Shown here: piece by piece, positions 1 to 64,000 of the stretch | Layout: each line of letters opens with the position of its first letter | Position numbering within the stretch: position 1 is the first letter of the stretch | Virus record (IMG/VR): IMGVR_UViG_3300044956_000373 | Span: 1-64,000 of that record | Reading direction: 5' to 3' (one strand) | DNA: 64,000 bases | DNA from: a virus | Program-made: the position numbers and the translations under genes | The notes under the pieces: generated by a model | What the model was told of the DNA's origin: nothing | Database searches by the model: none | Seen by the model: only the letters and a program-made list of their open reading frames with translations

Positions 1-110
1 TTATAATGCTAACACTGGTGTTGTGACTTTTACAACAAACTCTGGAAATACATTCAACGTGTCTGGATTCACAACCGGATATACTGATGTTTTCTTAACA
101 GGTGGTACAT
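1..110 (+). repeat. 110-bp perfect direct repeat, copy 1
   Basis: Bases 1-110 are identical to 1309-1418, both in the same reading frame of the fibre gene. The copies diverge immediately after base 110/1418. The repeat may extend upstream of the window. Exact identity at third codon positions indicates recent duplication or gene conversion. Confidence 0.95.
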
Positions 111-2677
111 TCACAGGAGGTAACTTAACATTGACTAATACTGATGGTTCATCCGTACTTGTAACAGGGTTTACGTCAATCGACACTTATGTAACTGGAG
201 GTACTTACGATAATAACACAGGTGACGCAACATTCTTCAACAATCAAGGAGGATCTTTTGTTGTGACAGGATTTACAACAGTATCAACAGATTACTTTAC
301 AACAGGTTTAACTTTTAATAATAGTACTTATGACCTTACGGTCGAAGTAAATGATGGTAACAACTATACGGTTAACTTGGGTATCTTAGCTAGCGACATT
401 ACAATTACAGGTGGTACATATAACCCAAATAATGGTGTTATAACTTTTGTAAACAACACTGGAGGTACCTTTAATGTAAGTGGTTTGACTCAAGGTTACT
501 TCGATAATTACGTTGTTTCAGGTACTTACAATCCATCAACAGGAATTATTACATTACAAAGACAGAATGGTAGTGTAAACATCACAGGTATTGCTGAAGC
601 TGTAATTCAAAAAGCCCTCGGAGTAGGTTCTTCACACAGAATTGGAAATAGTAATGACGCAAATGGTATTGGATCTTCAGTTTTAGGTGGATATTCTAAT
701 ACCGCTCAAGGTAATTGTTCGTCAATTGGTGGCGGATCATTTAACTACGCTAATCTTGCATCATTCGTTGGTGGTGGTTATGCAAATAGTGCAACAAACA
801 CGGCAGACACAATTGGTGGTGGTATTTATAACAGAACCACAAATTACGCCACAGTCGTTAATGGTGGATGGGGAAATACCGCAAATGGGTATGGATCAAT
901 TGTCAATGGTGGTTATTATAATACAACTCTTAATCAATACGCGGCAGTTGGTAATGGATATTTTAATACCGCATCAGGAGCTCAGTCGTTTGTAGTTGGG
1001 AACAACAATAGAGTTTCTGGTATTAACTCATCAGTTTTAGGTGGTCAAAATATTTTTGGAACCGCAAATAACACAGCTTACGTCCCACAACTAAATATTG
1101 GTACACTACCTTTAAATCCTTCGATAAATACATTAGGTATTGATGCCAACGGTTTTGTTGTTGCGGCACCTGGATCAACAGATTATTTCTTAACAGGTTT
1201 AACTTGGAATCCAAGTACATTCGATTTAACTGCAGAAGTTAATGATGGAAATAATTATACGGTAAATTTAGGAATACTTTCGAGTGACATGACCGTAACC
1301 GGTGGTACTTATAATGCTAACACTGGTGTTGTGACTTTTACAACAAACTCTGGAAATACATTCAACGTGTCTGGATTCACAACCGGATATACTGATGTTT
1401 TCTTAACAGGTGGTACATACAATAACTCAAATGGTGAAATCACATTAACAAACACTGACGGATCAACAGTTGTAGTAACAGGATTAACTTTTTGTTGTAT
1501 AACTGGTGGTACTTTTGATTATACGGCAAACACATTAACTTTAGGTTCTATTGGTGGTCAAGTAGTAATTCCTGGTTTACAAGATAATTTCTTATCGGCA
1601 GTCACTTATGATAACCAATCAGGACTTCTAACTTTGACAATGGATAATCTGTCTTCATTTGTTGCCGGTCCTTTTGTTACCGTAGATTCTTTTGTAACGG
1701 GTGGTTCATATTCTAATGGAGTTTTAACTATTGGTCAAAATGGTAATGGTCAAACAATTACAATACCTGGTTTCCCAACTGACGATTACTACGTAACTGG
1801 AGGTACTTATAACTCAAACTCAGGACTACTAATATTAGAAAGAAACGGTAATGGTAACGCAACCATTCCAATTGGAACATTTGGCAGTGTCATGATCGCT
1901 GGAAATGGATTCAATTCAACTTTAAGGAGTGGATCATCCAACGTATCCAACGGAGCATGTTCTTTTGTTGTTGGTACGTTTAATACCGCCGCTTCAGGTG
2001 CCGCAACCTCTTCTATACTAGGTGGTCAATCTAACCAAGTGGTTGGTAGTTTTTCAAGTATTGTTAACGGATTTGGTAACTACATCAACGTAAACGGTCA
2101 AAATAATTTAATCGGTGCTGGAACTTTGAACTGTATGACATCAACAGCAACCAATTCATTTATTGGTGGTGGTTGTCTAAACACAATAAGTTCACAATTT
2201 TCTTTTATTGGTTCTGGATCAGGAAACATTTCCGATGGAGCAGGTAATAACGTTATATCAGGAGGTAGATTAAATAGAACTTTCGCAGGATTCCAAGGAC
2301 AATCAATTTTAGGTGGACTTTTAAATACCACTTGTGCTAACTTCACATCTGTTGTGGGTGGTACAAATAACATATCAAAAAATTGTTATGGATTTATTGG
2401 TGGTGGTTGTGCAAATACTATTAGTAGTGTATATTCTTCTGTGTTGGGTGGTCAACAAAACATAATTACAGGTGATTTCTCAAGTGCTAATGGTAGGTTG
2501 AATGTTGTTACTTGTGTTTGTTCTCACGTAATTGGAAATAGTATTACTACAGATAGAACTAATACAACATTTGTTAATAACTTATCAATTAAGAGTATTC
2601 CTGACGAAACGTCACTTCCTTTACCACTAGGTTCTGTTTATAAGTGTTCAGTAAATGGTCAGTTATATATCGTATAA
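2..2677 (+). CDS. Adhesin-like tail fibre protein, 5' end outside window
   Basis: A long appendage protein, probably a host-recognition tail fibre. The frame is open from base 2, so the true start lies upstream; the first in-window GTG at 23 is not the start. About 890 residues are visible. It alternates two repeat types. One is a beta repeat of roughly 30-40 residues with the core TGGTYNxxTGxxTFxNNxG, ending FxVTGF (about nt 2-590 and 1160-1880). The other is a short repeat of the type SxIGGGxxNxAxG (about nt 620-1060 and 1920-2560), which resembles the YadA/Hep_Hag head of trimeric autotransporter adhesins. The segment YVPQLNIGTL, then LGIDANGFVV, recurs in the next gene. The C-terminus is short and polar. 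No chaperone or peptidase tail domain is seen. Trimeric beta-helical folding is inferred from the YadA-type repeats. It is followed by a hairpin and a second fibre gene. Confidence 0.8.
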   Translation, partial: YNANTGVVTFTTNSGNTFNVSGFTTGYTDVFLTGGTFTGGNLTLTNTDGSSVLVTGFTSIDTYVTGGTYDNNTGDATFFNNQGGSFVVTGFTTVSTDYFTTGLTFNNSTYDLTVEVNDGNNYTVNLGILASDITITGGTYNPNNGVITFVNNTGGTFNVSGLTQGYFDNYVVSGTYNPSTGIITLQRQNGSVNITGIAEAVIQKALGVGSSHRIGNSNDANGIGSSVLGGYSNTAQGNCSSIGGGSFNYANLASFVGGGYANSATNTADTIGGGIYNRTTNYATVVNGGWGNTANGYGSIVNGGYYNTTLNQYAAVGNGYFNTASGAQSFVVGNNNRVSGINSSVLGGQNIFGTANNTAYVPQLNIGTLPLNPSINTLGIDANGFVVAAPGSTDYFLTGLTWNPSTFDLTAEVNDGNNYTVNLGILSSDMTVTGGTYNANTGVVTFTTNSGNTFNVSGFTTGYTDVFLTGGTYNNSNGEITLTNTDGSTVVVTGLTFCCITGGTFDYTANTLTLGSIGGQVVIPGLQDNFLSAVTYDNQSGLLTLTMDNLSSFVAGPFVTVDSFVTGGSYSNGVLTIGQNGNGQTITIPGFPTDDYYVTGGTYNSNSGLLILERNGNGNATIPIGTFGSVMIAGNGFNSTLRSGSSNVSNGACSFVVGTFNTAASGAATSSILGGQSNQVVGSFSSIVNGFGNYINVNGQNNLIGAGTLNCMTSTATNSFIGGGCLNTISSQFSFIGSGSGNISDGAGNNVISGGRLNRTFAGFQGQSILGGLLNTTCANFTSVVGGTNNISKNCYGFIGGGCANTISSVYSSVLGGQQNIITGDFSSANGRLNVVTCVCSHVIGNSITTDRTNTTFVNNLSIKSIPDETSLPLPLGSVYKCSVNGQLYIV
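1309..1418 (+). repeat. 110-bp perfect direct repeat, copy 2
   Basis: Second copy of the repeat at 1-110. It encodes the beta-repeat segment beginning YNANTGVVTF and ending DVFLTGGT. Confidence 0.95.
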
Positions 2678-2695
2678 TAAAAAAATAAATAAACA

Positions 2696-2722
2696 ACCCC
2701 CCTCCCTTAAAAAGAGGGGGTT
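2696..2722 (+). terminator. Possible terminator hairpin after fibre gene
   Basis: C-rich arm 2698-2704 pairs with GAGGGGG at 2714-2720 (7 bp, 9-nt loop). It lies between the stop of the first fibre gene and the start of the second. The following sequence is TTT then A-rich, so it lacks a good U-tract. It could instead be a processing or stability hairpin. Confidence 0.45.
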
Positions 2723-2736
2723 TAAAAAAAATATTT

Positions 2737-4359
2737 ATGGCAGAAATTATAATCATAGATCCTGCTGGTGGTTCGTCATCAACGCTAAGATGTGGATTAC
2801 AAAATACCGCAAGTGCTCCATGTTCAACAGTAAGTGGTGGAAATTGTAATACTTCTTCAGGTAATAATTCAACAATTGCAGGTGGGTTTAGTAACACGAC
2901 ATCAAATTGTTGTAGTACAATTGCTGGTGGTTCTCTAAACTTTGCGGGTGCTGAATATTCATTTATTGGTGGTGGTAGAGCCAACACAACTGATGACTCT
3001 TATGGTGTCATCATGGGGGGTGATAATAACTTTGCGGGATGTGAATGTTCTGTTGTCGGTGGTGGTCAATTTAACTCATCAATTTATGAATTTTCAACAA
3101 TACTTGGGGGACTAAATAACAATTCAAACGCATCATACGGATCAATTTTAGGTGGATGTAATAATACAATATTAGGATCCTTTTCATCGGTTGTTGGTGG
3201 TGATAATAATATTGCATTTTCAGATAGCACAATAATAGGCGGTGGGGCTTGTAACCAAAGTTATTCAACTTATGGAACCATAGGTGGTGGATCAAATAAC
3301 AAAATATATTTAGACGGAGCATCAATTGCTGGAGGTCAAAATAATACCGCAGTACAATACAACTCAAGTATTGGGGGTGGTTTTGGAAATACGGTTGTTG
3401 GTGGTTGTTCATTTGCCGTTGGTAATTTGAATATTGTTTCAGGAGTTACATCTTTTGTGTTATCTAATAACTCAACATTAAACGCTAATAACTCAGTAAT
3501 TTTGGGTGGTTCAGCGATAGTTGGGTCATCTGACGATACGGTATATGTTCCACAATTAAACATTTCAACTTTAAGTACGGGAACAACAATAAATAATTTA
3601 GGGATTGATTCTAATGGTTTTGTTGTTGTTGGAACTGACGTGACTGGACTAACACAATCATTAAGTGATGTTATCACCGTTGGCCCAAATACAGGTGGTG
3701 ATATAATTATGACAAACACAACCAGTATTTTCTCTGAAAATGGTCAAGGGTTCATTCAAGTTAATGATTCAGGGTTAGACTCCACAATCGTTTTACGAAC
3801 AACAGAAAGTGGAGACACCGTAGATAGTATTTACGAACAACAAAATAGTCTAATCGAATTACATGTAAGAGATCATTCAGTTAATCAAAGTTCCGTTCAA
3901 TTATCAACTAAAGTAGTTAAATTAACAACAATTGATAGTGCTTTAAGAACAACTGGAACAACAGATACTGGAGTTGTGATTAACGAATACAAATACAACA
4001 CCTCAACTTTATTAACTTCTGACGCAACACTTAGTGAAATAATTAAAATCGAAAACTTTTCAGGTGAATTGGTTGGTGGTGTTACCAATGTAAAAGTTTG
4101 GTGTAATGCTTTCGATACCGCAACATCTTCATTGGGATTATCACAAGAATTTACATCGGCATATTTGGTTGACGGATCCTCAATTCTTACTGAATTATCT
4201 ATATCGGGCCCCACAATTAATTTGAATTACTCGACGTTTCCTCCTTCTGTCACCGCAAATCTAACTTATACAACTTTCCCTGGTAGCGTAATCTTACAAG
4301 TGACAGGATTACCATCTGCGGATGTTTTTTGGAAATGTAGGGCTAGATGGTCTCAATAG
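2737..4359 (+). CDS. Second adhesin-like tail fibre protein with YadA-head-like repeats
   Basis: A 540-residue appendage protein. Residues 1-250 are about 17 short repeats of the type SxIxGGxxNxxxxxY, which resemble the trimeric YadA head. A linker follows with YVPQLNISTL and LGIDSNGFVVV, which is clearly paralogous to the first fibre at nt 1080-1155. The C-terminal 230 residues are beta-rich and unlike the first fibre. The ATG at 2737 sits inside the string TATTTATGG, as it does in the next gene. A strong terminator follows at 4381. This may be the distal part of the same fibre or an alternative receptor-binding protein. Fibre function is inferred from the repeats and the position among appendage genes. 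Confidence 0.75.
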   Translation: MAEIIIIDPAGGSSSTLRCGLQNTASAPCSTVSGGNCNTSSGNNSTIAGGFSNTTSNCCSTIAGGSLNFAGAEYSFIGGGRANTTDDSYGVIMGGDNNFAGCECSVVGGGQFNSSIYEFSTILGGLNNNSNASYGSILGGCNNTILGSFSSVVGGDNNIAFSDSTIIGGGACNQSYSTYGTIGGGSNNKIYLDGASIAGGQNNTAVQYNSSIGGGFGNTVVGGCSFAVGNLNIVSGVTSFVLSNNSTLNANNSVILGGSAIVGSSDDTVYVPQLNISTLSTGTTINNLGIDSNGFVVVGTDVTGLTQSLSDVITVGPNTGGDIIMTNTTSIFSENGQGFIQVNDSGLDSTIVLRTTESGDTVDSIYEQQNSLIELHVRDHSVNQSSVQLSTKVVKLTTIDSALRTTGTTDTGVVINEYKYNTSTLLTSDATLSEIIKIENFSGELVGGVTNVKVWCNAFDTATSSLGLSQEFTSAYLVDGSSILTELSISGPTINLNYSTFPPSVTANLTYTTFPGSVILQVTGLPSADVFWKCRARWSQ

Positions 4360-4380
4360 TATTTTTTCAGATTTATAAAT

Positions 4381-4410
4381 AACCTCACTCCCTTGAAAGT
4401 GAGGTTTTTT
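4381..4410 (+). terminator. Rho-independent terminator
   Basis: AACCTCAC (4381-4388) pairs with GTGAGGTT (4399-4406), followed by a T run. It ends the fibre transcription unit before the glycosyltransferase genes. Confidence 0.88.
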
Positions 4411-4445
4411 ATTTACAATAAGTTTTAAAATGATAAAATTTATTT

Positions 4446-5354
4446 ATGGTTAAAAGAAACTACACTCCTGAGGAACTTGTTAAATATAAAGAAAACAATC
4501 CTAACATTTCTAATTTTGAAAATAAAACATTATTAATCCATTTGGATTCATTTTGTTTGGGAGATACAATTTGTTTTTCATCTTTTTTGGATTCATTTGT
4601 TGAATATCATAATCCTAAATTTTGTTATGTCACAACTTTTTTCCCTCACTTATTGGAATCAACAAATCCAAAATATAAGTTTGTTGGTGCAACCGAAGAA
4701 GTATTTTTAGAAATTGACAAATTAATCAACGTTGGGTATGATAAAGATAACACATTCCAAACTATAAATGGAATGTCATATGCAGCTAAAGACACTTTAT
4801 TTTTACCACCGAATATACAAATTGGTAGACCTCCTGTGATAAAAAAAGAAAGGAATGTAAAACATAATAAAATTACAATCGCTCCTGAATCTTTAAAAAA
4901 AATTGCAACTTGGCAAAAAGAAAAGTGGCAACAAGTTGTTGATAAAATTGTAATGTCAAATTTTAAAGTTTATAATGTTTCATACGAAAATACTTTGGAG
5001 TTAGAAAATGTTATTGGTATTCATGGTAATGATGATATTAACGTTTCGTTGAGTCACATTTTAGAGTCTAGAGTTTTTATTGGTCTATCATCAGGTTTGT
5101 CTTGGTTGGCTTGGGCTTATGATGTGCCTGTGGTTATGATTGCAAACTTTACTAAAGTTCAAAATGAATTCGATTGTTTTAGAGTTTGGACTCCATATGT
5201 TTGTCATGGATGTTTTAACACATATAATAATATATCAAGTAGTTGTCCATTATTTATGGGTACTAATAGAGAAAATGAGTGTCATAGAGTAATAACTTCT
5301 GAAATGGTTATTGACAAAGTTAATCAAGCGCTTTCATTTACAAAAAACATATAA
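4446..5354 (+). CDS. BAHT-type (TibC/Aah-like) O-heptosyltransferase
   Basis: A 302-residue GT-B glycosyltransferase related to the bacterial autotransporter heptosyltransferases (TibC, Aah), which add heptose to Ser residues of AIDA-I/TibA-type adhesins. The N-terminal motif LIHLDSFCLGDTI (about residues 29-41) fits the donor-side Rossmann strand and LGDT signature. The C-terminal half has SGLSWLAWAYDVPVVMIANF and then NEFDCFRV. A four-cysteine cluster follows: C253, C256, C267 and C279 in CHGC-x10-C-x11-C, matching the iron-binding 'finger' of this family. It sits directly after two adhesin-like fibre genes and 16 bp before another GT9-like gene. Fibre glycosylation is therefore the natural inference. 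The sugar donor and acceptor cannot be read from sequence. Cytoplasmic. Confidence 0.82.
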   Translation: MVKRNYTPEELVKYKENNPNISNFENKTLLIHLDSFCLGDTICFSSFLDSFVEYHNPKFCYVTTFFPHLLESTNPKYKFVGATEEVFLEIDKLINVGYDKDNTFQTINGMSYAAKDTLFLPPNIQIGRPPVIKKERNVKHNKITIAPESLKKIATWQKEKWQQVVDKIVMSNFKVYNVSYENTLELENVIGIHGNDDINVSLSHILESRVFIGLSSGLSWLAWAYDVPVVMIANFTKVQNEFDCFRVWTPYVCHGCFNTYNNISSSCPLFMGTNRENECHRVITSEMVIDKVNQALSFTKNI

Positions 5355-5370
5355 CTTATAAATTATAATT

Positions 5371-6255
5371 ATGGAAAAAAAATATAGTATATTTCATTTA
5401 GAAGGTGGTTTAGGTAAGCATGTTGCAGCCACCTCAGTTGCTCAATGTATTAAAAATAATCACCCCGATCGTGAACTAATTGTTGTTTGCGGTTATCCTG
5501 AAATTTTTATAAATTTAGATTTTGTTGATCGGGTTTATCGAATAGGTATGACACCATATTTTTATAATGATTATATTGATGGTAAGGATAGTTTGATTTT
5601 TAAACATGAACCATATTTTACAACAGATCACATCCATAAACGATTGCATTTAATTATTAATTGGTGTAATCTATTTGGTTTAAAATATAACAACGAAGAA
5701 CCAATCTTAAAATTTAATAAAAGACAATTAGAAATTGCCCAACAAAAATGGGTTAGAGAAAGACCCGTTATGGTTATTCAAACAAACGGTGGCTCTTTAA
5801 CTGAACAACCTTTTCCTCATTCATGGACAAGGGATATGCCCCGAGATATTGCACAATCAATGGTAAATGCGTTTATGCCCTATTTCAACATAATTCAAAT
5901 TTGTAGAAATCAATCTAACATTTTAGAAAATGTTGAGGCGGTTACTGATGAACTATCTAATATGGAATTGTTTTCATTACTATTGGTTTCACAAAAAAGA
6001 TTGTTAATTGATTCATGTTTACAACATGCATCAGCCGCTTTAAAATTACCTTCTACGGTTTTATGGGTAGGGACTTCACCAACTATTTTTGGATATAATT
6101 TACACAATAACATTATTGCAGATTTGGGTAATAATATTAAATTACCTGATTCATACTTGTTTGATTATAATTTTAATGGTGTTACCCATGAGTGTCCAAT
6201 ATTTGACAAACCAATTTTCGATATTAATATAATCGCTGAGGTACTAAGAAAGTAA
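5371..6255 (+). CDS. GT-B (GT9-like) glycosyltransferase
   Basis: A 294-residue protein with a heptosyltransferase/GT9-like outline. The N-terminal FHLEGGLGKHVAAT (about residues 8-21) is a Rossmann start with a glycine-rich loop. A central strand MVIQTNGG (131-138) and a C-terminal segment LLIDSCLQHASAALKLPSTV follow, where GT9 enzymes place the donor-binding D..xxHxAAAL motif. It lacks the four-cysteine cluster of the preceding gene. It lies 16 bp downstream of that gene, so the two are probably co-transcribed and may work on the same acceptor, for example extending a first sugar on a fibre. The donor is unknown. A different GT-B family cannot be excluded. Confidence 0.65.
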   Translation: MEKKYSIFHLEGGLGKHVAATSVAQCIKNNHPDRELIVVCGYPEIFINLDFVDRVYRIGMTPYFYNDYIDGKDSLIFKHEPYFTTDHIHKRLHLIINWCNLFGLKYNNEEPILKFNKRQLEIAQQKWVRERPVMVIQTNGGSLTEQPFPHSWTRDMPRDIAQSMVNAFMPYFNIIQICRNQSNILENVEAVTDELSNMELFSLLLVSQKRLLIDSCLQHASAALKLPSTVLWVGTSPTIFGYNLHNNIIADLGNNIKLPDSYLFDYNFNGVTHECPIFDKPIFDINIIAEVLRK

Positions 6256-6277
6256 TCATTAATTTATCTATCAAAGT

Positions 6278-6285
6278 ATTTATAT
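6278..6285 (+). promoter_or_regulatory. TATTTATA upstream element
   Basis: TATTTATA in coding orientation, 6 nt before the ATG at 6292. One of a family of such elements in this window; it is the reverse complement of the T4 late promoter TATAAATA. Confidence 0.45.
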
Positions 6286-6291
6286 AGTAAG

Positions 6292-6588
6292 ATGATAGAT
6301 AATAATATTATATTAAGTAGTAACCATTATAATGGTCAGTTAACCAATCTTTTATTCAAACATGACAACGATGACATTACAATAAACTTTGGTGTTGTTA
6401 CCTTACCATTTCTTTTAAAACCTTACTTGTTAATGCCACCACGAGTGGTATACGAGACTTATACGTTTTTAACTTTTGATCCAACTTGTAATAATGTCTT
6501 ACAAGTACCTATACCAACTACATCTCCAACACCAACAAAAACGGTTACACCAATCCCTATACCATCATTTAATCCTTGTTTGGTATGA
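6292..6588 (+). CDS. Small appendage protein with Pro/Thr-rich tail
   Basis: A 98-residue protein. Residues 1-70 form a compact unknown domain, and residues 70-95 are a Pro/Thr linker (PIPTTSPTPTKT). It then stops at TGA overlapping the next ATG as ATGA. In other proteins here (sheath, 11668 gene) such linkers join two folded domains. The next reading frame starts with exactly the kind of Cys-containing domain that would follow. A single-base deletion near 6585 that split one gene of about 194 residues is therefore as plausible as two coupled genes. Function unknown; position suggests a virion appendage. Confidence 0.55.
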   Translation: MIDNNIILSSNHYNGQLTNLLFKHDNDDITINFGVVTLPFLLKPYLLMPPRVVYETYTFLTFDPTCNNVLQVPIPTTSPTPTKTVTPIPIPSFNPCLV

Positions 6589-6878
6589 ATGTCTTTAGTC
6601 TGATATCTTTATCAGGTTCATCACCTTACAACATTTATGTTTGTGATATAACCAACACATATTGTTTTTTGGTTTCAGGTTCAACATCAATCCCACCTTT
6701 AATATCTTTTGTGGTACCACCACCTTTAGATATAGTAAATGAAATTTTATTAAAAATTGTTGATGATAACGGATGTGAAAAATATTATTATTATAGTTGT
6801 GACGACCAACCAATTAAACAATTTCAAGACTTAAGCACTTTTAATTTTATGGATGGTGAAATTTACCAATTTGAATAA
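6585..6878 (+). CDS. Small Cys-containing protein, coupled to or split from the previous gene
   Basis: A 97-residue protein starting at ATG 6585, which overlaps the previous stop as ATGA; an upstream in-frame TTG at 6576 is less likely. It has paired cysteines in YVCDITNTYCF and in GCEKYYYYSC, and a proline stretch in the middle. No family recognised. It could be the C-terminal domain of the previous gene after a one-base deletion: restoring one base would turn the overlap into a Trp codon and give a continuous protein. Confidence 0.5.
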   Translation: MNVFSLISLSGSSPYNIYVCDITNTYCFLVSGSTSIPPLISFVVPPPLDIVNEILLKIVDDNGCEKYYYYSCDDQPIKQFQDLSTFNFMDGEIYQFE

Positions 6879-6883
6879 AGTTA

Positions 6884-6891
6884 TATTTATA
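6884..6891 (+). promoter_or_regulatory. TATTTATA upstream element
   Basis: TATTTATA in coding orientation, 11 nt before the ATG at 6903. Confidence 0.5.
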
Positions 6892-6902
6892 TAATAAAAC
6901 AA

Positions 6903-7445
6903 ATGGCAACTTTAACTAGTAGAACTTTAGCTACAGGTATTACGTCAACCGACTTAATACATATCGTTATACCAGATGATACTAGTCAAAGTCCTGAAGG
7001 TTCGTCATATAAAGCAACTATCGGTCAGGTTTTAGAATTAGTTTTACTAAGTGGTGATACTTACGTAACAGGAGGAACATATGACAATAATACTGGAATC
7101 GCAACTTTTACGAACAATAAAGGTGTAGAATTTGATGTAACGGGATTTTATACTGAAAAAAAATATACCACTTCAGGTATAACAACATCAAGTGCAACAT
7201 TAGATATAAATTACACTTATTATGGTGTTAACTATGATGGTAATGTTAACTTAACTCTACCTGATGCGACCGGTTTAGATGGGAATTTTTTAATAATTAA
7301 AGATGAGGGGGGTAATAGTGGAACTTATGGTATAAGACTACTATCTTCATTAAATTTAATAGATGGTAGTTCTTATGTTGACATGAATACAAATTTTATG
7401 TCTTTAACAATAATTGCCAGAAACAATAATTGGTGGATAATATAA
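6903..7445 (+). CDS. Short fibre/appendage protein sharing the TGGTY beta repeat
   Basis: A 180-residue protein. Residues 1-50 are a distinct N-terminal segment, probably for attachment. Residues 55-85 are one copy of the beta repeat seen in the large fibre (YVTGGTYDNNTGIATF, then FDVTGF). Residues 90-180 form a C-terminal beta domain ending in NNNWWII. The repeat shows modular exchange between appendage genes. It is followed 7 bp later by the disrupted gene at 7453. Role in the virion is inferred; no enzymatic motif seen. Confidence 0.6.
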   Translation: MATLTSRTLATGITSTDLIHIVIPDDTSQSPEGSSYKATIGQVLELVLLSGDTYVTGGTYDNNTGIATFTNNKGVEFDVTGFYTEKKYTTSGITTSSATLDINYTYYGVNYDGNVNLTLPDATGLDGNFLIIKDEGGNSGTYGIRLLSSLNLIDGSSYVDMNTNFMSLTIIARNNNWWII

Positions 7446-7452
7446 AAAAATT

Positions 7453-8667
7453 ATGAGTTACATATTTAATAATGCTGTAAAATACTCCGATAGTCCTAAT
7501 TCAGATGCGTTCGGTAGACTAAGTGTTTTATGAAACAACAAGTCTTTTAGAGACACACATGTGAATAGTGATGGCTTATTGTTCAAGGATCAAGTAAACA
7601 CAGGTACAACATCTTCAACGTGGGATCAAGACAACGCACAAATAATAATGAGTGGATATGGTAATTCATATGTAATTAGACAAACTTTTAGAAAGGCACC
7701 ATATCAACTTGGCAAGAGCCAATTGTTCGAAGCAAGCTTCTCAAACTTCAAAATTCAAGAAAATGTAATAAAAAGAGTTGGAGCGTTCACCACATCAACC
7801 AATTCTTGAACAGAATATGATACTGATTATGATGGGTTCTTTTTAGAAAGTAATGGTATCACAAACGAAATATCATTTCAAGTATGGAAAACCGGAAACC
7901 TAAGTTTTTCGGCGGCCACAATGTCTTAGGATTTTACCCAAATAGACCCTTCATTGATAGATCGAAGTTTAACAAGTTTAATATTTGTTGACTTTCTATG
8001 GTTGGGTGTTGGTAGAATAAAATTTGGAATGGTGATTGATGGTGTGTTACATTTCTTTTCTCAAAATTGGGGAGTTAATAATTTAACTAATGTTAATATG
8101 TCTTCACCTAATAAACCAATACGACATGAAATTAGAACTTATGGGGATTCAGGTCAATTCAATAAAATATGTAGTCAAATATCACAGGAAGGATCGATAA
8201 ACGCATTAAATATTCCAATTGGTGTATTAAGAACGAGTAGTGTGTCTTTGGCAACATCAGGAATTAAATATCCTGTTATTGGATACAGAATTAACCCTGA
8301 CTACCCTAATATATCACCAACTCTATTAGGTGTTAGTATTTTAACAACCACTAACTACGACTATATACTAACACTTGAAAAAAATCCAACTATTTTAGTG
8401 TCATATAGTTATTCGGCTTCTACTAATCCTGTAATACAATATATGATTACAAATGGAACCCCAACTATTTCATCATTAGGACTTATAATTTCAACGTTTT
8501 ATGGTGAAGGAAATTCTAGTAACTCAACCATGTTTACACTGAAAGATAGTGAACTTAGACCTGGAATTTCTATAGACGGAACACCTGATAAAGTTTGGGT
8601 TTGTATAATACCACTTTCAAACTCGTTAGGTGTTTATGGTGGATTGAATATTGAGTATCATAAATAG
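7453..8667 (+). pseudogene. Appendage protein gene with three in-frame stops
   Basis: A single reading frame runs from ATG 7453 to TAG 8667 (404 codons). It is interrupted by TGA at 7531-7533, TGA at 7807-7809 and TAG at 7927-7929, with no frameshift. The translation on either side of each stop reads as one protein: AFGRLSVL/NNKSFRDTH; TTSTNS/TEYDTDYDGFFLES; AATMS/DFTQIDPS, then FLWLGVGRIKFGMVIDG. The last segment is a beta-sandwich-like motif common in large phage appendage proteins. All three stops could come from Trp TGG by one G-to-A change. Either the gene is newly dead or the stops are suppressed. No tRNA gene is visible here. The longest stop-free piece starts at 7954. Confidence 0.7.
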
Positions 8668-8719
8668 ATAGATTTTAGTTTATATTTTTTTTATTATTAT
8701 TAATTTTCAATAAAAAAAT

Positions 8720-9967
8720 ATGAATACAATATTCGTTCAAATAGCGTCTTACAGAGACCCTCAACTTATCCCAACAATTAAAAACATGTTGGAAATGGCG
8801 AAAAACCCCGAAAATTTGGTTTTATCAATTGCCAGACAATTTCATCCTGAAGATGGTTTTGATGATTTATCAGAGTATGAAAATGACTCAAGATTTAAAA
8901 TTATTAACATAGTTTATAAAGAATCAAAAGGTGTGTGTTGGGCAAGACATTTGACACAACAACAATATGATGGTGAAGAATACACCCTTCAAATAGATTC
9001 TCATATGAGATTTGAAAAGAATTGGGATGAGGAAATGATCTCTATGATTAAACAACTTCAAGATAAAGGTTATAAAAAACCATTATTGACAGGTTATGTT
9101 TCATCATATGATCCTGAAAACGATCCCGAAGGTAGAGTATTAGATCCTTGGCGTATGACATTTGATCGTTTTACTCCCGAAGGCGTTGTTTTCTTTTTAC
9201 CTGAAGTTATACCTGGATGGAAAGAAATGACAGAACCTATCCCTGCAAGATTCTACTCCGCACATTATTGTTTTACTTTGGGTGAGTTTTCAAAGGAAGT
9301 ACAACATGATCCTGAGTTTTACTTCCATGGAGAAGAGATTTCAATTACGGTAAGATCATACACACATGGTTACGATTTATTTCATCCGTACAAAGTTTTA
9401 ATTTGGCATGAATACACAAGAAAAGGTCGTGTAAAGCAGTGGGATGATGATAAAGAATGGTTTAAAAAAAACGAAGATTGTCATGTTAAAAACCGACAAC
9501 TTTTGGGTATTGATGGTGAAGCGTTTAATGGAGATATGTCAAAGTATTTTGGAAACGTTAGAACCATTAAAGATTATGAAAAATATGCCGGAATATTATT
9601 TTCTAAACGAGCGGTTCAACAATATACCATAGATAAAAATTACCCACCAAACCCTTATGAATTCAATAATGAAAATGAATGGGAGGATAGTTTTATGTCA
9701 ATATTCAAACATTGCATTGACTTAGATTTAAATCGAGTTCCTGAAACAGATTATGATTTTTGGGTAGTTGCATTTCATAACTCGAAAGACGAAACTCTTT
9801 TTAGACATGATGCCGATGTAAATGAAATAAACAGATTAAAGACTGATCCTAATGGTGTTGTTAAAATATGGAGACAATTTAATACTTCAGAAAAACCTAA
9901 GTATTGGGTTGTTTGGCCCTATTCAAAATCAAAGGGATGGTGTGATAGAATTATTGGGGGACTATAA
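8720..9967 (+). CDS. GlcNAc-transferase-like (Skp1-type) glycosyltransferase
   Basis: A 415-residue GT-A enzyme of the family that includes eukaryotic Skp1 GlcNAc-transferase and many bacterial and phage enzymes. The N-terminus IFVQIASYRDPQLIPTI is the family's opening strand and loop. YTLQIDSHMRF (about residues 89-99) carries the DxH metal/nucleotide-sugar motif. FYSAHYCFTLGEF and DPEFYFHGEEISITVR are the acceptor-side and catalytic segments. The last 110 residues (from MSIFKHCIDLDL) are a small extra domain of unknown role. It is followed 2 bp later by another glycosyltransferase, so the two are co-expressed. The target may be fibre protein or another phage or host glycan. Confidence 0.75.
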   Translation: MNTIFVQIASYRDPQLIPTIKNMLEMAKNPENLVLSIARQFHPEDGFDDLSEYENDSRFKIINIVYKESKGVCWARHLTQQQYDGEEYTLQIDSHMRFEKNWDEEMISMIKQLQDKGYKKPLLTGYVSSYDPENDPEGRVLDPWRMTFDRFTPEGVVFFLPEVIPGWKEMTEPIPARFYSAHYCFTLGEFSKEVQHDPEFYFHGEEISITVRSYTHGYDLFHPYKVLIWHEYTRKGRVKQWDDDKEWFKKNEDCHVKNRQLLGIDGEAFNGDMSKYFGNVRTIKDYEKYAGILFSKRAVQQYTIDKNYPPNPYEFNNENEWEDSFMSIFKHCIDLDLNRVPETDYDFWVVAFHNSKDETLFRHDADVNEINRLKTDPNGVVKIWRQFNTSEKPKYWVVWPYSKSKGWCDRIIGGL

Positions 9968-9969
9968 AA

Positions 9970-11640
9970 ATGGTAAAGACAACTTTAGTAACTGGTCTGT
10001 GGGATATTGGTCGAGGAAATTTATCTGAAGGTTGGTCTCGTTCTTTTGATTATTATTTAAAAAAATTCGATGAACTACTCAAGATCGATTGTAATTTAAT
10101 AATTTTTGGTGATAAACAATTAGAGTCTTTTGTTAAAAAAAGAAGATCCGATTCAAATACTCAATTTATAGTTAGAGATATTGATTGGTTTAAAAATGGT
10201 GAATTTTACGAACAAATTCAAGAAATAAGAACTAATCCAAATTGGTATAATTTGGCAAGTTGGTTGTCAGACTCAACACAAGCTAAATTAGAATTGTATA
10301 ATCCTTTAGTTATGTCTAAAATGTATTTGTTGAACGATGCAAGAATTTTAGATAAATTTGTTTCTGAAAAATTATATTGGATTGACGCTGGTTTGGCAAA
10401 TACCGTAAATATGGGTTATTTTACTCACGATAATATATTAGAAAAAGTAGACCAATTCGAAAATTTTACTTTCATATGTTTTCCGTATCATGCAAATAAT
10501 GAAATACATGGATTCGAATATTCAAAAATGAACGAATATGCAAACGCCAAAGTAGATAAAGTTGCAAGAGGTGGATTTTTTGGTGGCCCTAAACACATGA
10601 TAGAACCTTTAAATACGAGTTACTATAACTTGATGGGTGATACACTATCTAAAGGATTAATGGGTACTGAAGAAAGTTTATTTACTATTTTATTATATAA
10701 TCATCCATACATGATTGATTATTTTGAAATTAATTCTGATGGTCTTTTATATACATTTTTCGTAAATTTAAAAAACAATAATGTCGAGATTAAAAATACC
10801 ACAAAAAAAAGAACTATAAAAAAATCTTCAAAAGGAAAAGTTGGGTTATATGTTATAACATTTAATAGCCCAAAGCAATTCGAGACATTAGTCAATACGA
10901 TGTATGATTACGACTCTAATTTTTTAGAAAAAACTGAAAAATTTTTATTAAACAATTCAACTGATTTATCCACCACAGAGGAATATCAAAAATTTTGTGA
11001 TCAATATGGTTTTACTCACATTAAAAAAGATAATCTTGGAATCACTGGTGGTCGTGTTTTTATTGCGGACCATTTTGATAAAACAGATTTAGAGTATTAC
11101 ATGTTTTTTGAAGATGATATGTTATTCTACAACAGAAAAGAAGGTACATGTAAAAATGGTTTTAACCGATATGTACCAAATTTATATAACAAAATTTTAG
11201 AAATCATGAAAAAAGAAAACTTTGATTTTTTAAAATTTAATTATACAGAATTTTTTGGTAGTCATGAAAAACAATGGTCTTGGTACAATGTACCACAAAG
11301 TATCAGAGAAAAACGTTGGCCTAACAACTCACATTTACCAACACATGGACAAGACTCAAATAGTCCAAATTTAGAATTTATAAATATAAAATCATTAAAT
11401 GGGGTTCCATACGCAAATGGCGAAATCTATCTTTCTAATTGGCCAATTATAATGTCAAAAGAAGGTAATTTCAAGTGTTATTTAGAAACAAAGTTTACTC
11501 ATCCGTATGAGCAAACTCTAATGTCTTATTGTTATCAACAAACTATCAAAGGTAGAATCAATTCATCAGTGTTACTAATGACACCAACAGAACACAATAG
11601 ATTTGATTTTTATAAGTCCGAAGAGAGAAAAGAATGTTAA
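9970..11640 (+). CDS. Two-domain glycosyltransferase (HtrL/YibB-like plus GT-A)
   Basis: A 556-residue protein. Residues 1-270 resemble the HtrL/YibB/WlaTC family: VTGLWDIGRG at the start, KMYLLNDARI and LYWIDAGLAN in the middle, RGGFFGGP near 200. Residues 280-556 form a second GT-A-like domain: KVGLYVITFNSPKQFETLV, then MFFEDDMLFYN with a DDM metal motif at about residue 382. The C-terminus has WPIIMSKEGNF and a His-rich end typical of acceptor loops. It overlaps nothing and follows the previous glycosyltransferase by 2 bp. The fusion suggests sequential addition of two sugars. Cytoplasmic. Acceptor unknown. Confidence 0.68.
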   Translation: MVKTTLVTGLWDIGRGNLSEGWSRSFDYYLKKFDELLKIDCNLIIFGDKQLESFVKKRRSDSNTQFIVRDIDWFKNGEFYEQIQEIRTNPNWYNLASWLSDSTQAKLELYNPLVMSKMYLLNDARILDKFVSEKLYWIDAGLANTVNMGYFTHDNILEKVDQFENFTFICFPYHANNEIHGFEYSKMNEYANAKVDKVARGGFFGGPKHMIEPLNTSYYNLMGDTLSKGLMGTEESLFTILLYNHPYMIDYFEINSDGLLYTFFVNLKNNNVEIKNTTKKRTIKKSSKGKVGLYVITFNSPKQFETLVNTMYDYDSNFLEKTEKFLLNNSTDLSTTEEYQKFCDQYGFTHIKKDNLGITGGRVFIADHFDKTDLEYYMFFEDDMLFYNRKEGTCKNGFNRYVPNLYNKILEIMKKENFDFLKFNYTEFFGSHEKQWSWYNVPQSIREKRWPNNSHLPTHGQDSNSPNLEFINIKSLNGVPYANGEIYLSNWPIIMSKEGNFKCYLETKFTHPYEQTLMSYCYQQTIKGRINSSVLLMTPTEHNRFDFYKSEERKEC

Positions 11641-11646
11641 TTGTAA

Positions 11647-11654
11647 TATTTATA
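11647..11654 (+). promoter_or_regulatory. TATTTATA upstream element
   Basis: TATTTATA in coding orientation, 13 nt before the ATG at 11668. Confidence 0.5.
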
Positions 11655-11667
11655 AAGAAAACTATTG

Positions 11668-14222
11668 ATGGAATTCTTTATTAAAAAAAATGCAACTCTC
11701 CCTTTATTAAAAATGCAAGTAGTAAAGGATGGTCGTAGTGATTATAACAAAATGATGGATTTTATTGAGGAAAGTGCAATATTTTTCTCAATGGTCAATA
11801 CTGAAACTGGAATTCCAAAAATATCAACAAGACCCGCAGGGTTTGTAGAAAAAATATTAATAGAACCCAATGCTGATCCTGAATATTATGTTTATTATCA
11901 ATTCACACCTAAGGATACAAACAAACCAGGAAGATATGTAGGACAATTTCTTTTTAGAAATGATCAAGGTACTTTAATATTACCAATAAGGGATGAACTA
12001 TTCATCAATGTTCAAGAAAGTTTTATTGCCGATGATTTGGAATATGAGAGTTGTTATGTAGTTGATTTTCCGTGTTGTGTTGATCCTGGACCGATTCTTA
12101 TTAGCCCAACCCCAACATCAACTCCGATACCAACAGAAACACCGATACCAACATCAACTCCGATACCAACAGAAACACCGATACCGAGTCCGACTCCATC
12201 ACCATTGATATAAGAATTAAATGCAATTATAGACTCAGAATCGGTTAAAATAACATATGTGTTAGAATCTAATAAAAATGTTGAGTAAGAAACTGCAATG
12301 TTTTTCAATCACATTTTAGGGACGTACACTGGAAATAGTATTTCTATTTTTACGGGAGTTACTATAAATACAGGAGACATCATTGGAACTACGATCGTAA
12401 CTTTGGACGAAAATTTTGATAACTTAAATCGAGAAGATGCATTCGGTAATGTTATTGTTTTCCCAAGTGACTCAACTTGGCAAATAACTAAAACCTATCC
12501 TTTAACCCTAACACCAACACCTACTAATACACCAACACCAACTCCTACCCCCACGCCAATTCCAACAACCCAATTGAGATTTTGGTTGATCTAATAATAA
12601 CAGAAAATGGGGACTCGTATTTTAATTTAGAATCTACTTATTTTACAAATTGTTAGTCTGGTTTGTTTGTGATGAGTGCTTATGATATTGCAATTACAGA
12701 TTTTGAAATAGATGGTAATTTAGGTTCTGATAGAGATGGTCAGGCGGATATTCATGATTATACTTTAACTTTTGGTGGGATTGATTATTCTGTTTACACT
12801 AAATCAGTTTAAGATGCTCAAGATCCATCCGTAAACCATATCTATATCGTAAACACAATTGACGAAAGTATTACACACAATATCGATTTTTCAACCGAAG
12901 ACGATATAGATACTATTTCTAACTTAATAGGAGTCACTCAAATACATTATTTATTATTCGCAATTGCTGGTGGAGTTAAAACTACAAATGTTCAAATTCA
13001 AAATGTTGTAAATAGTTATTTATCTTTTATCGACCCATCAGACATAAATGTAACATTATCTAATTTAAATTTGAATTTTACGGGAATTACCTCAAATTTA
13101 CCGGCAAATGATTTAGGTTATAAATCTTTGAATTACAAACAAACTAATTTTACAGGAGATACGGAAAGTTTTGTCGAGTATTTAACTTTTGGCGAACCAT
13201 CAGATATTGTGATAAATAATTTTATTGGTAATTACGCCAACACAGATAACTTAAATAATAATTCTTTTATTTTGTCCAACAATGTATTTTATGGAAATCT
13301 GTCCTATGTAAATAATACATTTGGAAACTCTTGTTTTAATAATACATTTGATGACGATTGTTCAAATAACATAATTGGTAATTTATTTTATAATAATACC
13401 ACAGATGACGATTTTGATGATAATTTAATTGGTAACAATTTTCACAATAATTACATTACCGCTAATTTCCAAAGAAACAGAGTTGGGGATGATTTTAATA
13501 ATAATACAATTATTAATGGATTATTTTATAGAAATGATATAGGTAACCAATTTGAAAATAATGTAATAACTAATGGAGATTTTCAAAATAACTAAATTAG
13601 AAATGCATACAATAACAATATTATAAACGGTCAGTTCTATAAAAACGAAGTTGCAAATGGATTCAATAATAATAAAACTTATTTTAATTTTTATGGGAAT
13701 ATAATTGGTGGTGGTTATAATAATAATAGAATATACTTAAGCTTTTATGAAAATGTTATTGGTGAAATATTTGACGGAAACACAATGGACGACCCGACTA
13801 ATTTTGGTTCATATAATTTTAATGGAAATAAAGTAGGTAATTACTTTCAAGGTAACACAATTTTAGGTGTTTTTGGGTATATCCAAATAGGAAACTACTT
13901 TGAGAACAACAATATTGGTGACCGTTTTGGTTATGGGTTCAGTACTAGTCAAGGTAATGAAATTGGAAATTATTTTCACAATAACACGATTGGTGAATAT
14001 TTTTATAATAATGTGATTGCCGATGGATTTTATTCTAATACGATTGCGGACTTTTTTCAACTTAACAATATTAAGTTTTCATTAAGTTATACGGATTTTA
14101 CAAGTGCGACACCTGTTTACGGAAATTACAATTGTGATTTGTTTTTAAACACAATATCTTAACAAAGATTATCTTACTATGATGGTTCGGATGTATTAAC
14201 TATCGTAAATATTAACTCTTAA
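11668..14222 (+). pseudogene. Large Asn-rich appendage gene with six in-frame stops and a frameshift
   Basis: Residues 1-150 are intact (MEFFIKKNATLPLLKMQVVK onward) and look like a phage attachment domain; a Pro/Thr linker follows. The frame then continues through TAA 12211-12213 and TAA 12286-12288 to a second Pro/Thr linker at 12500-12570. There coding shifts to another frame (IEILVDLIITENGDSYFNLE). That frame runs through TAG 12654-12656, TAA 12810-12812, TAA 13593-13595 and TAA 14160-14162 to TAA 14220-14222. From about 13200 to 14080 it is a repeat of the form NxIGNxFxNNxI, probably a beta-helix. The last residues are QRLSYYDGSDVLTIVNINS. Sense translation is preserved between the stops, which suggests recent decay or recoding. 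Start: ATG 11668 is preferred to the TTG at 11665. Confidence 0.68.
12112..12183 (+). repeat. Two perfect 36-bp tandem copies encoding a Thr/Pro linker
   Basis: Bases 12112-12147 and 12148-12183 are identical. They encode the repeating linker PTSTPIPTETPI. In-frame length (12 codons) allows the linker to expand or contract without a frameshift. Confidence 0.9.
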
Positions 14223-14263
14223 AAATTAAAATAGTTGATTGATTTAGGTAATTTTTACTTCTA

Positions 14264-14271
14264 TATTTATT
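14264..14271 (+). promoter_or_regulatory. TATTTATT element upstream of DNA polymerase
   Basis: TATTTATT in coding orientation, 55 nt before the ATG at 14327. This leaves room for a leader that contains the hairpin at 14284-14301. Confidence 0.4.
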
Positions 14272-14283
14272 TACGAAGGTAAA

Positions 14284-14301
14284 TGTCGACCTTATTCGAC
14301 A
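14284..14301 (+). promoter_or_regulatory. Leader hairpin, possible translational operator of DNA polymerase
   Basis: TGTCGA (14284-14289) pairs perfectly with TCGACA (14296-14301) around a 6-nt loop CCTTAT, 25 nt before the polymerase ATG. T4 gp43 is known to repress its own translation by binding a hairpin next to its ribosome binding site. The position here suggests a similar role, but the loop is not the T4 operator. Confidence 0.4.
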
Positions 14302-14326
14302 GCTAATACACCAAAAGTAAATAACC

Positions 14327-17146
14327 ATGATATCACAAGAAGAAATTGAACAATTTCTTCAGGGAAATGATCCTGAAGAATTTATCGTATCCGTAGAATA
14401 CGATTACTTATCCGACAAAATTTTTAAAATCAAAGAAGTTCCTGGTAAAGGAAAACGAATCCAAAAAGATACATTAATATCTTTTGCTTGGGTCGGAGAT
14501 TTACGAAATCTAAATTTTTATTCTAAATCTAAGGCTCTACAGAAAGAAGCCATGACAAAACATGGTATCATTATAGAAAAACTACGAACTGACAAAAACG
14601 AGCGTTTAGATAATGGATTAACATTTCTTGTTAAGTCCATGAAAGGTTATAGAAACCTTATTCAGTTTTTTAGAGAAGGTGGAGTTGATCCTTGGGGTGA
14701 AAATGTAAGAGACCTTATCATGGTTCTTCCCCCTGTTGAGCAATACCTTATCTCAAAAGAAAAACGACTATTCAAAGGATTCGAGGAATACAATGACATC
14801 ACGAGGATGGTATTCGACCTTGAGACGACCTCACTTGAACCCAAGGATGGTCGTATCTTCATGATTGGAATCAAAACAAACAAAGGATTCAAAAAAGTTA
14901 TTGAGTGCACTAACGAAGATGAAGAACGAAGAGGTATTACGGAGTTCTTTAGAATAATAGAAGAACAAAAACCATCAATTCTTTCAGGATACAACTCATT
15001 CAACTTCGACTGGTATTGGATTTATGAAAGATGTAAAATCTTGAATATTGATATCAAACGAGTTGCAAAATCTTTAAACCCTGCGAAATCTATTTCACAA
15101 AAAGAGTCCATGTTGAAACTTGCAAACGAGGTAGAGAAATTTACTCAAACTCAAATGTGGGGTTATAACATTATTGACATTTTACATTCTGTTAGAAGAG
15201 CCCAAGCCATCAACTCAAACATCAAAGAAGCTGGTTTGAAGTATATTACAAAATATATTGAGGCTGAGGCTCCTGATCGTGTTTATGTTGAACATAATAA
15301 AATCGGATCGATGTATCGTGAGAAAGAAGAGTATTGGTTAAACATTGAAAATGGTAAATACAAGAAAGTTGGTGTAGACACAAAGATTGATGAGGTTTGT
15401 TCGAGACACTCAAATGTATATTTGAAAACAACTGGGGACGACATTATTGAGCGTTATCTTGACGATGACCTTGAAGAAACTCTATTGGTTGACGAAGAAT
15501 TCAACCAAGGTTCGTTTTTGTTGGCATCACTTCTTCCAACAACATATGAAAGAGTTTCAACGATGGGAACGGCAACATTATGGAAAATGTTGATGTTGGC
15601 ATGGTCTTATAAACATGGACTTGCAATTCCCGCGAAGAATGACAAAGGGAACTTTGTAGGAGGACTTTCCCGTTTGATTCGAACAGGATACTCCAAGAAC
15701 GTATTAAAACTTGACTACTCGTCTCTATATCCGTCCATTCAGTTGGTTCACGATGTATTCCCCGAATGTGATGTGACAGGTGCAATGAAAGGTTTATTGT
15801 CTTACTTCCGTAACACTCGTATCAAATACAAACAACTTGCTGAGGAGTATGCGACAATAGACAAAAAGAAATCAACTTCTTATGACCGTAAACAATTACC
15901 AATTAAGATCTTCATAAACTCAATGTTTGGATCCTTGTCAGCCCCACAAGTATTTCATTGGGGTGATATGGACAAGGGTGAGATGATTACTTGTACAGGT
16001 CGTCAGTATCTTCGTATGATGATTAACTTCTTTATGGATCGTGGATATACACCTCTTGTAATGGACACGGACGGTATTAACTTCTCTGTTCCTGATGGTG
16101 TTGAGGAAAGACGATATGTTGGTAAAGGTCTGAATTGGAAGGTAAAAGAAGGTAAAGAATATATTGGTGAAGAAGCAGATGTGATGGAATTTAATGATCT
16201 TGCGATGAGAGGTGAGATGGCTCTTGATGCCGACGGACAATGGCCTGCGTGCATTAACTTATCTCGTAAAAACTACGCACTTATAACCTCTAAAGGTAAA
16301 ATTAAACTTACAGGAAACTCAATTAAATCTAAGAAAATGCCAATTTATATTGAGAAGTTCTTAGATAAAGGGATCAAACTTCTTTTAGATGGTGAAGGCC
16401 AAGAATTTGTTGAGTATTATTATGAATATTTACAACAGATATTTGATTTACAAATACCTTTGTTGGATATTGCAAACAAAGCAAAAGTAAAACAAAGTAT
16501 TGATGACTATATTATTCTTAGTAAACAAACAACAAAGGCAGGAAGTTTAATGTCTCGTCAAGCACATATGGAACTTGCTATCAAAGAAGGTCTCAATGTA
16601 AATCTTGGTGATGTAATCTTTTATGTAAATAACGGAACTAAGACTTCACACGGTGATGTTCAGAAAGTTAATAAACCAAAGAAAGGATGGTCTAAAGAAC
16701 ATATTAATACTTATGGTGGATCTATTCCTGATAACTTAGAGTCGATAATACAACTTAATTGTTATCGTATTGACCCTTCGGATTTAGAAAATAACCCAAT
16801 TATGAAAGGTCAGTATAACATCCAACGAGCAATCGCAACATTTAACAAAAGAGTGGAACCATTACTTGTAGTGTTTAAACAAGTAGTTAGAAACGGATTG
16901 TTAGTTAAAAACCCTGAGGACAGACCATTCTTCACTAAAGATCAATGTGAACTAATCAATGGACAACCTTTTCATGAAGAAGATCAAGATAAGTTAGAAG
17001 ATGTTATGGAAATATCGGATGAAGAAATGTCGTTTTGGAATAGAGTTGGTGAAACTCCATATCACATGTATAAGTTAGCGGATAATAGTATGTTAAGATA
17101 CGTTCCCGAAAATGATTTAGTCAAGTTTAATACCATCACTAGATAA
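14327..17146 (+). CDS. Family B DNA polymerase (T4 gp43-like)
   Basis: The 939-residue replicative polymerase with a 3'-5' proofreading exonuclease. Exo I is VFDLETTS with D164 and E166. Exo II is LSGYNSFNFDWYW. Polymerase motif A is LDYSSLYPS (D463). Motif B is KIFINSMFGSLS (K527 onward). Motif C is MDTDGINF (D580, D582). Length is close to T4 gp43 (898 residues). It stands alone, away from the other replication genes at 46.8-54.6 kb, and is preceded by a leader hairpin. Its end overlaps by 30 bp the 3' end of the convergent minus-strand gene at 17117. No intein or gene split is seen. It should act with the gp32-like protein and gp41-like helicase encoded further on. Confidence 0.95.
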   Translation: MISQEEIEQFLQGNDPEEFIVSVEYDYLSDKIFKIKEVPGKGKRIQKDTLISFAWVGDLRNLNFYSKSKALQKEAMTKHGIIIEKLRTDKNERLDNGLTFLVKSMKGYRNLIQFFREGGVDPWGENVRDLIMVLPPVEQYLISKEKRLFKGFEEYNDITRMVFDLETTSLEPKDGRIFMIGIKTNKGFKKVIECTNEDEERRGITEFFRIIEEQKPSILSGYNSFNFDWYWIYERCKILNIDIKRVAKSLNPAKSISQKESMLKLANEVEKFTQTQMWGYNIIDILHSVRRAQAINSNIKEAGLKYITKYIEAEAPDRVYVEHNKIGSMYREKEEYWLNIENGKYKKVGVDTKIDEVCSRHSNVYLKTTGDDIIERYLDDDLEETLLVDEEFNQGSFLLASLLPTTYERVSTMGTATLWKMLMLAWSYKHGLAIPAKNDKGNFVGGLSRLIRTGYSKNVLKLDYSSLYPSIQLVHDVFPECDVTGAMKGLLSYFRNTRIKYKQLAEEYATIDKKKSTSYDRKQLPIKIFINSMFGSLSAPQVFHWGDMDKGEMITCTGRQYLRMMINFFMDRGYTPLVMDTDGINFSVPDGVEERRYVGKGLNWKVKEGKEYIGEEADVMEFNDLAMRGEMALDADGQWPACINLSRKNYALITSKGKIKLTGNSIKSKKMPIYIEKFLDKGIKLLLDGEGQEFVEYYYEYLQQIFDLQIPLLDIANKAKVKQSIDDYIILSKQTTKAGSLMSRQAHMELAIKEGLNVNLGDVIFYVNNGTKTSHGDVQKVNKPKKGWSKEHINTYGGSIPDNLESIIQLNCYRIDPSDLENNPIMKGQYNIQRAIATFNKRVEPLLVVFKQVVRNGLLVKNPEDRPFFTKDQCELINGQPFHEEDQDKLEDVMEISDEEMSFWNRVGETPYHMYKLADNSMLRYVPENDLVKFNTITR

Positions 17147-17464
17147 TATATACCAAGTTCCTGACACAAATCTAAAATTGATACAAGCTCCTCTTGATAG
17201 TGAAATTTCATCCCAATCTTCGTCTATTCGACCAATGTCGGGTATAATAGTCACACTTGTCAGTGTTTTTATTGTTACAATTTCCGTAGTTAAAGAATTT
17301 AATTTTATTTTTGATTGATTAACATCTTTAACAATTATTAATTCTTCACCATTTGTAGCGTAGAAATTCTCGCTAATAACCGCAGTTTCATGAGTATCAT
17401 ACACAAATGATCTGTCTCCTCTAATTATTGTTTTTCTTGTTGGTCTTCCAGTGAAAATCGACAT
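17117..17464 (-). CDS. Small structural protein downstream of the neck gene, unknown
   Basis: A 115-residue protein from ATG 17464 (MSIFTGRPTRKT), which lies just after the neck-gene stop. An alternative ATG at 17476 would overlap that gene by 11 bp. It is a beta-rich sequence with FVYDTHETAVISEN near the front and SGTWYILSSDG at the end, a pattern often seen in small capsid-decoration or appendage domains. No family recognised. It is the last gene of the minus-strand operon. Its 3' end overlaps the DNA polymerase gene by 30 bp, so convergent transcription must be limited here, yet no clear terminator is seen. Confidence 0.6.
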   Translation of the reverse strand: MSIFTGRPTRKTIIRGDRSFVYDTHETAVISENFYATNGEELIIVKDVNQSKIKLNSLTTEIVTIKTLTSVTIIPDIGRIDEDWDEISLSRGACINFRFVSGTWYILSSDGIKLD

Positions 17465-17465
17465 A

Positions 17466-18590
17466 TTATATAACATATATTTGTTTAGGCATAGCTCTAA
17501 ACTTTAATTGTTTATTTAGGTTTTCAGCTAATAAAGATTCTCTTTCCATTATTTTTTCAGGACGAAGTCTTGTTAATCTACCCTCCGTACCAATTAACTC
17601 GTCAATTAATTTTGTTTTTTCATCTTTAGCTTCAGTTGCCAGAGCGGCGTAATCCATAGTCAAATCCCCATCAGGAGTTTTTAAACTACCTGAAAATTTA
17701 CCTCTAACTCTTGCTAAAGTTTCTTTACAATATGCCGTAAACCATCTTCTAACCCATATTTGTGCGGGATTATTTAACTCGTACCAACTAATTTTTTCAA
17801 AAGGTACATCAGATGGTAATTTAATAATATCAGGATTATCTTTCAAACATTGGTCTCTATCACCACCATCAATGTCGTAATACCAATACCAAACTCTACC
17901 TTGCATTAATTCTGAATTACCAAAGTCAAATTTACCACCTGGTGTGTTCATTAAGTGTAATGCTTTTTTACCTCCTGGTAATGCAGTAACTCTGTAAGTT
18001 AACTCACCAGCTATTATTCTTTTTTGAATATTAATCTCTTGCATTCTGAGTAACATGTCAAATGCCGGCATTAAAAAGTAACTACCCGACATATTACCAA
18101 CTTGAGCATATCCTGCAGGTCCTGATATACCACCACCTGCAATACCACCAAAAGCCCAAGGGTCGAATAATAAATTATTTAAAGTTGGTGGCGTAAACCA
18201 AAGTACTTCATTTAGTTCTCTACCTGCAGGTATTTCATATATCTGTTGATTGGGGACTAATTGTACATAATCTTTTTTTAAGACCCAATCACCTCCCGCT
18301 TGTAAACCCACTATCTTAGAATATGCATAAGTATACCTTGTTTCGAAATCTAAACTTTTAGTTAAAAAGGCTTTTGATAATGATTGTGTATCCAAATCTA
18401 AATTATAGAGTGAAGTCCATTGAGACTCTATTAACCAGTCTTGAACGTATTGTGAATAATCGTCAATTGTATACTCCAACAGAGTATCCATCATTTCATC
18501 TTCCAACTCAACAGATCTTAACGGAGCACCCAATAAGTGTCTAACTTTTTGGTAAAACTGACTTCTTTCTGGTTCATTGATAACTGCCAT
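17466..18590 (-). CDS. Neck protein, gp13-like
   Basis: A 374-residue protein likely to be the head-completion/neck protein equivalent to T4 gp13. The N-terminus FYQKVRHLLGAPLRSVELEDEMMDTLLEYTIDDYSQYV has the pattern seen in gp13-like proteins of T4-type phages: a short helix, a 'LGxP' turn, then an acidic helix. Residues 140-170 are an unusual Gly-rich loop (AFGGIAGGGISGPAG). The C-terminus is helical. It has its own TATTTATA element 13 nt upstream and lies in a minus-strand operon with a 115-residue structural gene. Partners gp14-like and gp15-like are encoded on the plus strand from 24209. Assignment is by pattern and context, not a catalytic motif. Confidence 0.6.
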   Translation of the reverse strand: MAVINEPERSQFYQKVRHLLGAPLRSVELEDEMMDTLLEYTIDDYSQYVQDWLIESQWTSLYNLDLDTQSLSKAFLTKSLDFETRYTYAYSKIVGLQAGGDWVLKKDYVQLVPNQQIYEIPAGRELNEVLWFTPPTLNNLLFDPWAFGGIAGGGISGPAGYAQVGNMSGSYFLMPAFDMLLRMQEINIQKRIIAGELTYRVTALPGGKKALHLMNTPGGKFDFGNSELMQGRVWYWYYDIDGGDRDQCLKDNPDIIKLPSDVPFEKISWYELNNPAQIWVRRWFTAYCKETLARVRGKFSGSLKTPDGDLTMDYAALATEAKDEKTKLIDELIGTEGRLTRLRPEKIMERESLLAENLNKQLKFRAMPKQIYVI

Positions 18591-18603
18591 GTGATTGTTT
18601 TTT

Positions 18604-18611
18604 TATAAATA
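18604..18611 (-). promoter_or_regulatory. TATTTATA upstream element (minus strand)
   Basis: Read on the minus strand it is TATTTATA, 13 nt before the neck gene ATG at 18590. It shows that the element follows gene orientation. Confidence 0.5.
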
Positions 18612-18624
18612 TCTAATAACTTTA

Positions 18625-20832
18625 TTATTTATTTTCAGTACAAATAACAAGTTGTTTTTCTGACGAAGGAACATTTAACGTTACGGTTTTTAACGTATCG
18701 TCATCTATGAATTTATATCCAACAATTTTACTATATTCAGGGTTTATTCTAAACCTAATTGATATTCTTTTCTCGTCACAACCTTTTTGACCTTTGTTCG
18801 ACCAATACAATTCAATATATTCGATTGGTACAATGAAGTCGTCATCATAAATAATCCCTGACATTTGATTTTTAACTTTAGTTAGATAATCTTTTGACGT
18901 TGCATTTTTAATCAACCAATTATAAATTCTATCTATTAAATTATTATATAGATCACCTACAACAGATTTTTTATCCGATATTGAACTTTGTTTAAAAATT
19001 GAAAAGAATTCAGATAAATAACTATCAATAAATGGGTCCATTTTTTTTACCTCAAATAAAGATCCTTTAGGGAAAATAACTTCTCCATCCTCATTTTTTA
19101 AATCTTCAATAGACTCTAAATCTGATTTAATATAATACGAACCTGATTTAAATGATTGAGATATGCACCCAACGATCCTAAAAAAATGATAATCAATAGT
19201 TTCTTCTTTATTGTGTATTTTCATTAAAGTGTCGATTAGTTTTTCTTTTGTATCATCACTGCAATGATAATTCAATCTCAAATTAGTTGGTTTATATTTA
19301 AAAAATTTACCCTCAAATCTTTTTTCATATTTTTGATACTCTTTTAATTTTGCGGTATCTGTTATATCAGATATATCATTAGGGACAATTGTTGAGTTTC
19401 TAAATTTATTAAGAGTCTTTTTAGTTACGTCATCATTATAATCTTCATCAGTTATAAATAGGGCAATTAGATTTAAATAACTTACAACTCTTTCCTCATT
19501 TTTAAGTGCTAAATTTACAATTGCAGGAAATACACCAACATTTTTATTTCTAAAAAAATTATCTAAAATAATAATACTTTTTTCTAAAGAGTTTTTCAAA
19601 AACTCATCGGTCATATCATCTTTAATTTTTTTTAATCTACAATATGGTGAGTTCTCGATCTTTCTTTTGGTTGCGAATCCACATAAATAATCAATTATAG
19701 ACCCTTCAGTTTTTTTTGACTCACTAATTAAAGATCCTTTCGATTCTTTGTTTTTAGCTTTCATATTAAATAACTCTTCAACAAAATTCCAATTAACAAC
19801 ATCCCAAAACTTTTTAATGTATTCATCCCGTTTGTTTTGATATTTCAAATAATAGGCGTGTTCCCAAACATCAAGACCCAAAACAGGATACCCACCTCCT
19901 TTAACAATATCCATCAAAGGATTATCTTGATTTGTTGTGGACATAACTTTTAATTTTCCATCTTTAGTCAAATATAACCAAGCCCAACCAGAACCAAATC
20001 TATCTTTAGCAGCTTGATTAAACTCATCCTTCATTCTTTTGATGTTTCCAAAATCTTTGTTGATTTGTTTTAAAACATTCCCTCTTGGTTTTTGTTTTTT
20101 TGGTGATAACATTTTCCAAAACAATGCGTGATTGAAGGCGCCTCCGGCGTTGTTTCTCACTTTATCATTGAACTTGCTGATCGATTTTATTATTTCATCG
20201 AGCTCAAGATTTCCATTTTTATTTTTTAATTCTTTATTCAACTTATCGACGTACCCTATATAATGTTTATTATAATGTACGTCCATTGTTTTAGAATCTA
20301 TAAACCTAGATAGTGATGAATATGAGTATGGTAATTTTTCAATACCAATTTTTTTCATTTCATTTATTAGAGTTTTTTCTATTTCATATTTTTCAGTTAA
20401 AAGAATAGATTCGTTTAATAAATTTAATTTTTTTTGAATTCCTTTATTTTCATACATTTTTGGTTCGTGATCAGGGTTTTCTTTCTCAAACATCTTAACA
20501 AGTCTTCCTGCAAAGGCATTTGCTTCATCTTCATTTTTACCACCAATGTTTGGTCCTTTTTCTCTTTTTAAAACATCCATTTGATGTTCGTGAATCCATT
20601 CGTGAGCTAAGGTTCTCATGATATCTCTATTCATTCGATCACCAACTAAGACCTTAATAACGTTATCAGACCTTCTACTACCTGTTGACATAGCACCTTT
20701 TTTTTGATTTAAAAAGAATATTTCCAAATCATTTTTTAACGGAAATTCTCTTTGTAGAAGTTTAATAAACTTATTAACAAAGTCAGAATGTTTTCTAAAA
20801 TCTTTATTTTCGTAATTGATAGATACTTTCAT
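18625..20832 (-). CDS. Metallopeptidase-like / Mn-type superoxide dismutase fusion
   Basis: A 735-residue, three-part protein. Residues 1-125 carry HEWIH (H77, E78, H81) and EDEANAFA (E101), the HExxH...ExxANxFA pattern of ImmA/IrrE-like zinc peptidases. Residues 165-357 are a complete Fe/Mn superoxide dismutase: LPYSYSSLSRFIDSKTM, then ligands H186, H235 (NNAGGAFNHALFW) and D321/H325 (GLDVWEHAYYLKYQN). Q302 in STTNQD and the Gly in NNAGG match the manganese type. Residues 360-735 are unknown. (L/I)xE sites flank the SOD domain (LNE 139-141, LTE 145-147, INE 156-158, ISE 369-371), as expected of prohead-protease substrates. It lies 1 bp after the 142-residue gene. SOD would convert superoxide to peroxide; its place in infection is unknown. 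Confidence 0.85.
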   Translation of the reverse strand: MKVSINYENKDFRKHSDFVNKFIKLLQREFPLKNDLEIFFLNQKKGAMSTGSRRSDNVIKVLVGDRMNRDIMRTLAHEWIHEHQMDVLKREKGPNIGGKNEDEANAFAGRLVKMFEKENPDHEPKMYENKGIQKKLNLLNESILLTEKYEIEKTLINEMKKIGIEKLPYSYSSLSRFIDSKTMDVHYNKHYIGYVDKLNKELKNKNGNLELDEIIKSISKFNDKVRNNAGGAFNHALFWKMLSPKKQKPRGNVLKQINKDFGNIKRMKDEFNQAAKDRFGSGWAWLYLTKDGKLKVMSTTNQDNPLMDIVKGGGYPVLGLDVWEHAYYLKYQNKRDEYIKKFWDVVNWNFVEELFNMKAKNKESKGSLISESKKTEGSIIDYLCGFATKRKIENSPYCRLKKIKDDMTDEFLKNSLEKSIIILDNFFRNKNVGVFPAIVNLALKNEERVVSYLNLIALFITDEDYNDDVTKKTLNKFRNSTIVPNDISDITDTAKLKEYQKYEKRFEGKFFKYKPTNLRLNYHCSDDTKEKLIDTLMKIHNKEETIDYHFFRIVGCISQSFKSGSYYIKSDLESIEDLKNEDGEVIFPKGSLFEVKKMDPFIDSYLSEFFSIFKQSSISDKKSVVGDLYNNLIDRIYNWLIKNATSKDYLTKVKNQMSGIIYDDDFIVPIEYIELYWSNKGQKGCDEKRISIRFRINPEYSKIVGYKFIDDDTLKTVTLNVPSSEKQLVICTENK

Positions 20833-20833
20833 A

Positions 20834-21262
20834 TTATTTCGAAACTTCGAAGAATGTAGAATCGGACTCTAAAACATATTGTCCTAAATTTGTTATGTAG
20901 TTTACAGACGTTTTATAATTACCTGTTATCATAGGTCTATAAAAACTTGAGGTTTCGCCAGAAATAATCTCCGTATTAAGATGCCAATCCCATGTTGTTG
21001 AAATTACGGGTATCGCAAATTCAGTGGGTGTTATTGCAAATAAATCCGACCCATTGATCATCACGTTCAATTTATTTTCAAAAACTAAAGATAACATAGT
21101 AGTTTTAAGATTATTAATTTGACCTTGTAAATCAACATCTATTTGATCATTTATTGAATCTTCTGGTAAAATTTTTGTTTCTAATGATTCATCTATTGAA
21201 TCTAACGAACTAAGTTCATCACTCAACCCACTAATTTGGTCCTGATCTAATTTTGTTGGCAT
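20834..21262 (-). CDS. Small virion-type protein, unknown
   Basis: A 142-residue protein. The N-terminus (LDQDQISGLSDELSSLDS) is a helical, acidic segment of the type that opens many phage fibre or whisker proteins. Residues 60-142 form a beta domain. No family recognised. It is preceded by TATTTATT at 21279-21286 and its stop is 1 bp from the start of the SOD-fusion gene, so the two are translated together. It may be the attachment partner of that protein, which is inference from coupling only. Confidence 0.55.
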   Translation of the reverse strand: MPTKLDQDQISGLSDELSSLDSIDESLETKILPEDSINDQIDVDLQGQINNLKTTMLSLVFENKLNVMINGSDLFAITPTEFAIPVISTTWDWHLNTEIISGETSSFYRPMITGNYKTSVNYITNLGQYVLESDSTFFEVSK

Positions 21263-21278
21263 AATTTATTTATTTCTA

Positions 21279-21286
21279 AATAAATA
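21279..21286 (-). promoter_or_regulatory. TATTTATT upstream element (minus strand)
   Basis: Minus-strand TATTTATT 16 nt before the ATG at 21262, in the short gap after the helicase stop. Confidence 0.45.
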
Positions 21287-24208
21287 TCACCTTTTGTTAA
21301 TTAGGTTTAATATTTCCTCGACAACATCACCAACATTTTCAGGTATTTGATCACCCATCACGGTTCTGATAATTTCTTTTTTCTTATTCAAAATATCATA
21401 AATCACACCCTCTATTGTATTTTCATATAAAGGATAGTAAACCAACACGTTTGATTTTTGACCATAACGATATGCCCTATCTTCCGCTTGTGCGTGTTCT
21501 GCAGGAACAAATGATAAATCATTTATAATAACAACCTCAGCAGATGTTAATGTTAAACCAACACCAGCCGCCTTTAAATTACCAACAAAAACTTTTATTT
21601 TATCGTCATTTTGAAATGAGTCGACGGCTTGTTGACGAACTGAGTTAGAACAACTACCATCCAAATAAACCGCTTGATTTTTAAAGTGATGGTAGATTGT
21701 TCGAAGTGAGTCTGTAAAGTTGGTAAAAATAATAACTTTTTTCTCTTGTTCTAAAATATTTTCCGCAAATTCAATTGTTTGTTTTGTTTTTTCATTTGCA
21801 ATTACTTTTCGAACTTTCATTAATTTTGAAAACTGTACGGTAAGTGATGAAGATTCGTCAGGATTTTTATCATACCAATCATAATATTCACCCATTAAAT
21901 TTTCATATTCTTTCGATTGTAATCTCAAATAAACAGGTGTAATGATTTTATCGGGTAAATCCAAAACTTCTTCTTTTAATCTTCTAAGAATTTGTTTTGA
22001 GGTCCGATCTCTTAACTCTTCTAAGTTAGACGCTCCTGTTACGTTCCATACTTTTCTATTTCCTGCCTTAAACTGATACCCTTGACAGTATCGAATGGCA
22101 TAGGCCATCCAATTCTGTGCTACAGGGCTTTCGATGATACTCAAAAGATTGTAATAATTCATGGGTCGTGAAGTCATTGGTGTTCCCGTTAATAACCACA
22201 CTCGATTAATTTTTTTTACAAAACTATTTATGATTTTTGTTCTTTGGGCTTGTGCATTTGAAATCATATGGGCTTCATCTAAAATAACTAAATCAAAATT
22301 GCATTGTTCTAATAAGGTTGGTTCCTTACTTTTTGGATCGTGAAAGTTCTTTAGTATGTCGTAGTTGATAATCACAAAATCATGTTCGGTTGAAAATTTT
22401 TTTCCTTCACAAATAAAAACAGAACGATCTGAATAGTTTTCAATTTCTCTTTGCCAGTTTATTTTAAGTGATGCGGGACAAACAATTAATATTTTTTTTG
22501 ATCCTGTTTCTAAGGATGCGATAATTGTAGATGTTGTATTATGTGTAACAATACAATGTTCGGTCACATATAGTTTATCGGGAGAGTCTACTGAAATACA
22601 AACACTTTCTTCAAATCCAACTTTTTCAATATTTTTAATAAATCTACCAGTTGGGTATTTTATAGGTTCAATGTACTTTTCAGCTTTTCGTTTTAATCTA
22701 AAAGGGTTCATTCCTTTTGGTAGTTTAATATTAACCCTATATGATAACTGACCTTTCTTTTTTTCACCATTATATGTATATGTCGGAATACGAGTTTTAA
22801 CTCTCGCAATACCTCCTAATGTTTGAACAATCTCAACAACATCATCACAAAGTTGTTTTGAAATTGTTGAGTATTCGGTTCCTGAAAAATTTTCTTGTTC
22901 ATTATACATACAATGACCGTCAGTGTCCATTAACCCTTGTAGTATAGATAATCTATTTTCAATTGATGAATATTTGTATATTTCTGGTATAAATTTATTG
23001 TGTGAACGAGACTCATTTAATTTAAGATTACATAATATGTCTCTACCAATAAATTTATTTCCCTTTCTTTTGTTGTCAATTTGTTTATTTTCACTTAAAT
23101 TGAAACCACCAAATAATTCATCATAATCATCACTATGTACTGTAAATACACAAGATGATTTAGTTAGATGTCCATCCCCTAAAATTAAACCTAATAAATA
23201 AGGATCAATAGGAAGGTTATCATTTCGTTCAAATTGAATTGGTTGAACAATAGGAATTTGCCATTTATTATTTCCGTTTGTTGACTTGAAGTAAGTTTCA
23301 ATTTCATATTCCTTATCCTTATTATGACCAACACCTTTAACTTTTATTTTACCCCCCTCAAACATTTGTTTAGTTGATAATACTAAAGATTTTTTTCGTC
23401 TTTTGTTTTTTGTATTTTGGCCATAATTTGGTGATGATACTGACCATAAATGTTCATCCCCCACTAAAATTGAAAATCCGTCATTAAATGTGATTTTATA
23501 TGTTTCTTTGACACCCTGTAGAAATACACCAATAACATTATGAGATTTTCCATCACTACCAATTACTTTGTCACCCACTTTTAAATCACCAATTTTTTTT
23601 CTACCAATCGGGGTAAATACTTCGTTTTTTACATACTCGCATTTCCCCACCCCCATATCATCTGCCAAAATAAATCTTTTGGATCCTACCAACCTTTCAA
23701 TTGCAATTTTTTGATGATTTAATGGCGGTCGGTGGGAATACTTTGAATAATCAATTTCAACACTCTGAACATTGTGTGTTTTTATAAGTGCTGATTTGGG
23801 GACCCAAAATTCAGACAATTGGTCCTTTTTAAAAAACTTTCCCCAAACGTGATATGATTTTTCTTTTTCTACGAGTAATTTTTCTATATAAATTTTTTCA
23901 GGAGTTTGTAACAAATATTTTTCTTCGGCAAATTTCTTAGCGAAGTAGGTGTCTAACTCAACCCACTTTCTTGCAACCTTTGGTGTTGTTTCAAAGTAAT
24001 TTATAATATAATCTGCTTGGGCTCGGGTAGGATAAAACTTTTTGGATGTTTCTTTTTTCTGTTTTAAAAAAAGTATGTAGTTATTTGCACCACTATAAGA
24101 ATCAAGTAGTTCAAGAGCTTTGTGTTCAACTAAAGACGATATATTATCCAATTCAAGTCTTTCACTAAAAATAACAATAAAATGTATATTTATCAATAAA
24201 ACACCCAA
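21287..24208 (-). CDS. SNF2-type helicase/ATPase interrupted by an intein
   Basis: A 973-residue precursor; the mature host protein is 605 residues. It is an SF2/SNF2-family DNA translocase like SMARCAL1. Motif I is ADDMGVGK-TTST, split by the intein. Motif II is DEAH in LVILDEAHMIS. Motif III is LLTGTPM. Motifs V/VI are AAGVGLTLTSA and QAEDRAYRYGQ. It may do the fork-remodelling job of T4 UvsW. The start is uncertain: no ATG precedes the Walker A region. TTG at 24208 or 24196 are candidates and are back-to-back with the plus-strand gene at 24209. Adjacent downstream genes on the same strand are structural. Splicing must occur for ATPase activity because the intein separates the Walker Lys from the Thr that contacts Mg-ATP. 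Confidence 0.88.
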   Translation of the reverse strand: MGVLLINIHFIVIFSERLELDNISSLVEHKALELLDSYSGANNYILFLKQKKETSKKFYPTRAQADYIINYFETTPKVARKWVELDTYFAKKFAEEKYLLQTPEKIYIEKLLVEKEKSYHVWGKFFKKDQLSEFWVPKSALIKTHNVQSVEIDYSKYSHRPPLNHQKIAIERLVGSKRFILADDMGVGKCEYVKNEVFTPIGRKKIGDLKVGDKVIGSDGKSHNVIGVFLQGVKETYKITFNDGFSILVGDEHLWSVSSPNYGQNTKNKRRKKSLVLSTKQMFEGGKIKVKGVGHNKDKEYEIETYFKSTNGNNKWQIPIVQPIQFERNDNLPIDPYLLGLILGDGHLTKSSCVFTVHSDDYDELFGGFNLSENKQIDNKRKGNKFIGRDILCNLKLNESRSHNKFIPEIYKYSSIENRLSILQGLMDTDGHCMYNEQENFSGTEYSTISKQLCDDVVEIVQTLGGIARVKTRIPTYTYNGEKKKGQLSYRVNIKLPKGMNPFRLKRKAEKYIEPIKYPTGRFIKNIEKVGFEESVCISVDSPDKLYVTEHCIVTHNTTSTIIASLETGSKKILIVCPASLKINWQREIENYSDRSVFICEGKKFSTEHDFVIINYDILKNFHDPKSKEPTLLEQCNFDLVILDEAHMISNAQAQRTKIINSFVKKINRVWLLTGTPMTSRPMNYYNLLSIIESPVAQNWMAYAIRYCQGYQFKAGNRKVWNVTGASNLEELRDRTSKQILRRLKEEVLDLPDKIITPVYLRLQSKEYENLMGEYYDWYDKNPDESSSLTVQFSKLMKVRKVIANEKTKQTIEFAENILEQEKKVIIFTNFTDSLRTIYHHFKNQAVYLDGSCSNSVRQQAVDSFQNDDKIKVFVGNLKAAGVGLTLTSAEVVIINDLSFVPAEHAQAEDRAYRYGQKSNVLVYYPLYENTIEGVIYDILNKKKEIIRTVMGDQIPENVGDVVEEILNLINKR
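22538..23641 (-). mobile_element. LAGLIDADG homing intein in the Walker A motif
   Basis: A 368-residue in-frame insertion, residues 190-557 of the helicase precursor. The N-terminal junction is GVGK/C with block A CEYVKNEVFTPIGRKKIGDL. The C-terminal junction is EHCIVTHN/T, the canonical His-Asn end with Thr as +1 nucleophile. Two dodecapeptide motifs, LLGLILGDGH (about residue 340) and LQGLMDTDGH (about 425), mark a LAGLIDADG endonuclease of the DOD type. Removing it restores GVGKTTST exactly. All splice residues are present, so it is probably active. Confidence 0.95.
24187..24194 (+). promoter_or_regulatory. TATTTATC upstream element
   Basis: TATTTATC 14 nt before the ATG at 24209. It lies inside the extreme N-terminal coding part of the divergent helicase if that gene starts at 24208, which is one reason to doubt that start. 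Confidence 0.45.
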
Positions 24209-24721
24209 ATGAAAAGTAATGTTCCTATAACGAGGTTAGGTAAATTTTTTGGTGACAGTGATTTTGAATTGGAGATCAGCATGGGACAAGAGTGGTTGGT
24301 AGGAGATATGAATTTTACTTGCGTATTATATAGAGTTGATAAAAACAAAATTAAAATTGATGATGTTTATGGTGAAGTCTTAAAAGACGGGATAAAATTT
24401 TTACCCCCTGTCGAATTTAATGCTTACGTTCAAATAGTTGCCCCAACAAACACAAAAATTGGGTCTACTAAAATAGTTCAAAGCGAACCAGGAAATATTA
24501 CAATGTCTGTTTATATTAAAACATTAAATGACTTAGAAATTGACATAAATTTGGGAGATTATGTTGGGTATTACGATAGTGAAAATTTTGTAAGATATTA
24601 TACCGTAGTGGACGATGGTCGTGTATATTCTGATTTAAAACATATTTATAAAGGGTATAAACCTTTCTATCGAACCATAACTGGATCACCTGTCGGTACT
24701 GACGAATTTAGAGCTCTTTAA
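24209..24721 (+). CDS. Neck protein, gp14-like
   Basis: A 170-residue protein, probably the second neck/head-completion protein. The segment LYRVDKNKIKIDDVYGEVLK and the following FNAYVQI correspond in pattern to T4 gp14 (a YxV..E...D..FGE.L segment followed by an aromatic strand). The later GDYVGYYDSENFVRYYTV corresponds to its GDLIYF segment. T4 gp14 is 256 residues, so this is a short version. It is followed 2 bp later by the gp15-like gene, the T4 order. Assignment rests on these short similarities and on synteny. Confidence 0.5.
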   Translation: MKSNVPITRLGKFFGDSDFELEISMGQEWLVGDMNFTCVLYRVDKNKIKIDDVYGEVLKDGIKFLPPVEFNAYVQIVAPTNTKIGSTKIVQSEPGNITMSVYIKTLNDLEIDINLGDYVGYYDSENFVRYYTVVDDGRVYSDLKHIYKGYKPFYRTITGSPVGTDEFRAL

Positions 24722-24723
24722 TT

Positions 24724-25764
24724 ATGGCGCTTCCGAAAAAACAAGTTAAATCATATCTTCCCTTGACTTACCCAAAAACATTATTGGCAAGAAGACATCA
24801 GATTGCCGATATGATTTCTAATGATGGTACTTATCTACCTAAGTCATTACTACATGCGGATTTGGACAGAGGATTTTTAGATTTCGTCAAAGAAAGTTTA
24901 GAGACAATAGTTGAAGGTACCAAAATACCTGTGGTCGACATTTTAATTACAAGTCAAAATTGGAGTCAATTTGTTGAGACTTGGGATTTTCAAAACATAG
25001 ATAAAAACGTAGAACCTCCTTTTATAACTATAATTAGAATTCCTGAAGTTAAATACGGAAATAATCCATCGGTAATGTATAATATTCCAAATAGAAGAAC
25101 TTATTATTATATGCAAGTTCCAACATGGGATGGACAAAGAAATGTAATGGACATATACAAAATACCTCAGCCAATACCTGTCGACATTAAATTTCAAGTT
25201 GCGATTGTTTGTAACAGAATGCGAGAAATAAATAAATTTAATCAAAACATAAATCAAACATTTGCATCAAGACAGGCATATCAAGTTATAAAAGGTCATT
25301 ATATTCCTATAATAAATGATGGTATGACGGATGAATCTGTTATGGATGTTGATAAAAGAAAATATTATATTCAAAAATATGATTTTACAATGATGGGATT
25401 TCTTTTAGATGAGGATGATTTTGAAGTCAGTCCCGCAATTTCAAGAACATTCACGATGTTCGAGGTTGATGGTAAAACAAAAAAGAAAAAACAAAAAAGA
25501 CCTATACCTAATATTCCACAATCAACAACATTTAATTATGAATTAGGTGTTAATGAACTATCTAAAGAATTTGAATACACTTGTAATATGTCACTAATAA
25601 AGTCCGAAAATGTATCTTCATACGATATATACATAAATGATTTTTATTTTGGTTCGGATTTATTCGAAATTCGAATTAACACCAATGATTTGTTAAAAAT
25701 AGATATTGTGAAAAACGACACTAATTTGGTTTCTACTTTAGAGTTTTCTGAAGATCTTTTGTAA
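24724..25764 (+). CDS. Tail terminator / sheath stabiliser, gp15-like
   Basis: A 346-residue protein likely to form the ring that ends the tail tube and locks the top sheath ring. The region VDIKFQVAIVCNRMREINKFNQNINQTF (about residues 157-184) parallels T4 gp15, where a beta strand is followed by R-x-x-E/D and a helix. The later YDFTMMGFLLDEDDFE parallels gp15's final strand. Position between gp14-like and sheath genes supports the call. Residues 250-265 are a basic KKKKQKR stretch. The C-terminal 90 residues are an added beta domain absent from T4 gp15 (272 residues). Confidence 0.6.
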   Translation: MALPKKQVKSYLPLTYPKTLLARRHQIADMISNDGTYLPKSLLHADLDRGFLDFVKESLETIVEGTKIPVVDILITSQNWSQFVETWDFQNIDKNVEPPFITIIRIPEVKYGNNPSVMYNIPNRRTYYYMQVPTWDGQRNVMDIYKIPQPIPVDIKFQVAIVCNRMREINKFNQNINQTFASRQAYQVIKGHYIPIINDGMTDESVMDVDKRKYYIQKYDFTMMGFLLDEDDFEVSPAISRTFTMFEVDGKTKKKKQKRPIPNIPQSTTFNYELGVNELSKEFEYTCNMSLIKSENVSSYDIYINDFYFGSDLFEIRINTNDLLKIDIVKNDTNLVSTLEFSEDLL

Positions 25765-25926
25765 TTACTCTCCGTATATATCTCTTTTCTCAGTACATTT
25801 TTCTAAAATTAGATGTTCTAAAAACTTGTACATTTTTATTCCTCGTTTATCACAATATTTTTTTAGTATCTCATGTACTGAGATGTCAATCTTCAAATTT
25901 TTTATTTTCTTATTATCCTTAGACAT
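25765..25926 (-). CDS. 53-residue ribbon-helix-helix-like protein
   Basis: A short minus-strand gene (ATG 25926, stop TAA directly abutting the stop of the gp15-like gene). The sequence KNLKIDISVHEILKKYCDKR, followed by MYKFLEHLILEKC, has the strand-helix-helix outline of small ribbon-helix-helix DNA-binding proteins. It has its own TATTTATA element at 25964-25971, divergent from the sheath promoter. A second 53-residue protein of the same outline is encoded at 49005. It may regulate the adjacent sheath promoter, which is inference. Confidence 0.55.
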   Translation of the reverse strand: MSKDNKKIKNLKIDISVHEILKKYCDKRGIKMYKFLEHLILEKCTEKRDIYGE

Positions 25927-25963
25927 AATGGTAGAAAAAAGTCAGAATAAAATCTTACCAAAA

Positions 25964-25971
25964 TATAAATA
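25964..25971 (-). promoter_or_regulatory. TATTTATA upstream element (minus strand)
   Basis: Minus-strand TATTTATA 37 nt before the ATG at 25926, back-to-back with the plus-strand element at 26008. Confidence 0.45.
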
Positions 25972-26007
25972 CTTTTTGTTTTGTAAAGTTTTTGCTTAAT
26001 AAATGAA

Positions 26008-26015
26008 TATTTATA
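26008..26015 (+). promoter_or_regulatory. TATTTATA element upstream of tail sheath
   Basis: TATTTATA in coding orientation, 35 nt before the sheath ATG at 26051. The gap is AT-rich with a GGGA patch that might aid ribosome binding. Confidence 0.5.
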
Positions 26016-26050
26016 AGAAAATAAAATAATTAATCGGGAAAAAATAAATT

Positions 26051-29000
26051 ATGGCAACTAACAGTAAAGTATTTGTTTCACCTGGAGTTTATACATCAGA
26101 GGTAGATTTGAGTTTTGTAGCTCAAAGCGTTGGTGTTACAACTTTGGGGATCGTTGGTGAAACTATTATCGGTCCGGCATTTGAACCTATTTTCATCACT
26201 AATTTTGATGAATTTACTCAATACTTCGGAGGTACTTCACCAGAAAAATTTGTGAATACACAAATTCCTAAATATGAAGCGGCTTATATCGCTAAAGCAT
26301 ATTTACAACAATCTAATCAATTATTCGTAACAAGAATATTAGGTTTATCAGGATATGACGCAGGTCCGTCTTGGTCTATAACAACAACGGCCAACGTTGA
26401 CCCATCTACAATTGATGTGTGGTGTTTAAGTGGAGGGACTTTACCTGAAGATCCTTGTGATCCAATTTGTTTAATTCCAAGGGAGGAAAGTTATTCAATT
26501 CCATTTTCCGCATGTACAGATTCACCAACATCGGTGTCATTCTTATCATCATCGGCGTTTCCTCAAGAATTGTTGGTTAAATTAAATGAGTCTTATGAAA
26601 CACCACAAGGTGGAAATTCAACATTGTTAACTCAACTTCAAGATTTGGTATTTGATGTAATAACAAGTCCTACACCATTCTTGGCTGAAGATGAAAAAAT
26701 TTATTACTTTGGTTCTGTTGCTGATGAAGATTATTATCACTTATCAATGACAGGGTTTACAGGAACTACAAATGTATTCCAAGTACCATCAATTCCATTT
26801 ACTGAGAATAATTTATCATCAGGATTTAACGATTCTTGGTATTATTCCTTATTTGACCACGAGGCAATTGGGTTTGGGTATTCAGGATTTTCATTCTTTG
26901 GTATAGTACAAAACTTACAAAACTACAGTCCAATTCCAACACCAACACCTACGATAATTGCGTCAGCAACTCCGACACCAACACCTTCGGCACAAAATCC
27001 TTGTATAACACCTTCACCACAAGTGAATGTTACACCAACACCATCACCTGTACCTGTTAATTGTTATTCAGGTAATTTGGTCGTTAAAATATATTATTAT
27101 ACAGGTACATCTTACACTCAATATGATAATGTTGTTATTGGTACATTACGTTCTAGAGGAGTTTCATTATATACTAATGATGAAAACCCAACTTACGAAG
27201 TTACTGGTACAACAGATGTGTCTTTAAATATGGCAGGTCAGTATTCATCTGTTCTTAAAAACCCATACGCAACATTTGCGGTGAACGCTAAAAACAGATA
27301 CGGACAAAACTATACTTTTGAAACGTCTTTCTTACAAAACGATCCTGAGTATATTACTAAAGTATTTGGCGTTACTAACTTCCAAAAACCAAGATTAGAA
27401 GTTCCTTTATTCTGTGAAGAAAGATTCCAATCATGGTTAAACTATTCTTGGAGAAAAGGTTATATTAGAGGTTTAAATCCAAACCTAATCGAATTAGATT
27501 CTGCTCAAAGCGGTGACGTTCATTCAATTGGGTGGTATTTAGATAGATGGCAAACCCCGAGTTCCCCATGGTTAGTTTCTGAACTTAGAGGTAACAAGGT
27601 TTATGACCTATTTAAATTCTATACCGTATCTGATGGTGATGGTGCTAACACATTAGTTAAAATATCAATTGTTGATCTATCTTTCTCGAATGGTACATTT
27701 ACGGTATTAGTTAGAGATTATTTCGATACCGATGCAAATCCTGTTGTACTTGAGAAATTCACAAATTGTGGTATGGATCCTGAACAAAATAACTTTATTG
27801 GTGTTAAAATAGGTACATTTAATGGTGAATACGTTTTAAATTCGAGATATGTTATGGTTGAAATTAATGAGGACGCACCGATTGACGCACTTCCTTGTGG
27901 GTTCAACGGATTTAACTTTAGATTATATCAAGGAGCTCAACCATCTTTTCCTATTATTAAATCAAAATACAACTTCCCTGGAGAACCAATCTGGAACCCA
28001 CCTTTCGGTACAAGTACTGGCGTTGATGATGTTATTGTAAGTAGTGGTGATAATATCAGAAGAACATACTTAGGTATTGGTAATTTCTACGGATGGGATT
28101 CTTCATATTTTGAATATGTTGGTAAGAGAAATCCTGTAAATAGTTGTGATATCGATGGTATTGATTGGAACTACAGATCGGCTGGTTTCCATATGGATAA
28201 AAATGCTTCAGGTATTACAATAGGTGGAGGATTTAGTACAAGTGGAAATCCAAGATTTGTATGTGGTAATTATTCATTCATTAATGATCCTCAAGACCCT
28301 GCTAACGACTACTACAGATTATTCGCACGTAAGTTTACTTTATTAGTTCAAGGAGGATTTAACGGATGGGATATCTATAGAGAATCAAGAACAAATACCG
28401 ATAGATTTGTATTAGGTAGACCTGGTTTCTTAAGGGGAGCTTGTCCATCAGATAGATACCCTAACGCAAGTGGATGGGGAGCATTCAAACAAATATCTGT
28501 TGGTGATGGTACTCAAGATTTTGCAAACACTGACTATTACGCATATTTGTTAGGTCAGCAAACATTTGCAAACCCTGAAGCCACAAACATTAATGTATTT
28601 GTTACTCCCGGTATTGATTTTATGAATAACTCGAATCTTGTTGAGTCGGCAATCAATATGATTGAATTCGATAGAGCGGATTCGTTATATGTAACCACTT
28701 GTCCTGATTACAACTTATTCTCACCAACTACAACAGGAGATGATAACCTAATATACCCAACTGAAGCCGTTGATTTATTGTCTGATTCAGGAATTGACTC
28801 AAACTATACGGCAACTTATTATCCTTGGGTATTAACAAGAGATACGGTTAATAACACTCAAATCTATATTCCACCAACGGCTGAGGTTACAAGAAACTTA
28901 GCATTAACCGACAATATTGCTTACCCATGGTTTGCAGCAGCAGGTTACACTCGTGGTATTGTAAATTGTATTAAAGCTCGTAAAAAATTAACTCAAGAAG

Positions 29001-29419
29001 ATAGAGACATTCTATATGGTGGAAGAATTAACCCGATTGCAACTTTCTCTGATGTTGGTACGGTAATTTGGGGTAATAAAACTCTACAAATTAGAGAATC
29101 CGCTCTTGATAGAATTAACGTTAGAAGATTGTTATTACAAGCACGTAAATTGATTTCAGCAGTATCTGTAAGGTTGTTGTTTGAACAAAACGACGCACAA
29201 GTTAGACAAGACTTTTTAAATGCGGTGAATCCTATCTTAGATGCTATCAGAAGAGACCGAGGTTTATATGACTTTAGAGTTACGGTATCAAGTGACCCTG
29301 AAGATATCGACAGAAATCAATTGACTGGTAAAATTTATATTAAACCAACAAGATCACTTGAATTCATCGATATTACATTCTACATCACACCTACGGGAGC
29401 GTCTTTTGAGAATATATAA
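26051..29419 (+). CDS. Contractile tail sheath protein (gp18-like), with large insertion
   Basis: A 1122-residue sheath subunit that polymerises around the tail tube and contracts on infection. The N-terminus FVSPGVYTSEVDLSFVAQ and GVTTLGIVGETIIGPAFEP is the typical sheath handshake region. The C-terminal 250 residues (ARKKLTQEDRDILYGGRINP; then RDRGLYDFRVTVSSDPEDID; ending IDITFYITPTG) are the conserved sheath core. T4 gp18 is 659 residues; here about 450 extra lie in the middle. They include a Pro/Thr linker with paired cysteines at residues 293-336 and beta-rich surface domains to about 830. Such insertions would project from the sheath. The gene is followed by a terminator. Confidence 0.9.
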   Translation: MATNSKVFVSPGVYTSEVDLSFVAQSVGVTTLGIVGETIIGPAFEPIFITNFDEFTQYFGGTSPEKFVNTQIPKYEAAYIAKAYLQQSNQLFVTRILGLSGYDAGPSWSITTTANVDPSTIDVWCLSGGTLPEDPCDPICLIPREESYSIPFSACTDSPTSVSFLSSSAFPQELLVKLNESYETPQGGNSTLLTQLQDLVFDVITSPTPFLAEDEKIYYFGSVADEDYYHLSMTGFTGTTNVFQVPSIPFTENNLSSGFNDSWYYSLFDHEAIGFGYSGFSFFGIVQNLQNYSPIPTPTPTIIASATPTPTPSAQNPCITPSPQVNVTPTPSPVPVNCYSGNLVVKIYYYTGTSYTQYDNVVIGTLRSRGVSLYTNDENPTYEVTGTTDVSLNMAGQYSSVLKNPYATFAVNAKNRYGQNYTFETSFLQNDPEYITKVFGVTNFQKPRLEVPLFCEERFQSWLNYSWRKGYIRGLNPNLIELDSAQSGDVHSIGWYLDRWQTPSSPWLVSELRGNKVYDLFKFYTVSDGDGANTLVKISIVDLSFSNGTFTVLVRDYFDTDANPVVLEKFTNCGMDPEQNNFIGVKIGTFNGEYVLNSRYVMVEINEDAPIDALPCGFNGFNFRLYQGAQPSFPIIKSKYNFPGEPIWNPPFGTSTGVDDVIVSSGDNIRRTYLGIGNFYGWDSSYFEYVGKRNPVNSCDIDGIDWNYRSAGFHMDKNASGITIGGGFSTSGNPRFVCGNYSFINDPQDPANDYYRLFARKFTLLVQGGFNGWDIYRESRTNTDRFVLGRPGFLRGACPSDRYPNASGWGAFKQISVGDGTQDFANTDYYAYLLGQQTFANPEATNINVFVTPGIDFMNNSNLVESAINMIEFDRADSLYVTTCPDYNLFSPTTTGDDNLIYPTEAVDLLSDSGIDSNYTATYYPWVLTRDTVNNTQIYIPPTAEVTRNLALTDNIAYPWFAAAGYTRGIVNCIKARKKLTQEDRDILYGGRINPIATFSDVGTVIWGNKTLQIRESALDRINVRRLLLQARKLISAVSVRLLFEQNDAQVRQDFLNAVNPILDAIRRDRGLYDFRVTVSSDPEDIDRNQLTGKIYIKPTRSLEFIDITFYITPTGASFENI

Positions 29420-29441
29420 GATGTTTGATAATTAAAATAAG

Positions 29442-29466
29442 AAGGGGGACTTTTGTTCCCCTTTTT
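29442..29466 (+). terminator. Rho-independent terminator after sheath gene
   Basis: AAGGGGGAC pairs with GTTCCCCTT around a TTTT loop, followed by T-rich sequence. Confidence 0.87.
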
Positions 29467-29478
29467 AATTTATATGGA

Positions 29479-29486
29479 TATTTATT
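29479..29486 (+). promoter_or_regulatory. TATTTATT upstream element
   Basis: TATTTATT only 3 nt before the ATG at 29490. That is too close for a -10 box if translation starts at this ATG. Confidence 0.35.
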
Positions 29487-29489
29487 ATT

Positions 29490-30320
29490 ATGAATTACAA
29501 AAATTTAGTTAACCAAATTATATCTGAAATAATTCAAGATCAGATGACACCAACAATGAAGTATTATGCTTTTGACTGGGATGACAATCTTATGTATATG
29601 CCAACCAAAATTTATTTAAAAGATAAAAATGGAAAAAGTGTTGGTATGTCTACTGAAGATTTTGCAGAATACCGAACTGAGATAGGTAATGAACCATTTG
29701 AATATGAGGGTCATACTATTGTAAGTTTTGATGAAAACGCGTTTAGAGACTTCAGAGTTACTGGTGATAAAAAGTTTTTAGTCGATGCAATGAGAGCCCC
29801 AATAGGACCGGCATGGGACGACTTTGTTGAGGCGGTTAATAATGGGTCTATTTTTGCAATAATTACCGCAAGAGGACATACCCCAAGTGTTTTAAAAAAC
29901 GCGGTTTATAATTTAATTCAAAAAAATATGCATGGATTAAATAAAAAAAAACTTGTTAAAAATCTTAGAAAGTATAGAGATATTACTGATGAAGACGATT
30001 TATCTGATGACGAACTTGTTAAGACTTATTTGGAGATGTGTAAATGGCATCCTGTAAGTTTCGGAGAAGGTTCAGCTGTCAATCCTGAAGAGTTAAAAGT
30101 CAGTGCTATGAGACAATTTATAAAGAATGTTAAAAACCTATCTCAAAGATTACAAGAAAAGGCATTTATGAAAAACAAAATATCTAATTATTTTACACCT
30201 TATATTGGTTTTTCAGATGATGATTTAAAGAATGTACAAACAATGAAAAAACATTTTGATGATGAATCTGGACTAGACATTTATCATACTGGAGGAGGAA
30301 AGAAAACTAAATTTGAATAA
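29490..30320 (+). CDS. HAD-family phosphatase-like protein with possible head-targeting leader
   Basis: A 276-residue protein. Residues 25-33 (YYAFDWDDN) carry the DxD nucleophile pair D29/D31 of HAD hydrolases. FAIITARGHT (about 129-138) is motif II. A late acidic GFSDDDLKNV (about 241-250) fits motif IV. Substrate unknown; it could act on nucleotides, sugars or protein. Residues 1-18 form an amphipathic helix with an I-S-E site (11-13), like T4 capsid-targeting peptides cut by the gp21 protease. It sits between sheath and tube genes in an otherwise structural block, so a virion-carried enzyme is plausible. The C-terminus is Lys-rich. Confidence 0.68.
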   Translation: MNYKNLVNQIISEIIQDQMTPTMKYYAFDWDDNLMYMPTKIYLKDKNGKSVGMSTEDFAEYRTEIGNEPFEYEGHTIVSFDENAFRDFRVTGDKKFLVDAMRAPIGPAWDDFVEAVNNGSIFAIITARGHTPSVLKNAVYNLIQKNMHGLNKKKLVKNLRKYRDITDEDDLSDDELVKTYLEMCKWHPVSFGEGSAVNPEELKVSAMRQFIKNVKNLSQRLQEKAFMKNKISNYFTPYIGFSDDDLKNVQTMKKHFDDESGLDIYHTGGGKKTKFE

Positions 30321-30389
30321 AAAAATAGGCCTATAAAAGATATAACTCGAAAAATTATTGAAGTAAATAGAAAAATTTTTATTTCATAG

Positions 30390-30397
30390 TATTTATA
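30390..30397 (+). promoter_or_regulatory. TATTTATA element upstream of tail tube
   Basis: TATTTATA 40 nt before the tube ATG at 30438. The intervening leader is almost entirely A and T, suggesting an unstructured, well-translated mRNA. Confidence 0.5.
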
Positions 30398-30437
30398 ATA
30401 AAATAAAAAAAATAAAAAAATTAAAAAACTATAAAAA

Positions 30438-30926
30438 ATGGCTGATTTGTTAATGAAAATGCCTATCCCTTACGAACCGAAAAGGGAGAATAGATGGATA
30501 GTAAGATTTCCGTCTTCATTGGGTATAAATGAGTGGTATGTTGAAACATTCTCTCGACCTAAAATGACTATCGGATCTACGGAAATTCAATTTTTAAATA
30601 CTTCAACCTATGTTGCTGGTAGATTTAAATGGGATTCGTTATCAATTAAATTTCGTGACCCTATCGGTCCTTCAGCTTCTCAAGCGATTATGGAATGGAT
30701 TCGTTTGTGTGCTGAATCTGTGACTGGACGTATGGGATATGCTGCAGGGTACAAAAAAAATGTTGACCTTGAGATGTTAGACCCAACAGGTGTTGTTGTA
30801 GAAAAATGGATTTTAGAGGGGGCATTTCTTTTAGGATATGATGGAGGTTCACTTTCATATAGTAGTGAAAGTATTGCGGGAGTTACTTGTCAAATCCAAA
30901 TGGATCGTTGTGTATTAGTATACTAA
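30438..30926 (+). CDS. Tail tube protein (gp19-like)
   Basis: A 162-residue subunit of the inner tail tube, the same length as T4 gp19 (163). Features of the family are NRWIVRFPSSLGINEWYVETFSRPKMT near the N-terminus, WDSLSIKFRDPI in the middle, and the C-terminal beta segment WILEGAFLLGYDGG through IQMDRCVLVY. It hexamerises inside the sheath encoded at 26051. It stands as its own unit, with an upstream TATTTATA element and a weak hairpin plus T-run downstream. Confidence 0.92.
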   Translation: MADLLMKMPIPYEPKRENRWIVRFPSSLGINEWYVETFSRPKMTIGSTEIQFLNTSTYVAGRFKWDSLSIKFRDPIGPSASQAIMEWIRLCAESVTGRMGYAAGYKKNVDLEMLDPTGVVVEKWILEGAFLLGYDGGSLSYSSESIAGVTCQIQMDRCVLVY

Positions 30927-30953
30927 AATTCATTATCATTTAATATTAAAACC

Positions 30954-30981
30954 GTACACTTTACTATGTACTGTTTTTTTT
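30954..30981 (+). terminator. Weak terminator after tube gene
   Basis: GTACA (30954-30958) pairs with TGTAC (30967-30971), followed two bases later by a run of eight T. The stem is only 5 bp. Confidence 0.45.
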
Positions 30982-31007
30982 TATTTTTTGATTAAAATAC
31001 AAATACT

Positions 31008-31781
31008 ATGCAAAATCAAGATGAATATACTTTAGCACATCAATATTTAAAATTACCACATGATGTTATTACACTTCCTTCAGGTGGTATTTTTTACACA
31101 TCCAAAAAGAAAAGTGTTAGGGTTGGTTATTTAACCGCGGCCGACGAAAACATAATTTCTAATGTTGAGTCAAGAAAAAGTATTAAAGAATCTATCATAT
31201 TACCTTTATTAAGAAATAGATTATACGAGAAAGACATTAGACCCGAAGATTTATTAGAAACAGATATTGAAGCAATTTTAATCTTTTTAAGAAACACATC
31301 ATTTGGACCTGAATACAAAATATCATTGGAAGATCCAATAACTAATAAAAGATTTCCACATACCTTCGCTTTAGACGCTTTAAATATAAAGCGATCAAAT
31401 GTTAAACCTGATGAAGATGGTACATGGACAATTGAATTACCAATTTCTAAAACTAAAGTTAAGTTAAAACCTTTAACATTACGAGACACTATGGAAATTG
31501 ATAGAATAATTGATTCATATCCATCAGAAAGAACACCACCAACAGTAACCACAAAACTAAACAAGCATATTGTTTCAATGGACGGTAGTGATGATAGAAA
31601 TAAAATCTCAACATTTTGTGAAAATATGCCAATCGCGGATTCCAAATTTTTAAGAAAATTCTTAAATGATAATGAACCTAGATTGGAATTACTAAAAGAA
31701 ACAAACGCCCCGTCTGGAGAAAAGGTATCGTTCTCGATATCCTTTGGGGTGGAATTTTTTCGGCCTTTCTTTGGGGTATAA
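31008..31781 (+). CDS. Baseplate hub/assembly protein, gp26-like (zero-frame product)
   Basis: A 257-residue protein resembling the T4 gp26 baseplate family: HDVITLPSGGIFYTSKKKSVRVGYLTAADENI near the start, LLRNRLYEKDI and FLRNTSFGPEY in the middle, and the C-terminus SFSISFGVEFFRPFFGV. It lies between tube and tape-measure genes, the place where phages keep tail assembly factors. An overlapping +1 frame without a start codon continues for 53 more codons; see the separate entry. The two products would be a short form and a frameshifted long form. Confidence 0.68.
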   Translation: MQNQDEYTLAHQYLKLPHDVITLPSGGIFYTSKKKSVRVGYLTAADENIISNVESRKSIKESIILPLLRNRLYEKDIRPEDLLETDIEAILIFLRNTSFGPEYKISLEDPITNKRFPHTFALDALNIKRSNVKPDEDGTWTIELPISKTKVKLKPLTLRDTMEIDRIIDSYPSERTPPTVTTKLNKHIVSMDGSDDRNKISTFCENMPIADSKFLRKFLNDNEPRLELLKETNAPSGEKVSFSISFGVEFFRPFFGV

Positions 31782-31920
31782 AACCCATTTATTAGACGAG
31801 TTTTTTGTTTTAAACAAACAATTGAATATCCAATATTCAGAATTTTGGACTATCCCAACTTATGAAAGAAAGTATTTGATTGATAAAATTGTTGAACTTT
31901 ATCAAAACTTTAACAAGTAA
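31755..31920 (+). CDS. Probable +1 frameshift extension of the gp26-like protein
   Basis: The frame that ends at TAA 31918-31920 is open from 31696 but contains no ATG. Its downstream part reads as real protein: GLSLGYKTHLLDEFF, then SEFWTIPTYERKYLIDKIVE, resembling small tail-chaperone or hub proteins with an 'E.w.iP..eR.yl' motif. The candidate slip site is TTT TTT CGG at 31755-31763, just before the zero-frame stop. The Phe tRNA could slip +1 from UUU to UUC while a rare CGG codon is decoded slowly. The fused product would be about 302 residues and read VEFF-GLSLGY. No alternative start with a ribosome site is seen. Confidence 0.6.
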
Positions 31921-31928
31921 TATTTATT
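31921..31928 (+). promoter_or_regulatory. TATTTATT upstream element
   Basis: TATTTATT directly after the stop codon of the frameshift product and 12 nt before the tape-measure ATG at 31941. Confidence 0.45.
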
Positions 31929-31940
31929 TAAAAACCCAAA

Positions 31941-33749
31941 ATGCCACAAACAGAACAAGAAAAAAAAATTGCTGAGTTAGAGAAAGAATTAAAGGCTGCC
32001 AACGAAAAATTTGGTAGAGTACAATCGGCGTTTTCAGAAACATCAAGTAAATTTAACCTAAATTTTTCTTCTTTAAAAAATTACACTGAAAGTATATTAC
32101 CTGGATTTGCTAAAATAAATGACGCAATCAAAGAAACCAGAAATAATATGGATTTAGGAGATGCTATGGGATTTTTAGAAATTGAGGCCACTGAAATACA
32201 AAATGCATTCGGAGTTTCAAAACAACGTGTTGGTGAATTTAAACAATCCATTGCAGATTTAGCACCTGAGTTAATTATGTTCGGATTATCACAAGAAGAT
32301 GCTGCAAAAATAATAATAAAACTAGGTGATGCTTTAGGAACAACTGGTGTTGTAGGACAAGAAGCGTTAAGAGAAATAGGAGCCGCTTCACAAATTACAG
32401 GTTTAGGATTCGAAGATTTAGCGAAAAATTTTAGAGAAGTTGGTGTATCAATATATAATGTGGGTGACATAATGAAAGAAGTTACTGATTATGCAAAAAG
32501 CGTAGGAGTATCGGTTCAAGCAGTTTCAAAAGGGGTTGTCTCAAATTTAGATAAAATGAATATCTATAATTTTGAAAACGGAATTAATGGGTTAACTAAA
32601 ATGGCGGCACAGGCATCTAGACTTGGTGTTGAAATGTCAACCGTATTTAATTTCGCAGAAAAAGTGTTCAACCCCGAAGGGGCTATTGATATGGCTGCTG
32701 GACTACAAAGATTAGGTGTTGCCGCAGGAGACTTATTAGATCCTCTAAGAACTATGGATTTAGCAGCAAATGATCCCGCAGAACTACAAAATCAATTAGT
32801 TGAGTTAACTAAAACTTTTACAAAGTTTAATGAAAAAACTCAACAATTTGAAATAATGCCTGGTGAAAAAAGACGTTTACGAGAAATCGCGGAACAAACG
32901 GGAATTTCTATTGGTGAGTTAACGAAAATGTCTATAAAGGCCGCAGAGTTCGATGAAAAAATGAAAAAAATACAATTCCCTAGTTTTACCGCAGATAAAG
33001 AAACTAAAGAATTAATTGCAGGAATGGCACAAATGAAAGATGGAAGAGCTCAAATTGCGGTTAAAGACGAAAGAGGTGTTGAGTTGTTAAAAGAAATTAA
33101 TCAATTAACACCTGAAGATGTTGATAAACTTAGAGAACAAGAAGAGGAATCATCTAAAACAATAGAACAATTGGCAATAGACCAACTAGATCAATTAAAA
33201 ATGTTAAACTCTCAAATTGCCGCAAACGCAGGAAAAACGGTTTTAGGTATGATAACCACAAATGAACAAATGAGAGGTGAACGTGCGGCAATTGCACTTA
33301 CAAGATCTTTGGCGGTTGAAACAAACAAAAATTTTGGGTCAAAAGATGTTAGAAAAAAAGTTTCAGAAATAGAAGGTGATATTGAGGGAGGTCTTATAAA
33401 ATCAGTCACAACAAATGACATCGGAGCCTTGGCTGATGCTGGTGTTGCTGCATTTGAAAAATTAATAACTTTAGAAGAAGAGACTTTTAGTAATATTGAA
33501 AAGGTTGTTGGAAACGCTATGAATACGGCATTAAAAGATATTATGAACATATACAAAGAACAGATAAAAACAACACAACCGGAAAAAAGTAAAAAAGAAA
33601 TTGACCTTAATTTGAATTATAATTTAAAATCTGACGGAACAAATATTAATATAGCTGAATTAGAGAATATGTTGAAAACGTTTTTTACATCTATTGATGG
33701 TATTCAAACTTTAAAAGACGCTGTAGGCTCTGAACAGTTACCTCAATAA
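31941..33749 (+). CDS. Tail tape-measure protein (gp29-like)
   Basis: A 602-residue, mainly helical protein. It has a coiled N-terminus (QEKKIAELEKELKAANEKFG), a central amphipathic region rich in Ala/Gly (ITGLGFEDLAKNFREVGVSI through VFNFAEKVFN), and charged helices to the end. No transmembrane segment is obvious. Position after the gp26-like frameshift locus and before the hub genes is the usual place of the tape measure. At about 0.15 nm per residue, 602 residues predict a tail of roughly 90 nm, close to T4 (gp29, 590 residues). Confidence 0.72.
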   Translation: MPQTEQEKKIAELEKELKAANEKFGRVQSAFSETSSKFNLNFSSLKNYTESILPGFAKINDAIKETRNNMDLGDAMGFLEIEATEIQNAFGVSKQRVGEFKQSIADLAPELIMFGLSQEDAAKIIIKLGDALGTTGVVGQEALREIGAASQITGLGFEDLAKNFREVGVSIYNVGDIMKEVTDYAKSVGVSVQAVSKGVVSNLDKMNIYNFENGINGLTKMAAQASRLGVEMSTVFNFAEKVFNPEGAIDMAAGLQRLGVAAGDLLDPLRTMDLAANDPAELQNQLVELTKTFTKFNEKTQQFEIMPGEKRRLREIAEQTGISIGELTKMSIKAAEFDEKMKKIQFPSFTADKETKELIAGMAQMKDGRAQIAVKDERGVELLKEINQLTPEDVDKLREQEEESSKTIEQLAIDQLDQLKMLNSQIAANAGKTVLGMITTNEQMRGERAAIALTRSLAVETNKNFGSKDVRKKVSEIEGDIEGGLIKSVTTNDIGALADAGVAAFEKLITLEEETFSNIEKVVGNAMNTALKDIMNIYKEQIKTTQPEKSKKEIDLNLNYNLKSDGTNINIAELENMLKTFFTSIDGIQTLKDAVGSEQLPQ

Positions 33750-33765
33750 AAAAATACATTATTTG

Positions 33766-33773
33766 TATTTATA
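33766..33773 (+). promoter_or_regulatory. TATTTATA upstream element
   Basis: TATTTATA 10 nt before the ATG at 33784. Confidence 0.5.
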
Positions 33774-33783
33774 AAATAAAAAG

Positions 33784-36700
33784 ATGTCAGAAAGTACACT
33801 TTCTTTTGCGGGCTCTGAATTGTTTAGAAGACAACTATTAGTAAGAAATTTAGCACCATATAATGTTGAAGGTTCGTATACACCTCCAGAGCCTGCGGTT
33901 AATTATGAAACTAATCTTACTGTTAGTAATGTTACTGATTCACCAAATAACTTAGTTTCTACTAATGTTTTTGCAGAAACTCTTTATCCTTTAAATGAAT
34001 ACGGACCCGAAGGTGGTTTTAGTCAACCTATTGGGATTAATACTATTGCATCTACTAATAATCCTGAAGGTACTAATCAGGGTCCATACGCACCTAATGA
34101 TACAGTTTTAGATATTGTTAATGAATTTTATATTGAAGCGGCATATTTGAAAAATACATACGGACCAGAGGGAGGATATAAAGATTTAGTTGTTATAACA
34201 GATCTACAATTACCTAACCAATACTTTTCACCATATTCATTTAACCCTTTTTGGAATTGGTCAACATACTCAACATTTAACGTTGTTTTTCAGGATAATC
34301 CTTTAGGAAGTAACGGACCTTTATCTGAAGATAGTCCCCTTATGAAAATAGGGGCAATGACCTTAAAGGAATTGTTCCAAGATAGAATTAATCAAGAAAT
34401 TCTTCAAAATACAGTTGGACTTGTAAATTTAGACACAATTACTGATCCGTTTACAGCATCATTATTGGCAACAGGCCAACAACCCTTTTTTGAAAAAAAT
34501 TGGAAAATTACCGTACCCGAAAATCCTGTATTAGCTGCCGTAACATTGGCAAACAGACTAACAGGAACATATTTTCCGGCTTCATTTATCCCTGGTGATT
34601 ATTTTGATGAAATAAATCCATATACTAATCCACAACAAACAAGTAACGCATTAAACGTTGCTAATAATTTAACAGGAGGATTACTATCACCAATATTAAA
34701 TAAAACAAGAAATCCTTCCGAAATATTTGTTGCTAACACTGGAGGTGGTACTAGATCAATACTATTTGCTTCATTAGACTATAACAAATATAGACCATCA
34801 TATAATATAGGTTTCATACAAGGAATATCTGCGATATTTGGAAATTTAGTCAACCAAAATACTTTGGCTTCGGGTGGTTATTATGTTGGAAGTCCTAATG
34901 CAGAACCTAGTTTAATTGACTCACCACCAAACCAAGTACCTGTAAATGAATTTGGACAACAAGAAGCGTCTATAGTTTATGGGCCTCAAGAATTAGGTAT
35001 TTTATATGAAGGTAATATAGGTCAACTACAATTTGGTTTGGCAGGTAAATCATACACAAATGATGGAGGCATAACAGGACAATTAGTTTGGACATCTCCT
35101 AAATTTAATCCAAACGCGGGATGGAAAGTAGGTGTAGGTGCCGATCCTAAATTCATAGACGAAGAATTTAACGAAATACAAGCCGACTATAATAGATATA
35201 GATCAACCGACATTGACTTTGAACCCGGATCTATTTTACATAAAACTCAAAGATTAGTTGAATCGGCAGATCAAGTACAAGGTCAAACAAGGTTAAAACA
35301 CGTTGGAAACGCAATTAATCAAATATCTAAAGTGTTTAATGATGGTTATAAAGAAATAACGAAAGGTTCTCAAGTATTGTCCTATTCGGATCAAGCAACA
35401 GGTCAGGAGGCTGGTATAGAATATTGTCGTTTGTTTCAAAAAGATACTCCTTATTTTACATATGCAGATTTACAAAAAACAGATGGTATTGTAAACTCGG
35501 GTAGAAAATTTACCTATTCAGTATTTGACAACACATATAATTTAAATATTGCACCATTAAGAAATCCAGGATCAACAAATATTGTTAATGGTAAAGTTAA
35601 AAAGTATATGTTCTCTATTGAGAACTTGGCGTGGAGAACATCTGATAGACCAGGATATACTTACGATGATTTACCTGTGTGCGAAAAGGGACCTAATGGT
35701 GGTCGAATAATGTGGTTCCCACCATACGATTTAAAATTCAGTGACGATTCAAGACCTTCATTCAATGAAACTTCTTTTCTTGGTAGACCTGAACCTATTT
35801 ACACCTATAAAAATACGGCTAGATCAGGTACATTAAATTGGACTATCATTGTGGATAACCCATCAATGATGAATACAATAATTGAAAAACAATTAGAAGG
35901 TGTTGCAAAAGAAAGAATTGATTCGATAATTGATTCTTTTTATGCTGGTTGTATTAAATATGATCTATACGAATTGGCGACAAAATTTAACACTATACCA
36001 ACTAAAGATTTATATACATATCAACAAGTCTTAAATAATCCAAGACTGACAACTGAGGAATACGTTCAGACTTTACAAAATATCCCATCTAACGCTAGTG
36101 GTTCCGATAATAGTAGTAACTCATCGGGAGCTAATACGAACGTAAACCTAAATGGATCAAGTAGTAATACCACAACATCTAATCAACAATTAAGTAATCA
36201 AGACTTCCAAAAGTATGTTGGGTATGGATTTTATTTTCATAACGATTTACCTGATCCGAAAACAACACTCACGGTTGCAACTCAACCATTTAATATTTGG
36301 TACGATCAATATTTAGCACTTGAAAATACGGACTATGCTGATAACGCACCTGAAAAAGTGTTTGTTGGTAATGATGAATTTGAAAAATCAGGAATACCAC
36401 AGATGTTTAGTAAGGTAGTTCAAGGCAATTTTCAAAAAATACAAAGCGACCTATTAAAAATAATGGACGATGCTGTTGTTAAAAAAGGAGGAACAATTAC
36501 AATAACATTAACAGGATCTGCGTCAGCACCTAATACAGAAGAATATAATGTTAATTTATCACAACGAAGATTAAGTAGTGTTATAAAATGGTTTGATACA
36601 CAACCCACTTCTGATAATAAAACATTTGGTCAATATAGAACTCAAGGAAAAATTTCATTTATTGAAGAGCCCAAAGGGGAAGTAATATCAATTATTAAAC

Positions 36701-38835
36701 AAGTATCTGACGACACAAATCCTAATGATGCTGAAAGTAACATTGGGTCATCGGTTAATTGTAACGTTGATATTAAACAATTAGTCAATGGACAACAAGT
36801 GACCACTAAAAATGCTCAAAAATATAGCGTTCCCGCTATGGCATGTAGAAGAGTTGTTCTAAGAGAAATTACTGCGGTTATACCTACTGTTGAAGACATA
36901 CCACTCGAAAACCCACCAATAGACATAAGTATAAATGATCCTGGAAGCGATAAAGACGTATCAACACCAACAACAGGATTAATAAGAAATATAAAACCAC
37001 AGGCAGAACTTACTATCGAACAAAAAGTAAAAGAAGGTATATCAAAAAAACTATTAAGAAGTTTATTTAGTGAATGTGATTATTTTGAGGTTATAAAAGA
37101 AACTAACCCGATGATTTTCGATACGATTAAGGAAAAAATAAAATATTTTAATCCGGCATTTCACTCTATGACACCTGAAGGGTTAAATGCTCGTTTAACA
37201 TTTATGAATCAATGTGTTAGACCGGGACAGACAATACCTGTTATTGGCCCTGATGGTAGACCAAAATATAACGATGCTTTGAATACGGCATTTGGTGCAC
37301 CACCAATATTAGTTTTAAGAATTGGAGATTTTTACCATACTAAAATAGTACCACAAAACTTAGGAATTCAATACGACCCAATTGTTTTAGATATGAACCC
37401 TGAGGGTATAGGAATTCAACCGATGATTGTTAAAATTACCTTAGGTTTCAATATTATTGGTGGTATGGGGTTAAAAGAGCCTGTACAAGAATTACAAAAC
37501 GCACTTTCATTTAATTTTTATGCTAATACAGAAATTTATGATGAAAGAGCAACATCAACAGATAAAGAGAGTACTGAAATAAATGATAAGTACGTTATAG
37601 AGGCTCTTAATTTAACACTACCAACGGTAAACTCTACTATTGTTAATACACCACAACCTAAAAAAGGTCAATCAACAATAGGTACAATAACGGGAGAAAA
37701 TTCTTTAGATTATAAAATACTATTTGATGAATTACAAGCGAACACCACGGCCTACGTTGAAGCGTATTTTAATTTTATGAAACAAATAGAAGATCAAAAC
37801 AATTTTGGTATTCTACAAATGGTTAATAAACAAGTAAATTATAGTAGTGGTAAATTGGCCGAATACACAACACCTACTGATTCTAAAATCTATGGAAAAC
37901 CAATTAATGTTGAATCCTTGATTGATACTTTAGTTAACAGAGTTAAAGATGATGTTAATAAAAGAAAAGACCCAATTATGTCTGCATTGGTAGTTGATAA
38001 TGCTAATTATAAAAATAAAACATTAAGAGAAGTTGAAGAAAAACTTAAAAAAATTGTACAAGATCAAAATGGTGTAATTGCTAATTCTGTTAATTTAACA
38101 ATTAATGATTTTGTGCCTGTACAAGAGAATTTAAATTTCACTTTGAGAAAAATGGATGTTGTTGTTAATAAATTGGATGGTTTATTAATCGACACAAACA
38201 ACCCAATCATATATGATTTAAGTGGTGATACTTTCTTTTCAGACGTAAACTCAAACGAATCCGTAAATTATTTATATTTGAGTAAAACCGCACCATCAGG
38301 TGGTGTTGCTAGTTTTTATAAAATATTAGATGAATTTACTAAATTAATGGACTCTAAAATTAACCTACCACAAGAATTTAACACTGACAATAGTACATTG
38401 AATGTTGATGAGGATTTGGGTGATGTTGGATCATATAAGTTTAACAACGTAGAAGATGATAGATTTTACTTGGTCATGTCTCAAATATTTACAGACGAAA
38501 CAAAAAAACAAAAGTTATTTACAGATTTGACTAGTGGTCCTGATGTACAACGAGAGGAAGGCATAACTACCGCTATTGAAGAAATTATTGATAATATTAG
38601 TTCAAGGTATAAAAATTACTATAAGGAAGAAAAGGACTTATTTTCAAATATAGAAACAAGCAAGCAATTCGTTTCAATTAAAAGTTATATATTACCTTCT
38701 ATTAATAACCTTGTGACTTTTACTACACCACCAACAACTGATGTTGAGGTTAAAACTAATAAAATAAAAGATTTGTATGCGAATCAAAACTTAAACGATA
38801 ATAACACTTTCAACGGAAAAATAACATTTAATTAA
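33784..38835 (+). CDS. Giant hub/baseplate protein with OmpA-like peptidoglycan-binding region
   Basis: A 1683-residue structural protein. Residues 1-430 contain repeated NEYGPEGG/NTYGPEGGY motifs. Residues 600-730 include YMFSIENLAWRT and GTLNWTIIVDNPSMM. A Ser/Asn-rich linker (about 765-805) leads to residues 880-1040, which carry LTGSASAPNTEEYNVNLSQRR, the NxxLSxxRA-like signature of OmpA-type peptidoglycan-binding domains. The C-terminal third is helical and mixed. It lies after the tape measure and 4 bp before a LysM-like gene, so two adjacent genes encode candidate cell-wall-binding folds. The T4 counterpart by position would be among gp27/gp48/gp54, but the size is far greater and the assignment is open. 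Confidence 0.6.
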   Translation: MSESTLSFAGSELFRRQLLVRNLAPYNVEGSYTPPEPAVNYETNLTVSNVTDSPNNLVSTNVFAETLYPLNEYGPEGGFSQPIGINTIASTNNPEGTNQGPYAPNDTVLDIVNEFYIEAAYLKNTYGPEGGYKDLVVITDLQLPNQYFSPYSFNPFWNWSTYSTFNVVFQDNPLGSNGPLSEDSPLMKIGAMTLKELFQDRINQEILQNTVGLVNLDTITDPFTASLLATGQQPFFEKNWKITVPENPVLAAVTLANRLTGTYFPASFIPGDYFDEINPYTNPQQTSNALNVANNLTGGLLSPILNKTRNPSEIFVANTGGGTRSILFASLDYNKYRPSYNIGFIQGISAIFGNLVNQNTLASGGYYVGSPNAEPSLIDSPPNQVPVNEFGQQEASIVYGPQELGILYEGNIGQLQFGLAGKSYTNDGGITGQLVWTSPKFNPNAGWKVGVGADPKFIDEEFNEIQADYNRYRSTDIDFEPGSILHKTQRLVESADQVQGQTRLKHVGNAINQISKVFNDGYKEITKGSQVLSYSDQATGQEAGIEYCRLFQKDTPYFTYADLQKTDGIVNSGRKFTYSVFDNTYNLNIAPLRNPGSTNIVNGKVKKYMFSIENLAWRTSDRPGYTYDDLPVCEKGPNGGRIMWFPPYDLKFSDDSRPSFNETSFLGRPEPIYTYKNTARSGTLNWTIIVDNPSMMNTIIEKQLEGVAKERIDSIIDSFYAGCIKYDLYELATKFNTIPTKDLYTYQQVLNNPRLTTEEYVQTLQNIPSNASGSDNSSNSSGANTNVNLNGSSSNTTTSNQQLSNQDFQKYVGYGFYFHNDLPDPKTTLTVATQPFNIWYDQYLALENTDYADNAPEKVFVGNDEFEKSGIPQMFSKVVQGNFQKIQSDLLKIMDDAVVKKGGTITITLTGSASAPNTEEYNVNLSQRRLSSVIKWFDTQPTSDNKTFGQYRTQGKISFIEEPKGEVISIIKQVSDDTNPNDAESNIGSSVNCNVDIKQLVNGQQVTTKNAQKYSVPAMACRRVVLREITAVIPTVEDIPLENPPIDISINDPGSDKDVSTPTTGLIRNIKPQAELTIEQKVKEGISKKLLRSLFSECDYFEVIKETNPMIFDTIKEKIKYFNPAFHSMTPEGLNARLTFMNQCVRPGQTIPVIGPDGRPKYNDALNTAFGAPPILVLRIGDFYHTKIVPQNLGIQYDPIVLDMNPEGIGIQPMIVKITLGFNIIGGMGLKEPVQELQNALSFNFYANTEIYDERATSTDKESTEINDKYVIEALNLTLPTVNSTIVNTPQPKKGQSTIGTITGENSLDYKILFDELQANTTAYVEAYFNFMKQIEDQNNFGILQMVNKQVNYSSGKLAEYTTPTDSKIYGKPINVESLIDTLVNRVKDDVNKRKDPIMSALVVDNANYKNKTLREVEEKLKKIVQDQNGVIANSVNLTINDFVPVQENLNFTLRKMDVVVNKLDGLLIDTNNPIIYDLSGDTFFSDVNSNESVNYLYLSKTAPSGGVASFYKILDEFTKLMDSKINLPQEFNTDNSTLNVDEDLGDVGSYKFNNVEDDRFYLVMSQIFTDETKKQKLFTDLTSGPDVQREEGITTAIEEIIDNISSRYKNYYKEEKDLFSNIETSKQFVSIKSYILPSINNLVTFTTPPTTDVEVKTNKIKDLYANQNLNDNNTFNGKITFN

Positions 38836-38839
38836 AACT

Positions 38840-39163
38840 ATGGCACTTCAATATTTTAACAGATATTCAGACTTTTTAATAAATGGACAACAAACCGTTG
38901 TTCCCTATATTACTCTACAACCAAAAAGTAGTGATAAAGCACACATTTATATTGTGGGTCAATCTAGACTTGATAAAATATCGCAACAATATTATAACAC
39001 ACCATTTTTTGGTTGGTTAATAATGCAGGCAAACCCCCAATATAGTGGTTTAGAAACCAACATTCCTGATGGTGCGGTATTGACAATTCCATTTCCATTA
39101 GTAGCATCATTACAAGATTATAAAAATAATTTAAATAACCACTTCTTCTATTATGGTAGATAG
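38840..39163 (+). CDS. LysM-like baseplate protein (gp53-like)
   Basis: A 107-residue protein. Residues 28-95 have a LysM-like outline: AHIYIVGQSRLDKISQQYYNT, then WLIMQANP, then IPDGAVLTIPFP. Such domains occur in T4 gp53 and in tail X proteins, where they sit in the baseplate or tail tip rather than necessarily binding peptidoglycan. It starts 4 bp after the 1683-residue gene and overlaps the next start by 11 bp, so the three are translated as a unit. gp53-like is the best fit, at lower confidence than the fold itself. Confidence 0.65.
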   Translation: MALQYFNRYSDFLINGQQTVVPYITLQPKSSDKAHIYIVGQSRLDKISQQYYNTPFFGWLIMQANPQYSGLETNIPDGAVLTIPFPLVASLQDYKNNLNNHFFYYGR

Positions 39164-42100
39164 TAATGAAAACATACTTGTCGAATATGATTACGATAAT
39201 ATTACTTTAATTGACCCAAATAGAGTTGTCGATAATTTAGGTAATGTACAAGAAAGATTAGTCAAACAAGAGGACTTAGTTTATTACGCTAATTTGGAAT
39301 GTAATGTATTACCAAGAACAAAATTAGCTGTAGGTACCGCACTAAATGACCAACAAAGAACAATATCTGTAGGTAAAATAAATTTTCTAAACCCTGGATT
39401 TAAAACATTTTATGATACAAGTTGGTCTGATGAGTTGACAGGTAAAGACACTTTACAAGGTAAAGGAGTTAATCAACCTTCATTAAAGTCGGTTAAAAAT
39501 CCAAATAAGTCTGACGATTATTATATTACACAAAGTACATACTCAAATGGAACGCCAGGTGCTGTTGATACTGGTTTGTTAGGAATTAAAGACATAAACA
39601 TTTCAATGGGAATGGACTTTCTTCCTGTGGTTGAAATGACTTTAGAAGACGTTAAAGGTAGAACTTTATTTGAGGCAGGTAATAACTCGCCATATGCCGC
39701 TTTTTTCCAATTACCATATCCTTTATTTAATTTAACACTGAAAGGGTATTACGGTAAAGCGATAAAATATCCGTTGATGTTGCAATCATTTACATCAAAT
39801 TTTGACCCTTCATCTCATAATTTTTTAATTCGACTTAAATTTTTTGGATATAAATATACATTATTATCTTATGTGAATTTTGGAGCCTTAATGGCGGTTC
39901 CACATATGTATAATAATTTGGTAACAACCGTAACACGTAAAACTGAAACAAATGATTCGATAAAAGAAACTGGCCAAAAATCTGTATTAGTTAGTCGTGG
40001 TTATGAAAAAATGAAAGAAATTTATTCTGATTATAAATCAAAAGGTTTAATTGATGATGATTTTCCTGAAATCACTTTAAATCAATTACGATATAGGTTA
40101 GATGAGTTTATAAAAAATATTTTAGAACAATTTACCAAAGAAAATATGGGAGTTCTTACTGATGTAAGTAACTATCAAAATAGTTTAATTAACTATCAGA
40201 CAAAAGTTTATTTTGGTGCCGGTACTTCATGGTTTAATAGGTACATGGACACAAAAAATCCATATATAACTAAGAATGGTGAAACCGTATATACTTGGTT
40301 AGAAAATATTAAACTTGAAGACAGACCTAAGTGGTATAAAGAACTTGAAGGTCTTGTTATAACATACAATAAACAATTAAACGATAATTCAGTTTTAGGT
40401 AAAAATCCAGGATCATATACAATCGCTAAAACAACATACTCGTCTTCAATTGATAACACAATACAAACTGAAGTTTTTGTTAAACCTATTAACCCAAAGA
40501 CTGACATTGATTGGGTTAAAAGTTATAAAAGTCTAAATCCATCAGTCAATTTTGTCGATCAAGATGATGTCAAATTCAAAACATATAAAGAAGGTAGGTT
40601 AAATATTATAAATAAAACTATAGGAAACTCAAATATAACCTTTCCAAATTTCTTATACTTCGAAGGACCAGGGTCTTTTATTGAAAAGACCAATAAAATG
40701 GCTAAAGACGCTGAGGTTAAAAAGAAAGAAATCGAAGAAAAAATTATGAATAACCTAAAGGTACAATTCAATAACAAAGAATATGGTTTAGGGTTTATAC
40801 CAACGGTTAGAAATATATTGGCAATATTTTATTGTCAAGGTGAAGCGTTTTTAAGATTATTAGATGAAGTACATTCAAAGGCGTGGGATCAAAGAGAAAA
40901 CCAATACAGAAGAGCCGCAATCTTTGGAGGATCGACAACAGCTCCGAGTGTGGATGTTAAAACCTCAACACAAAATAACGAACCCATTTATCCATGGCCA
41001 CAAGTGATTAAAGAAACTATTGGTTCTGATAATCAAGAAAAATTTGAAATAATTTATCCTGGCGCCGCTGATGTTGCAACACAATATAGAGCATACATAC
41101 CTGAGGTATGGCCTGAGGTTGAGTTTGTTGAAGAATTTATTAAAGGTTATACGTATAGGGATAATGATTTTACAAAACTAGACTCAAATCAAACTAACGA
41201 GGCGAATAGACCACGAAGAATATCGTTAAACTCTATTGATTTTCCTGTGTCTAATCAGGTGTTCCAAAACAAACAACAATCTAAATATTTTTATGAAATA
41301 TACGAAAGAATTATTTTGAATGCGTATTATTCGAAATTAAATCGTATCTCAGGATATCCTTTTTCGGTTTATAATGTTGTCGCTGAAAACGAATCAATTA
41401 ACATGATTGAAAGTTTAGGTCAAACAAATCCATACCTTTCTAAAATATTAAAAGAGTACCAAATAGATCAAACTAATTTTGAAATTTTCTTACGTCATAT
41501 CTCTAATGAAGGTCAAGGTGAGAGTTGGCAAAACTTTATAAGAGGTAATTTTGTTACACCTTATATTAAAAGTGAGGTTGAAAATCCATCGGTATTGTTT
41601 AATCAAGACATATTAAATAATACAAAGTCACAGCCTGATGTTAGTTTAATTATTGCGAGTAACAAAATTAACATAGAAAATTATGTTTCTGAAACACCTG
41701 CGAGTAATATTTTTGATTTTACGGACATTTATCCTTTAACCAATTTAAATTGGGATAAAGATTATTTAGCGAACGGATCATCGTTAAATTTTGCAACTGA
41801 ATCATTCGAAACCGATAGTGTAATAGAATATAACGGAGTTCAAAAAACAATAACAAATTTTCAGTTTGATGATCAAACTAATGAAAAAAAACCAATAAGT
41901 AATTTTAACTTTTTTAATTTAGTTGGTAATAGAAACATTGTCAATTTGAAAACTTTCTATGAGACAAATACAAATACAAATCAATTTGTTACTGAAGGGA
42001 ATCTTAGATATACAAACTATAATGGTCAGTTGATTGCAGAACAAACCACATCAATGATGAATACACCATATTTTATTAATGCAATACAAGATGGTGTGTT

Positions 42101-45100
42101 TAAATTTAGATATAGACCAAACGAAAAAAGTCCATATAAAGCCGCGGCGTATTTGTTTTTAGAAAGTTTACCATTGGCAACCACTAAAGAAAAATATAAA
42201 ACTTATGAAAGTGGTGCTGAAATTTCATTGGATTACATATTAGCAACATTAAAAAAATTTGGAGGAATCCACAAATTACCCTATTCATGGATTTTAAAAT
42301 ATGGTGCTATTTGGCATAGATATAAAACTTGGATTGATACTGGTTTTGACTTTTTAGATGATGTGTGGAAAGATTTTGATTATGCAAAAAACTATGACTC
42401 CATAAATTCTGATGTTACTAAATTATATCAATTACTAATTGGAGGAGTTCAAAGAAATATCGTGTGTGATCAAACAACCGGAGTTGCACCATTCACAGAT
42501 ATGAACGTTGGGTTTTATCCTCAACTAATGGATGATTATAATGTATTCATACAAGGGGTTAAGTTATTATCAGGAAGTTCAATAGTTCAAGGTGTTTGTA
42601 CCATATCAGGAAATACAATGCAAGTCATTTCCATTAGTAATAATATTTTATCTGGCGGTTCACAAATAGTAGGTCCGAACATTTCGGGTACAACAACTAT
42701 TTTATCTCAAGTAACAGGTACAACTGGAGGTATTGGTACTTATACGATATCACCATCACAATCTGCAAACACAACAACATTTAATGTTTTAAACACAATA
42801 ATCAATGGTCCTGGTAGTTCAGACATACAAAGTTTAATAAACAACGGGACTTTAGTTATGTTTAGCACACCTAATTCAAGTATATACGAACCTCAAGGTT
42901 TTGACCCTAATCAAATAACAAGAACATTAAGATTAAATACTTGGTCTATGGCGGTTAAAGAAAATAACAAAGAAGATTATTTTGTATTCCCTTCTTTTGG
43001 CGCCAACATTAATCAAACATATTCAGAGTGTTTTAAAAATGGAATAATGAGAACCGAAGTTTCCCAAAACCCTTCAGTATTCAATGGGTCAATAAGATTA
43101 TATTGGAATGCTTCTCAATATGGTTATTTTGACAATAATAAAGTTGATAAGAGCGCTCCTGACCAATACTTTAAAAATATAAATAATAATTCTGAAGCTC
43201 AAGAAAATTTCAGAATAACTGGTGACCAAAATCAATATTCTAAAATTGATGAAATGTTTTCAGCATTCGATTTAAATACTTTGGATCTTTTTGAAAAAGA
43301 GTTTTTAAATTTTAGTAAATCCGTTTATGACTATACAGATACAATACCACCGACAATAAGTTTCAATGTCTCTGACTTGACACAACAAAATGTTACAACA
43401 TTAAACTCAACTGAAACACCAAGTGATAAGGCTTACAAAAATTTTCAACAATTAATGAGGGAATTGATGAAAGTACAAACTCCCGTAGGAACTACACCAC
43501 AAACATTATTTGAAAATATTACAAATAGTCAAAACGAAACATTTCAAACGGTACTTAAAAACTTTCTAGAATACAATGTTGTTTTTAAATACGGAAACCC
43601 ATCAGGATTTGATAGAAAAAGTTTTTTCACATTTTCAACACAATTTATTGAGGAACCAATATCTATTGATCCATATATAAAAAACTCATTACCTGGTGAT
43701 GGAATTGCACCGGGCGTGACTTTATTACAATCAGAAACTCAGAACCCTGACGTTTGGAAAACATTACGAAAATATGTAGGATTTTCAGAAATACCACAAT
43801 TAAAATATGGTAATAATGGGTCATACATAACAGATTTTTTCATCGTTATGAATGCCGGATTCAACGAAAAAAATATCCAAGATTTTGCACCACTTATTAA
43901 AATATTTGCAACTCAAAAAATTGCAAATCCAAATTTAACTGCGAATGAGTTTTACTCACTAATGGACGATTATTTAATCGAAAGTAAAAATTATCTTAAT
44001 AATATTTTATCTATTTTAATGCCTTCAGTCAGAAGACAATTACCTCAAGTTATAATTTCGTCACAAGAGGGTAATGTTAAGGCAAATTTAGAGGCCGGAT
44101 TTACAGAACAAACTAGAACTGAATTGTGGGAAACATTTAAAACATTAAATGACACTTGGATTTCAGGTTACGATTTTTCTGACAAAACTTTATTTGAAGA
44201 TGTTTTATTATTAGATAGAGCATCGAGAGATGTTGGAAACAAAATTCTTGTCGATATTTTTGAAATTAAAGATCTACTTGAAGGTTCATTATATAAAAAT
44301 ACAATGTTGGGTATTGTTGAAAGTGTTTTGAAATATAATAATTTTGTAACTTACATGTTACCATCTTATATTAATTTTTATAATGTACAAAATGCAGAAA
44401 AAAATCCGGTCCCAAGACCTGATGGTAGTGACGAATTTGCAAATTCTATGTTTGGTACATTTTTAAATGTTGATTACAGAAATAGTTCGCCTAAATATGT
44501 TTGTGTTTATGCGAGTAAACCAAGTGAACACTTGGCAATGAATGATAATATTGATTATAGATATAGAGATGATGCTTTTGATTTGAGAAGATCTAGTGAT
44601 AATCCATTAATAGAAAATCAAATAAATAAAACAGATTGGGCTAGATCAAATAAAGTTGTTGGTTTTAATGTTGATATAACATTACAAAATCAACAAATAT
44701 TTAAACAATTTGATGTCGCCCAAGACCCTGGAAAACCAACAGCAGAATCTTTGGAGGTTTTAAATCAAATGGCAAATCTATCAAGAAATAGAAGATCCTC
44801 AACACAAAGTGTATCATTATATAATTTATATAAAAATAGAAGTTATAGATGCTCAATTGATATGATGGGAAATGCATTAATACAACCAACAATGTATTTT
44901 AATATTAGAAACATACCTTTGTTCTCTGGTCCATACATGATAACTGGTGTAAAACATAGAATTAGTGAAAATGGTTTTGACACAACCTTTGAAGGTATAA
45001 GACAACCTTTCTATAGTTTACCAAAAATTGAAAACTTTATTCAGTCATTAAATGAGAAAATTTTAACAAGCATACAAGAACAAATACAAGAAAACGAAAC

Positions 45101-45749
45101 CAAAAAGGCCAGCGATCCTAATAACGTTATTGCAGAAAAAAATAAAATAATGTCTAATATAAATGCAGAACAAACATTAACGGCAAATCAAGATTGTAAT
45201 TCTGCAATTACTGAGTTTTATAGAGGATTCACATTAGTAGAATCACCTTTAAAAACAAAAGTGACGTTTGGACAAATGAAAAACACGATAATTGAAAAAT
45301 TAGGTCAGTATGGATATACGACCCAACTACAACAATATGCAACAATTTTGTTCACGTTTTTATATGTCGACTCCTCAACACAACAGGGTTTTGAAAGTTA
45401 TGAAAACAACTATAGCACTATTGATCTAAAACAATATTATGGAGACGCATTTTTTGAATACATTAATAGAAAATACTATTGTGTAAATCGAGGTACAAAT
45501 GTGAACGATCCAATTGTTAGTTTTATAGACCTTAATACATTTTTAAATTTTGCGATTTCCAAAATTGCGGGTATCTTATCAAGGGACGTGACTGTTGGTA
45601 CCGCATCATCTGAACTAGCTGAATTATATGTCAGATATTACCCAACCACAAAAAATTTAAATATTTGGACAGATTTAACACAAACGGATAAAAATATATT
45701 AATCGAAAAATTTCAAAGAGCAATTAATACTTATAATTCATTAAATTAA
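39153..45749 (+). CDS. Giant baseplate hub protein with gp27-like C-terminal region
   Basis: A 2198-residue structural protein. Residues 140-260 (INISMGMDFLPVVEMTLEDV through LTLKGYYGKAIKYPLML) look like a hub beta-barrel with DVKG and FxLPYPLFxLTLKG motifs. Residues about 1140-1215 contain an inserted low-complexity beta module with TTGGIGTYTISPSQ. Residues about 1840-1955 include YRCSIDMMGNALIQPTMYF and YMITGVKHRISENGFDTTF, the pattern of gp27/hub proteins that bind the tube end. The rest is alpha/beta without recognised motifs. With the previous two genes it probably builds the central hub. No lysozyme motif is seen in it. Confidence 0.6.
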   Translation: MVDSNENILVEYDYDNITLIDPNRVVDNLGNVQERLVKQEDLVYYANLECNVLPRTKLAVGTALNDQQRTISVGKINFLNPGFKTFYDTSWSDELTGKDTLQGKGVNQPSLKSVKNPNKSDDYYITQSTYSNGTPGAVDTGLLGIKDINISMGMDFLPVVEMTLEDVKGRTLFEAGNNSPYAAFFQLPYPLFNLTLKGYYGKAIKYPLMLQSFTSNFDPSSHNFLIRLKFFGYKYTLLSYVNFGALMAVPHMYNNLVTTVTRKTETNDSIKETGQKSVLVSRGYEKMKEIYSDYKSKGLIDDDFPEITLNQLRYRLDEFIKNILEQFTKENMGVLTDVSNYQNSLINYQTKVYFGAGTSWFNRYMDTKNPYITKNGETVYTWLENIKLEDRPKWYKELEGLVITYNKQLNDNSVLGKNPGSYTIAKTTYSSSIDNTIQTEVFVKPINPKTDIDWVKSYKSLNPSVNFVDQDDVKFKTYKEGRLNIINKTIGNSNITFPNFLYFEGPGSFIEKTNKMAKDAEVKKKEIEEKIMNNLKVQFNNKEYGLGFIPTVRNILAIFYCQGEAFLRLLDEVHSKAWDQRENQYRRAAIFGGSTTAPSVDVKTSTQNNEPIYPWPQVIKETIGSDNQEKFEIIYPGAADVATQYRAYIPEVWPEVEFVEEFIKGYTYRDNDFTKLDSNQTNEANRPRRISLNSIDFPVSNQVFQNKQQSKYFYEIYERIILNAYYSKLNRISGYPFSVYNVVAENESINMIESLGQTNPYLSKILKEYQIDQTNFEIFLRHISNEGQGESWQNFIRGNFVTPYIKSEVENPSVLFNQDILNNTKSQPDVSLIIASNKINIENYVSETPASNIFDFTDIYPLTNLNWDKDYLANGSSLNFATESFETDSVIEYNGVQKTITNFQFDDQTNEKKPISNFNFFNLVGNRNIVNLKTFYETNTNTNQFVTEGNLRYTNYNGQLIAEQTTSMMNTPYFINAIQDGVFKFRYRPNEKSPYKAAAYLFLESLPLATTKEKYKTYESGAEISLDYILATLKKFGGIHKLPYSWILKYGAIWHRYKTWIDTGFDFLDDVWKDFDYAKNYDSINSDVTKLYQLLIGGVQRNIVCDQTTGVAPFTDMNVGFYPQLMDDYNVFIQGVKLLSGSSIVQGVCTISGNTMQVISISNNILSGGSQIVGPNISGTTTILSQVTGTTGGIGTYTISPSQSANTTTFNVLNTIINGPGSSDIQSLINNGTLVMFSTPNSSIYEPQGFDPNQITRTLRLNTWSMAVKENNKEDYFVFPSFGANINQTYSECFKNGIMRTEVSQNPSVFNGSIRLYWNASQYGYFDNNKVDKSAPDQYFKNINNNSEAQENFRITGDQNQYSKIDEMFSAFDLNTLDLFEKEFLNFSKSVYDYTDTIPPTISFNVSDLTQQNVTTLNSTETPSDKAYKNFQQLMRELMKVQTPVGTTPQTLFENITNSQNETFQTVLKNFLEYNVVFKYGNPSGFDRKSFFTFSTQFIEEPISIDPYIKNSLPGDGIAPGVTLLQSETQNPDVWKTLRKYVGFSEIPQLKYGNNGSYITDFFIVMNAGFNEKNIQDFAPLIKIFATQKIANPNLTANEFYSLMDDYLIESKNYLNNILSILMPSVRRQLPQVIISSQEGNVKANLEAGFTEQTRTELWETFKTLNDTWISGYDFSDKTLFEDVLLLDRASRDVGNKILVDIFEIKDLLEGSLYKNTMLGIVESVLKYNNFVTYMLPSYINFYNVQNAEKNPVPRPDGSDEFANSMFGTFLNVDYRNSSPKYVCVYASKPSEHLAMNDNIDYRYRDDAFDLRRSSDNPLIENQINKTDWARSNKVVGFNVDITLQNQQIFKQFDVAQDPGKPTAESLEVLNQMANLSRNRRSSTQSVSLYNLYKNRSYRCSIDMMGNALIQPTMYFNIRNIPLFSGPYMITGVKHRISENGFDTTFEGIRQPFYSLPKIENFIQSLNEKILTSIQEQIQENETKKASDPNNVIAEKNKIMSNINAEQTLTANQDCNSAITEFYRGFTLVESPLKTKVTFGQMKNTIIEKLGQYGYTTQLQQYATILFTFLYVDSSTQQGFESYENNYSTIDLKQYYGDAFFEYINRKYYCVNRGTNVNDPIVSFIDLNTFLNFAISKIAGILSRDVTVGTASSELAELYVRYYPTTKNLNIWTDLTQTDKNILIEKFQRAINTYNSLN

Positions 45750-45772
45750 CAAAACATTTTTGTTTAAACGTA

Positions 45773-45780
45773 TATTTATA
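45773..45780 (+). promoter_or_regulatory. TATTTATA upstream element
   Basis: TATTTATA 11 nt before the ATG at 45792. Confidence 0.5.
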
Positions 45781-45791
45781 ATAAAAAAACT

Positions 45792-46019
45792 ATGAGCAAC
45801 GTAAAATTAATTTTAGATAACTATCTTGGAAAAAACACAAGAGTTTCTGAAAAAGACATGGGTGATGGTACAAAACAAGTTTGTGACTTGGACACTGGTG
45901 ATTGTTATACCGTTAGAATTAAAGATGGTCTTATAGAAAGAGTTGATAACACCATGAAAACTTTTAAAAAGATACAAGTAGAAACCAATCATGGTATAAA
46001 AACATTATTAAATGGTTAA
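45792..46019 (+). CDS. 75-residue protein, unknown
   Basis: A small, charged protein with two cysteines in KQVCDLDTGDCYTVR, a compact beta-hairpin-like core and a basic C-terminus. No family recognised. It has an upstream TATTTATA element and its stop is 2 bp before the next ATG, so it is translated with the Pro-rich protein. Expression with late genes suggests a virion component or assembly factor, without further support. Confidence 0.6.
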   Translation: MSNVKLILDNYLGKNTRVSEKDMGDGTKQVCDLDTGDCYTVRIKDGLIERVDNTMKTFKKIQVETNHGIKTLLNG

Positions 46020-46021
46020 AG

Positions 46022-46699
46022 ATGAGTATTAGTAACAAGATATTAGAAGAAATAAAAAGGCACAATGATATAAATAAATATATTATGGAACAAGTACCAC
46101 CGGCACCTGAAGGCGAAATTCCACCACCACCGGCAGACGCGGCTGTAACCCCACCACCACCGGCAGACGCGGCTGTAACCCCACCACCTCCACCACCACC
46201 GGCAGACGCCTCACCACAAGTTGTTGATGTTGCAACAGATCCTGATGTTGAGGAAGTTGGTGTTGAAGGTGGGGAAGAAACTAAAGAGGAAGGAGATATC
46301 GAAGAAATTGACATCACTGATTTAGTAGATAATCAAAAAACAATGTCCGACAAACAAGAAGAATACTTCAACAACTTATTTAATCAATTAGAAACTTTAC
46401 AAAGTAAATTAGGAGAAATGGATCAACTTGTCCAAAAACTAAACAATATTGAAATTAAAGTTGATAAGTTCAGACCAAAAACTCCTGAAGAAAAATTAGA
46501 GTTAAGATCGTTAGATTCAGGACCTTTTAAACAAAAACTTTCTGATTTCTTTGAAGATAAATTACCTGAAATGGAAAAATCAGGAAAAAATGAATATGTT
46601 TTAACGTCGGATGAAGTTCAAAATTATGACCCATCTGAGGTTCAAAAATCATTTGACGCCGGTATTGAACCATCTAATCCTGACATATATTATAAATAA
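46022..46699 (+). CDS. Pro-rich, acidic protein with possible head-targeting leader
   Basis: A 225-residue protein. Residues 1-23 form an amphipathic helix ending in I-M-E (21-23), a possible prohead-protease site. Residues 24-65 are a Pro/Ala linker encoded by tandem repeats. Residues 68-105 are strongly acidic. Residues 105-150 form a coiled coil (KQEEYFNNLFNQLETLQSKL). The remainder is helical and charged. The composition resembles phage scaffolding or core proteins, although the location near hub genes is unusual for those. No enzymatic motif. A terminator follows. Confidence 0.6.
   Translation: MSISNKILEEIKRHNDINKYIMEQVPPAPEGEIPPPPADAAVTPPPPADAAVTPPPPPPPADASPQVVDVATDPDVEEVGVEGGEETKEEGDIEEIDITDLVDNQKTMSDKQEEYFNNLFNQLETLQSKLGEMDQLVQKLNNIEIKVDKFRPKTPEEKLELRSLDSGPFKQKLSDFFEDKLPEMEKSGKNEYVLTSDEVQNYDPSEVQKSFDAGIEPSNPDIYYK
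46121..46180 (+). repeat. Two perfect 30-bp tandem copies encoding Pro/Ala repeats
   Basis: 46121-46150 and 46151-46180 are identical and encode PPPPADAAVT. A partial third unit follows to 46210. GC content is far above the surroundings. Ten codons per unit allow length change in frame. Confidence 0.92.
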
Positions 46700-46702
46700 T
46701 TT

Positions 46703-46730
46703 AAAAGGTCACAATTAGTGACTTTTTTTT
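46703..46730 (+). terminator. Rho-independent terminator
   Basis: GTCAC (46708-46712) pairs with GTGAC (46718-46722), with an A/T extension and a run of eight T. It separates structural genes from the replication block. Confidence 0.82.
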
Positions 46731-46739
46731 ATTACCCAT

Positions 46740-46768
46740 TTGACATTTGGTTAACTTACAATTATATT
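46740..46768 (+). promoter_or_regulatory. Sigma70-type promoter for the gp32-like gene
   Basis: TTGACA at 46740-46745 and TATATT at 46763-46768, spacer 17 bp. This is the best match to a host housekeeping promoter noticed in the window and differs from the TATTTATA elements of late genes, as expected for an early or middle gene. Confidence 0.6.
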
Positions 46769-46801
46769 TCTGACATATAAACTTTTTAATTTTTATCACA
46801 C

Positions 46802-47665
46802 ATGGCGACAAACTTATTAGACGCAGTACTGGCTCAGTACGAAAAATCAACACAGAACAGCACATCAGGCGGTTCAAAAATGTCTTCTGAAGATCGAATG
46901 AAAAAATACTTCGGAGCTCTTTTGAAAGACAATGAAAAACAAGGACAAAGACGAGTCCGAATTCTCCCAACAACAGACGGATCATCACCTTTTAAAGAAG
47001 TATGGTTCCACGAAGTTCAAGTTGATGGTAAATGGCAAAAATTTTATGATCCGGCTAAAAATGACAATGAACGTTCACCACTCAATGAAGTTTACGAAGA
47101 ACTCATGACAACAGGACGTGAGTCCGATAAAGAATTAGCAAAACAATATAAAGCTCGTAAATTTTACATTGTTAAAGTAATCGATAGAGATAACGAACAA
47201 GACGGAGTTAAATTTTGGCGTTTTAAACACAACTACAAACAAGAAGGAATCCTTGATAAAATCATTCCAATTTGGAAGGCCAAAGGAGATATTACAGATC
47301 CTGATAATGGTCGTGACTTAATTCTTGAATTAACTAAATCAAAAACTGGAAAAGGAGCTACCTACACGGTAATTCAAACCGTAATGTATGACGACCCAAC
47401 ACCAATCTCAAAAGACGAAACACAAATGTCTGAGTGGGTTTCTGATGGAATGACTTGGGAAGACGTTTATTCTAAAAAACCTGTAGAATATCTAGAAGCA
47501 ATTGCAAGAGGTGAAACTCCACGTTGGGATTCTGAAAAAGGCGGATACGTTTATTCGAACGACGAAACATCAGAAGTTTCTATGGGAGGGACAAAATTAA
47601 AATCAATTTATAAAGTCTCTGATCCACAAATCGATGACGAAATTGACGAAGATCTACCGTTTTAA
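46802..47665 (+). CDS. Single-stranded DNA-binding protein (gp32-like), zinc-free
   Basis: A 287-residue protein that coats single-stranded DNA in replication and recombination. Layout is as in T4 gp32 (301 residues). The basic N-terminal arm mediates cooperativity. The core includes GQRRVRILPTTDGSSPFKEVWFHEVQ and ARKFYIVKVIDRDNEQDGVKFWRFKHN. The C-terminal tail is acidic (DDEIDEDLPF) for binding UvsX, helicase and polymerase partners. It contains no cysteine, so the His-Cys3 zinc site of T4 gp32 is absent. It has a strong sigma70-like promoter and a strong terminator, as expected for an abundant protein. Confidence 0.88.
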   Translation: MATNLLDAVLAQYEKSTQNSTSGGSKMSSEDRMKKYFGALLKDNEKQGQRRVRILPTTDGSSPFKEVWFHEVQVDGKWQKFYDPAKNDNERSPLNEVYEELMTTGRESDKELAKQYKARKFYIVKVIDRDNEQDGVKFWRFKHNYKQEGILDKIIPIWKAKGDITDPDNGRDLILELTKSKTGKGATYTVIQTVMYDDPTPISKDETQMSEWVSDGMTWEDVYSKKPVEYLEAIARGETPRWDSEKGGYVYSNDETSEVSMGGTKLKSIYKVSDPQIDDEIDEDLPF

Positions 47666-47678
47666 TTATACAAAAAAT

Positions 47679-47710
47679 GGGGCACTTTTTATAGACAAAG
47701 TGCCCTTTTT
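47679..47710 (+). terminator. Rho-independent terminator after gp32-like gene
   Basis: GGGCACTTT (47680-47688) pairs with AAAGTGCCC (47697-47705), followed by five T. Confidence 0.9.
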
Positions 47711-47734
47711 CATTTATCTTTTTAATAAAAAAAT

Positions 47735-47956
47735 ATGAACAGGTTTATTGCAGAAAAACTAAAAGGAGCCCTCTTAAAAAAATATGAGGCAGAAATCGCA
47801 GACGCAGAAGCACGACTTTGTGTTTATTTCACAAGTCCAGTTGGAATTGGAGAACACCCCCAACACACAGAAGAAATGGACAACTTAGTAGAACAACTTA
47901 CAAACGCAAAAGATAAGTTAGATACAATCAACAATTTTCAAATTATTGAACTATAA
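47735..47956 (+). CDS. 73-residue protein upstream of uvsX, unknown
   Basis: A short, mostly helical protein (LLKKYEAEIADAEARLCVYF, then a GIGEHPQHTEEMD turn, then a second helix). It could form a helical hairpin. Its stop overlaps the recombinase start as TAATG, so the two are translationally coupled. A role as UvsX accessory is possible from coupling alone; no family recognised. Confidence 0.65.
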   Translation: MNRFIAEKLKGALLKKYEAEIADAEARLCVYFTSPVGIGEHPQHTEEMDNLVEQLTNAKDKLDTINNFQIIEL

Positions 47957-48960
47957 TGACTCTCAAAAAAAATGATTTTAGCTCAATTAAGAAGAAATTT
48001 TCTTCTGATGCTAAATACAAACCACAAAGATTTTTTGATCTTGGATCTGATTTTTTGGATGCGGTTGGACTTCCTGGACCTGCAATTGGTCATTTAAATA
48101 TGTATTTAGGTCACTCTGATACAGGAAAAACTACGGCTCTTGTTAAAACCGCCGTTGACGCTCAAAAGAAAGGTATTTTACCCGTGTTCATTATTACAGA
48201 ACAGAAATGGTCTTTTGAACACGCCAAACTTATGGGATTTGAATGTGAAGAAGTTGTTGATACTGAAACAGGTGAATTGACTTGGGACGGTTTCTTTTTA
48301 TTCAATAATAATTTTGAATACATCGAACAAATTACAGATTACATAAATGAACTATTAGACGCACAAGAAAAAGGTGAATTAGATTATTCACTTTGTATAA
48401 TGTGGGATTCGGTTGGATCCGTTCCATGTAAAATGACTTATGAAGGTCGAGGCGGAAAACAACATAATGCTGCGGCATTGGCGGACAAAATTGGTATGGG
48501 AATTAACCAAAGGATTTCAGGATCTAGAAAGTATGATTCTAAATATGAGAATAGTTTAATTATAATCGCACAACCATGGGTGGAGCTCCCAGATAATCCT
48601 TTTGGTCAACCGAAAATTAAGGCGAAAGGCGGAGAGGCTATTTGGTTGAATTCCTCTTTAGTGTTCTTATTCGGTAATCAAAAAAGTGCTGGAACAACAA
48701 AAATTACGGCAACAAAAGATAAGAGAACTATCAAATTTGCAATAAGAAGTAAGGTATCGGTATTAAAAAATCATATATCCGGTTTAGGTTATGATGATGG
48801 AAAAATAATTGTAACACCACATGGGTTTTTAGCAGGAAAAGATTCTGCTGAAGAAAAAACTAATATTGAAAAATATAAAAAAGAATATGCTGATTATTGG
48901 AAAAATATTATTGGAATTGATGGTGATTTTGATTTAAAGGAAGAAAAAGAAGAAATTTGA
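47956..48960 (+). CDS. uvsX: UvsX-like recombinase
   Basis: A 334-residue RecA-family strand-exchange protein. Walker A is LGHSDTGKTT (about residues 53-62). A catalytic Glu follows in IITEQKW. Walker B is SLCIMWDSVGS. The DNA-binding loop region includes MTYEGRGGKQHNAAALADKI. The C-terminus is acidic (FDLKEEKEEI). T4 UvsX is 390 residues, so termini are shorter. It is coupled to the upstream 73-residue gene and followed by an RHH/HNH pair. It acts with gp32 and, presumably, a UvsY-like mediator not identified here. The stop is TGA, which is rare among genes in this window. Confidence 0.88.
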   Translation: MTLKKNDFSSIKKKFSSDAKYKPQRFFDLGSDFLDAVGLPGPAIGHLNMYLGHSDTGKTTALVKTAVDAQKKGILPVFIITEQKWSFEHAKLMGFECEEVVDTETGELTWDGFFLFNNNFEYIEQITDYINELLDAQEKGELDYSLCIMWDSVGSVPCKMTYEGRGGKQHNAAALADKIGMGINQRISGSRKYDSKYENSLIIIAQPWVELPDNPFGQPKIKAKGGEAIWLNSSLVFLFGNQKSAGTTKITATKDKRTIKFAIRSKVSVLKNHISGLGYDDGKIIVTPHGFLAGKDSAEEKTNIEKYKKEYADYWKNIIGIDGDFDLKEEKEEI

Positions 48961-48991
48961 TTATAAATTATAATAATTCTACTTTTATAGA

Positions 48992-48999
48992 TATTTATT
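48992..48999 (+). promoter_or_regulatory. TATTTATT upstream element
   Basis: TATTTATT 5 nt before the ATG at 49005. Confidence 0.4.
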
Positions 49000-49004
49000 A
49001 ATAT

Positions 49005-49166
49005 ATGGGAAGGAAAAAAATTGAAGATCATGAAAAAAAAGTAAAAATTGGTGTATCTGTTGATCCTGATTTACCAAAATACTTTAAAGACAGATCAATA
49101 AATATTTCTTCCCTTGTTAATAAATTATTAAAAGACTATGTAAAAAATGGAAACAAAAATTTGTAG
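49005..49166 (+). CDS. 53-residue ribbon-helix-helix-like protein
   Basis: ATG 49005 to TAG 49166. The sequence KKVKIGVSVDPDLPKYFKDR, then ISSLVNKLLKDYV, has the strand-helix-helix outline of small DNA-binding repressors. It overlaps the start of the HNH endonuclease gene by 20 bp. It could be that enzyme's regulator, moving with it as a cassette. The same length and outline occur in the minus-strand gene at 25765. Confidence 0.6.
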   Translation: MGRKKIEDHEKKVKIGVSVDPDLPKYFKDRSINISSLVNKLLKDYVKNGNKNL

Positions 49167-49845
49167 TAAGTGTAGTCAAGAAAAAAATATTTGCGAATTC
49201 TACAAAAGAAAAGAAACTAAAGATGGACATCGATCTGATTGTAAATGTTGTTTTAATGAAAGATCTTCGGAATATAAAAAAAACAATCAGGAAAAGATTA
49301 GACAGATGCGTAAGAATTACTTTCAAAAAAACAAGCAATATCTTTTATATAAAAAACAGATTTGGAGAAAAAGTAATCCTGGAAAGTATAAAAAACAAGT
49401 TAAAGACTATTGGGATAAAGTTAAAGATGTTCAAATTGAAAAAAAGAAAATATGGATCAACAATAATCGAAAAAAATATAACGATTATTGGAAGAATCGA
49501 AAAAAACAAGAACCTGAATTTAAATTATTAACCGGTATGAGGTCAAGATTATCAGGATATTTAAAAAAACTCAACATTACAAAAACAAACAAAACTTTCG
49601 ATATTGTTGGATGCACACCTCAAGAACTAAAAGAAAACTTAGAAAAACAATTTAGTAACGGTATGACTTGGGAAAATAGAGTAGAGTGGCATATAGATCA
49701 TATAATTCCATTATCTTCTGCAAAAACTGAAGAAGAACTTTACAAGTTATGCCATTATACTAACTTACAACCTCTGTGGGCTGTTGAAAATATGAAAAAA
49801 GGAAACAAAATTGTTGAATCATCGAATGGTATGATAAATGAATAA
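49147..49845 (+). CDS. Free-standing HNH homing endonuclease
   Basis: A 232-residue nuclease. The N-terminal zinc finger has C6-x2-C9 and C32-x2-C35. The middle is a Lys-rich helical DNA-binding region (residues 40-130). The C-terminal HNH domain contains EWHIDHIIPLSSA and LCHYTNLQPLWAVENMKKGNK, giving the His/Asn metal and catalytic residues. It lies between uvsX and the 5' nuclease gene, overlapping both flanking small genes by a few bases, a typical site for a homing endonuclease in a conserved replication block. It probably cuts phages lacking the insertion and spreads by gene conversion. All key residues are present. Confidence 0.85.
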   Translation: METKICSKCSQEKNICEFYKRKETKDGHRSDCKCCFNERSSEYKKNNQEKIRQMRKNYFQKNKQYLLYKKQIWRKSNPGKYKKQVKDYWDKVKDVQIEKKKIWINNNRKKYNDYWKNRKKQEPEFKLLTGMRSRLSGYLKKLNITKTNKTFDIVGCTPQELKENLEKQFSNGMTWENRVEWHIDHIIPLSSAKTEEELYKLCHYTNLQPLWAVENMKKGNKIVESSNGMINE

Positions 49846-50848
49846 AACATTATTAGTAGACGGAAATAATTTATTAAAAATTGGTTTTTATGGTGTTAGA
49901 GATTTCTATCATAATGGAAAACATGTTGGTGGAGTTTGGCACTTTCTAAACACTCTTCGTAAATTCTTGGAGGAACACAACTATAATAAAGTTGTGGTAC
50001 TTTGGGACTCTAAAACTTCATCGGCTCAAAGAAGATTACTTTATCCCAAGTATAAGTTAAATCGTAAATCATCTGAGACCGAATCAAAAGAAGAATCTTT
50101 TTTAGAACAAAAACAAAGGATTAAACAATATCTCGAGGAGATGTTTGTAAGACAACTAGAGACAGAACACGCAGAAGCTGATGACTTAATTGCTCACTAC
50201 TGTAAAGTGTCTTTAGACGAAGAAAAAACGATATTCTCGAGTGACCGAGATTTAACTCAATTAATTGGAGAAAAAGTTTCCATTTATTCACCATCCACAA
50301 AACAATATTATAAGTTGGGAGACAAAATAAAACTTCATGATATTGAAGTTCCCCACTATAATGTTAGAACAATTAAAATCCTCACTGGTGATAGTTCTGA
50401 TAATATCGATGGAATATTTTATCTTGGTGAGAAAACTTTAATTAAATTGTTTCCTGAGTTACTTGAACAAAAAGTTGAATTAAACTATATTTTACAAAAA
50501 AGTGAAAAACTTTTAAAAGAAGAAAAAAAAAACGTAGCTCTTCAAAACATACTTAGTGGGAAAACAAAAGAGGGTATTTTTGGTGATGAGTTTTTTGTGA
50601 TAAATGAAAAACTTGTAAACTTAGATAACCCCCTTTTGAATGACAAGGAAAAAGAATTAGTTGGAATATATTATTCAGAGTCGATGGATCCCGACGGACG
50701 AGGACATAGAAATCTAATTCGAATGATGATGGAGGATGGATTTTTTAAGTACTTACCTAAGGGTGACGACGCTTGGGTGAGTTTTTTAAAACCATTTCTA
50801 AAATTGACAAGAAAAGAAAAACAAAAATTTAGAAACAAAAAAAAGTAA
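49838..50848 (+). CDS. 5'-3' exonuclease / RNase H (T4 rnh-like)
   Basis: A 336-residue FEN-type nuclease that removes RNA primers and flaps in lagging-strand synthesis. LLVDGNNLLK starts the fold with the first metal Asp. VVLWDSK and AEADDLIAHY supply further acidic ligands. IFSSDRDLTQLI is the next conserved acidic block, and LTGDSSDNIDGIFYLGEKT contains the helix-3-turn DNA clamp. Size is similar to T4 RNase H (305). The HNH gene overlaps its start by 8 bp. The Lys-rich C-terminus (KLTRKEKQKFRNKKK) may bind DNA or gp32. Confidence 0.87.
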   Translation: MNKTLLVDGNNLLKIGFYGVRDFYHNGKHVGGVWHFLNTLRKFLEEHNYNKVVVLWDSKTSSAQRRLLYPKYKLNRKSSETESKEESFLEQKQRIKQYLEEMFVRQLETEHAEADDLIAHYCKVSLDEEKTIFSSDRDLTQLIGEKVSIYSPSTKQYYKLGDKIKLHDIEVPHYNVRTIKILTGDSSDNIDGIFYLGEKTLIKLFPELLEQKVELNYILQKSEKLLKEEKKNVALQNILSGKTKEGIFGDEFFVINEKLVNLDNPLLNDKEKELVGIYYSESMDPDGRGHRNLIRMMMEDGFFKYLPKGDDAWVSFLKPFLKLTRKEKQKFRNKKK

Positions 50849-50855
50849 AAAACAA

Positions 50856-51305
50856 ATGAAAGAGCAGGATATAACAAAAGTTGAATTTTTGTTAATGTGT
50901 AACGAAAACATCGTGGTTCAAAGATTCTTCAACGTAAGAGGATTTAACAAAAACGCACATAAATCGGAGGAGTTTTACAACCACATTAAAAGTTTATGTC
51001 GCGATTTAAAGTACGATTTGAAGATAAGATCAGTTGTTTATATGTTAGACAACCAATATGAAATTTCTGAGAAACCTGAAGTTCTAAACACCTCGATTAC
51101 AGAAGGTCCAGAAAATTTTAACATAATAATTAAGGTTGGAGACCTGACAATTTGTCATAGACAGTTCGACGCGAAAGTATACCCTCCGAAGGTCAGATAT
51201 ACCGTAGACCTACGACCAAAGTTAAAATCAATCATGACTGAGTTAACTGACATTTTTTCAGCTAAAAATTTTAATTATTTTTATCCCAACTTTATCAAAA
51301 AATAA
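50856..51305 (+). CDS. 149-residue protein between rnh-like and helicase genes, unknown
   Basis: An alpha/beta protein opening with VEFLLMCNENIVVQRFFNVRGFN and ending with VDLRPKLKSIMTELTDIFSAK. No recognised motif. It starts 8 bp after the nuclease gene and is followed by the helicase gene, so it is probably a replication accessory. Candidates by position would be a helicase loader or recombination mediator, but no sequence feature supports either. Confidence 0.65.
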   Translation: MKEQDITKVEFLLMCNENIVVQRFFNVRGFNKNAHKSEEFYNHIKSLCRDLKYDLKIRSVVYMLDNQYEISEKPEVLNTSITEGPENFNIIIKVGDLTICHRQFDAKVYPPKVRYTVDLRPKLKSIMTELTDIFSAKNFNYFYPNFIKK

Positions 51306-51308
51306 TAC

Positions 51309-51316
51309 TATTTATC
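51309..51316 (+). promoter_or_regulatory. TATTTATC upstream element
   Basis: CTATTTATC followed by an A-rich stretch with AAAAAGTAAAAAA, 21 nt before the helicase ATG. The same arrangement occurs at 57741. Confidence 0.4.
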
Positions 51317-51337
51317 TTTACAAAAAGTAAAAAAAAT

Positions 51338-52729
51338 ATGGCGACTAGTAAAAATTTCGAGTATTTAGGGAACACATTTCAGTTACAACTTTTAAATCGA
51401 ATTGTAGTAGATAAAGACTTTTCACACTCTATAATCGACGTTATTGAAAATGATTATTTTGAAAACAAATACTTTAAAATCATTATTCAAATGATAAGAG
51501 AGTATTATCAAAAATACGATCATATACCATCGTTTGAAACACTTGAACAAATCACTAAATCTGAATTACAACAAGGCACCGCGTCAAAGATTGTTTTGGA
51601 TATGATTAAAAAAATTAAAGACGCGCCTATTGATGGAGTTAGTTTCGTTCAAGAAAAGGCCTTAAAATTCTGTAAACAACAAGAACTTCAAAAGGTTATG
51701 GGAAAAGCGCAAAAAATCATTGACGGGGGTGAATTTGAAAACTATGACACCCTTGAAGAAATGGTAAAGACGGCCCTTCAGGTCGGATCAAAAGATACAT
51801 CAATGTTGGATGTATTTTCAAACCTTCACCAAGTACTTGAAGAGGACTACAGACACCCAATTCCGATGGGTATTTCAGGAATCGACAGATTGTTAAAAGG
51901 TGGTTTGGCAAAAGGAGAAATTGGAGTTATCTTAGCTCCTACGGGTGTTGGTAAATCAACCATACTAACAAAAATATCAAACCACGCATTTAATCTCGGT
52001 TTTAATGTTATTCAGATATTTTTTGAGGACAACCCAAAGGTGATTCAAAGAAAACACTTTACCCTATGGACTAAAATTCATCCTGACGATTTATCAGGTA
52101 AAAAAGATGAGGTTATGAGTAAAGTTAAACAGATTGAAGTGTCGATGTCAAATAAGTTGATTTTGAAAAAACTTCCGTCTGATACAATGACTATGTTACA
52201 AATAAAAAATCAAATTAGAAAAATTGTTTCTGACGGAATTAAGATTGATATGGTAGTTTTAGATTATATTGATTGTATAGTTCCTGACAAAAATCTTGGT
52301 GACGAATGGAAAAGTGAAGGGTCTGTGATGAGAGCTTTTGAAGCGATGTGTCACGAGATGAACATAGTTGGTTGGACCGCAACTCAAGGCAACCGATCAT
52401 CAATTTCATCTGAAGTTGTGACCACGGATCAAATGGGGGGATCAATTAAAAAGGCACAAGTCGGACACGTTATTATATCGCTAGCTAAAACATTACAACA
52501 GAAAGAATTAAAGTTGGCAACAATAGCAATAACCAAGTCTCGTATTGGAGACGATGGGGTTGTGTTCGAGAATTGTAAGTTTGATAATGCTATGATTGAA
52601 ATTGATACTGAAAGCTCGATGACTTTCTTAGGTCTTGAGGAACAAAAAGAAGAAAGACAAAGACAAAGAGTTAGAGAACTTCTTGAAAAAAGAAAACAAA
52701 AAAACTCTCAAGATCAAACAAATAATTAA
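51338..52729 (+). CDS. DnaB-type replicative helicase (gp41-like)
   Basis: A 463-residue hexameric 5'-3' helicase. Residues 1-150 are the helical N-terminal collar. Walker A is LAPTGVGKSTIL (about residues 199-210). Walker B follows in DMVVLDYIDCI. GWTATQGNR carries the sensor Gln. MGGSIKKAQVGHVIISL and ITKSRIGDDGVVF close the RecA core. T4 gp41 is 475 residues. The C-terminus is a charged helix (EEQKEERQRQRVRELLEKRK). A separate primase was not seen in this window. It should work with the polymerase at 14327 and the gp32-like protein. Confidence 0.9.
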   Translation: MATSKNFEYLGNTFQLQLLNRIVVDKDFSHSIIDVIENDYFENKYFKIIIQMIREYYQKYDHIPSFETLEQITKSELQQGTASKIVLDMIKKIKDAPIDGVSFVQEKALKFCKQQELQKVMGKAQKIIDGGEFENYDTLEEMVKTALQVGSKDTSMLDVFSNLHQVLEEDYRHPIPMGISGIDRLLKGGLAKGEIGVILAPTGVGKSTILTKISNHAFNLGFNVIQIFFEDNPKVIQRKHFTLWTKIHPDDLSGKKDEVMSKVKQIEVSMSNKLILKKLPSDTMTMLQIKNQIRKIVSDGIKIDMVVLDYIDCIVPDKNLGDEWKSEGSVMRAFEAMCHEMNIVGWTATQGNRSSISSEVVTTDQMGGSIKKAQVGHVIISLAKTLQQKELKLATIAITKSRIGDDGVVFENCKFDNAMIEIDTESSMTFLGLEEQKEERQRQRVRELLEKRKQKNSQDQTNN

Positions 52730-52748
52730 AAGTTAAATTAAAACAAAA

Positions 52749-54608
52749 ATGAACATTTCGCAAAGAATATTAAGTGATATTACGGTTTACATGAAATATG
52801 CTAAGTTTCTTCCCGAAAAAAACAGACGGGAGACGTGGGAAGAATTGGTGACAAGAAACAAAAAAATGCATCAAAAGAAGTACCCACAAATCAAAAACGA
52901 GATTGAAGAAGTTTATAAAATGGTATATGATAAAAAAATCCTACCATCTATGAGATCATTACAATTTGGTGGAAAACCAATCGAGATTTCACCAAACAGA
53001 GTTTACAACTGTGCTTACATGCCAATCGATCACCCTGACTCGTTTTCAGAAACAATGTTCTTGTTGTTAGGAGGAACCGGAGTTGGGTTTTCAGTTCAAA
53101 AACATCACGTAGAAAAACTTCCTGAAATTAAAAAACCTAATTCAAGTAGAACAAGAAGATACTTGATTGGTGATAGTATCGAAGGATGGTCCGACGCCAT
53201 TAAAGTTTTAATCGAATCATACTTAGGTGTTAAATCATCAACTCCAGTATTTGATTTTTCTGATATTCGTCAAAAAGGAGCGTTGTTGGTCACTTCAGGT
53301 GGAAAAGCGCCAGGACCACAACCATTGAAAGATTGTATTCATAACATCACAAAAGTATTTGAAAACAAAGTTGACGGTGAAAAACTTTCACCTATTGAAA
53401 CCCATGATATCGTTTGTCATATTGCAGATGCAGTATTGGCAGGTGGTATTCGTAGAGCGGCTTTAATTTCATTATTTTCTGCAGATGATGATGAAATGAT
53501 CTCTTGTAAATCTGGAAGTTGGTGGGAACAAAATCCACAAAGAGGTAGAGCTAACAACTCAGCGGTACTACTTCGTCACAAAGTAACCAAAGAATACTTT
53601 ATAAATCTTTGGAAAAGAATTGAGTTGTCAGGAGCAGGAGAACCTGGAATATATTTGTCAAACGACAAAGATTGGGGAACAAACCCATGTTGTGAGATCG
53701 GTCTTCGACCTTATCAGTTCTGTAACTTATGTGAGGTAAATGCCTCTGATATCGAATCTCAAGAAGATTTTGAAAAAAGAGTCAGAGGGGCAGCATTTAT
53801 TGGAACACTTCAAGCGGGGTACACTGACTTTCATTACCTTCGTGATGTTTGGAAAAGAACCACCGAAAAAGACGCTCTTATTGGGGTTGGTATGACAGGT
53901 ATTGGTTCAGGTGTTGTTTTAAGTTATGACATAAAAGCCGCAGCAATCACAGTAAAAGAAGAGAATGAAAGAGTGGCAAACCTTATTGGAATTAACAAGG
54001 CCGCAAGAACAACAACTGTTAAACCGTCAGGAACATCATCTTTGGTTTTGGGCACATCTTCAGGTATTCACGCTTGGCATAATGATTTCTATTTAAGAAG
54101 AATTCGTGTAGGTAAAAACGAAGCAATTTATTCTTACTTAGCAATTAATCACCCTGAGTTGGTGGAAGATGAATTTTTTAGACCTCACGATACTGCGGTA
54201 ATTACAATTCCACAAAAATCTCCTGAAGGTTCTATTCTTCGTCATGAATCAGTATCCCAAATGTTGGAGCGTGTTAAGAAAGTATCTCAAGAGTGGATTA
54301 AATTTGGACACAGAGGAGGACAAAATTCACACAACGTATCAGCGACAGTTTCAATCAAAGAAGATGAGTGGGACTTGGTGGGTGATTGGATGTGGAACAA
54401 TAGAAAATTTTATAATGGACTTTCAGTTCTTCCTTATAATGGTGGAACATACACTCAAGCACCTTTTGAAGATTGTACAGAAGAAGATTTTAATCGTTTG
54501 ATTAAAACTTTAACTGATGTTGATTTAACAAAAGTAATTGAGTTACAAGATAATACCAACTTAAGTGGTGAATTGGCTTGTGCAAACGGATCTTGCGAAA
54601 TTACTTAA
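52749..54608 (+). CDS. Class II (cobalamin-dependent) ribonucleotide reductase
   Basis: A 619-residue ribonucleoside-triphosphate reductase of the monomeric RTPR type, which makes dNTPs using adenosylcobalamin. The N-terminus ILSDITVYMKYAKFLPE lacks an ATP cone. PSMRSLQFGG and YNCAYMPID hold the first active-site Cys. LLLGGTGVGFSVQ is the specificity/substrate loop. NPCCEIGLRPYQFCNLCEVN contains the thiyl-radical Cys and partner residues. The C-terminal CANGSC is the shuttling Cys pair. It is shorter than Lactobacillus RTPR (739). It has its own terminator. Oxygen-independent activity suits hosts or niches where class I enzymes are limiting, and requires host cobalamin. Confidence 0.88.
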   Translation: MNISQRILSDITVYMKYAKFLPEKNRRETWEELVTRNKKMHQKKYPQIKNEIEEVYKMVYDKKILPSMRSLQFGGKPIEISPNRVYNCAYMPIDHPDSFSETMFLLLGGTGVGFSVQKHHVEKLPEIKKPNSSRTRRYLIGDSIEGWSDAIKVLIESYLGVKSSTPVFDFSDIRQKGALLVTSGGKAPGPQPLKDCIHNITKVFENKVDGEKLSPIETHDIVCHIADAVLAGGIRRAALISLFSADDDEMISCKSGSWWEQNPQRGRANNSAVLLRHKVTKEYFINLWKRIELSGAGEPGIYLSNDKDWGTNPCCEIGLRPYQFCNLCEVNASDIESQEDFEKRVRGAAFIGTLQAGYTDFHYLRDVWKRTTEKDALIGVGMTGIGSGVVLSYDIKAAAITVKEENERVANLIGINKAARTTTVKPSGTSSLVLGTSSGIHAWHNDFYLRRIRVGKNEAIYSYLAINHPELVEDEFFRPHDTAVITIPQKSPEGSILRHESVSQMLERVKKVSQEWIKFGHRGGQNSHNVSATVSIKEDEWDLVGDWMWNNRKFYNGLSVLPYNGGTYTQAPFEDCTEEDFNRLIKTLTDVDLTKVIELQDNTNLSGELACANGSCEIT

Positions 54609-54612
54609 TGTT

Positions 54613-54652
54613 AAAAAAGTAAGGAATTTTTTATAAGTTCCTTACTTTTTTT
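54613..54652 (+). terminator. Rho-independent terminator
   Basis: AAAGTAAGGAA (54616-54626) pairs with TTCCTTACTTT (54638-54648), followed by T-rich sequence. Confidence 0.9.
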
Positions 54653-54663
54653 ATTTTACAATA

Positions 54664-54671
54664 TATTTATA
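54664..54671 (+). promoter_or_regulatory. TATTTATA upstream element
   Basis: TATTTATA 11 nt before the ATG at 54683. Confidence 0.5.
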
Positions 54672-54682
54672 AAAAAAATATA

Positions 54683-55315
54683 ATGAAAAAAATTATAAGA
54701 TTAACTGAAAATGACTTAAGTCGTATTGTAAAACGAATTATTAAAGAAGAAAAAACTCAAAACAAAATTGCCGCCAAAGTGGATGATGTTTTAGAAAAAC
54801 CGGAAGTTCAAGATAAAATTGAAGATATTTACAAAAATTTTGATAAAAGAGATAAAGTGAAGTTAAAAAATGTTTTAGATGATTTAGGAATAAATGAATA
54901 TTCTTCGGCGAAAGAAGTACACACTGCAATAGAAAAGAAAATCGAAGATAAAATTGGTGGTGAAATTGGCGAAAACGAAAGCCCAAGAAATAAGGCGTCA
55001 AAAATATTACATGGTATAGGAGCCGCTAATATTTCGGCTTGGGGTGGTGTACCGGCAGCAATTGCGATTGGAGGTCTTTTATCTACTACTGTTGGAGCTC
55101 CTTTCGTTGCTGGTCTTGCTGTAAGTTGGGGGGCAACGGCATTATTAATGGGTATTGCTAAATTACTTAAAGAAGACCCATCAATTGAACAATCCGAAAC
55201 CGCATCAGGTGAAAAAATATATCATAAAAAAATGAAAGGCGACGATTTACCCCAAGGACACAAAAGGACTATGGATGAAAACTACAGACGAAGACAATAT
55301 AAAAGAAGATACTAA
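54683..55315 (+). CDS. Possible head-packaged protein with membrane-like segment, unknown
   Basis: A 210-residue protein. Residues 1-22 (MKKIIRLTENDLSRIVKRII plus KE) are an amphipathic helix ending in I-K-E, a likely capsid-targeting leader with a prohead-protease site. Residues 25-100 are charged helices. Residues 110-160 are a Gly/Ala-rich hydrophobic stretch (NISAWGGVPAAIAIGGLLST, then VAGLAVSWGATALLMGIAKL), which could be one or two membrane helices. The end is Arg/Lys-rich (RRRQYKRRY). A head-packaged, membrane-active or DNA-binding protein is possible. No family recognised. Confidence 0.6.
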   Translation: MKKIIRLTENDLSRIVKRIIKEEKTQNKIAAKVDDVLEKPEVQDKIEDIYKNFDKRDKVKLKNVLDDLGINEYSSAKEVHTAIEKKIEDKIGGEIGENESPRNKASKILHGIGAANISAWGGVPAAIAIGGLLSTTVGAPFVAGLAVSWGATALLMGIAKLLKEDPSIEQSETASGEKIYHKKMKGDDLPQGHKRTMDENYRRRQYKRRY

Positions 55316-55320
55316 AAATT

Positions 55321-55346
55321 AACCCTCCGCAACGGAGGGTTTTTTA
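55321..55346 (+). terminator. Rho-independent terminator
   Basis: AACCCTCCG pairs with CGGAGGGTT around a CAA loop, followed by six T. Confidence 0.92.
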
Positions 55347-55370
55347 TTTATATAAAAATTCAGGATACTA

Positions 55371-55378
55371 TATTTATA
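55371..55378 (+). promoter_or_regulatory. TATTTATA upstream element
   Basis: TATTTATA 6 nt before the ATG at 55385. Confidence 0.45.
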
Positions 55379-55384
55379 TATGAT

Positions 55385-55843
55385 ATGTCTACAGGTATTT
55401 CATATGGTATAACATTTCCTTTCAGAGATTCATTTGTTGGTAGATACTTAGATGTTTCTAGCACAAATGAAGAAGAAATTAGAAATTCTTTAATTCATTT
55501 GATCTTAACTAAGAAGGGTACTAGATATTATTTACCTGATTTTGGGACAAGACTCTATGAGTATATTTTTGAACCATTAGATGGACCAACATTTTCTGAT
55601 ATTGAGGCCGATATTAGAGAATCAATCGGAACATATATGCCAAATTTATTGGTTACAAGTGTTACGATAGAACCGGCATCGGCGGGGTTGGAAGATAAAG
55701 GGTATACCGTAAATGAATTTAAACAAAGAGAATTTAAAGTACCTAACATATCACAATTAGAACACACCGCAAAAATTAAAATAGATTATAGAGTAACAAA
55801 TCAGGCGTTTGAAAGTAGTGATTTTGTTATTATCAATATTTAA
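55385..55843 (+). CDS. Baseplate wedge protein gp25-like
   Basis: A 152-residue member of the GPW/gp25 family, which joins baseplate to sheath and has a lysozyme-like history but no lytic role in most phages. Family features are GISYGITFPFRDS at the start, EEEIRNSLIHLILTKKGTRYYLPDFGTRLYEYIF, and DIEADIRESIGTYMPNLLVT. It is followed 6 bp later by the gp6-like gene, which in T4 is its direct partner in the wedge. Size is close to T4 gp25 (132). Confidence 0.92.
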   Translation: MSTGISYGITFPFRDSFVGRYLDVSSTNEEEIRNSLIHLILTKKGTRYYLPDFGTRLYEYIFEPLDGPTFSDIEADIRESIGTYMPNLLVTSVTIEPASAGLEDKGYTVNEFKQREFKVPNISQLEHTAKIKIDYRVTNQAFESSDFVIINI

Positions 55844-55849
55844 TGATAT

Positions 55850-57691
55850 ATGGCAGAAAAAAAGATTTCCTATACGACAAGAGATTTTCAAGGGATAAGA
55901 ACCGAATTGATAAATTTCACAAGAACTTATTATCCTGAGTTAGTTCGAAATTTTAATGATGCTGGAATTTTTTCTGTACTATTAGATCTTAACGCCGCGG
56001 TAACTGATAACCTACAATTTCAAATTGATAGAAGTATACAAGAAACCGTATTACAATTTGCACAACAAAGATCATCAATATATAACATAGCGAGAACATA
56101 TGGTCTAAAAGTACCTGGTCAAAGACCATCGGTTGCTTTAGTCGATTTTTCAATTACGGTTCCTGCTTTTGGAGATAGAGAAGATTTAAGATATTGTGGT
56201 ATATTAAGAAGAGGTTCTCAAGTGAATGGTGCGGGACAACCATTCGAAACCGTATATGATATTGATTTTGCATCGCCAATTAACGCTGAAGGAACCCCAA
56301 ATCGATTAAAAATCCCAAACTTTGATTCTAATGGTAATTTAATAAACTACACTATCACTAAAAGAGAAGTTGTTGTTAATGGAATTACAAAGGTATTTAA
56401 AAGAGTTATAACACCTAATGATGTTGTACCATATTTCCCATTGTTTTTACCTGAAAAAAATGTTTTAGGTATAACAAGTGTTTTATTAAAAGACGGAACA
56501 CAATATAGTACAATACCACAACCACAAGATTTTATAACACTTGAACCAGATAGATGGTACGAAGTAAAAGCGTTGGTTGAAGATAGAGTTTTTGTTGAAG
56601 ATCCAACTAAACCATCCGATCAACCTGGTATAAAAGTTGGAAGATACATATCAACATCTCAAAAATTTATTTCGGAATATACACCTGAAGGTTTTTGTAA
56701 ATTAACATTTGGTGGTGGTAATATTTCTGCAGAACAACAATTACGAGATTTCGCCAGAGATGGTAAAGGGTTTGATCTTGCAAGGTATTCTAATAATTTA
56801 GGATTAGGAAGTACATTAAAATCTAATAGCACTTTGTTTATCCAATATAGAATAGGTGGAGGTACTGGAAGTAATTTAGGTATTGATACTATCAATCAGA
56901 TTGGTACGGTTTCTTTCTCTGTAAATGGGCCGTCCGCTAGTGTAAATAGAAGTGTTATTAATAGTCTTAGATGTAATAATGTAACTGCCGCAATCGGAGG
57001 TGCGAATGCACCAACAACCGAAGATGTTAGACAAATGGTTTCATTTAACTTTGCCGCACAAAACAGAGCGGTGACCGTAAATGATTATGACTCAATACTT
57101 AGAACAATGCCATCTATTTATGGAGCGCCTGCAAAAGTTTCGATAACCGAAGAGAATAATAAAATAAAAATTAAGATGTTGTCTTATGACACTAGTGGTA
57201 ATTTAACTGATGTAATATCAAACACTTTAAAACAAAATGTTGCAAATTATTTATCAAACTATAGAATGATAAATGACTATATTTCTATTGAAAGTGCTCA
57301 ACCAATAGATTTAGCCGTTGAGTGTGATGTTGTGTTGGATAGCTCAACAACATCAGGCGCGGTAGTTGCAAAAGTAATTGAAATCATTTCTGACTATTTT
57401 AATCCACTTACAAGACAACTAGGTCAAAACGTTGTTGTTTCTGAATTAAAAAGATTAATCCAAAGTCAAAATGGGGTTATCAGTATTTCAGATATGAAAT
57501 TTTTTAACTTAGTTGGAGGTCAATATTCGTCATTTGAAACATCACAAACATATTCGGACCCTTTAACTCGTGAGATACAATTATTTGCTGATACAATATT
57601 TGCAGAACCTTCGCAAATCTATCAAATTAGATTCCCAAATAAAGACATTACGGTTAGAGTCCTTAACTTAAAAACCGTTAGTTTTTCATAG
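55850..57691 (+). CDS. Baseplate wedge protein gp6-like (baseplate J family)
   Basis: A 613-residue wedge protein that forms the (gp6)2 ring around the hub. It opens with ISYTTRDFQGIRTELINFTR and FNDAGIFSVLLDLNAAVTDNLQFQIDRS, the standard gp6/J N-terminal helices. The central beta domains include VNGITKVFKRV and EGFCKLTFGGGN. RAVTVNDYDSILRTMPSIYGAPAKV (about residues 402-426) is the conserved C-terminal core shared by gp6 and P2 J. T4 gp6 is 660 residues. It lies between gp25-like and the 1921-residue baseplate gene, as in T4 where gp7 follows gp6. Confidence 0.9.
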   Translation: MAEKKISYTTRDFQGIRTELINFTRTYYPELVRNFNDAGIFSVLLDLNAAVTDNLQFQIDRSIQETVLQFAQQRSSIYNIARTYGLKVPGQRPSVALVDFSITVPAFGDREDLRYCGILRRGSQVNGAGQPFETVYDIDFASPINAEGTPNRLKIPNFDSNGNLINYTITKREVVVNGITKVFKRVITPNDVVPYFPLFLPEKNVLGITSVLLKDGTQYSTIPQPQDFITLEPDRWYEVKALVEDRVFVEDPTKPSDQPGIKVGRYISTSQKFISEYTPEGFCKLTFGGGNISAEQQLRDFARDGKGFDLARYSNNLGLGSTLKSNSTLFIQYRIGGGTGSNLGIDTINQIGTVSFSVNGPSASVNRSVINSLRCNNVTAAIGGANAPTTEDVRQMVSFNFAAQNRAVTVNDYDSILRTMPSIYGAPAKVSITEENNKIKIKMLSYDTSGNLTDVISNTLKQNVANYLSNYRMINDYISIESAQPIDLAVECDVVLDSSTTSGAVVAKVIEIISDYFNPLTRQLGQNVVVSELKRLIQSQNGVISISDMKFFNLVGGQYSSFETSQTYSDPLTREIQLFADTIFAEPSQIYQIRFPNKDITVRVLNLKTVSFS

Positions 57692-57714
57692 TAATTTATT
57701 TTTTGACTTTGAGA

Positions 57715-57732
57715 CCTATTTTTGAAAATAGG
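57715..57732 (+). promoter_or_regulatory. Hairpin between gp6-like and 1921-residue genes
   Basis: CCTATTT (57715-57721) pairs with AAATAGG (57726-57732) around a 4-nt loop. No T-run follows; instead a TATTTATC element begins 9 bases later. It may be an mRNA processing or attenuation hairpin rather than a terminator. Confidence 0.4.
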
Positions 57733-57740
57733 AAATAAAC

Positions 57741-57748
57741 TATTTATC
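57741..57748 (+). promoter_or_regulatory. TATTTATC upstream element
   Basis: CTATTTATC followed by an A-rich stretch with AAAAAAGTAAAAAA, 17 nt before the ATG at 57766, like the helicase upstream region. Confidence 0.4.
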
Positions 57749-57765
57749 AAAAAAGTAAAAAATTA

Positions 57766-60700
57766 ATGCCTAAGTCATATAGAATAAGAACACAAGTCGG
57801 TGTTGATAAATATATTAACGTAGAGTTAGACCAAGATTTTGAGTTCTTAGAGATACTTTCTTTAAAGTTATTATCCGAGGATGTGTACACTCGGTTTTGT
57901 TCAGACTATGGAGTTATAGTAGGGAGAGTTTTAGTTAATAATGGATTTGGAATACCAAACGCCAGAGTTTCTGTTTTCATACCATTAGAAGCTGAAGACC
58001 AATTAAATCCTATTATTGCTGAATTATACCCATACCAAAACTTATCCGATAGAAATGAGGAAGGTTATAGATATAACCTTTTACCAAAAGATCCTTCATA
58101 TATCGGACATCAAGCCACAGGAACTTTTCCAACAAGAGCCGATGCCTTGATGGATCAATCCTATATTGAAGTGTATGACAAATACTACAGATTTTCAGTT
58201 AAAACCAACGAAAGTGGTGATTTCATGATTTTTGGAGTTCCTTTGGGTGATCAAACCGTGGTTATGGATGTTGATTTATCAGATATAGGTTGTTTTTCAC
58301 TTTCACCGCAAGATTTAATACAACAAGGTGTTGCTACTGAAGACCAAGTCGATGGAGCTAGTTTTAAAACATCTACAAATTTAGATTCATTACCACAAAT
58401 AGTTAATTTGAATTTTGACGTTGATGTAAGACCTCTTTGGGGTGATACCGATATTTGTCAAATTGGGATTACTAGAGTTGATTTTGATTTAACAAAATTG
58501 GCGAATATTAAAATAGAACCTACTTCAGTATTCATGGGGTCTATAATATCAACAACAAATGATGACGCTCTTAGAATAAGTTGTAAACCAAAAAACAACA
58601 CAGGAAATCTTTGTGAATTAATTGCGGGTGAAGGTCAAATAATGGCGATTAGACAAACAATTAATACAGATTCAGATGGTTACCCAATATTAGAGCAATA
58701 TAATTTAGAAAATAACGGAAAAGTTATAGATGGAGATGGTTCTTTTTTGGTTAACCTACCGATGAATTTGGACTATGTTATCACCGATGAATTTGGACAA
58801 CAAATATTATCTCAGGACCCAACAAAAGGAATACCAACGAAGGGTAAATACAGATTTAAATTCAAGTGGGTTAATAAAGAACAAAATTTAACAATATCCG
58901 ACATTCAATCTAACTTAGAAAATCTTAAAAAAGAAGTCGGAATAAAAAATCAAGACTATAGTGGTAACTTCCAAAGAGCACATTTTTTAGTTCCTAATAT
59001 AAAAGAATACGGATGGTCAACATATGATAAAGATCCATTACAAATTAAAAAACCAACAACATTTAACTACCAAATTTCGGCCAATAACAACATAGGGCCA
59101 ACTCAGATTATTGGACCTGTAGGTCTTCAGTTTGTTAGCGCACCAAACACATCGTCATTTATTATTTATATAAATGGTCAACAATACTTTGGTGACACAA
59201 ACCAAATCACAATACCGGCTCTTTCATCGTTTTATATTGATGGTATTGCTTTGAATACAAACCAACCACAAAATTTCACTTTTACAGAATATCCTATTGA
59301 GTTATATGATGTTTATAGATCTTACGCGTTTTCTTTAGATTGGAATGATTATGGGAATACTCAAATGATACAAGAAGCAATTAATTGTGAGGATAGGTTT
59401 TATGAGTTCAATTATAACAAAGTATACACTACAGCACTTTTTCTTGACAGATATAAAAATGGTATTGGTAGAGCGAAACATTTGGGGATTAAAGAAATAG
59501 ATGATAGAACATGTGCCTCAACAAATAATACTTTTCCTGTAAATGATATTATAAGAAATTTTGACCCAATATTTTTTGTTTTTAATATATTCACAAATAT
59601 TTTAATATTTCCGTTACTAACTTTATTATATGTAACACATTTTGTTGCTTTTATTTGGCCAATTCTAAAGTGGGTTTTATTGTTTTTAAGTATTAAATTC
59701 ATTAAGGATAGTTATCAGGATGCGGCGGTTGCAATTGATACCGCGGCTGAAGCGGTAAACGATGCTTTAAGTTTAATATCCTTCACGGCGGCTGGTCCTG
59801 TTATTGACCCAGGTTTAACACCTGAACTGATAAAAGACACTTTAGCTGCAATCAGAGACGCTGCTTACGCGATTTTAACATTTGCATCATCAATAGTTTA
59901 TCTCGCCTTCATTACAAACGCTATATTTGATTTTAAAAATGGAACTTGGAGAAGACTTAACATACCTAGATTAGGATTTCCAATGATAACTTACAACGAT
60001 TGTACAACATGTGAATGTGAGTGTAACACCGCAGAGTTGGATGACGATGTAACACCTCAATCAATACAAGACGAAATAGATTCACAAATTGCTGAGTCTG
60101 GAGCGGGATCAAATCTTCAGTTGGCAACACCAAAAAGTTTTTTAGCACCTGTAAATTCACCAGGATCTTATGAAATATCACACCCAAATTTAAATCAAAA
60201 TCCAATAGATTCTAATAATCCTGACGATGGAAATTTTTCATGTGGAGGATTATTTAACGACTTTCAATCTTTCTCATATACACTACAACAACAAGATATT
60301 GACGTTGACTTAGTTGTAAGAGCTAATTTTGATTTTTTAAGAATATTTTCAGGTTATGATATTTTAAGCTCAACTGATCCTATTAAATTAACCGCGAATG
60401 AAAAATATTTACTACACGCCCCACAACCATTTTTATGGGCAGCTAAAAAATTCAATGGTTTAAATCAAAGATGGTTTGCAATTCCAACATCAGTTACATA
60501 CCCCCAAAAACTAAACGAATTTAACACTAGAGATAAATATTTTACTAACTCAGGTACAGGTGTTGGGCCAAATAGAGTTAAAGTTAAGGTTAATAATTCA
60601 CCAAATGATTTTTACGATCAAGTATTGGTGGTATTGGCAAACCCTGGAACAACTAATTCCTTAGGTATAGGAGAATTCTTTTCATTCCAAGATCCAAACC

Positions 60701-63531
60701 TTTCAAACTCTTTCGTTAACTTGACAGGTGCTAGTTTTAATCAGTTTCAGACCAACTCAATAACTGGTGTAACATTTACGGGACAAACCACTGTAAATGT
60801 TGGATACGCCAACTTTTCAAATATTGACCAAACTTCTAACTTACAAGCCCAAATTGTTATTACCGCAACTACGGAGACAGCAGTACCATCATCGATACCG
60901 GGTATACCGGGAGTGAACGGGTATGAAGAAAGTTACTTAAAATACCCAACGGACATTGAATACTTCCAAGTCATTACTGGTATGACCGTGGGTAGTTTCT
61001 TATCTATGTCAAATAACACTACGCCAGGTTTATTTCCTAACGAATACTTACTTCATAGAATTAAGTATGTTACACCTGAATGTGGTATATTACCCGGATA
61101 TGGAGGACCTAATTATAACATCAGAACCACTTCACCGGCTTTACAATATATGCCAGGTTACCAAAATTTTGAAGTCGTTATTATGATTAGAGGGGTTGAT
61201 CCACACACTCAAAAACAAAATATTTCATATGATTTGTCTAGAATTTTTGGTTTGACAAGTTTTGGTTTAAATCAAAATTTAATTGTTAGTGGTAGTTATT
61301 ATTTGAATGTACCTATACAGGCTTACCCGACAACTCCAAGAAAACCAAAATCACACATTACAGGAAACAATCAGGGTCATAATTTGTATTTTAATTCATA
61401 TTCATTACAAATAAGTGGGCCGTCAGGTTCTAACCCTAATTTTACGGCATTTACATCCACATTACCATATTATTATTTGGCGACTGATGATAATATTTAT
61501 TCATCTTACGCACCTTCAGGCAATGTTCCTCCAAACTCTAATAATTTGGCGTCACCAACCAACCCAATTGTATTTCCGTCTCAAAGTACCTTACCATATT
61601 ATCAAACTCAAATAAATCCACCATCACCATTATCGGTAGGTGCTGGTGGAGGTGCTTATTTAAAATCAAACACAAATTTAAATTTATTTGGAATAACTAT
61701 AGTTAATAATCCATTTTCATATCTTGCTCTTGGAGAGGATAGATATTATAACAACGCACCTCCACTTACGAACTTCAATAGACTATATTATTTATATTCA
61801 CCTGTTTATTACGGAAACACATCTTTAACTCCAGTAAACTTTACAGATAGGAATAGAATTGTTATGAGAAGTGATCGTATTCCTACCTCAACGAGAGTTG
61901 AAAACGGGGTCGCATCAACAACGGGATATGGTTTACATCAAAATAATAATTTTACATTTTATTCTGCGAATGGAGAACAAGCACCTGAAATAATTCAGGC
62001 GGGATTTGACTCAACTGATGGATCACAGGCGGATCTTGACCCCATTACATCTGCTTTAACCGACACACTCCAATGTGAAAATATGGTATCATTACAATGT
62101 TATTCTGGTAGTGGAAATAATGTAGGTATTATACCAGCAGATCAATGCTCAATGCCTCCGGGTCGTGTTGTTAAAGGTTGTTATTGTTTATTAAATAAAG
62201 GAGATGAGGTTGCAAATAAAAGATGGTATTTAATTGGAGACGCATTTAAATACGACTCAGCTTTATTATTAGAGTGGAAAGTTAGATTTACCTTAAACTT
62301 TGCTGCGTGTAGAGGAGTATTTTCACAAACGTTTCAAAATAATTGGGTAAATGGTGTGTTATATATGTTTTCTTTCAATACTAGAAAATTATTTGGTTTA
62401 GATCCAAACAATCCAAGTTACACTTCAAGAAAATTTTATAAATCGTATTGTGATGATGTTATAATTCATAATGATATTACAAATAATTTCTATTACAGAA
62501 GTTCACCATGGAATGAGTCAACACAACAATTTGTTGGTAAAGAATCCCCAAATACAAGTGGTTTTATACAAGCATTAATAAATTTCCCCGGACCTGCATA
62601 TAACGTGAAACAAATACAATTCCCTACAACCGTGGTTGATTTAGGACCAAGAGATCTATTTGTTAATGAAATTTGCTCTAATCCTTCATTTGGTTCTTAT
62701 TATGCAAACCAAACAACCTCAACATCATACCAAGACAATTCAGACATATTACAATTGGCCTTCTTATCTAGAATTTTAAATAACACATTCAGACAAGGTA
62801 TGCAACCCGGTATTTTAGGTAATAACGTTAGAGAAGGTATTGGTGTTAGTGAATTTTTTGATAACGATAGAAAGGGTCAAAGAATTGATGGTGATATCGC
62901 TCAAATGATATCAATCAACTCTGAATGGAAAGTTTCACCTTTTATTGCAGAAAATTTAATTGGTATTACTAACCCAAATTCATACATATATTTTGGAAAT
63001 CAAGGCGGTAATGCGAACCAAACTAAACCTGTTTTTGGTGTATTCTTCTCCTCAAGAACCGACGAGTTTAGATATAGAAGAATTATGTCACCAGGGATTG
63101 AGACGTTCAATCAATTACCTTTAATTCAACAATCATTCGGTTACCCTAAATCTCAATTTGTACCAAATTACAAATGGTCATTAAGAAGTGGGTCTAGTAT
63201 TTTTGGTAATGAAAATAACAATTGGTATACGGATAGTGTAAACTCGCAAGCAGGATTTTTTCAAAAACAATATCAAGATGTTGATTTTGACACACCACTT
63301 GAGAAATATAGAACCACAACTACAAAGTTTGGATTCATAAGTAATTTCACGTCAACAAACCCACTATTACCAAACCCTAACCCATTTAACGTTTTACAAG
63401 GGGTTCCAAGTCCTGTCGTAACACCAATTTCTACTTTTGTTATTGGTGCACCATATCATTTTTATTTCGGGTTGGTAAATGGAAATACCGCAGTGGATAA
63501 ATTCTATAAACTATATGTTGCAGACTTCTAA
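57766..63531 (+). CDS. Giant baseplate-associated protein (gp7 position) with hydrophobic helices
   Basis: A 1921-residue protein in the place of T4 gp7. Residues 1-60 (YRIRTQVGVDKYINVELDQD) look like a baseplate-binding start. Residues 45-170 are a carboxypeptidase-regulatory-like beta sandwich (VGRVLVNNGFGIPNARVSVF through FMIFGVPLGDQTVVMDVDLS). Residues about 594-645 hold two strongly hydrophobic helices (FFVFNIFTNILIFPLLTLLY and VAFIWPILKWVLLFLSIKF) and about 700-725 a third (AILTFASSIVYLAFITNAIF). A Cys cluster (CTTCECEC) follows near 747. The remainder is beta-rich and Tyr/Asn-rich. Hydrophobic helices are unusual in a baseplate protein. It could be a periphery or membrane-contact component. 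Stop and next start overlap by one base. Confidence 0.6.
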   Translation: MPKSYRIRTQVGVDKYINVELDQDFEFLEILSLKLLSEDVYTRFCSDYGVIVGRVLVNNGFGIPNARVSVFIPLEAEDQLNPIIAELYPYQNLSDRNEEGYRYNLLPKDPSYIGHQATGTFPTRADALMDQSYIEVYDKYYRFSVKTNESGDFMIFGVPLGDQTVVMDVDLSDIGCFSLSPQDLIQQGVATEDQVDGASFKTSTNLDSLPQIVNLNFDVDVRPLWGDTDICQIGITRVDFDLTKLANIKIEPTSVFMGSIISTTNDDALRISCKPKNNTGNLCELIAGEGQIMAIRQTINTDSDGYPILEQYNLENNGKVIDGDGSFLVNLPMNLDYVITDEFGQQILSQDPTKGIPTKGKYRFKFKWVNKEQNLTISDIQSNLENLKKEVGIKNQDYSGNFQRAHFLVPNIKEYGWSTYDKDPLQIKKPTTFNYQISANNNIGPTQIIGPVGLQFVSAPNTSSFIIYINGQQYFGDTNQITIPALSSFYIDGIALNTNQPQNFTFTEYPIELYDVYRSYAFSLDWNDYGNTQMIQEAINCEDRFYEFNYNKVYTTALFLDRYKNGIGRAKHLGIKEIDDRTCASTNNTFPVNDIIRNFDPIFFVFNIFTNILIFPLLTLLYVTHFVAFIWPILKWVLLFLSIKFIKDSYQDAAVAIDTAAEAVNDALSLISFTAAGPVIDPGLTPELIKDTLAAIRDAAYAILTFASSIVYLAFITNAIFDFKNGTWRRLNIPRLGFPMITYNDCTTCECECNTAELDDDVTPQSIQDEIDSQIAESGAGSNLQLATPKSFLAPVNSPGSYEISHPNLNQNPIDSNNPDDGNFSCGGLFNDFQSFSYTLQQQDIDVDLVVRANFDFLRIFSGYDILSSTDPIKLTANEKYLLHAPQPFLWAAKKFNGLNQRWFAIPTSVTYPQKLNEFNTRDKYFTNSGTGVGPNRVKVKVNNSPNDFYDQVLVVLANPGTTNSLGIGEFFSFQDPNLSNSFVNLTGASFNQFQTNSITGVTFTGQTTVNVGYANFSNIDQTSNLQAQIVITATTETAVPSSIPGIPGVNGYEESYLKYPTDIEYFQVITGMTVGSFLSMSNNTTPGLFPNEYLLHRIKYVTPECGILPGYGGPNYNIRTTSPALQYMPGYQNFEVVIMIRGVDPHTQKQNISYDLSRIFGLTSFGLNQNLIVSGSYYLNVPIQAYPTTPRKPKSHITGNNQGHNLYFNSYSLQISGPSGSNPNFTAFTSTLPYYYLATDDNIYSSYAPSGNVPPNSNNLASPTNPIVFPSQSTLPYYQTQINPPSPLSVGAGGGAYLKSNTNLNLFGITIVNNPFSYLALGEDRYYNNAPPLTNFNRLYYLYSPVYYGNTSLTPVNFTDRNRIVMRSDRIPTSTRVENGVASTTGYGLHQNNNFTFYSANGEQAPEIIQAGFDSTDGSQADLDPITSALTDTLQCENMVSLQCYSGSGNNVGIIPADQCSMPPGRVVKGCYCLLNKGDEVANKRWYLIGDAFKYDSALLLEWKVRFTLNFAACRGVFSQTFQNNWVNGVLYMFSFNTRKLFGLDPNNPSYTSRKFYKSYCDDVIIHNDITNNFYYRSSPWNESTQQFVGKESPNTSGFIQALINFPGPAYNVKQIQFPTTVVDLGPRDLFVNEICSNPSFGSYYANQTTSTSYQDNSDILQLAFLSRILNNTFRQGMQPGILGNNVREGIGVSEFFDNDRKGQRIDGDIAQMISINSEWKVSPFIAENLIGITNPNSYIYFGNQGGNANQTKPVFGVFFSSRTDEFRYRRIMSPGIETFNQLPLIQQSFGYPKSQFVPNYKWSLRSGSSIFGNENNNWYTDSVNSQAGFFQKQYQDVDFDTPLEKYRTTTTKFGFISNFTSTNPLLPNPNPFNVLQGVPSPVVTPISTFVIGAPYHFYFGLVNGNTAVDKFYKLYVADF

Positions 63532-64000
63532 TGTACGACGAAAATACAAATATAATATTAGGTGACCGAAGATTTAAAGGGGGTATAAATGTTGATGGGG
63601 CTATTGATGTACCACTAAAACAAAGTACCAAATTAATTAACGAATACGATAGAACAATAAATGTTAATTTAGAAGAACTTTTCGATCAAGAAAGACAAGA
63701 ATCTACAATTTTTAGACCAGTTTGTAAGTATAGTCTTGTTTTTGATAATGCAATTACTGGATCAACTACCTATGTTCCATTTAGAAATAATTTGTATTAT
63801 ACAAATGAAATACAAAACACAATCACGTCATTTCCTAATGGAAATGTTGGACAAAGCGCCTTACCAACACCATGGGATGGTTTTCCACAATATTTTGAAT
63901 TTGATTTTATTAGAACTGATAGGGGTGTTGTTGGATACACCGCACCCCCTAGTAACCACATAAATTTTAAACCATTAAGTGCTTCTACATATAATTGGAC
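63531..64000 (+). CDS. Baseplate-region protein, 3' end outside window
   Basis: An open frame from ATG 63531 (overlapping the previous stop as TAATG) to the window end; 156 codons are visible. It begins MYDENTNIILGDRRFKGGIN and continues as a beta-rich sequence with EYDRTINVNLEELFDQERQE and FEFDFIRTDRGVVGYT. The tight overlap marks it as the next member of the baseplate operon, where T4 has gp8 or gp9. No motif allows a specific assignment. Confidence 0.65.
   Translation, partial: MYDENTNIILGDRRFKGGINVDGAIDVPLKQSTKLINEYDRTINVNLEELFDQERQESTIFRPVCKYSLVFDNAITGSTTYVPFRNNLYYTNEIQNTITSFPNGNVGQSALPTPWDGFPQYFEFDFIRTDRGVVGYTAPPSNHINFKPLSASTYNW

Follow-up and report, generated by a model that had tools for sequence, protein, structure and literature searches.

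The stretch of DNA analysed here, referred to as the window, comprises bases 1–64000 of a 69,887-base IMG/VR virus record that is itself a fragment. The record belongs to a contractile-tail freshwater phage. Besides a ribonucleotide reductase (RNR), it encodes a tail sheath, a baseplate hub and wedge, a DNA polymerase and a terminase/helicase-like gene, which bears out that the glycosyltransferase gene considered below is phage-borne. The RNR (window 52749–54608) has at least 599 viral relatives, and the 80 of these that were listed are 80–94% identical to it and lie on contigs of up to 380 kb, pointing to an abundant lineage of large phages.

At the start of the window, two genes for repeat fibres directly precede a gene for a glycosyltransferase of the BAHT/TibC type, which is followed by a second GT9-like gene and, further downstream, by two genes that serve as markers of the flank (Table 1). 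The GlcNAc-transferase-like and HtrL-like markers are 71–78% and 65–68% identical, respectively, to their counterparts in related phages. Near the former, which is conserved in the lineage, proteins are encoded whose Thr/Pro-rich stretches could be O-glycosylation sites.

Table 1. Genes and sequence features of the fibre and glycosyltransferase locus (window coordinates)
Feature	Position	Strand	Remarks
Repeat fibre gene 1, proposed acceptor	2..2677	+	Frame open from base 2; 5′ end cut by contig start
Repeat fibre gene 2, 540 aa, proposed acceptor	2737..4359	+	15-residue repeats; weak Pfam match LbR_Ice_bind, E 0.001
TibC/BAHT-like GT-B glycosyltransferase, clade A, 302 aa, without N-terminal beta-barrel	4446..5354	+	TIGR04414; TibC by sequence and structure
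Asp40 codon, counterpart of TibC catalytic base Asp110	4563..4565	+	Invariant in 98 sequences; role from PMC4358343
ESLKKIATW (residues 148–156), altered donor-phosphate loop	4887..4913	+	Thr226 replaced by Leu150, Lys230 by Ala154
Four-cysteine finger Cys253/256/267/279	5202..5282	+	Counterpart of TibC Cys339/342/358/370; first loop 5 residues shorter
Second GT9-like glycosyltransferase	5371..6255	+	Weak Glyco_transf_9 / heptsyl_trn_I
GlcNAc-transferase-like protein	8720..9967	+	PF11397, E 2e-69; phrog_24687, E 6e-163; flanking marker
HtrL/YibB-like protein with weak TAGT-like glycosyltransferase part	9970..11640	+	PF09612, E 1.6e-14; flanking marker

Both fibre-like genes carry the same 15-residue repeat, S-[ST]-[IV]-x-GG-x-x-N-T. 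Pairs of GGxxN at a spacing of 15 residues occur seven times in fibre 1 and 12 times in fibre 2, whereas no single one of 2000 shuffles gave more than one such pair. Fibre 1 additionally contains a 113-nt repeat (bases 1–113 and 1309–1421, 99% identical); the contig starts inside this repeat, and it is probably here that the assembly broke. In fibre 2, residues 20–260 or so are predicted to form a beta-solenoid, with a pLDDT of about 90 over residues 60–220 and a poorly predicted C-terminal half. The nearest solved folds to this repeat are an antifreeze beta-helix (3p4g, Z 15.9), the autotransporter Vag8 (Z 14.5) and Ag43 (Z 12.2), even though Z values between repeat folds may reflect merely a common arrangement. 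The YadA head is not among the fold matches listed for fibre 2, and a Foldseek search with the whole fibre model returned no match at E 0.001. The preliminary description, which correctly placed the two fibre genes directly upstream of the enzyme gene, also held that their repeats imitate adhesin heads; given a 15-mer with a predicted beta-solenoid fold and these neighbours, that wording is loose.

The open reading frame of the BAHT-like gene is real and starts with ATG. All sequence features previously ascribed to the 302-residue protein are present, namely LGDT (residues 38–41), SGLSWLAWA (216–224), VPVVMI (227–232) and the cysteine cluster Cys253-HG-Cys256-x10-Cys267-x11-Cys279. Its best match in both NCBIfam and the PDB is the BAHT/TibC family: the profile TIGR04414 (hepto_Aah_TibC) is matched at E 4.8e-33 and 114.6 bits over positions 79–373 of 374, and TibC is the sole PDB match both of the protein itself (phmmer, E 5e-14) and of a profile built from 21 phage relatives (E 4e-27). 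An AlphaFold2 model built from 21 phage sequences (pLDDT 85.8) likewise has TibC as its closest fold (Z 25.2, rmsd 2.9 Å over 288 aligned residues), followed by other GT9 enzymes at Z 17.6–19.8, the runner-up being 3tov (Z 19.8). Together with four cysteines that are invariant in 98 relatives, the profile score and the exclusive PDB match mean that the family likeness is not due to chance. The score nevertheless misses the 200-bit equivalog cut-off of TIGR04414, the protein is shorter than TibC (302 versus 406 residues) and Pfam does not find the N-terminal domain of TibC (PF21129, TibC_1st) in it, in keeping with a TIGR04414 match that begins only at profile position 79. All this is best explained by a soluble GT-B glycosyltransferase that derives from the BAHT/TibC family.

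A scan of viral contigs with the window protein alone recovered no relative; using an alignment instead, at least 304 viral contigs were found to encode relatives, 80 of which were kept. These fall into two sets, the first of which (clade A) contains the window protein and consists of stand-alone proteins, 46–65% identical and devoid of the barrel. Clade A forms one group in the tree (support 100/100) on a long stem branch of 2.27 changes per column, and on these sequence grounds is a divergent sub-family of BAHT/TibC. ‘Clade B’ is a working label rather than one group, given that the bacterial BAHTs fall inside it in the tree. Most of its members are the end parts of larger proteins that also contain GT4 domains and, in some cases, methyltransferase domains. 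Those tested pass the TIGR04414 cut-off, with 224–318 bits in one set and 284–293 bits in another. An isolated phage is represented here as well: in Microcystis phage Mel-JY01, a gene annotated as ‘methyltransferase FkbM’ (L002:4747-8430) ends in a BAHT domain that scores 318 bits, over the cut-off, and lies directly behind collagen-like fibre genes. As for a bacterial source of clade A, one scan of genome contigs yielded no bacterial relative above 30% identity to the window protein. The earlier proposal that a phage took over an adhesin-plus-modifier pair thus finds little backing, as the closest bacterial relatives found are just 30% identical and no donor of such a pair came to light.

How much of the TibC active site has been retained can be judged from an alignment of 98 sequences (21 from clade A, 45 from clade B and 32 bacterial). 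In TibC, Asp110 is the catalytic base, Thr226, Lys230, Arg286 and Trp305 contact the donor, Cys339/342/358/370 form an iron finger and residues 1–97 form an N-terminal barrel (Yao et al. 2014, PMC4358343). Asp110, Trp305 (here Trp220) and the four finger cysteines are invariant across all 98 sequences. The remaining donor contacts, by contrast, follow the clades: Lys230, invariant in clade B (45 sequences) and among the bacterial proteins (32), is missing from all 21 clade A sequences, as is Thr226 from 20 of them, while Arg286 (Ser201 in the window protein) is found in 31/32 bacterial, 5/45 clade B and 0/21 clade A proteins. Instead of Lys230, clade A has an invariant Glu148 and Lys151. At the position of TibC Pro300 the window protein carries Ser215, the same residue as in AAH, where it governs stereoselectivity (PMC4358343). 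The donor site of clade A has thus been rebuilt, and its sequence does not reveal which sugar is used. Of the earlier designation ‘BAHT heptosyltransferase’, the family homology therefore stands and a standard BAHT does not, since the score is below the cut-off, the N-terminal domain of TibC is not matched and Thr226, Lys230 and Arg286 are all replaced. These same departures leave heptose unassured, and its chances of being the transferred sugar are about even.

The surroundings of the enzyme genes bear on the acceptor. With fibre classes assigned by simple patterns, and in loci that come from related, non-independent phages, a 15-mer-repeat fibre was found in the examined flank of 18 of the 21 distinct clade A loci, and a collagen-like (GTSGTS) fibre lay near the enzyme gene in 32 of 43 distinct clade B loci, several of the remainder being short. 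Two of the three clade A exceptions have less than 1.6 kb of upstream sequence, and in the third, L009, a protein rich in Gly, Ser, Thr and Asn takes the place of the fibre. Neither fibre type occurs in any of 25 distinct control loci (at least 14 kb each) around the RNR gene. On seven large contigs, two to six genes separate the BAHT gene from the closest repeat fibre (combined p 5e-4, for phages that are not independent and with the gene index of one contig, G010, set by hand, the ORF caller having chosen the wrong strand); per contig, 2–19% of genes are as near to a repeat fibre, so that adjacency is just moderately rare.

A sharper picture emerges within the window's own lineage, recognised by RNRs that are 80–94% identical. 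The window and G007 (RNR 90%) combine a 15-mer fibre with a clade A enzyme, while G063 (RNR 94%, DNA polymerase 93%), G064 (RNR 91%) and G072 (RNR 89%) combine a collagen-like fibre with a clade B enzyme. In the window, G007, G063 and G064 the fibre and BAHT genes sit beside the same GlcNAc-transferase-like and HtrL-like genes, near the DNA polymerase; the piece of G072 that was read does not extend to these flanks. Other members differ: G066 has a clade B gene at the contig end, where the fibre on that side is not visible, and a 15-mer fibre further off; G068 (213,924 bases, RNR 89%) and the shorter contigs G070 and G076 have no BAHT match and neither fibre type; and G075 (380,343 bases, RNR 81%) has no BAHT match and one weak 15-mer fibre. 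Fibre type and BAHT type hence change together among relatives with 89–94% RNR identity, in an observation that covers few phages and pattern-based fibre classes. Such linked change fits, at the level of gene content, a joint exchange of the enzyme with its fibre, and it is this joint change within one phage lineage that makes the fibre the likely acceptor.

Fibre loci are recombination hot spots, and the BAHT-like gene could be a passenger in one of them, functionally unlinked to the fibres. Co-inheritance by descent inflates the synteny counts in a way that would suit such a passenger, and the phylogenetic contrasts for the sulfotransferase link described below could not reach significance. 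Yet fibre class and enzyme clade switch together between the same flanks in phages 89–94% identical in RNR, and two distant BAHT clades have different fibre partners, which makes a mere passenger distinctly improbable.

Fibre modification by the enzyme, in turn, may involve additional partners. Clade A cassettes commonly include a GT8 gene (PF01501, E 2e-25) upstream and, downstream, the second GT9, a sulfotransferase (PF13469, E 1.4e-19), an APS kinase (PF01583, E 2.9e-19) and an NMNAT-like nucleotidyltransferase; neither sulfotransferase nor GT8 was found in the window's own 69,887-base record. L009 has two sulfotransferase genes (6432–7250 and 9816–10637; 54 and 79% identical to the reference), which flank its GT8-BAHT-GT9 block. 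Viral relatives of the sulfotransferase number at least 524, and 42 distinct loci around them (at least 14 kb each; L220–L299) contain a 15-mer fibre in 35 cases and the second GT9, the gene most often found with sulfotransferase and 15-mer fibre in other phages, in 37, often along with APS kinase. Loci anchored on GT9 have the fibre less frequently (18/39). Sulfotransferase loci without any BAHT still keep the 15-mer fibre in 23 of 28 cases, which suggests that a broader set of fibre-modifying genes may exist to which the BAHT is an accessory. Among clade B loci, the 15-mer fibre is present in 4/7 with and 0/36 without a sulfotransferase (Fisher p 2.8e-4), a link that was not significant by sign test on three tree-independent contrasts inside this clade. 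A cytidylyltransferase-like neighbour was considered as an ATP sulfurylase and rejected, as profiles favour an NMN adenylyltransferase; the sulfate-activation route is thus incomplete.

Seen from gene content, sulfotransferase, GT9 and APS kinase beside a 15-mer fibre possibly represent a widespread fibre-sulfation module, and the addition of GT8, a second GT9, sulfotransferase and APS kinase to the cassettes makes a sulfated glycan conceivable. Our most far-reaching proposal, which we put forward tentatively, is that large freshwater phages possess exchangeable cassettes of a fibre and its modifiers. In these, a beta-solenoid fibre would receive a sulfated glycan made by a TibC-derived glycosyltransferase together with a second GT9 and, in many relatives, a sulfotransferase with APS kinase.

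The main rival on the acceptor is that the enzyme and its neighbours decorate the infected cell's LPS or capsule against superinfection. GT9 and GT8 are classical families of LPS enzymes, glycosyltransferases frequently lie in variable cargo regions, and a role of this kind at the host surface has been proposed for jumbo-phage glycosyltransferase clusters (Iyer et al. 2021, PMC7824862). Those clusters resemble the present loci in that several glycosyltransferases are grouped in large phages, and a HIGH-type nucleotidyltransferase is found in related cassettes; complete clusters, however, include sugar-synthesis genes, and no NDP-sugar-making suite was seen among the window proteins scanned. 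Moreover, BAHTs act on proteins (PMC4358343), the cysteine finger that contacts the protein substrate in TibC is kept in 98/98 sequences and the enzyme clade changes with the fibre type. Modification of the host surface hence appears unlikely.

What speaks for fibre glycosylation is the sum of homology, predicted fold, the retained catalytic Asp and cysteine finger, the adjacency to repeat fibres and the linked change of enzyme and fibre. We consider it fairly probable that the TibC-derived enzyme glycosylates the neighbouring fibre. The earlier suggestion that the phage glycosylates its own fibre accordingly holds as far as the fibre is the likely acceptor, with about even odds for heptose as the sugar. 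The enzyme would act in the cytoplasm and attach a sugar to Ser, perhaps also to Thr, in the upstream 15-residue-repeat fibres, before or during tail assembly, with its cysteine finger reading the fibre beta-solenoid as the TibC finger reads TibA. Partner enzymes—the second GT9 and, in relatives, GT8, sulfotransferase and APS kinase—may extend or sulfate the glycan, and the resulting coat might influence how stable the fibre is, how it binds its receptor or how it is shielded.

The family donor is ADP-heptose, and with its phosphate loop rebuilt and the adenine contact gone the site could accept another NDP-sugar. That the family fold was reused in phages for a fibre glycosyltransferase with such a different donor is a variant of fibre glycosylation that we regard as quite possible. 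The replacement of Thr226, Lys230 and Arg286 in all or nearly all clade A proteins, the new invariant Glu148 and Lys151 and the long stem branch argue for it, set against the retained Trp305, the AAH-like Ser215, the chance that Lys151 took over the role of Lys230 and a full-length HldE-like ADP-heptose synthase in the 197-kb clade A contig G010 (L086:5432-6952), about 64 kb from the BAHT gene. GmhA, over its cut-off, is encoded about 27 kb from the BAHT gene in the 636-kb phage LR756504 (L087:9084-9653), where an FBPase-like open reading frame was also noticed by eye near the BAHT gene (L004:7483-8505). Heptose synthesis as a general BAHT companion was rejected, being rare: in 66 BAHT records there was one GmhA match and one full-length HldE, and the other rfaE_dom_II matches were short frames of 140–152 aa.

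Set beside known systems, the window enzyme shares with TibC and AAH (TIGR04414; PDB 4rap, 4rb4) the GT-B fold, the catalytic Asp, Trp305, the four-cysteine finger, the SGLSWLAW motif and a gene position next to a repetitive protein predicted as a beta-solenoid. It differs in lacking the N-terminal beta-barrel (a contributor to the dodecamer interface of TibC), in its replaced donor contacts, shorter first finger loop and sub-cut-off score, and in being phage-borne with a fibre instead of an autotransporter as its neighbour. Clade B phage enzymes (Mel-JY01, LR756501, G063) are likewise phage-encoded, mostly beside fibre genes, and have the same Asp, Trp and finger; unlike the window protein, they mostly constitute the C-terminal part of multidomain proteins of 600–1500 aa, keep Lys230 and accompany collagen-like fibres. 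Phage enzymes that glycosylate their own virion, as proposed for the window phage, are known from mycobacteriophages according to PMC12363180 (Che8 gp110, Corndog gp38 and Myrna; Freeman et al. 2023, cited therein), the targets there being capsid and tail tube rather than fibres. Within a literature search of partial coverage, no report was found of a phage heptosyltransferase or BAHT with tail-fibre glycosylation, nor of a phage sulfotransferase with glycosyltransferase and fibre, or of fibre sulfation.

Taken at the level of sequence, the findings suggest that phages coat their own fibres with sugar. If true, phages would dress their receptor-binding fibres by means of their own enzymes, with one enzyme type per fibre type—offering simple enzyme–substrate pairs for study. 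Fibre glycosylation is directly testable, as the isolated phage Mel-JY01 has a BAHT domain over the family cut-off. It would change the reading of fibre binding, stability and recognition, and would extend the BAHT family outside bacterial autotransporters.

Follow-up and report, generated by a model that had tools for sequence, protein, structure and literature searches.

A modular superoxide dismutase fusion gene of freshwater phages as a candidate internal-head cargo polyprotein

Why would a phage fuse a superoxide dismutase (SOD) to two other domains and keep the fusion among its virion genes? The question arises from a 64,000-nucleotide stretch of IMG/VR record IMGVR_UViG_3300044956_000373 (hereafter the window). 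A sequence-only reading of it had described a full Mn-type SOD between an ImmA/IrrE-like metallopeptidase and a large further domain, next to a neck gene. The window protein is indeed a single unbroken ORF of 735 amino acids on the minus strand (20832 to 18625), while the plus-strand reading of 18625-20832 is riddled with stops. The proposed layout was confirmed, with the SOD flanked by an HExxH domain (NPEP) and by a large domain that has no match among solved structures (CTD1). The features of the locus are as follows.

17117..17476, minus strand: 119-aa ORF (g119), a conserved neighbour (synteny)
17466..18590, minus strand: neck / head-tail adaptor protein, the conserved downstream neighbour (PHROG 211, E 1e-9; synteny)
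18625..20832, minus strand: 735-aa ORF comprising NPEP (predicted zincin-like), linker 1, MnSOD, linker 2 and CTD1
18628..19692, minus strand: CTD1, residues 381-735, a domain found here only in phages (AF2, fold search)
19693..19767, minus strand: linker 2, residues 356-380, with ISE371/S as a putative prohead-protease site
19768..20343, minus strand: Mn-type superoxide dismutase domain, residues 164-355 (approx.) (Pfam, PDB, invariance, tree, dN/dS)
20344..20451, minus strand: linker 1, residues 128-163, with (L/I)xE motifs ending at E141, E147 and E158 as putative prohead-protease sites
20452..20832, minus strand: NPEP, residues 1-127, HExxH + EDEAN metallopeptidase-like (alignment, AF2, Foldseek)
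20518..20532, minus strand: EDEAN, residues 101-105, presumed third metal ligand (invariant in alignment)
20590..20604, minus strand: HEWIH (HExxH), residues 77-81 (H77, E78 and H81 invariant in alignment)
20834..21262, minus strand: 142-aa ORF immediately upstream of the SOD gene, present in only some relatives
21287..24208, minus strand: SNF2-type helicase with an apparent intein, the conserved upstream neighbour

The neck gene starts 34 bp 3' of the fusion gene on the same strand, and its PHROG 211 match bears out the earlier assignment; a comparison of the neck protein with annotated phages returned no match. The polB gene is oriented against the minus-strand group of helicase, 142-aa ORF, SOD fusion, neck and 119-aa ORF. 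The window also carries a T4-like gene set: sheath, tube, baseplate, gp32-, UvsX- and EndoVII-like proteins, a DnaB-type helicase and RNR. In the SNF2-type helicase (21287-24208, minus strand), the apparent intein splits the Walker A motif (DDMGVGK/CEYV...VTHN/TTST).

The SOD domain is recognised by Pfam Sod_Fe_N (residues 165-243, E 1.5e-19) and Sod_Fe_C (residues 249-353, E 2.6e-40), both above the cut-offs, and its best PDB matches are the MnSODs 6gsc and 5a9g (E ~1e-64). The metal ligands H26, H81, D167 and H171 of E. coli MnSOD numbering correspond to window residues H186, H235, D321 and H325, and Q146 to Q302; the four ligands, Q302 and NNAGG are thus all present as first read. Twelve metal, gateway and second-shell residues are unchanged in 108 of 108 unique SOD domains, and the Mn-type features (three His and one Asp ligands, the His30/Tyr34 gateway, Gln146 with Gly77) are equally universal. 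Estimates of dN/dS were 0.044 for the SOD, 0.108 for NPEP and 0.244 for the linker. Judged from these alignments, the SOD and HExxH sites are intact and under strong constraint. A decayed SOD is rejected by the invariant active site and the dN/dS, and the suggestion that the SOD fold is used only structurally is disfavoured by the same evidence.

The nearest cellular relatives are MnSODs mostly of Bacteroidota (e.g. Sphingobacterium, Pedobacter, Mucilaginibacter), at 47-55% identity. From these kin the phage SODs differ by their fusion and by forming one separate clade, with support of 100/100, in a tree with the 80 best-matching bacterial SODs. Because they form one clade against mostly Bacteroidota sequences, the tree suggests a single old acquisition by phages and hosts in or near the Bacteroidota; recent capture of a host SOD gene is disfavoured by the depth of this clade. 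Among named cultured phages, Flavobacterium phage immuto is closest by its capsid (37.8% identity). No SOD was seen in three 50-kb stretches of its gene table, and no virion proteome of it was found in the literature; nor, within the terms tried, was a paper on phage SOD in virions. In annotated phage records with matches, only the SOD region of the window protein was matched. The Fe/Mn SODs of Wroclawvirus and Vibrio phage 2.275.O belong to the same enzyme superfamily but are separate genes of ~180-190 aa, 25.8-28.7% identical to the window SOD.

NPEP keeps HExxH and ExExN in 89 of 89 unique domains. The AF2 model of residues 1-163 (pLDDT 84) predicts an alpha/beta, zincin-like fold, for which Foldseek returned weak PDB matches, the best being Wss1 (5xbv, E 9.5e-3). 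With Wss1/SprT-like and ImmA/IrrE-like zincins it shares an HExxH helix in an alpha/beta fold. The third metal ligand of Wss1 is a third His; that of NPEP is presumably the Glu of EDEAN. The ImmA/IrrE-like label therefore holds at the level of motifs (HExxH and a downstream Glu) but not of families, as Pfam and PDB sequence searches gave no family match: the window NPEP had none in Pfam at E <= 1, and that of one relative matched Peptidase_M76 only, below cut-off. Searches with NPEP, CTD2 and CTD3 sequences against Pfam, and with NPEP and CTD1-3 sequences against the PDB, yielded nothing convincing.

CTD1 has no assigned family. Its AF2 model (residues 376-735) is confident (pLDDT 89.7); the fold has no match in the PDB and a single one in BFVD, to an uncharacterised marine-phage protein (E 2.3e-15). 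The CTD2 of relatives has invariant E151, G189-Q190-D191 and Q204-V-K-P and no Pfam or PDB match; as a motif-level guess, CTD2 and CTD3 may be PD-(D/E)xK-type nucleases. Scans of viral contigs gave 71 loci with the whole protein, 80 with CTD1 and 79 with CTD2, and the best 80 of 360 loci were taken from a scan with NPEP. Profile annotation of all ORFs at these loci, counted as unique closed proteins, revealed NPEP-SOD-CTD2 (39), NPEP-SOD-CTD1 (28), NPEP-SOD (16) and NPEP-SOD-CTD3 (12). Proteins that begin with the SOD are SOD-CTD2-CTD1 (5), SOD-CTD1 (3), SOD-CTD2-CTD2 (2), SOD-CTD2-CTD3 (2) and 11 in which the SOD is joined to another domain of ~290 aa (SOD-X). None of the 11 SOD-X proteins has a CTD fused to it; the following gene of the slot encodes the CTD module. 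Standalone CTD1, CTD2 and NPEP proteins also occur. At one locus (L091), NPEP-SOD and SOD-CTD2 are two ORFs, apparently a frameshifted copy. An NPEP-SOD-CTD2 form (L054:9069-10457) has an extra insert of ~100 aa between SOD and linker, and at L192, L194, L196 and L197 CTD1 lies behind another N-terminal domain (MEFKK start, with ETRALIKILTHAVKSY), and the leader pattern again matches where the two meet.

The gene belongs to a large family of modular fusions in freshwater viruses of bacteria, and the three-part architecture, earlier called unusual, is so relative to annotated phages but common and modular inside its own phage group. The slot order is helicase, SOD-fusion gene, neck, then g119 or polB, with helicase and neck codirectional in the majority of members examined for each architecture. 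The helicase lies upstream in 42 of 44 NPEP-SOD-CTD2 loci and 30 of 30 NPEP-SOD-CTD1 loci, and the neck gene downstream in 38 of 44 and 28 of 30, absences possibly reflecting contig ends. A chance fusion or chimeric assembly is ruled out by the more than 100 distinct relatives, almost all of which occupy this slot, and by a second IMG/VR contig whose copy is 100% identical (L001). A FastTree tree of 90 NPEP-SOD sequences requires, by Fitch parsimony, at least 23 switches of the C-terminal module; therefore, the slot appears to exchange cargo while the SOD stays. That the neck gene adjoins in most loci would suit a structural part of the neck or head vertex with the SOD and NPEP folds as scaffolds, yet every catalytic residue is kept and such frequent module exchange is unlike a structural component, so that we give this explanation hardly any credence.

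Linker 1 of the window protein reads ENKGIQKKLNLLNE/SILLTE/KYEIEKTLINE/MKKIG, and its E141 and E158 are unchanged in 26 of 26 aligned linkers. At least two (L/I)xE sites occur in 107 of 107 NPEP-SOD linkers, where the motif is found 338 times against 162±9 in within-segment shuffles, about twice the expectation. The other linkers behave alike: 117 against 35±5 for SOD-CTD2, 54 against 17±4 for SOD-CTD1 and 28 against 9±2.5 for SOD-CTD3. Conversely, the motif is rarer than shuffled in NPEP (95 vs 186), CTD1 (140 vs 174) and CTD3 (37 vs 64), slightly so in the SOD, and not depleted in CTD2 (274 vs 237); as related sequences are not independent, all these tests overstate certainty. The motif is also short, and AF2 renders linker 1 as a helix; L/I and E are favoured residues of amphipathic helices. 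A linker of this kind precedes the extra domain of SOD-X as well as each of the three C-terminal modules defined by profiles, and the post-SOD linker is absent from proteins ending in SOD. Proteins that lack NPEP open directly with a linker-type segment (MEKKLELLKETILLGESLITE/AKKIGIDK).

Which protease might act on such linkers? NPEP itself could cut the polyprotein independently of gp21, given its invariant HExxH and ExExN (89/89) and its place at the front of most versions, but SOD-CTD2-CTD1, SOD-CTD1 and SOD-X proteins keep linkers of the same kind in its absence, and we regard autoprocessing as highly improbable. T4 gp21 cuts after L/I-X-E, and the capsid targeting sequences of T4 internal proteins (IPs) are short N-terminal propeptides (PMC9026906). 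In a search of 23 long contigs related to the window's own record (G000), gp21 (PF03420, E about 4e-23 to 4e-25) turned up in 7 and not in the other 16, all possibly incomplete. One contig with gp21 (G018) encodes an NPEP (L087) 90% identical to that of the window. In both gp21-bearing contigs searched for it, gp23 was present, with an N-terminal region ...FLINE/ATSE... that presumably resembles the T4 gp23 site; gp23 was not found in G000, a partial record of 70 kb. Near the major capsid gene at two loci lies a large protein (L079:10488-12932, L080:5622-7715) whose C-terminal part, VELLYFEG...KWSTASEHNSDYF, we take to resemble Bacteroidota secreted proteins.

Most standalone CTD1 proteins open with a leader such as MKIIISESQ. 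Among 1,723 unique ORFs, a strict leader pattern gave 38 matches near the start and 11 elsewhere, mostly at module junctions; this test was post hoc, and shuffled proteins gave 20 matches in total, at random positions. The window protein itself starts with NPEP (MKVSINYEN) and is free of (L/I/V)xE up to residue 34, the leader-like segment being internal. Paired N-terminal sites are absent from the window polymerase, helicases, RNR, sheath, tube and gp25/gp6-type baseplate proteins. One of the recurring leader classes begins a 210-aa ORF at 54683-55315 (plus strand; MKKIIRLTENDLSRIVKRIIKEEK); further examples of leader-class starts are 29490-30320 (MNYKNLVNQIISEI) and 46022-46699 (MSISNKILEEIKRHNDINKYIMEQ). 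In the 290.7-kb contig G012 (L322-L337), there are 0.61 N-terminal (L/I)xE sites per protein against 0.31, a roughly twofold enrichment, and ~50 ORFs, not all of them leaders, have at least two such sites, many clustering at ~195-285 kb. Its repeated classes include MKIIITESQY..LLE, MKRIVRLTESDL.RIVRRVI.EE, MNLQENIQRIK.MMGIINE and MKNIIRDILKEE, many G012 classes being unlike the SOD-gene linkers. Ten of its multi-site proteins compared with Pfam gave one Phage_lysozyme2 + Peptidase_M23 and one near-cutoff acyltransferase match, and none above cut-off for the other eight.

Could the protein instead be an uncleaved multidomain auxiliary enzyme, made late, that detoxifies superoxide inside the host, its linkers serving as helical spacers? 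The conserved SOD active site and the helix predicted for linker 1 agree with this, as do three inspected phage SODs, all standalone genes, two with chaperone/protease or translation genes nearby. Such an enzyme leaves unexplained why most domains are depleted in (L/I)xE, why standalone modules begin with leader-like segments and why leader matches fall at junctions, and we consider it unlikely.

We hold it rather probable, from sequence comparisons, that the gene encodes an internal-head cargo polyprotein that is cut into SOD and other enzymes and ejected. The polyprotein would be produced together with virion genes and enter the prohead core, where a gp21-type prohead protease would cleave after the (L/I)xE of its leader-like linkers and free an active MnSOD, the metallopeptidase-like domain and the third module. 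These would remain with the packaged DNA and reach the host at infection, where the SOD would lower superoxide and the other modules act on other targets. We infer packaging, cleavage, ejection, SOD activity and any benefit to the phage. This cargo reading would account for the linkers, the leaders at junctions, the independence of the modules and the gene's neighbourhood, and it gives the earlier idea of a virion link, which is supported, a more specific form: linkers resembling prohead-protease sites in processed internal-head cargo. In its favour count the invariance of the SOD, the motif enrichment in linkers and depletion in domains, gp21 and gp23 in relatives, the leader starts of standalone modules, the CTD as next gene behind SOD-X, and the lack of paired N-terminal sites in window replication and tail proteins. 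Against it count NPEP, which precedes linker 1 and, in contrast to T4 internal proteins, is not itself headed by a leader; the short motif, helical linker 1, kinship of the sequences and undepleted CTD2; and the failure to find gp21 in 16 of 23 contigs and gp23 in G000, together with the differing G012 leader classes.

The closest parallels are the T4 internal head proteins (IPI-III, Alt), of which Alt is an ADP-ribosyltransferase (PMC9026906). Related contigs share the T4-type head genes gp21 and gp23, and common to both systems are an (L/I)xE at the end of short leaders or linkers and enzymes as putative ejected cargo. Here, unlike in T4, there are several enzymes per chain, leader-like linkers are internal and NPEP stands before the first; nothing matching the IP or Alt families was found. 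Module shuffling and (L/I)xE-rich linkers are new, and we read the system as a probable variant of T4-type internal proteins. Chlorovirus PBCV-1 packages a functional SOD (A245R) in its virions, and superoxide is lower in its infections than with virus lacking SOD (PMC7019647). In both cases a virus SOD is proposed to lower superoxide at infection; A245R is a standalone Cu/Zn enzyme of a eukaryotic virus, whereas ours is Mn-type, fused, of a bacterial virus and presumably packaged. By this analogy, protection from superoxide at entry, as first suggested, is plausible.

The SOD polyprotein may also be one case of a general system, in which T4-type phages linked to Bacteroidota pack their heads with tens of different leader-tagged proteins, several fused as cleavable multi-enzyme precursors, an arsenal far beyond that of T4; we offer this tentatively, at slightly under an even chance. 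If the cargo reading is true, this would be, to our knowledge, the first phage-head multi-enzyme cargo polyprotein with an antioxidant enzyme. It would offer a rule by which ejected effectors of uncultured phages could be predicted from sequence, show how nature designs protease-released cargo for T4-type capsids, and let one test directly whether superoxide stands in the way of phage entry.

Follow-up and report, generated by a model that had tools for sequence, protein, structure and literature searches.

A phage SNF2 helicase interrupted in Walker A by a probable mobile intein of class 3 lineage that combines Cys1 with the WCT signature

An SNF2-family helicase gene in the window (the whole 64,000-nucleotide stretch of viral DNA analysed here, part of a 69,887-base virus record) carries in its Walker A loop what is very probably a mobile intein of the class 3 (WCT) lineage, one that combines Cys1 with the WCT signature and that would work by the steps set out in the Discussion. 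The kind of intein is already known and its place is ordinary; the interesting part is a coupling between residue 1 and position 7 of block B (B:7), together with copies at the same site in which Cys1 and Thr B:7 occur with active-site residues of both class 1 and class 3. Because the window copy has Cys1, our claim is one of class 3 lineage and class-3-like working, not of class 3 in its strict definition.

Results

The interrupted helicase gene

The gene, its parts and the endonuclease motifs of the insert are as follows.

21287..24151, minus strand: SNF2-family helicase gene with intein; probable start TTG 24151, open frame up to 24208
23642..24151, minus strand: N-extein, 170 aa counted from the probable start, last residues ADDMGVGK
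22538..23641, minus strand: intein, 368 aa
23168..23197, minus strand: LAGLIDADG motif 1 (LLGLILGDGH), acid Asp156
22916..22945, minus strand: LAGLIDADG motif 2 (ILQGLMDTDG), acid Asp241
21290..22537, minus strand: C-extein, 416 aa, first residues TTSTII; holds the rest of Walker A, DEAH and Helicase_C

The frame at 21287..24208 (minus strand) stays open across the insert, with no stop, and the junctions are exact (...ADDMGVGK / CEYVKNEVFTP ... CIVTHN / TTSTII), with the insert lying between the Walker A Lys and Thr. The two domains by which we recognise an SNF2 helicase, an SNF2-related ATPase and Helicase_C, are both found in the host protein above the Pfam cut-offs (SNF2-rel_dom, PF00176, 2.3e-27, split across 180-769; Helicase_C, PF00271, 6.2e-17), and LAGLIDADG_3 and Hom_end both match the insert, likewise above their cut-offs. 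As expected of a LAGLIDADG intein, the insert is in frame and has blocks A, B, F and G, a terminal His-Asn and a +1 residue of the Ser/Thr/Cys type. The exact junctions and the Pfam domains bear out the preliminary description of this DNA, which had proposed that a LAGLIDADG intein interrupts an SNF2 helicase at its P-loop lysine; the clean junctions and two endonuclease motifs that it reported are also there, both LAGLIDADG acids being present.

The helicase more likely starts at TTG 24151 than at TTG 24208, judging from related extein loci, of which 71 of 80 have TTG where residue 20 aligns and the others TAA (4), ATT (3) or TCT (2). A start at TTG 24151 would give a precursor of about 954 aa and a spliced product of about 586 aa, so that the 605 residues first claimed for this product give way to a probable 586. 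The stretch at 24152-24208 (minus strand), between the helicase start and a divergent gene, is A+T-rich and similar in relatives (TTTTATTGATAAATAT...TTGTTATTTTTA), and is perhaps a shared promoter region.

Several other genes of the window drew attention. In the 735-aa protein encoded at 18625-20832 (minus strand), the middle part holds a complete Fe/Mn superoxide dismutase (PF00081, PF02777), and close to the N-terminus lies LAHEWIHEHQ, which resembles HExxH; the 415-aa protein encoded at 8720-9967 (plus strand) matches PHROG 24687, a glycosyltransferase, at 6e-163. The ORFs at 23-2677, 39153-45749 and 57766-63531 (plus strand; 884, 2198 and 1921 aa) had no Pfam match at 0.01.

The splicing signature and the class of the intein

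From 461 sequences (460 loci and the cut from the window), 369 had a full intein match and 364 were kept, which reduced to 189 distinct relatives, 112 following GK and 77 following a bacterial MRGR motif whose host gene we take to be dnaB. The residues of the window intein that bear on splicing are listed with their conservation in this set.

23639..23641, minus strand: Cys1, unconserved in the family (A, G, C, F, S, M, L, E)
23459..23461, minus strand: Gly61, block B:7, covaries with residue 1
23450..23452, minus strand: His64, block B:10, 189/189
23444..23446, minus strand: Trp66, block B:12 (W of WCT), Trp in 177 and Phe in 12 of 189
22598..22600, minus strand: Cys348, block F:4 (C of WCT), likely initiating nucleophile, 189/189
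22544..22546, minus strand: Thr366, block G:5 (T of WCT), 189/189
22538..22543, minus strand: penultimate His367 and terminal Asn368, each 189/189
22535..22537, minus strand: Thr+1, predicted second nucleophile, which would also be the Walker A threonine after splicing

Cys F:4, Thr G:5, His B:10 and the last His-Asn are thus invariant, and residue 1 is Ala in 109 sequences, Gly in 20, Cys in 19, Phe in 17, Ser in 13, Met in 7, Leu in 3 and Glu in 1, which leaves 157 of the 189 without a nucleophile at that position. The preliminary description had named Cys1 and the HN/T end as splice residues; they are present, but it missed the conserved set of Cys348, Trp66 and Thr366, and Cys1 is unconserved.

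Cys F:4, Trp B:12 and Thr G:5 are the WCT positions of class 3 inteins (PMC7891396, PMC3196547), and the window copy has all three residues. The strict sequence definition of class 3 also has a position 1 without a nucleophile (PMC7891396), where the window copy has Cys1, and the class 1 feature of a Cys, Ser or Thr conserved at position 1 is absent among the same-site relatives. A published set of 1701 class 3 inteins was defined by the absence of an N-end Cys (PMC7891396), so that mixed inteins with Cys1 and WCT would fall outside it.

An ordinary class 1 intein would form its first thioester with Cys1, leaving Cys348 a bystander. We consider this unlikely, even though the class 1 residues are all there (Cys1, His B:10, His367, Asn368 and Thr+1) and, of the solved structures, the one closest in sequence is that of the class 1 intein gp41-1 (E = 5e-11). 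The sister alleles L086 and L096, which sit inside the window's own 10-row clade (98*), have Ala1, and more distant alleles have Phe, Gly, Met or Leu, all with intact frames and the same junctions. Moreover, F:4 is Cys in every one of the 189 sequences whereas many class 1 inteins have Asp there (PMC7891396), and B:7 in the window is Gly instead of the usual class 1 Thr. Because the copies that lack a nucleophile at residue 1 are intact (and are under selection in the cases tested), the simplest mechanism for the family to share is that Cys F:4 makes the attack. On the strength of these alignments, splicing of the window intein is most likely started by Cys348, and its Cys1 is probably dispensable.

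The AlphaFold model of the intein has a mean pLDDT of 89 and over its whole length resembles PI-SceI (Z = 25.3, 3.6 Å over 329 residues). Its best match among endonuclease-free intein chains is the class 3 DnaB intein 6bs8_C (Z = 19.6, 1.4 Å over 123 residues), followed by 6riy_A (19.2) and 6rix_B (19.0), both class 3, and then by gp41-1 (18.3 and 18.1), with the remaining inteins in the comparison at Z = 17.5 downward; matches within 1 Z were counted as tied.

Cys1 was also considered as a clade marker and rejected, as the masked tree, which was built without blocks A and B, requires at least 7 changes of it and the N-cassette tree at least 11. Mixed inteins with both Cys1 and WCT were reportedly assigned to class 3 by Tori and Perler in 2011.

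Four copies at the same helicase site (L267, L270, L335 and L364) combine Cys1 and Thr B:7, a class 1 N-junction, with Cys F:4 and Thr G:5; B:12 is Trp in the first three and Phe in L364. Thr at B:7 is confined to Cys1 copies (4/4 among the 112 GK-site inteins). In L128 and L129, a second and different intein interrupts DExH (motif II) of the same helicase, at about 4351-5427 in the C-extein (ILDE / C...RVYDLEIEDNHNYFANNILVSN / CHYI). The second intein is class 1 in look, so that inteins of two types share one gene, class-3-type at Walker A and class-1-type at motif II.

Coupling between residue 1 and block B:7

Among the 112 GK-site inteins, Gly at B:7 accompanies every Phe1 (17/17), Met1 (7/7), Leu1 (3/3) and Glu1 (1/1), and Asp at B:7 accompanies every Gly1 (20/20). 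The B:7 partners of Ala1 are Cys (26), Asp (7), Ser (4), Gly (3), Asn (2) and Ala (1), those of Cys1 are Gly (8), Cys (5), Thr (4) and Ser (2), and Ser1 occurs with Cys (2). Since Gly B:7 is also found with Ala1 in three rows and with Cys1 in eight, it does not imply a bulky residue 1. The 77 dnaB-site rows, which have Ala or Ser at residue 1 and Cys or Ser at B:7, were left out of the mutual-information, independent-pairs and simulation tests.

The mutual-information test and the first tree were based on 106 of the 112 GK-site rows, with L409, L321, L326, L328, L325 and L324 left out as distant hosts. By APC-corrected mutual information, the pair 1-61 ranked second of 52,975 column pairs and first of the 47,581 separated by at least 20 residues, and residues 1 and 61 were mutual best partners. 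The independent-pairs test and the simulations used 97 rows, nine more long-branch or distant rows having been dropped. On the masked tree, bulky residue 1 and Gly B:7 gave 11 supported independent pairs, with a mean of 10.7 going the same way and 0 the opposite way (median p = 0.001), and Gly1 and Asp B:7 gave 7, with 6.5 the same way and 0 opposite (p = 0.016). Cys1 and Gly B:7 showed no clear link by independent pairs (0.3 the same way and 1.7 opposite, of 5).

A possible explanation for this covariation is linkage only, in that N-terminal cassettes would recombine as blocks in phage populations. Some inteins have the same N-terminal decapeptide although their bodies differ (AEFVENKVFTP in L086 and L025, for example), and the N-cassette tree leaves fewer supported independent pairs, with 4.2 of 5 for bulky residue 1 and Gly B:7, a number too small to be significant, and 5.8 of 6 for Gly1 and Asp B:7 (p = 0.03). 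Nevertheless, we regard linkage as an improbable full account of the pattern. Residue 1 has its strongest partner in residue 61, above residues 2-10, and simulated independent evolution reached the observed association in 0 of 2000 runs on either tree, the N-cassette tree included. Furthermore, in pairs of inteins that share 8 or all 9 of residues 2-10 (limited to an overall identity of at most 95%), the class of B:7 differs in 17 of 20 when the class of residue 1 differs, against 6 of 65 when it is the same; contrasting examples are GLITSTLAITP with Asp and ALITSTLAITP with Cys, or MEFVDNQVFTP with Gly and CEFVDNQVFTP with Ser.

The rule was also written down before an out-of-sample set of 13 phage inteins was scored, all 13 of which were counted. 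Gly at B:7 occurs in 3 of the 13, with Leu1, Leu1 and Asp1, and the sole Gly1 intein has Asp at B:7. Clavibacter phage CMP1, with Asp1 and Ser B:7, breaks the pre-stated rule, and Big3 has Pro1, a residue not on the rule's list, with Ser B:7. The seven Ala1 or Cys1 inteins have Asn (3), Ser (2), Cys (1) or Asp (1) at B:7. All three Gly residues fall among the 4 listed bulky rows of the 13, for which a hand calculation gives p of about 0.014. The intein start in L468, L470 and L473 was inferred from the alignment, with no P-loop GK before it.

Empty alleles, transfer and selection

The preliminary description had suggested looking for inteinless alleles in related phages, and these turned out to be the rule among close relatives of the host gene. 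The 80 closest C-extein relatives, drawn from IMG/VR and 82-100% identical, include 75 in which Walker A is uninterrupted (ADDMGLGKTT, gap 0 at the site) and 5 (L007, L008, L009, L013 and L025) that have an intein at the same point; L008 and L083 represent a single contig, whose copy of the gene does not differ from that of the window. In a search started from the intein, 80 of 80 loci have the same gene and the same insertion site, as judged from whichever extein each contig retains.

The identities of exteins and inteins are at odds, as would be expected from transfer: L009 is 94% identical in the C-extein and only 55% in the intein, and L085 is 62% identical in the N-extein and 86% in the intein. 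Compared with L082, the window has 99.5% identity in the intein DNA and 0 mismatches in the first 300 bases on the C-extein side, followed by 2-17 mismatches per 100-base bin over the next 673 C-extein bases; on the N side, there are 6 mismatches within the first 100 bases. We read this pattern as the footprint of a recent homing event in which the downstream flank appears to have been co-converted.

The dN/dS of the intein is 0.08-0.11 against seven relatives (0.10 and 0.11 against L086 and L096) and about the same in the endonuclease part; the LAGLIDADG domain is thus under purifying selection. That the intein is a dead relic, no longer splicing or homing, is very improbable given its open frame, its invariant catalytic residues, a dN/dS of about 0.1 in both the whole intein and the endonuclease part, and the footprint of recent transfer.

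Related inteins in other phages

The host family had been described at first as uncommon for phage inteins, which is contradicted by a tblastn search with the intein as query: related inteins occur in 762 phage records and, among the matches listed, many are annotated as DNA helicase, SNF2 domain helicase or DarB-like antirestriction, and others as terminases and an RNA polymerase subunit. We therefore reject the reading of an uncommon host, as related inteins are common in phage helicases, including PhiPA3 gp233, annotated 'putative SNF2 domain helicase'. Scans of viral sequences returned 4 relatives for the L319 intein as query and no relative for the Cane17 intein. Insertion between the P-loop Lys and Thr has been termed a 'classic' P-loop insertion (PMC5050341), and the insertion place in the window is ordinary for inteins.

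Discussion

The reading that best accounts for these observations, and that we hold to be very probable, is a mobile intein of class 3 lineage that splices by means of Cys348. Cys348 (F:4), and not Cys1, would attack the peptide bond between Lys and Cys1 and take up the N-extein, which, following the known class 3 pathway, would then be handed to Thr+1. Asn368 would cyclise with the assistance of His367, so that the intein is freed and GVGKTT, and with it the ATPase, is restored; what the spliced product looks like is shown by the empty alleles. The LAGLIDADG domain is expected to cut empty helicase alleles at the same site, and their repair would copy the intein along with some flank, a step of which the co-conversion footprint is visible in the alignment with L082.

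Residue 1 would pack against block B:7 and so hold the N-junction, a contact suggested by published class 3 structures: Asp62 (B:7) of Msm DnaBi1 is near Ala1 (PMC6195587), and Ser65 of AceL NrdHF is close enough to the Ala1 carbonyl and to the scissile amide for hydrogen bonding (PMC7891396). Because Cys F:4 supplies the nucleophile, residue 1 would be free to change, but only jointly with B:7; the allowed joint changes would be a bulky residue 1 with Gly B:7, and Gly1 with Asp B:7. In AceL NrdHF, which has Ala1 and Ser B:7, splicing is abolished by Ala1Gly, for which the authors invoke backbone flexibility (PMC7891396); this result suggests agreement with the pairing of Gly1 and Asp, and the Ser at B:7 is a possible reason for the failure.

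We advance more tentatively, as an idea that may well prove wrong, that a co-evolving lock of residue 1 and B:7 on the N-scissile bond allows nearly any residue at position 1 of class 3 inteins, and that the same site holds interconverting forms, including those with Cys1, Thr B:7 and full WCT (L267, L270 and L335). If true, the rule would explain why B:7 is unconserved in class 3 (PMC7891396), and would offer a design rule for splicing tools. An earlier report of this covariation was not found in the literature searched, including the excerpts of PMC7891396, PMC6195587, PMC7664689 and PMC12245125, which does not prove that there is none; it is new as far as our searches show.

The origin of class 3 by loss of Cys1 from class 1 was put forward as a hypothesis in PMC3196547; a direct descent of class 3 from class 1 or 2 is argued to be impossible in PMC7664689. 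One allelic site with Cys1, Ala1, Gly1, Phe1, Met1, Leu1 and Ser1 versions constitutes a natural series for this debate.

Comparison with known systems

The inteins of PhiPA3 gp233, of the helicase of Brevundimonas phage Papperlapapp and of similar proteins are also class-3-type LAGLIDADG inteins in phage helicases, about 35% identical, with Ala1 and Cys B:7 (PhiPA3) or Met1 and Gly B:7 (Papperlapapp); that of the mycobacteriophage Cane17 helicase, with Ala1 and Asp B:7, is 34.5% identical to the window intein. According to Tori and Perler (2011), the Gp206 intein of mycobacteriophage Catera is reportedly among those with Cys1 and WCT. It is a phage class 3 intein and was reported to splice efficiently (PMC3196547). 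The Snf2 intein of Deinococcus radiodurans is likewise a class 3 intein in an SNF2 helicase (Brace et al. 2010, via PMC5222942 and PMC3196547), but its host is a bacterium, whereas the window copy is from a phage and has Cys1.

The gp41-1 intein (6qaz; 6riz is an engineered form) shares the Thr-His-Asn end of the window intein, but is class 1, with Cys1 and Asp at F:4 (PMC12245125, PMC7664689), and has no endonuclease. The closest endonuclease-free intein structures are the class 3 DnaB-1 inteins of Msm and Mch (6bs8, 6rix and 6riy; 1.4-2.0 Å), which are mini-inteins without an endonuclease, unlike the window intein. Msm DnaBi1 is a P-loop insertion too (PMC6195587), and has Ala1, which is no nucleophile, with Asp B:7, where the window has Cys1 with Gly B:7.
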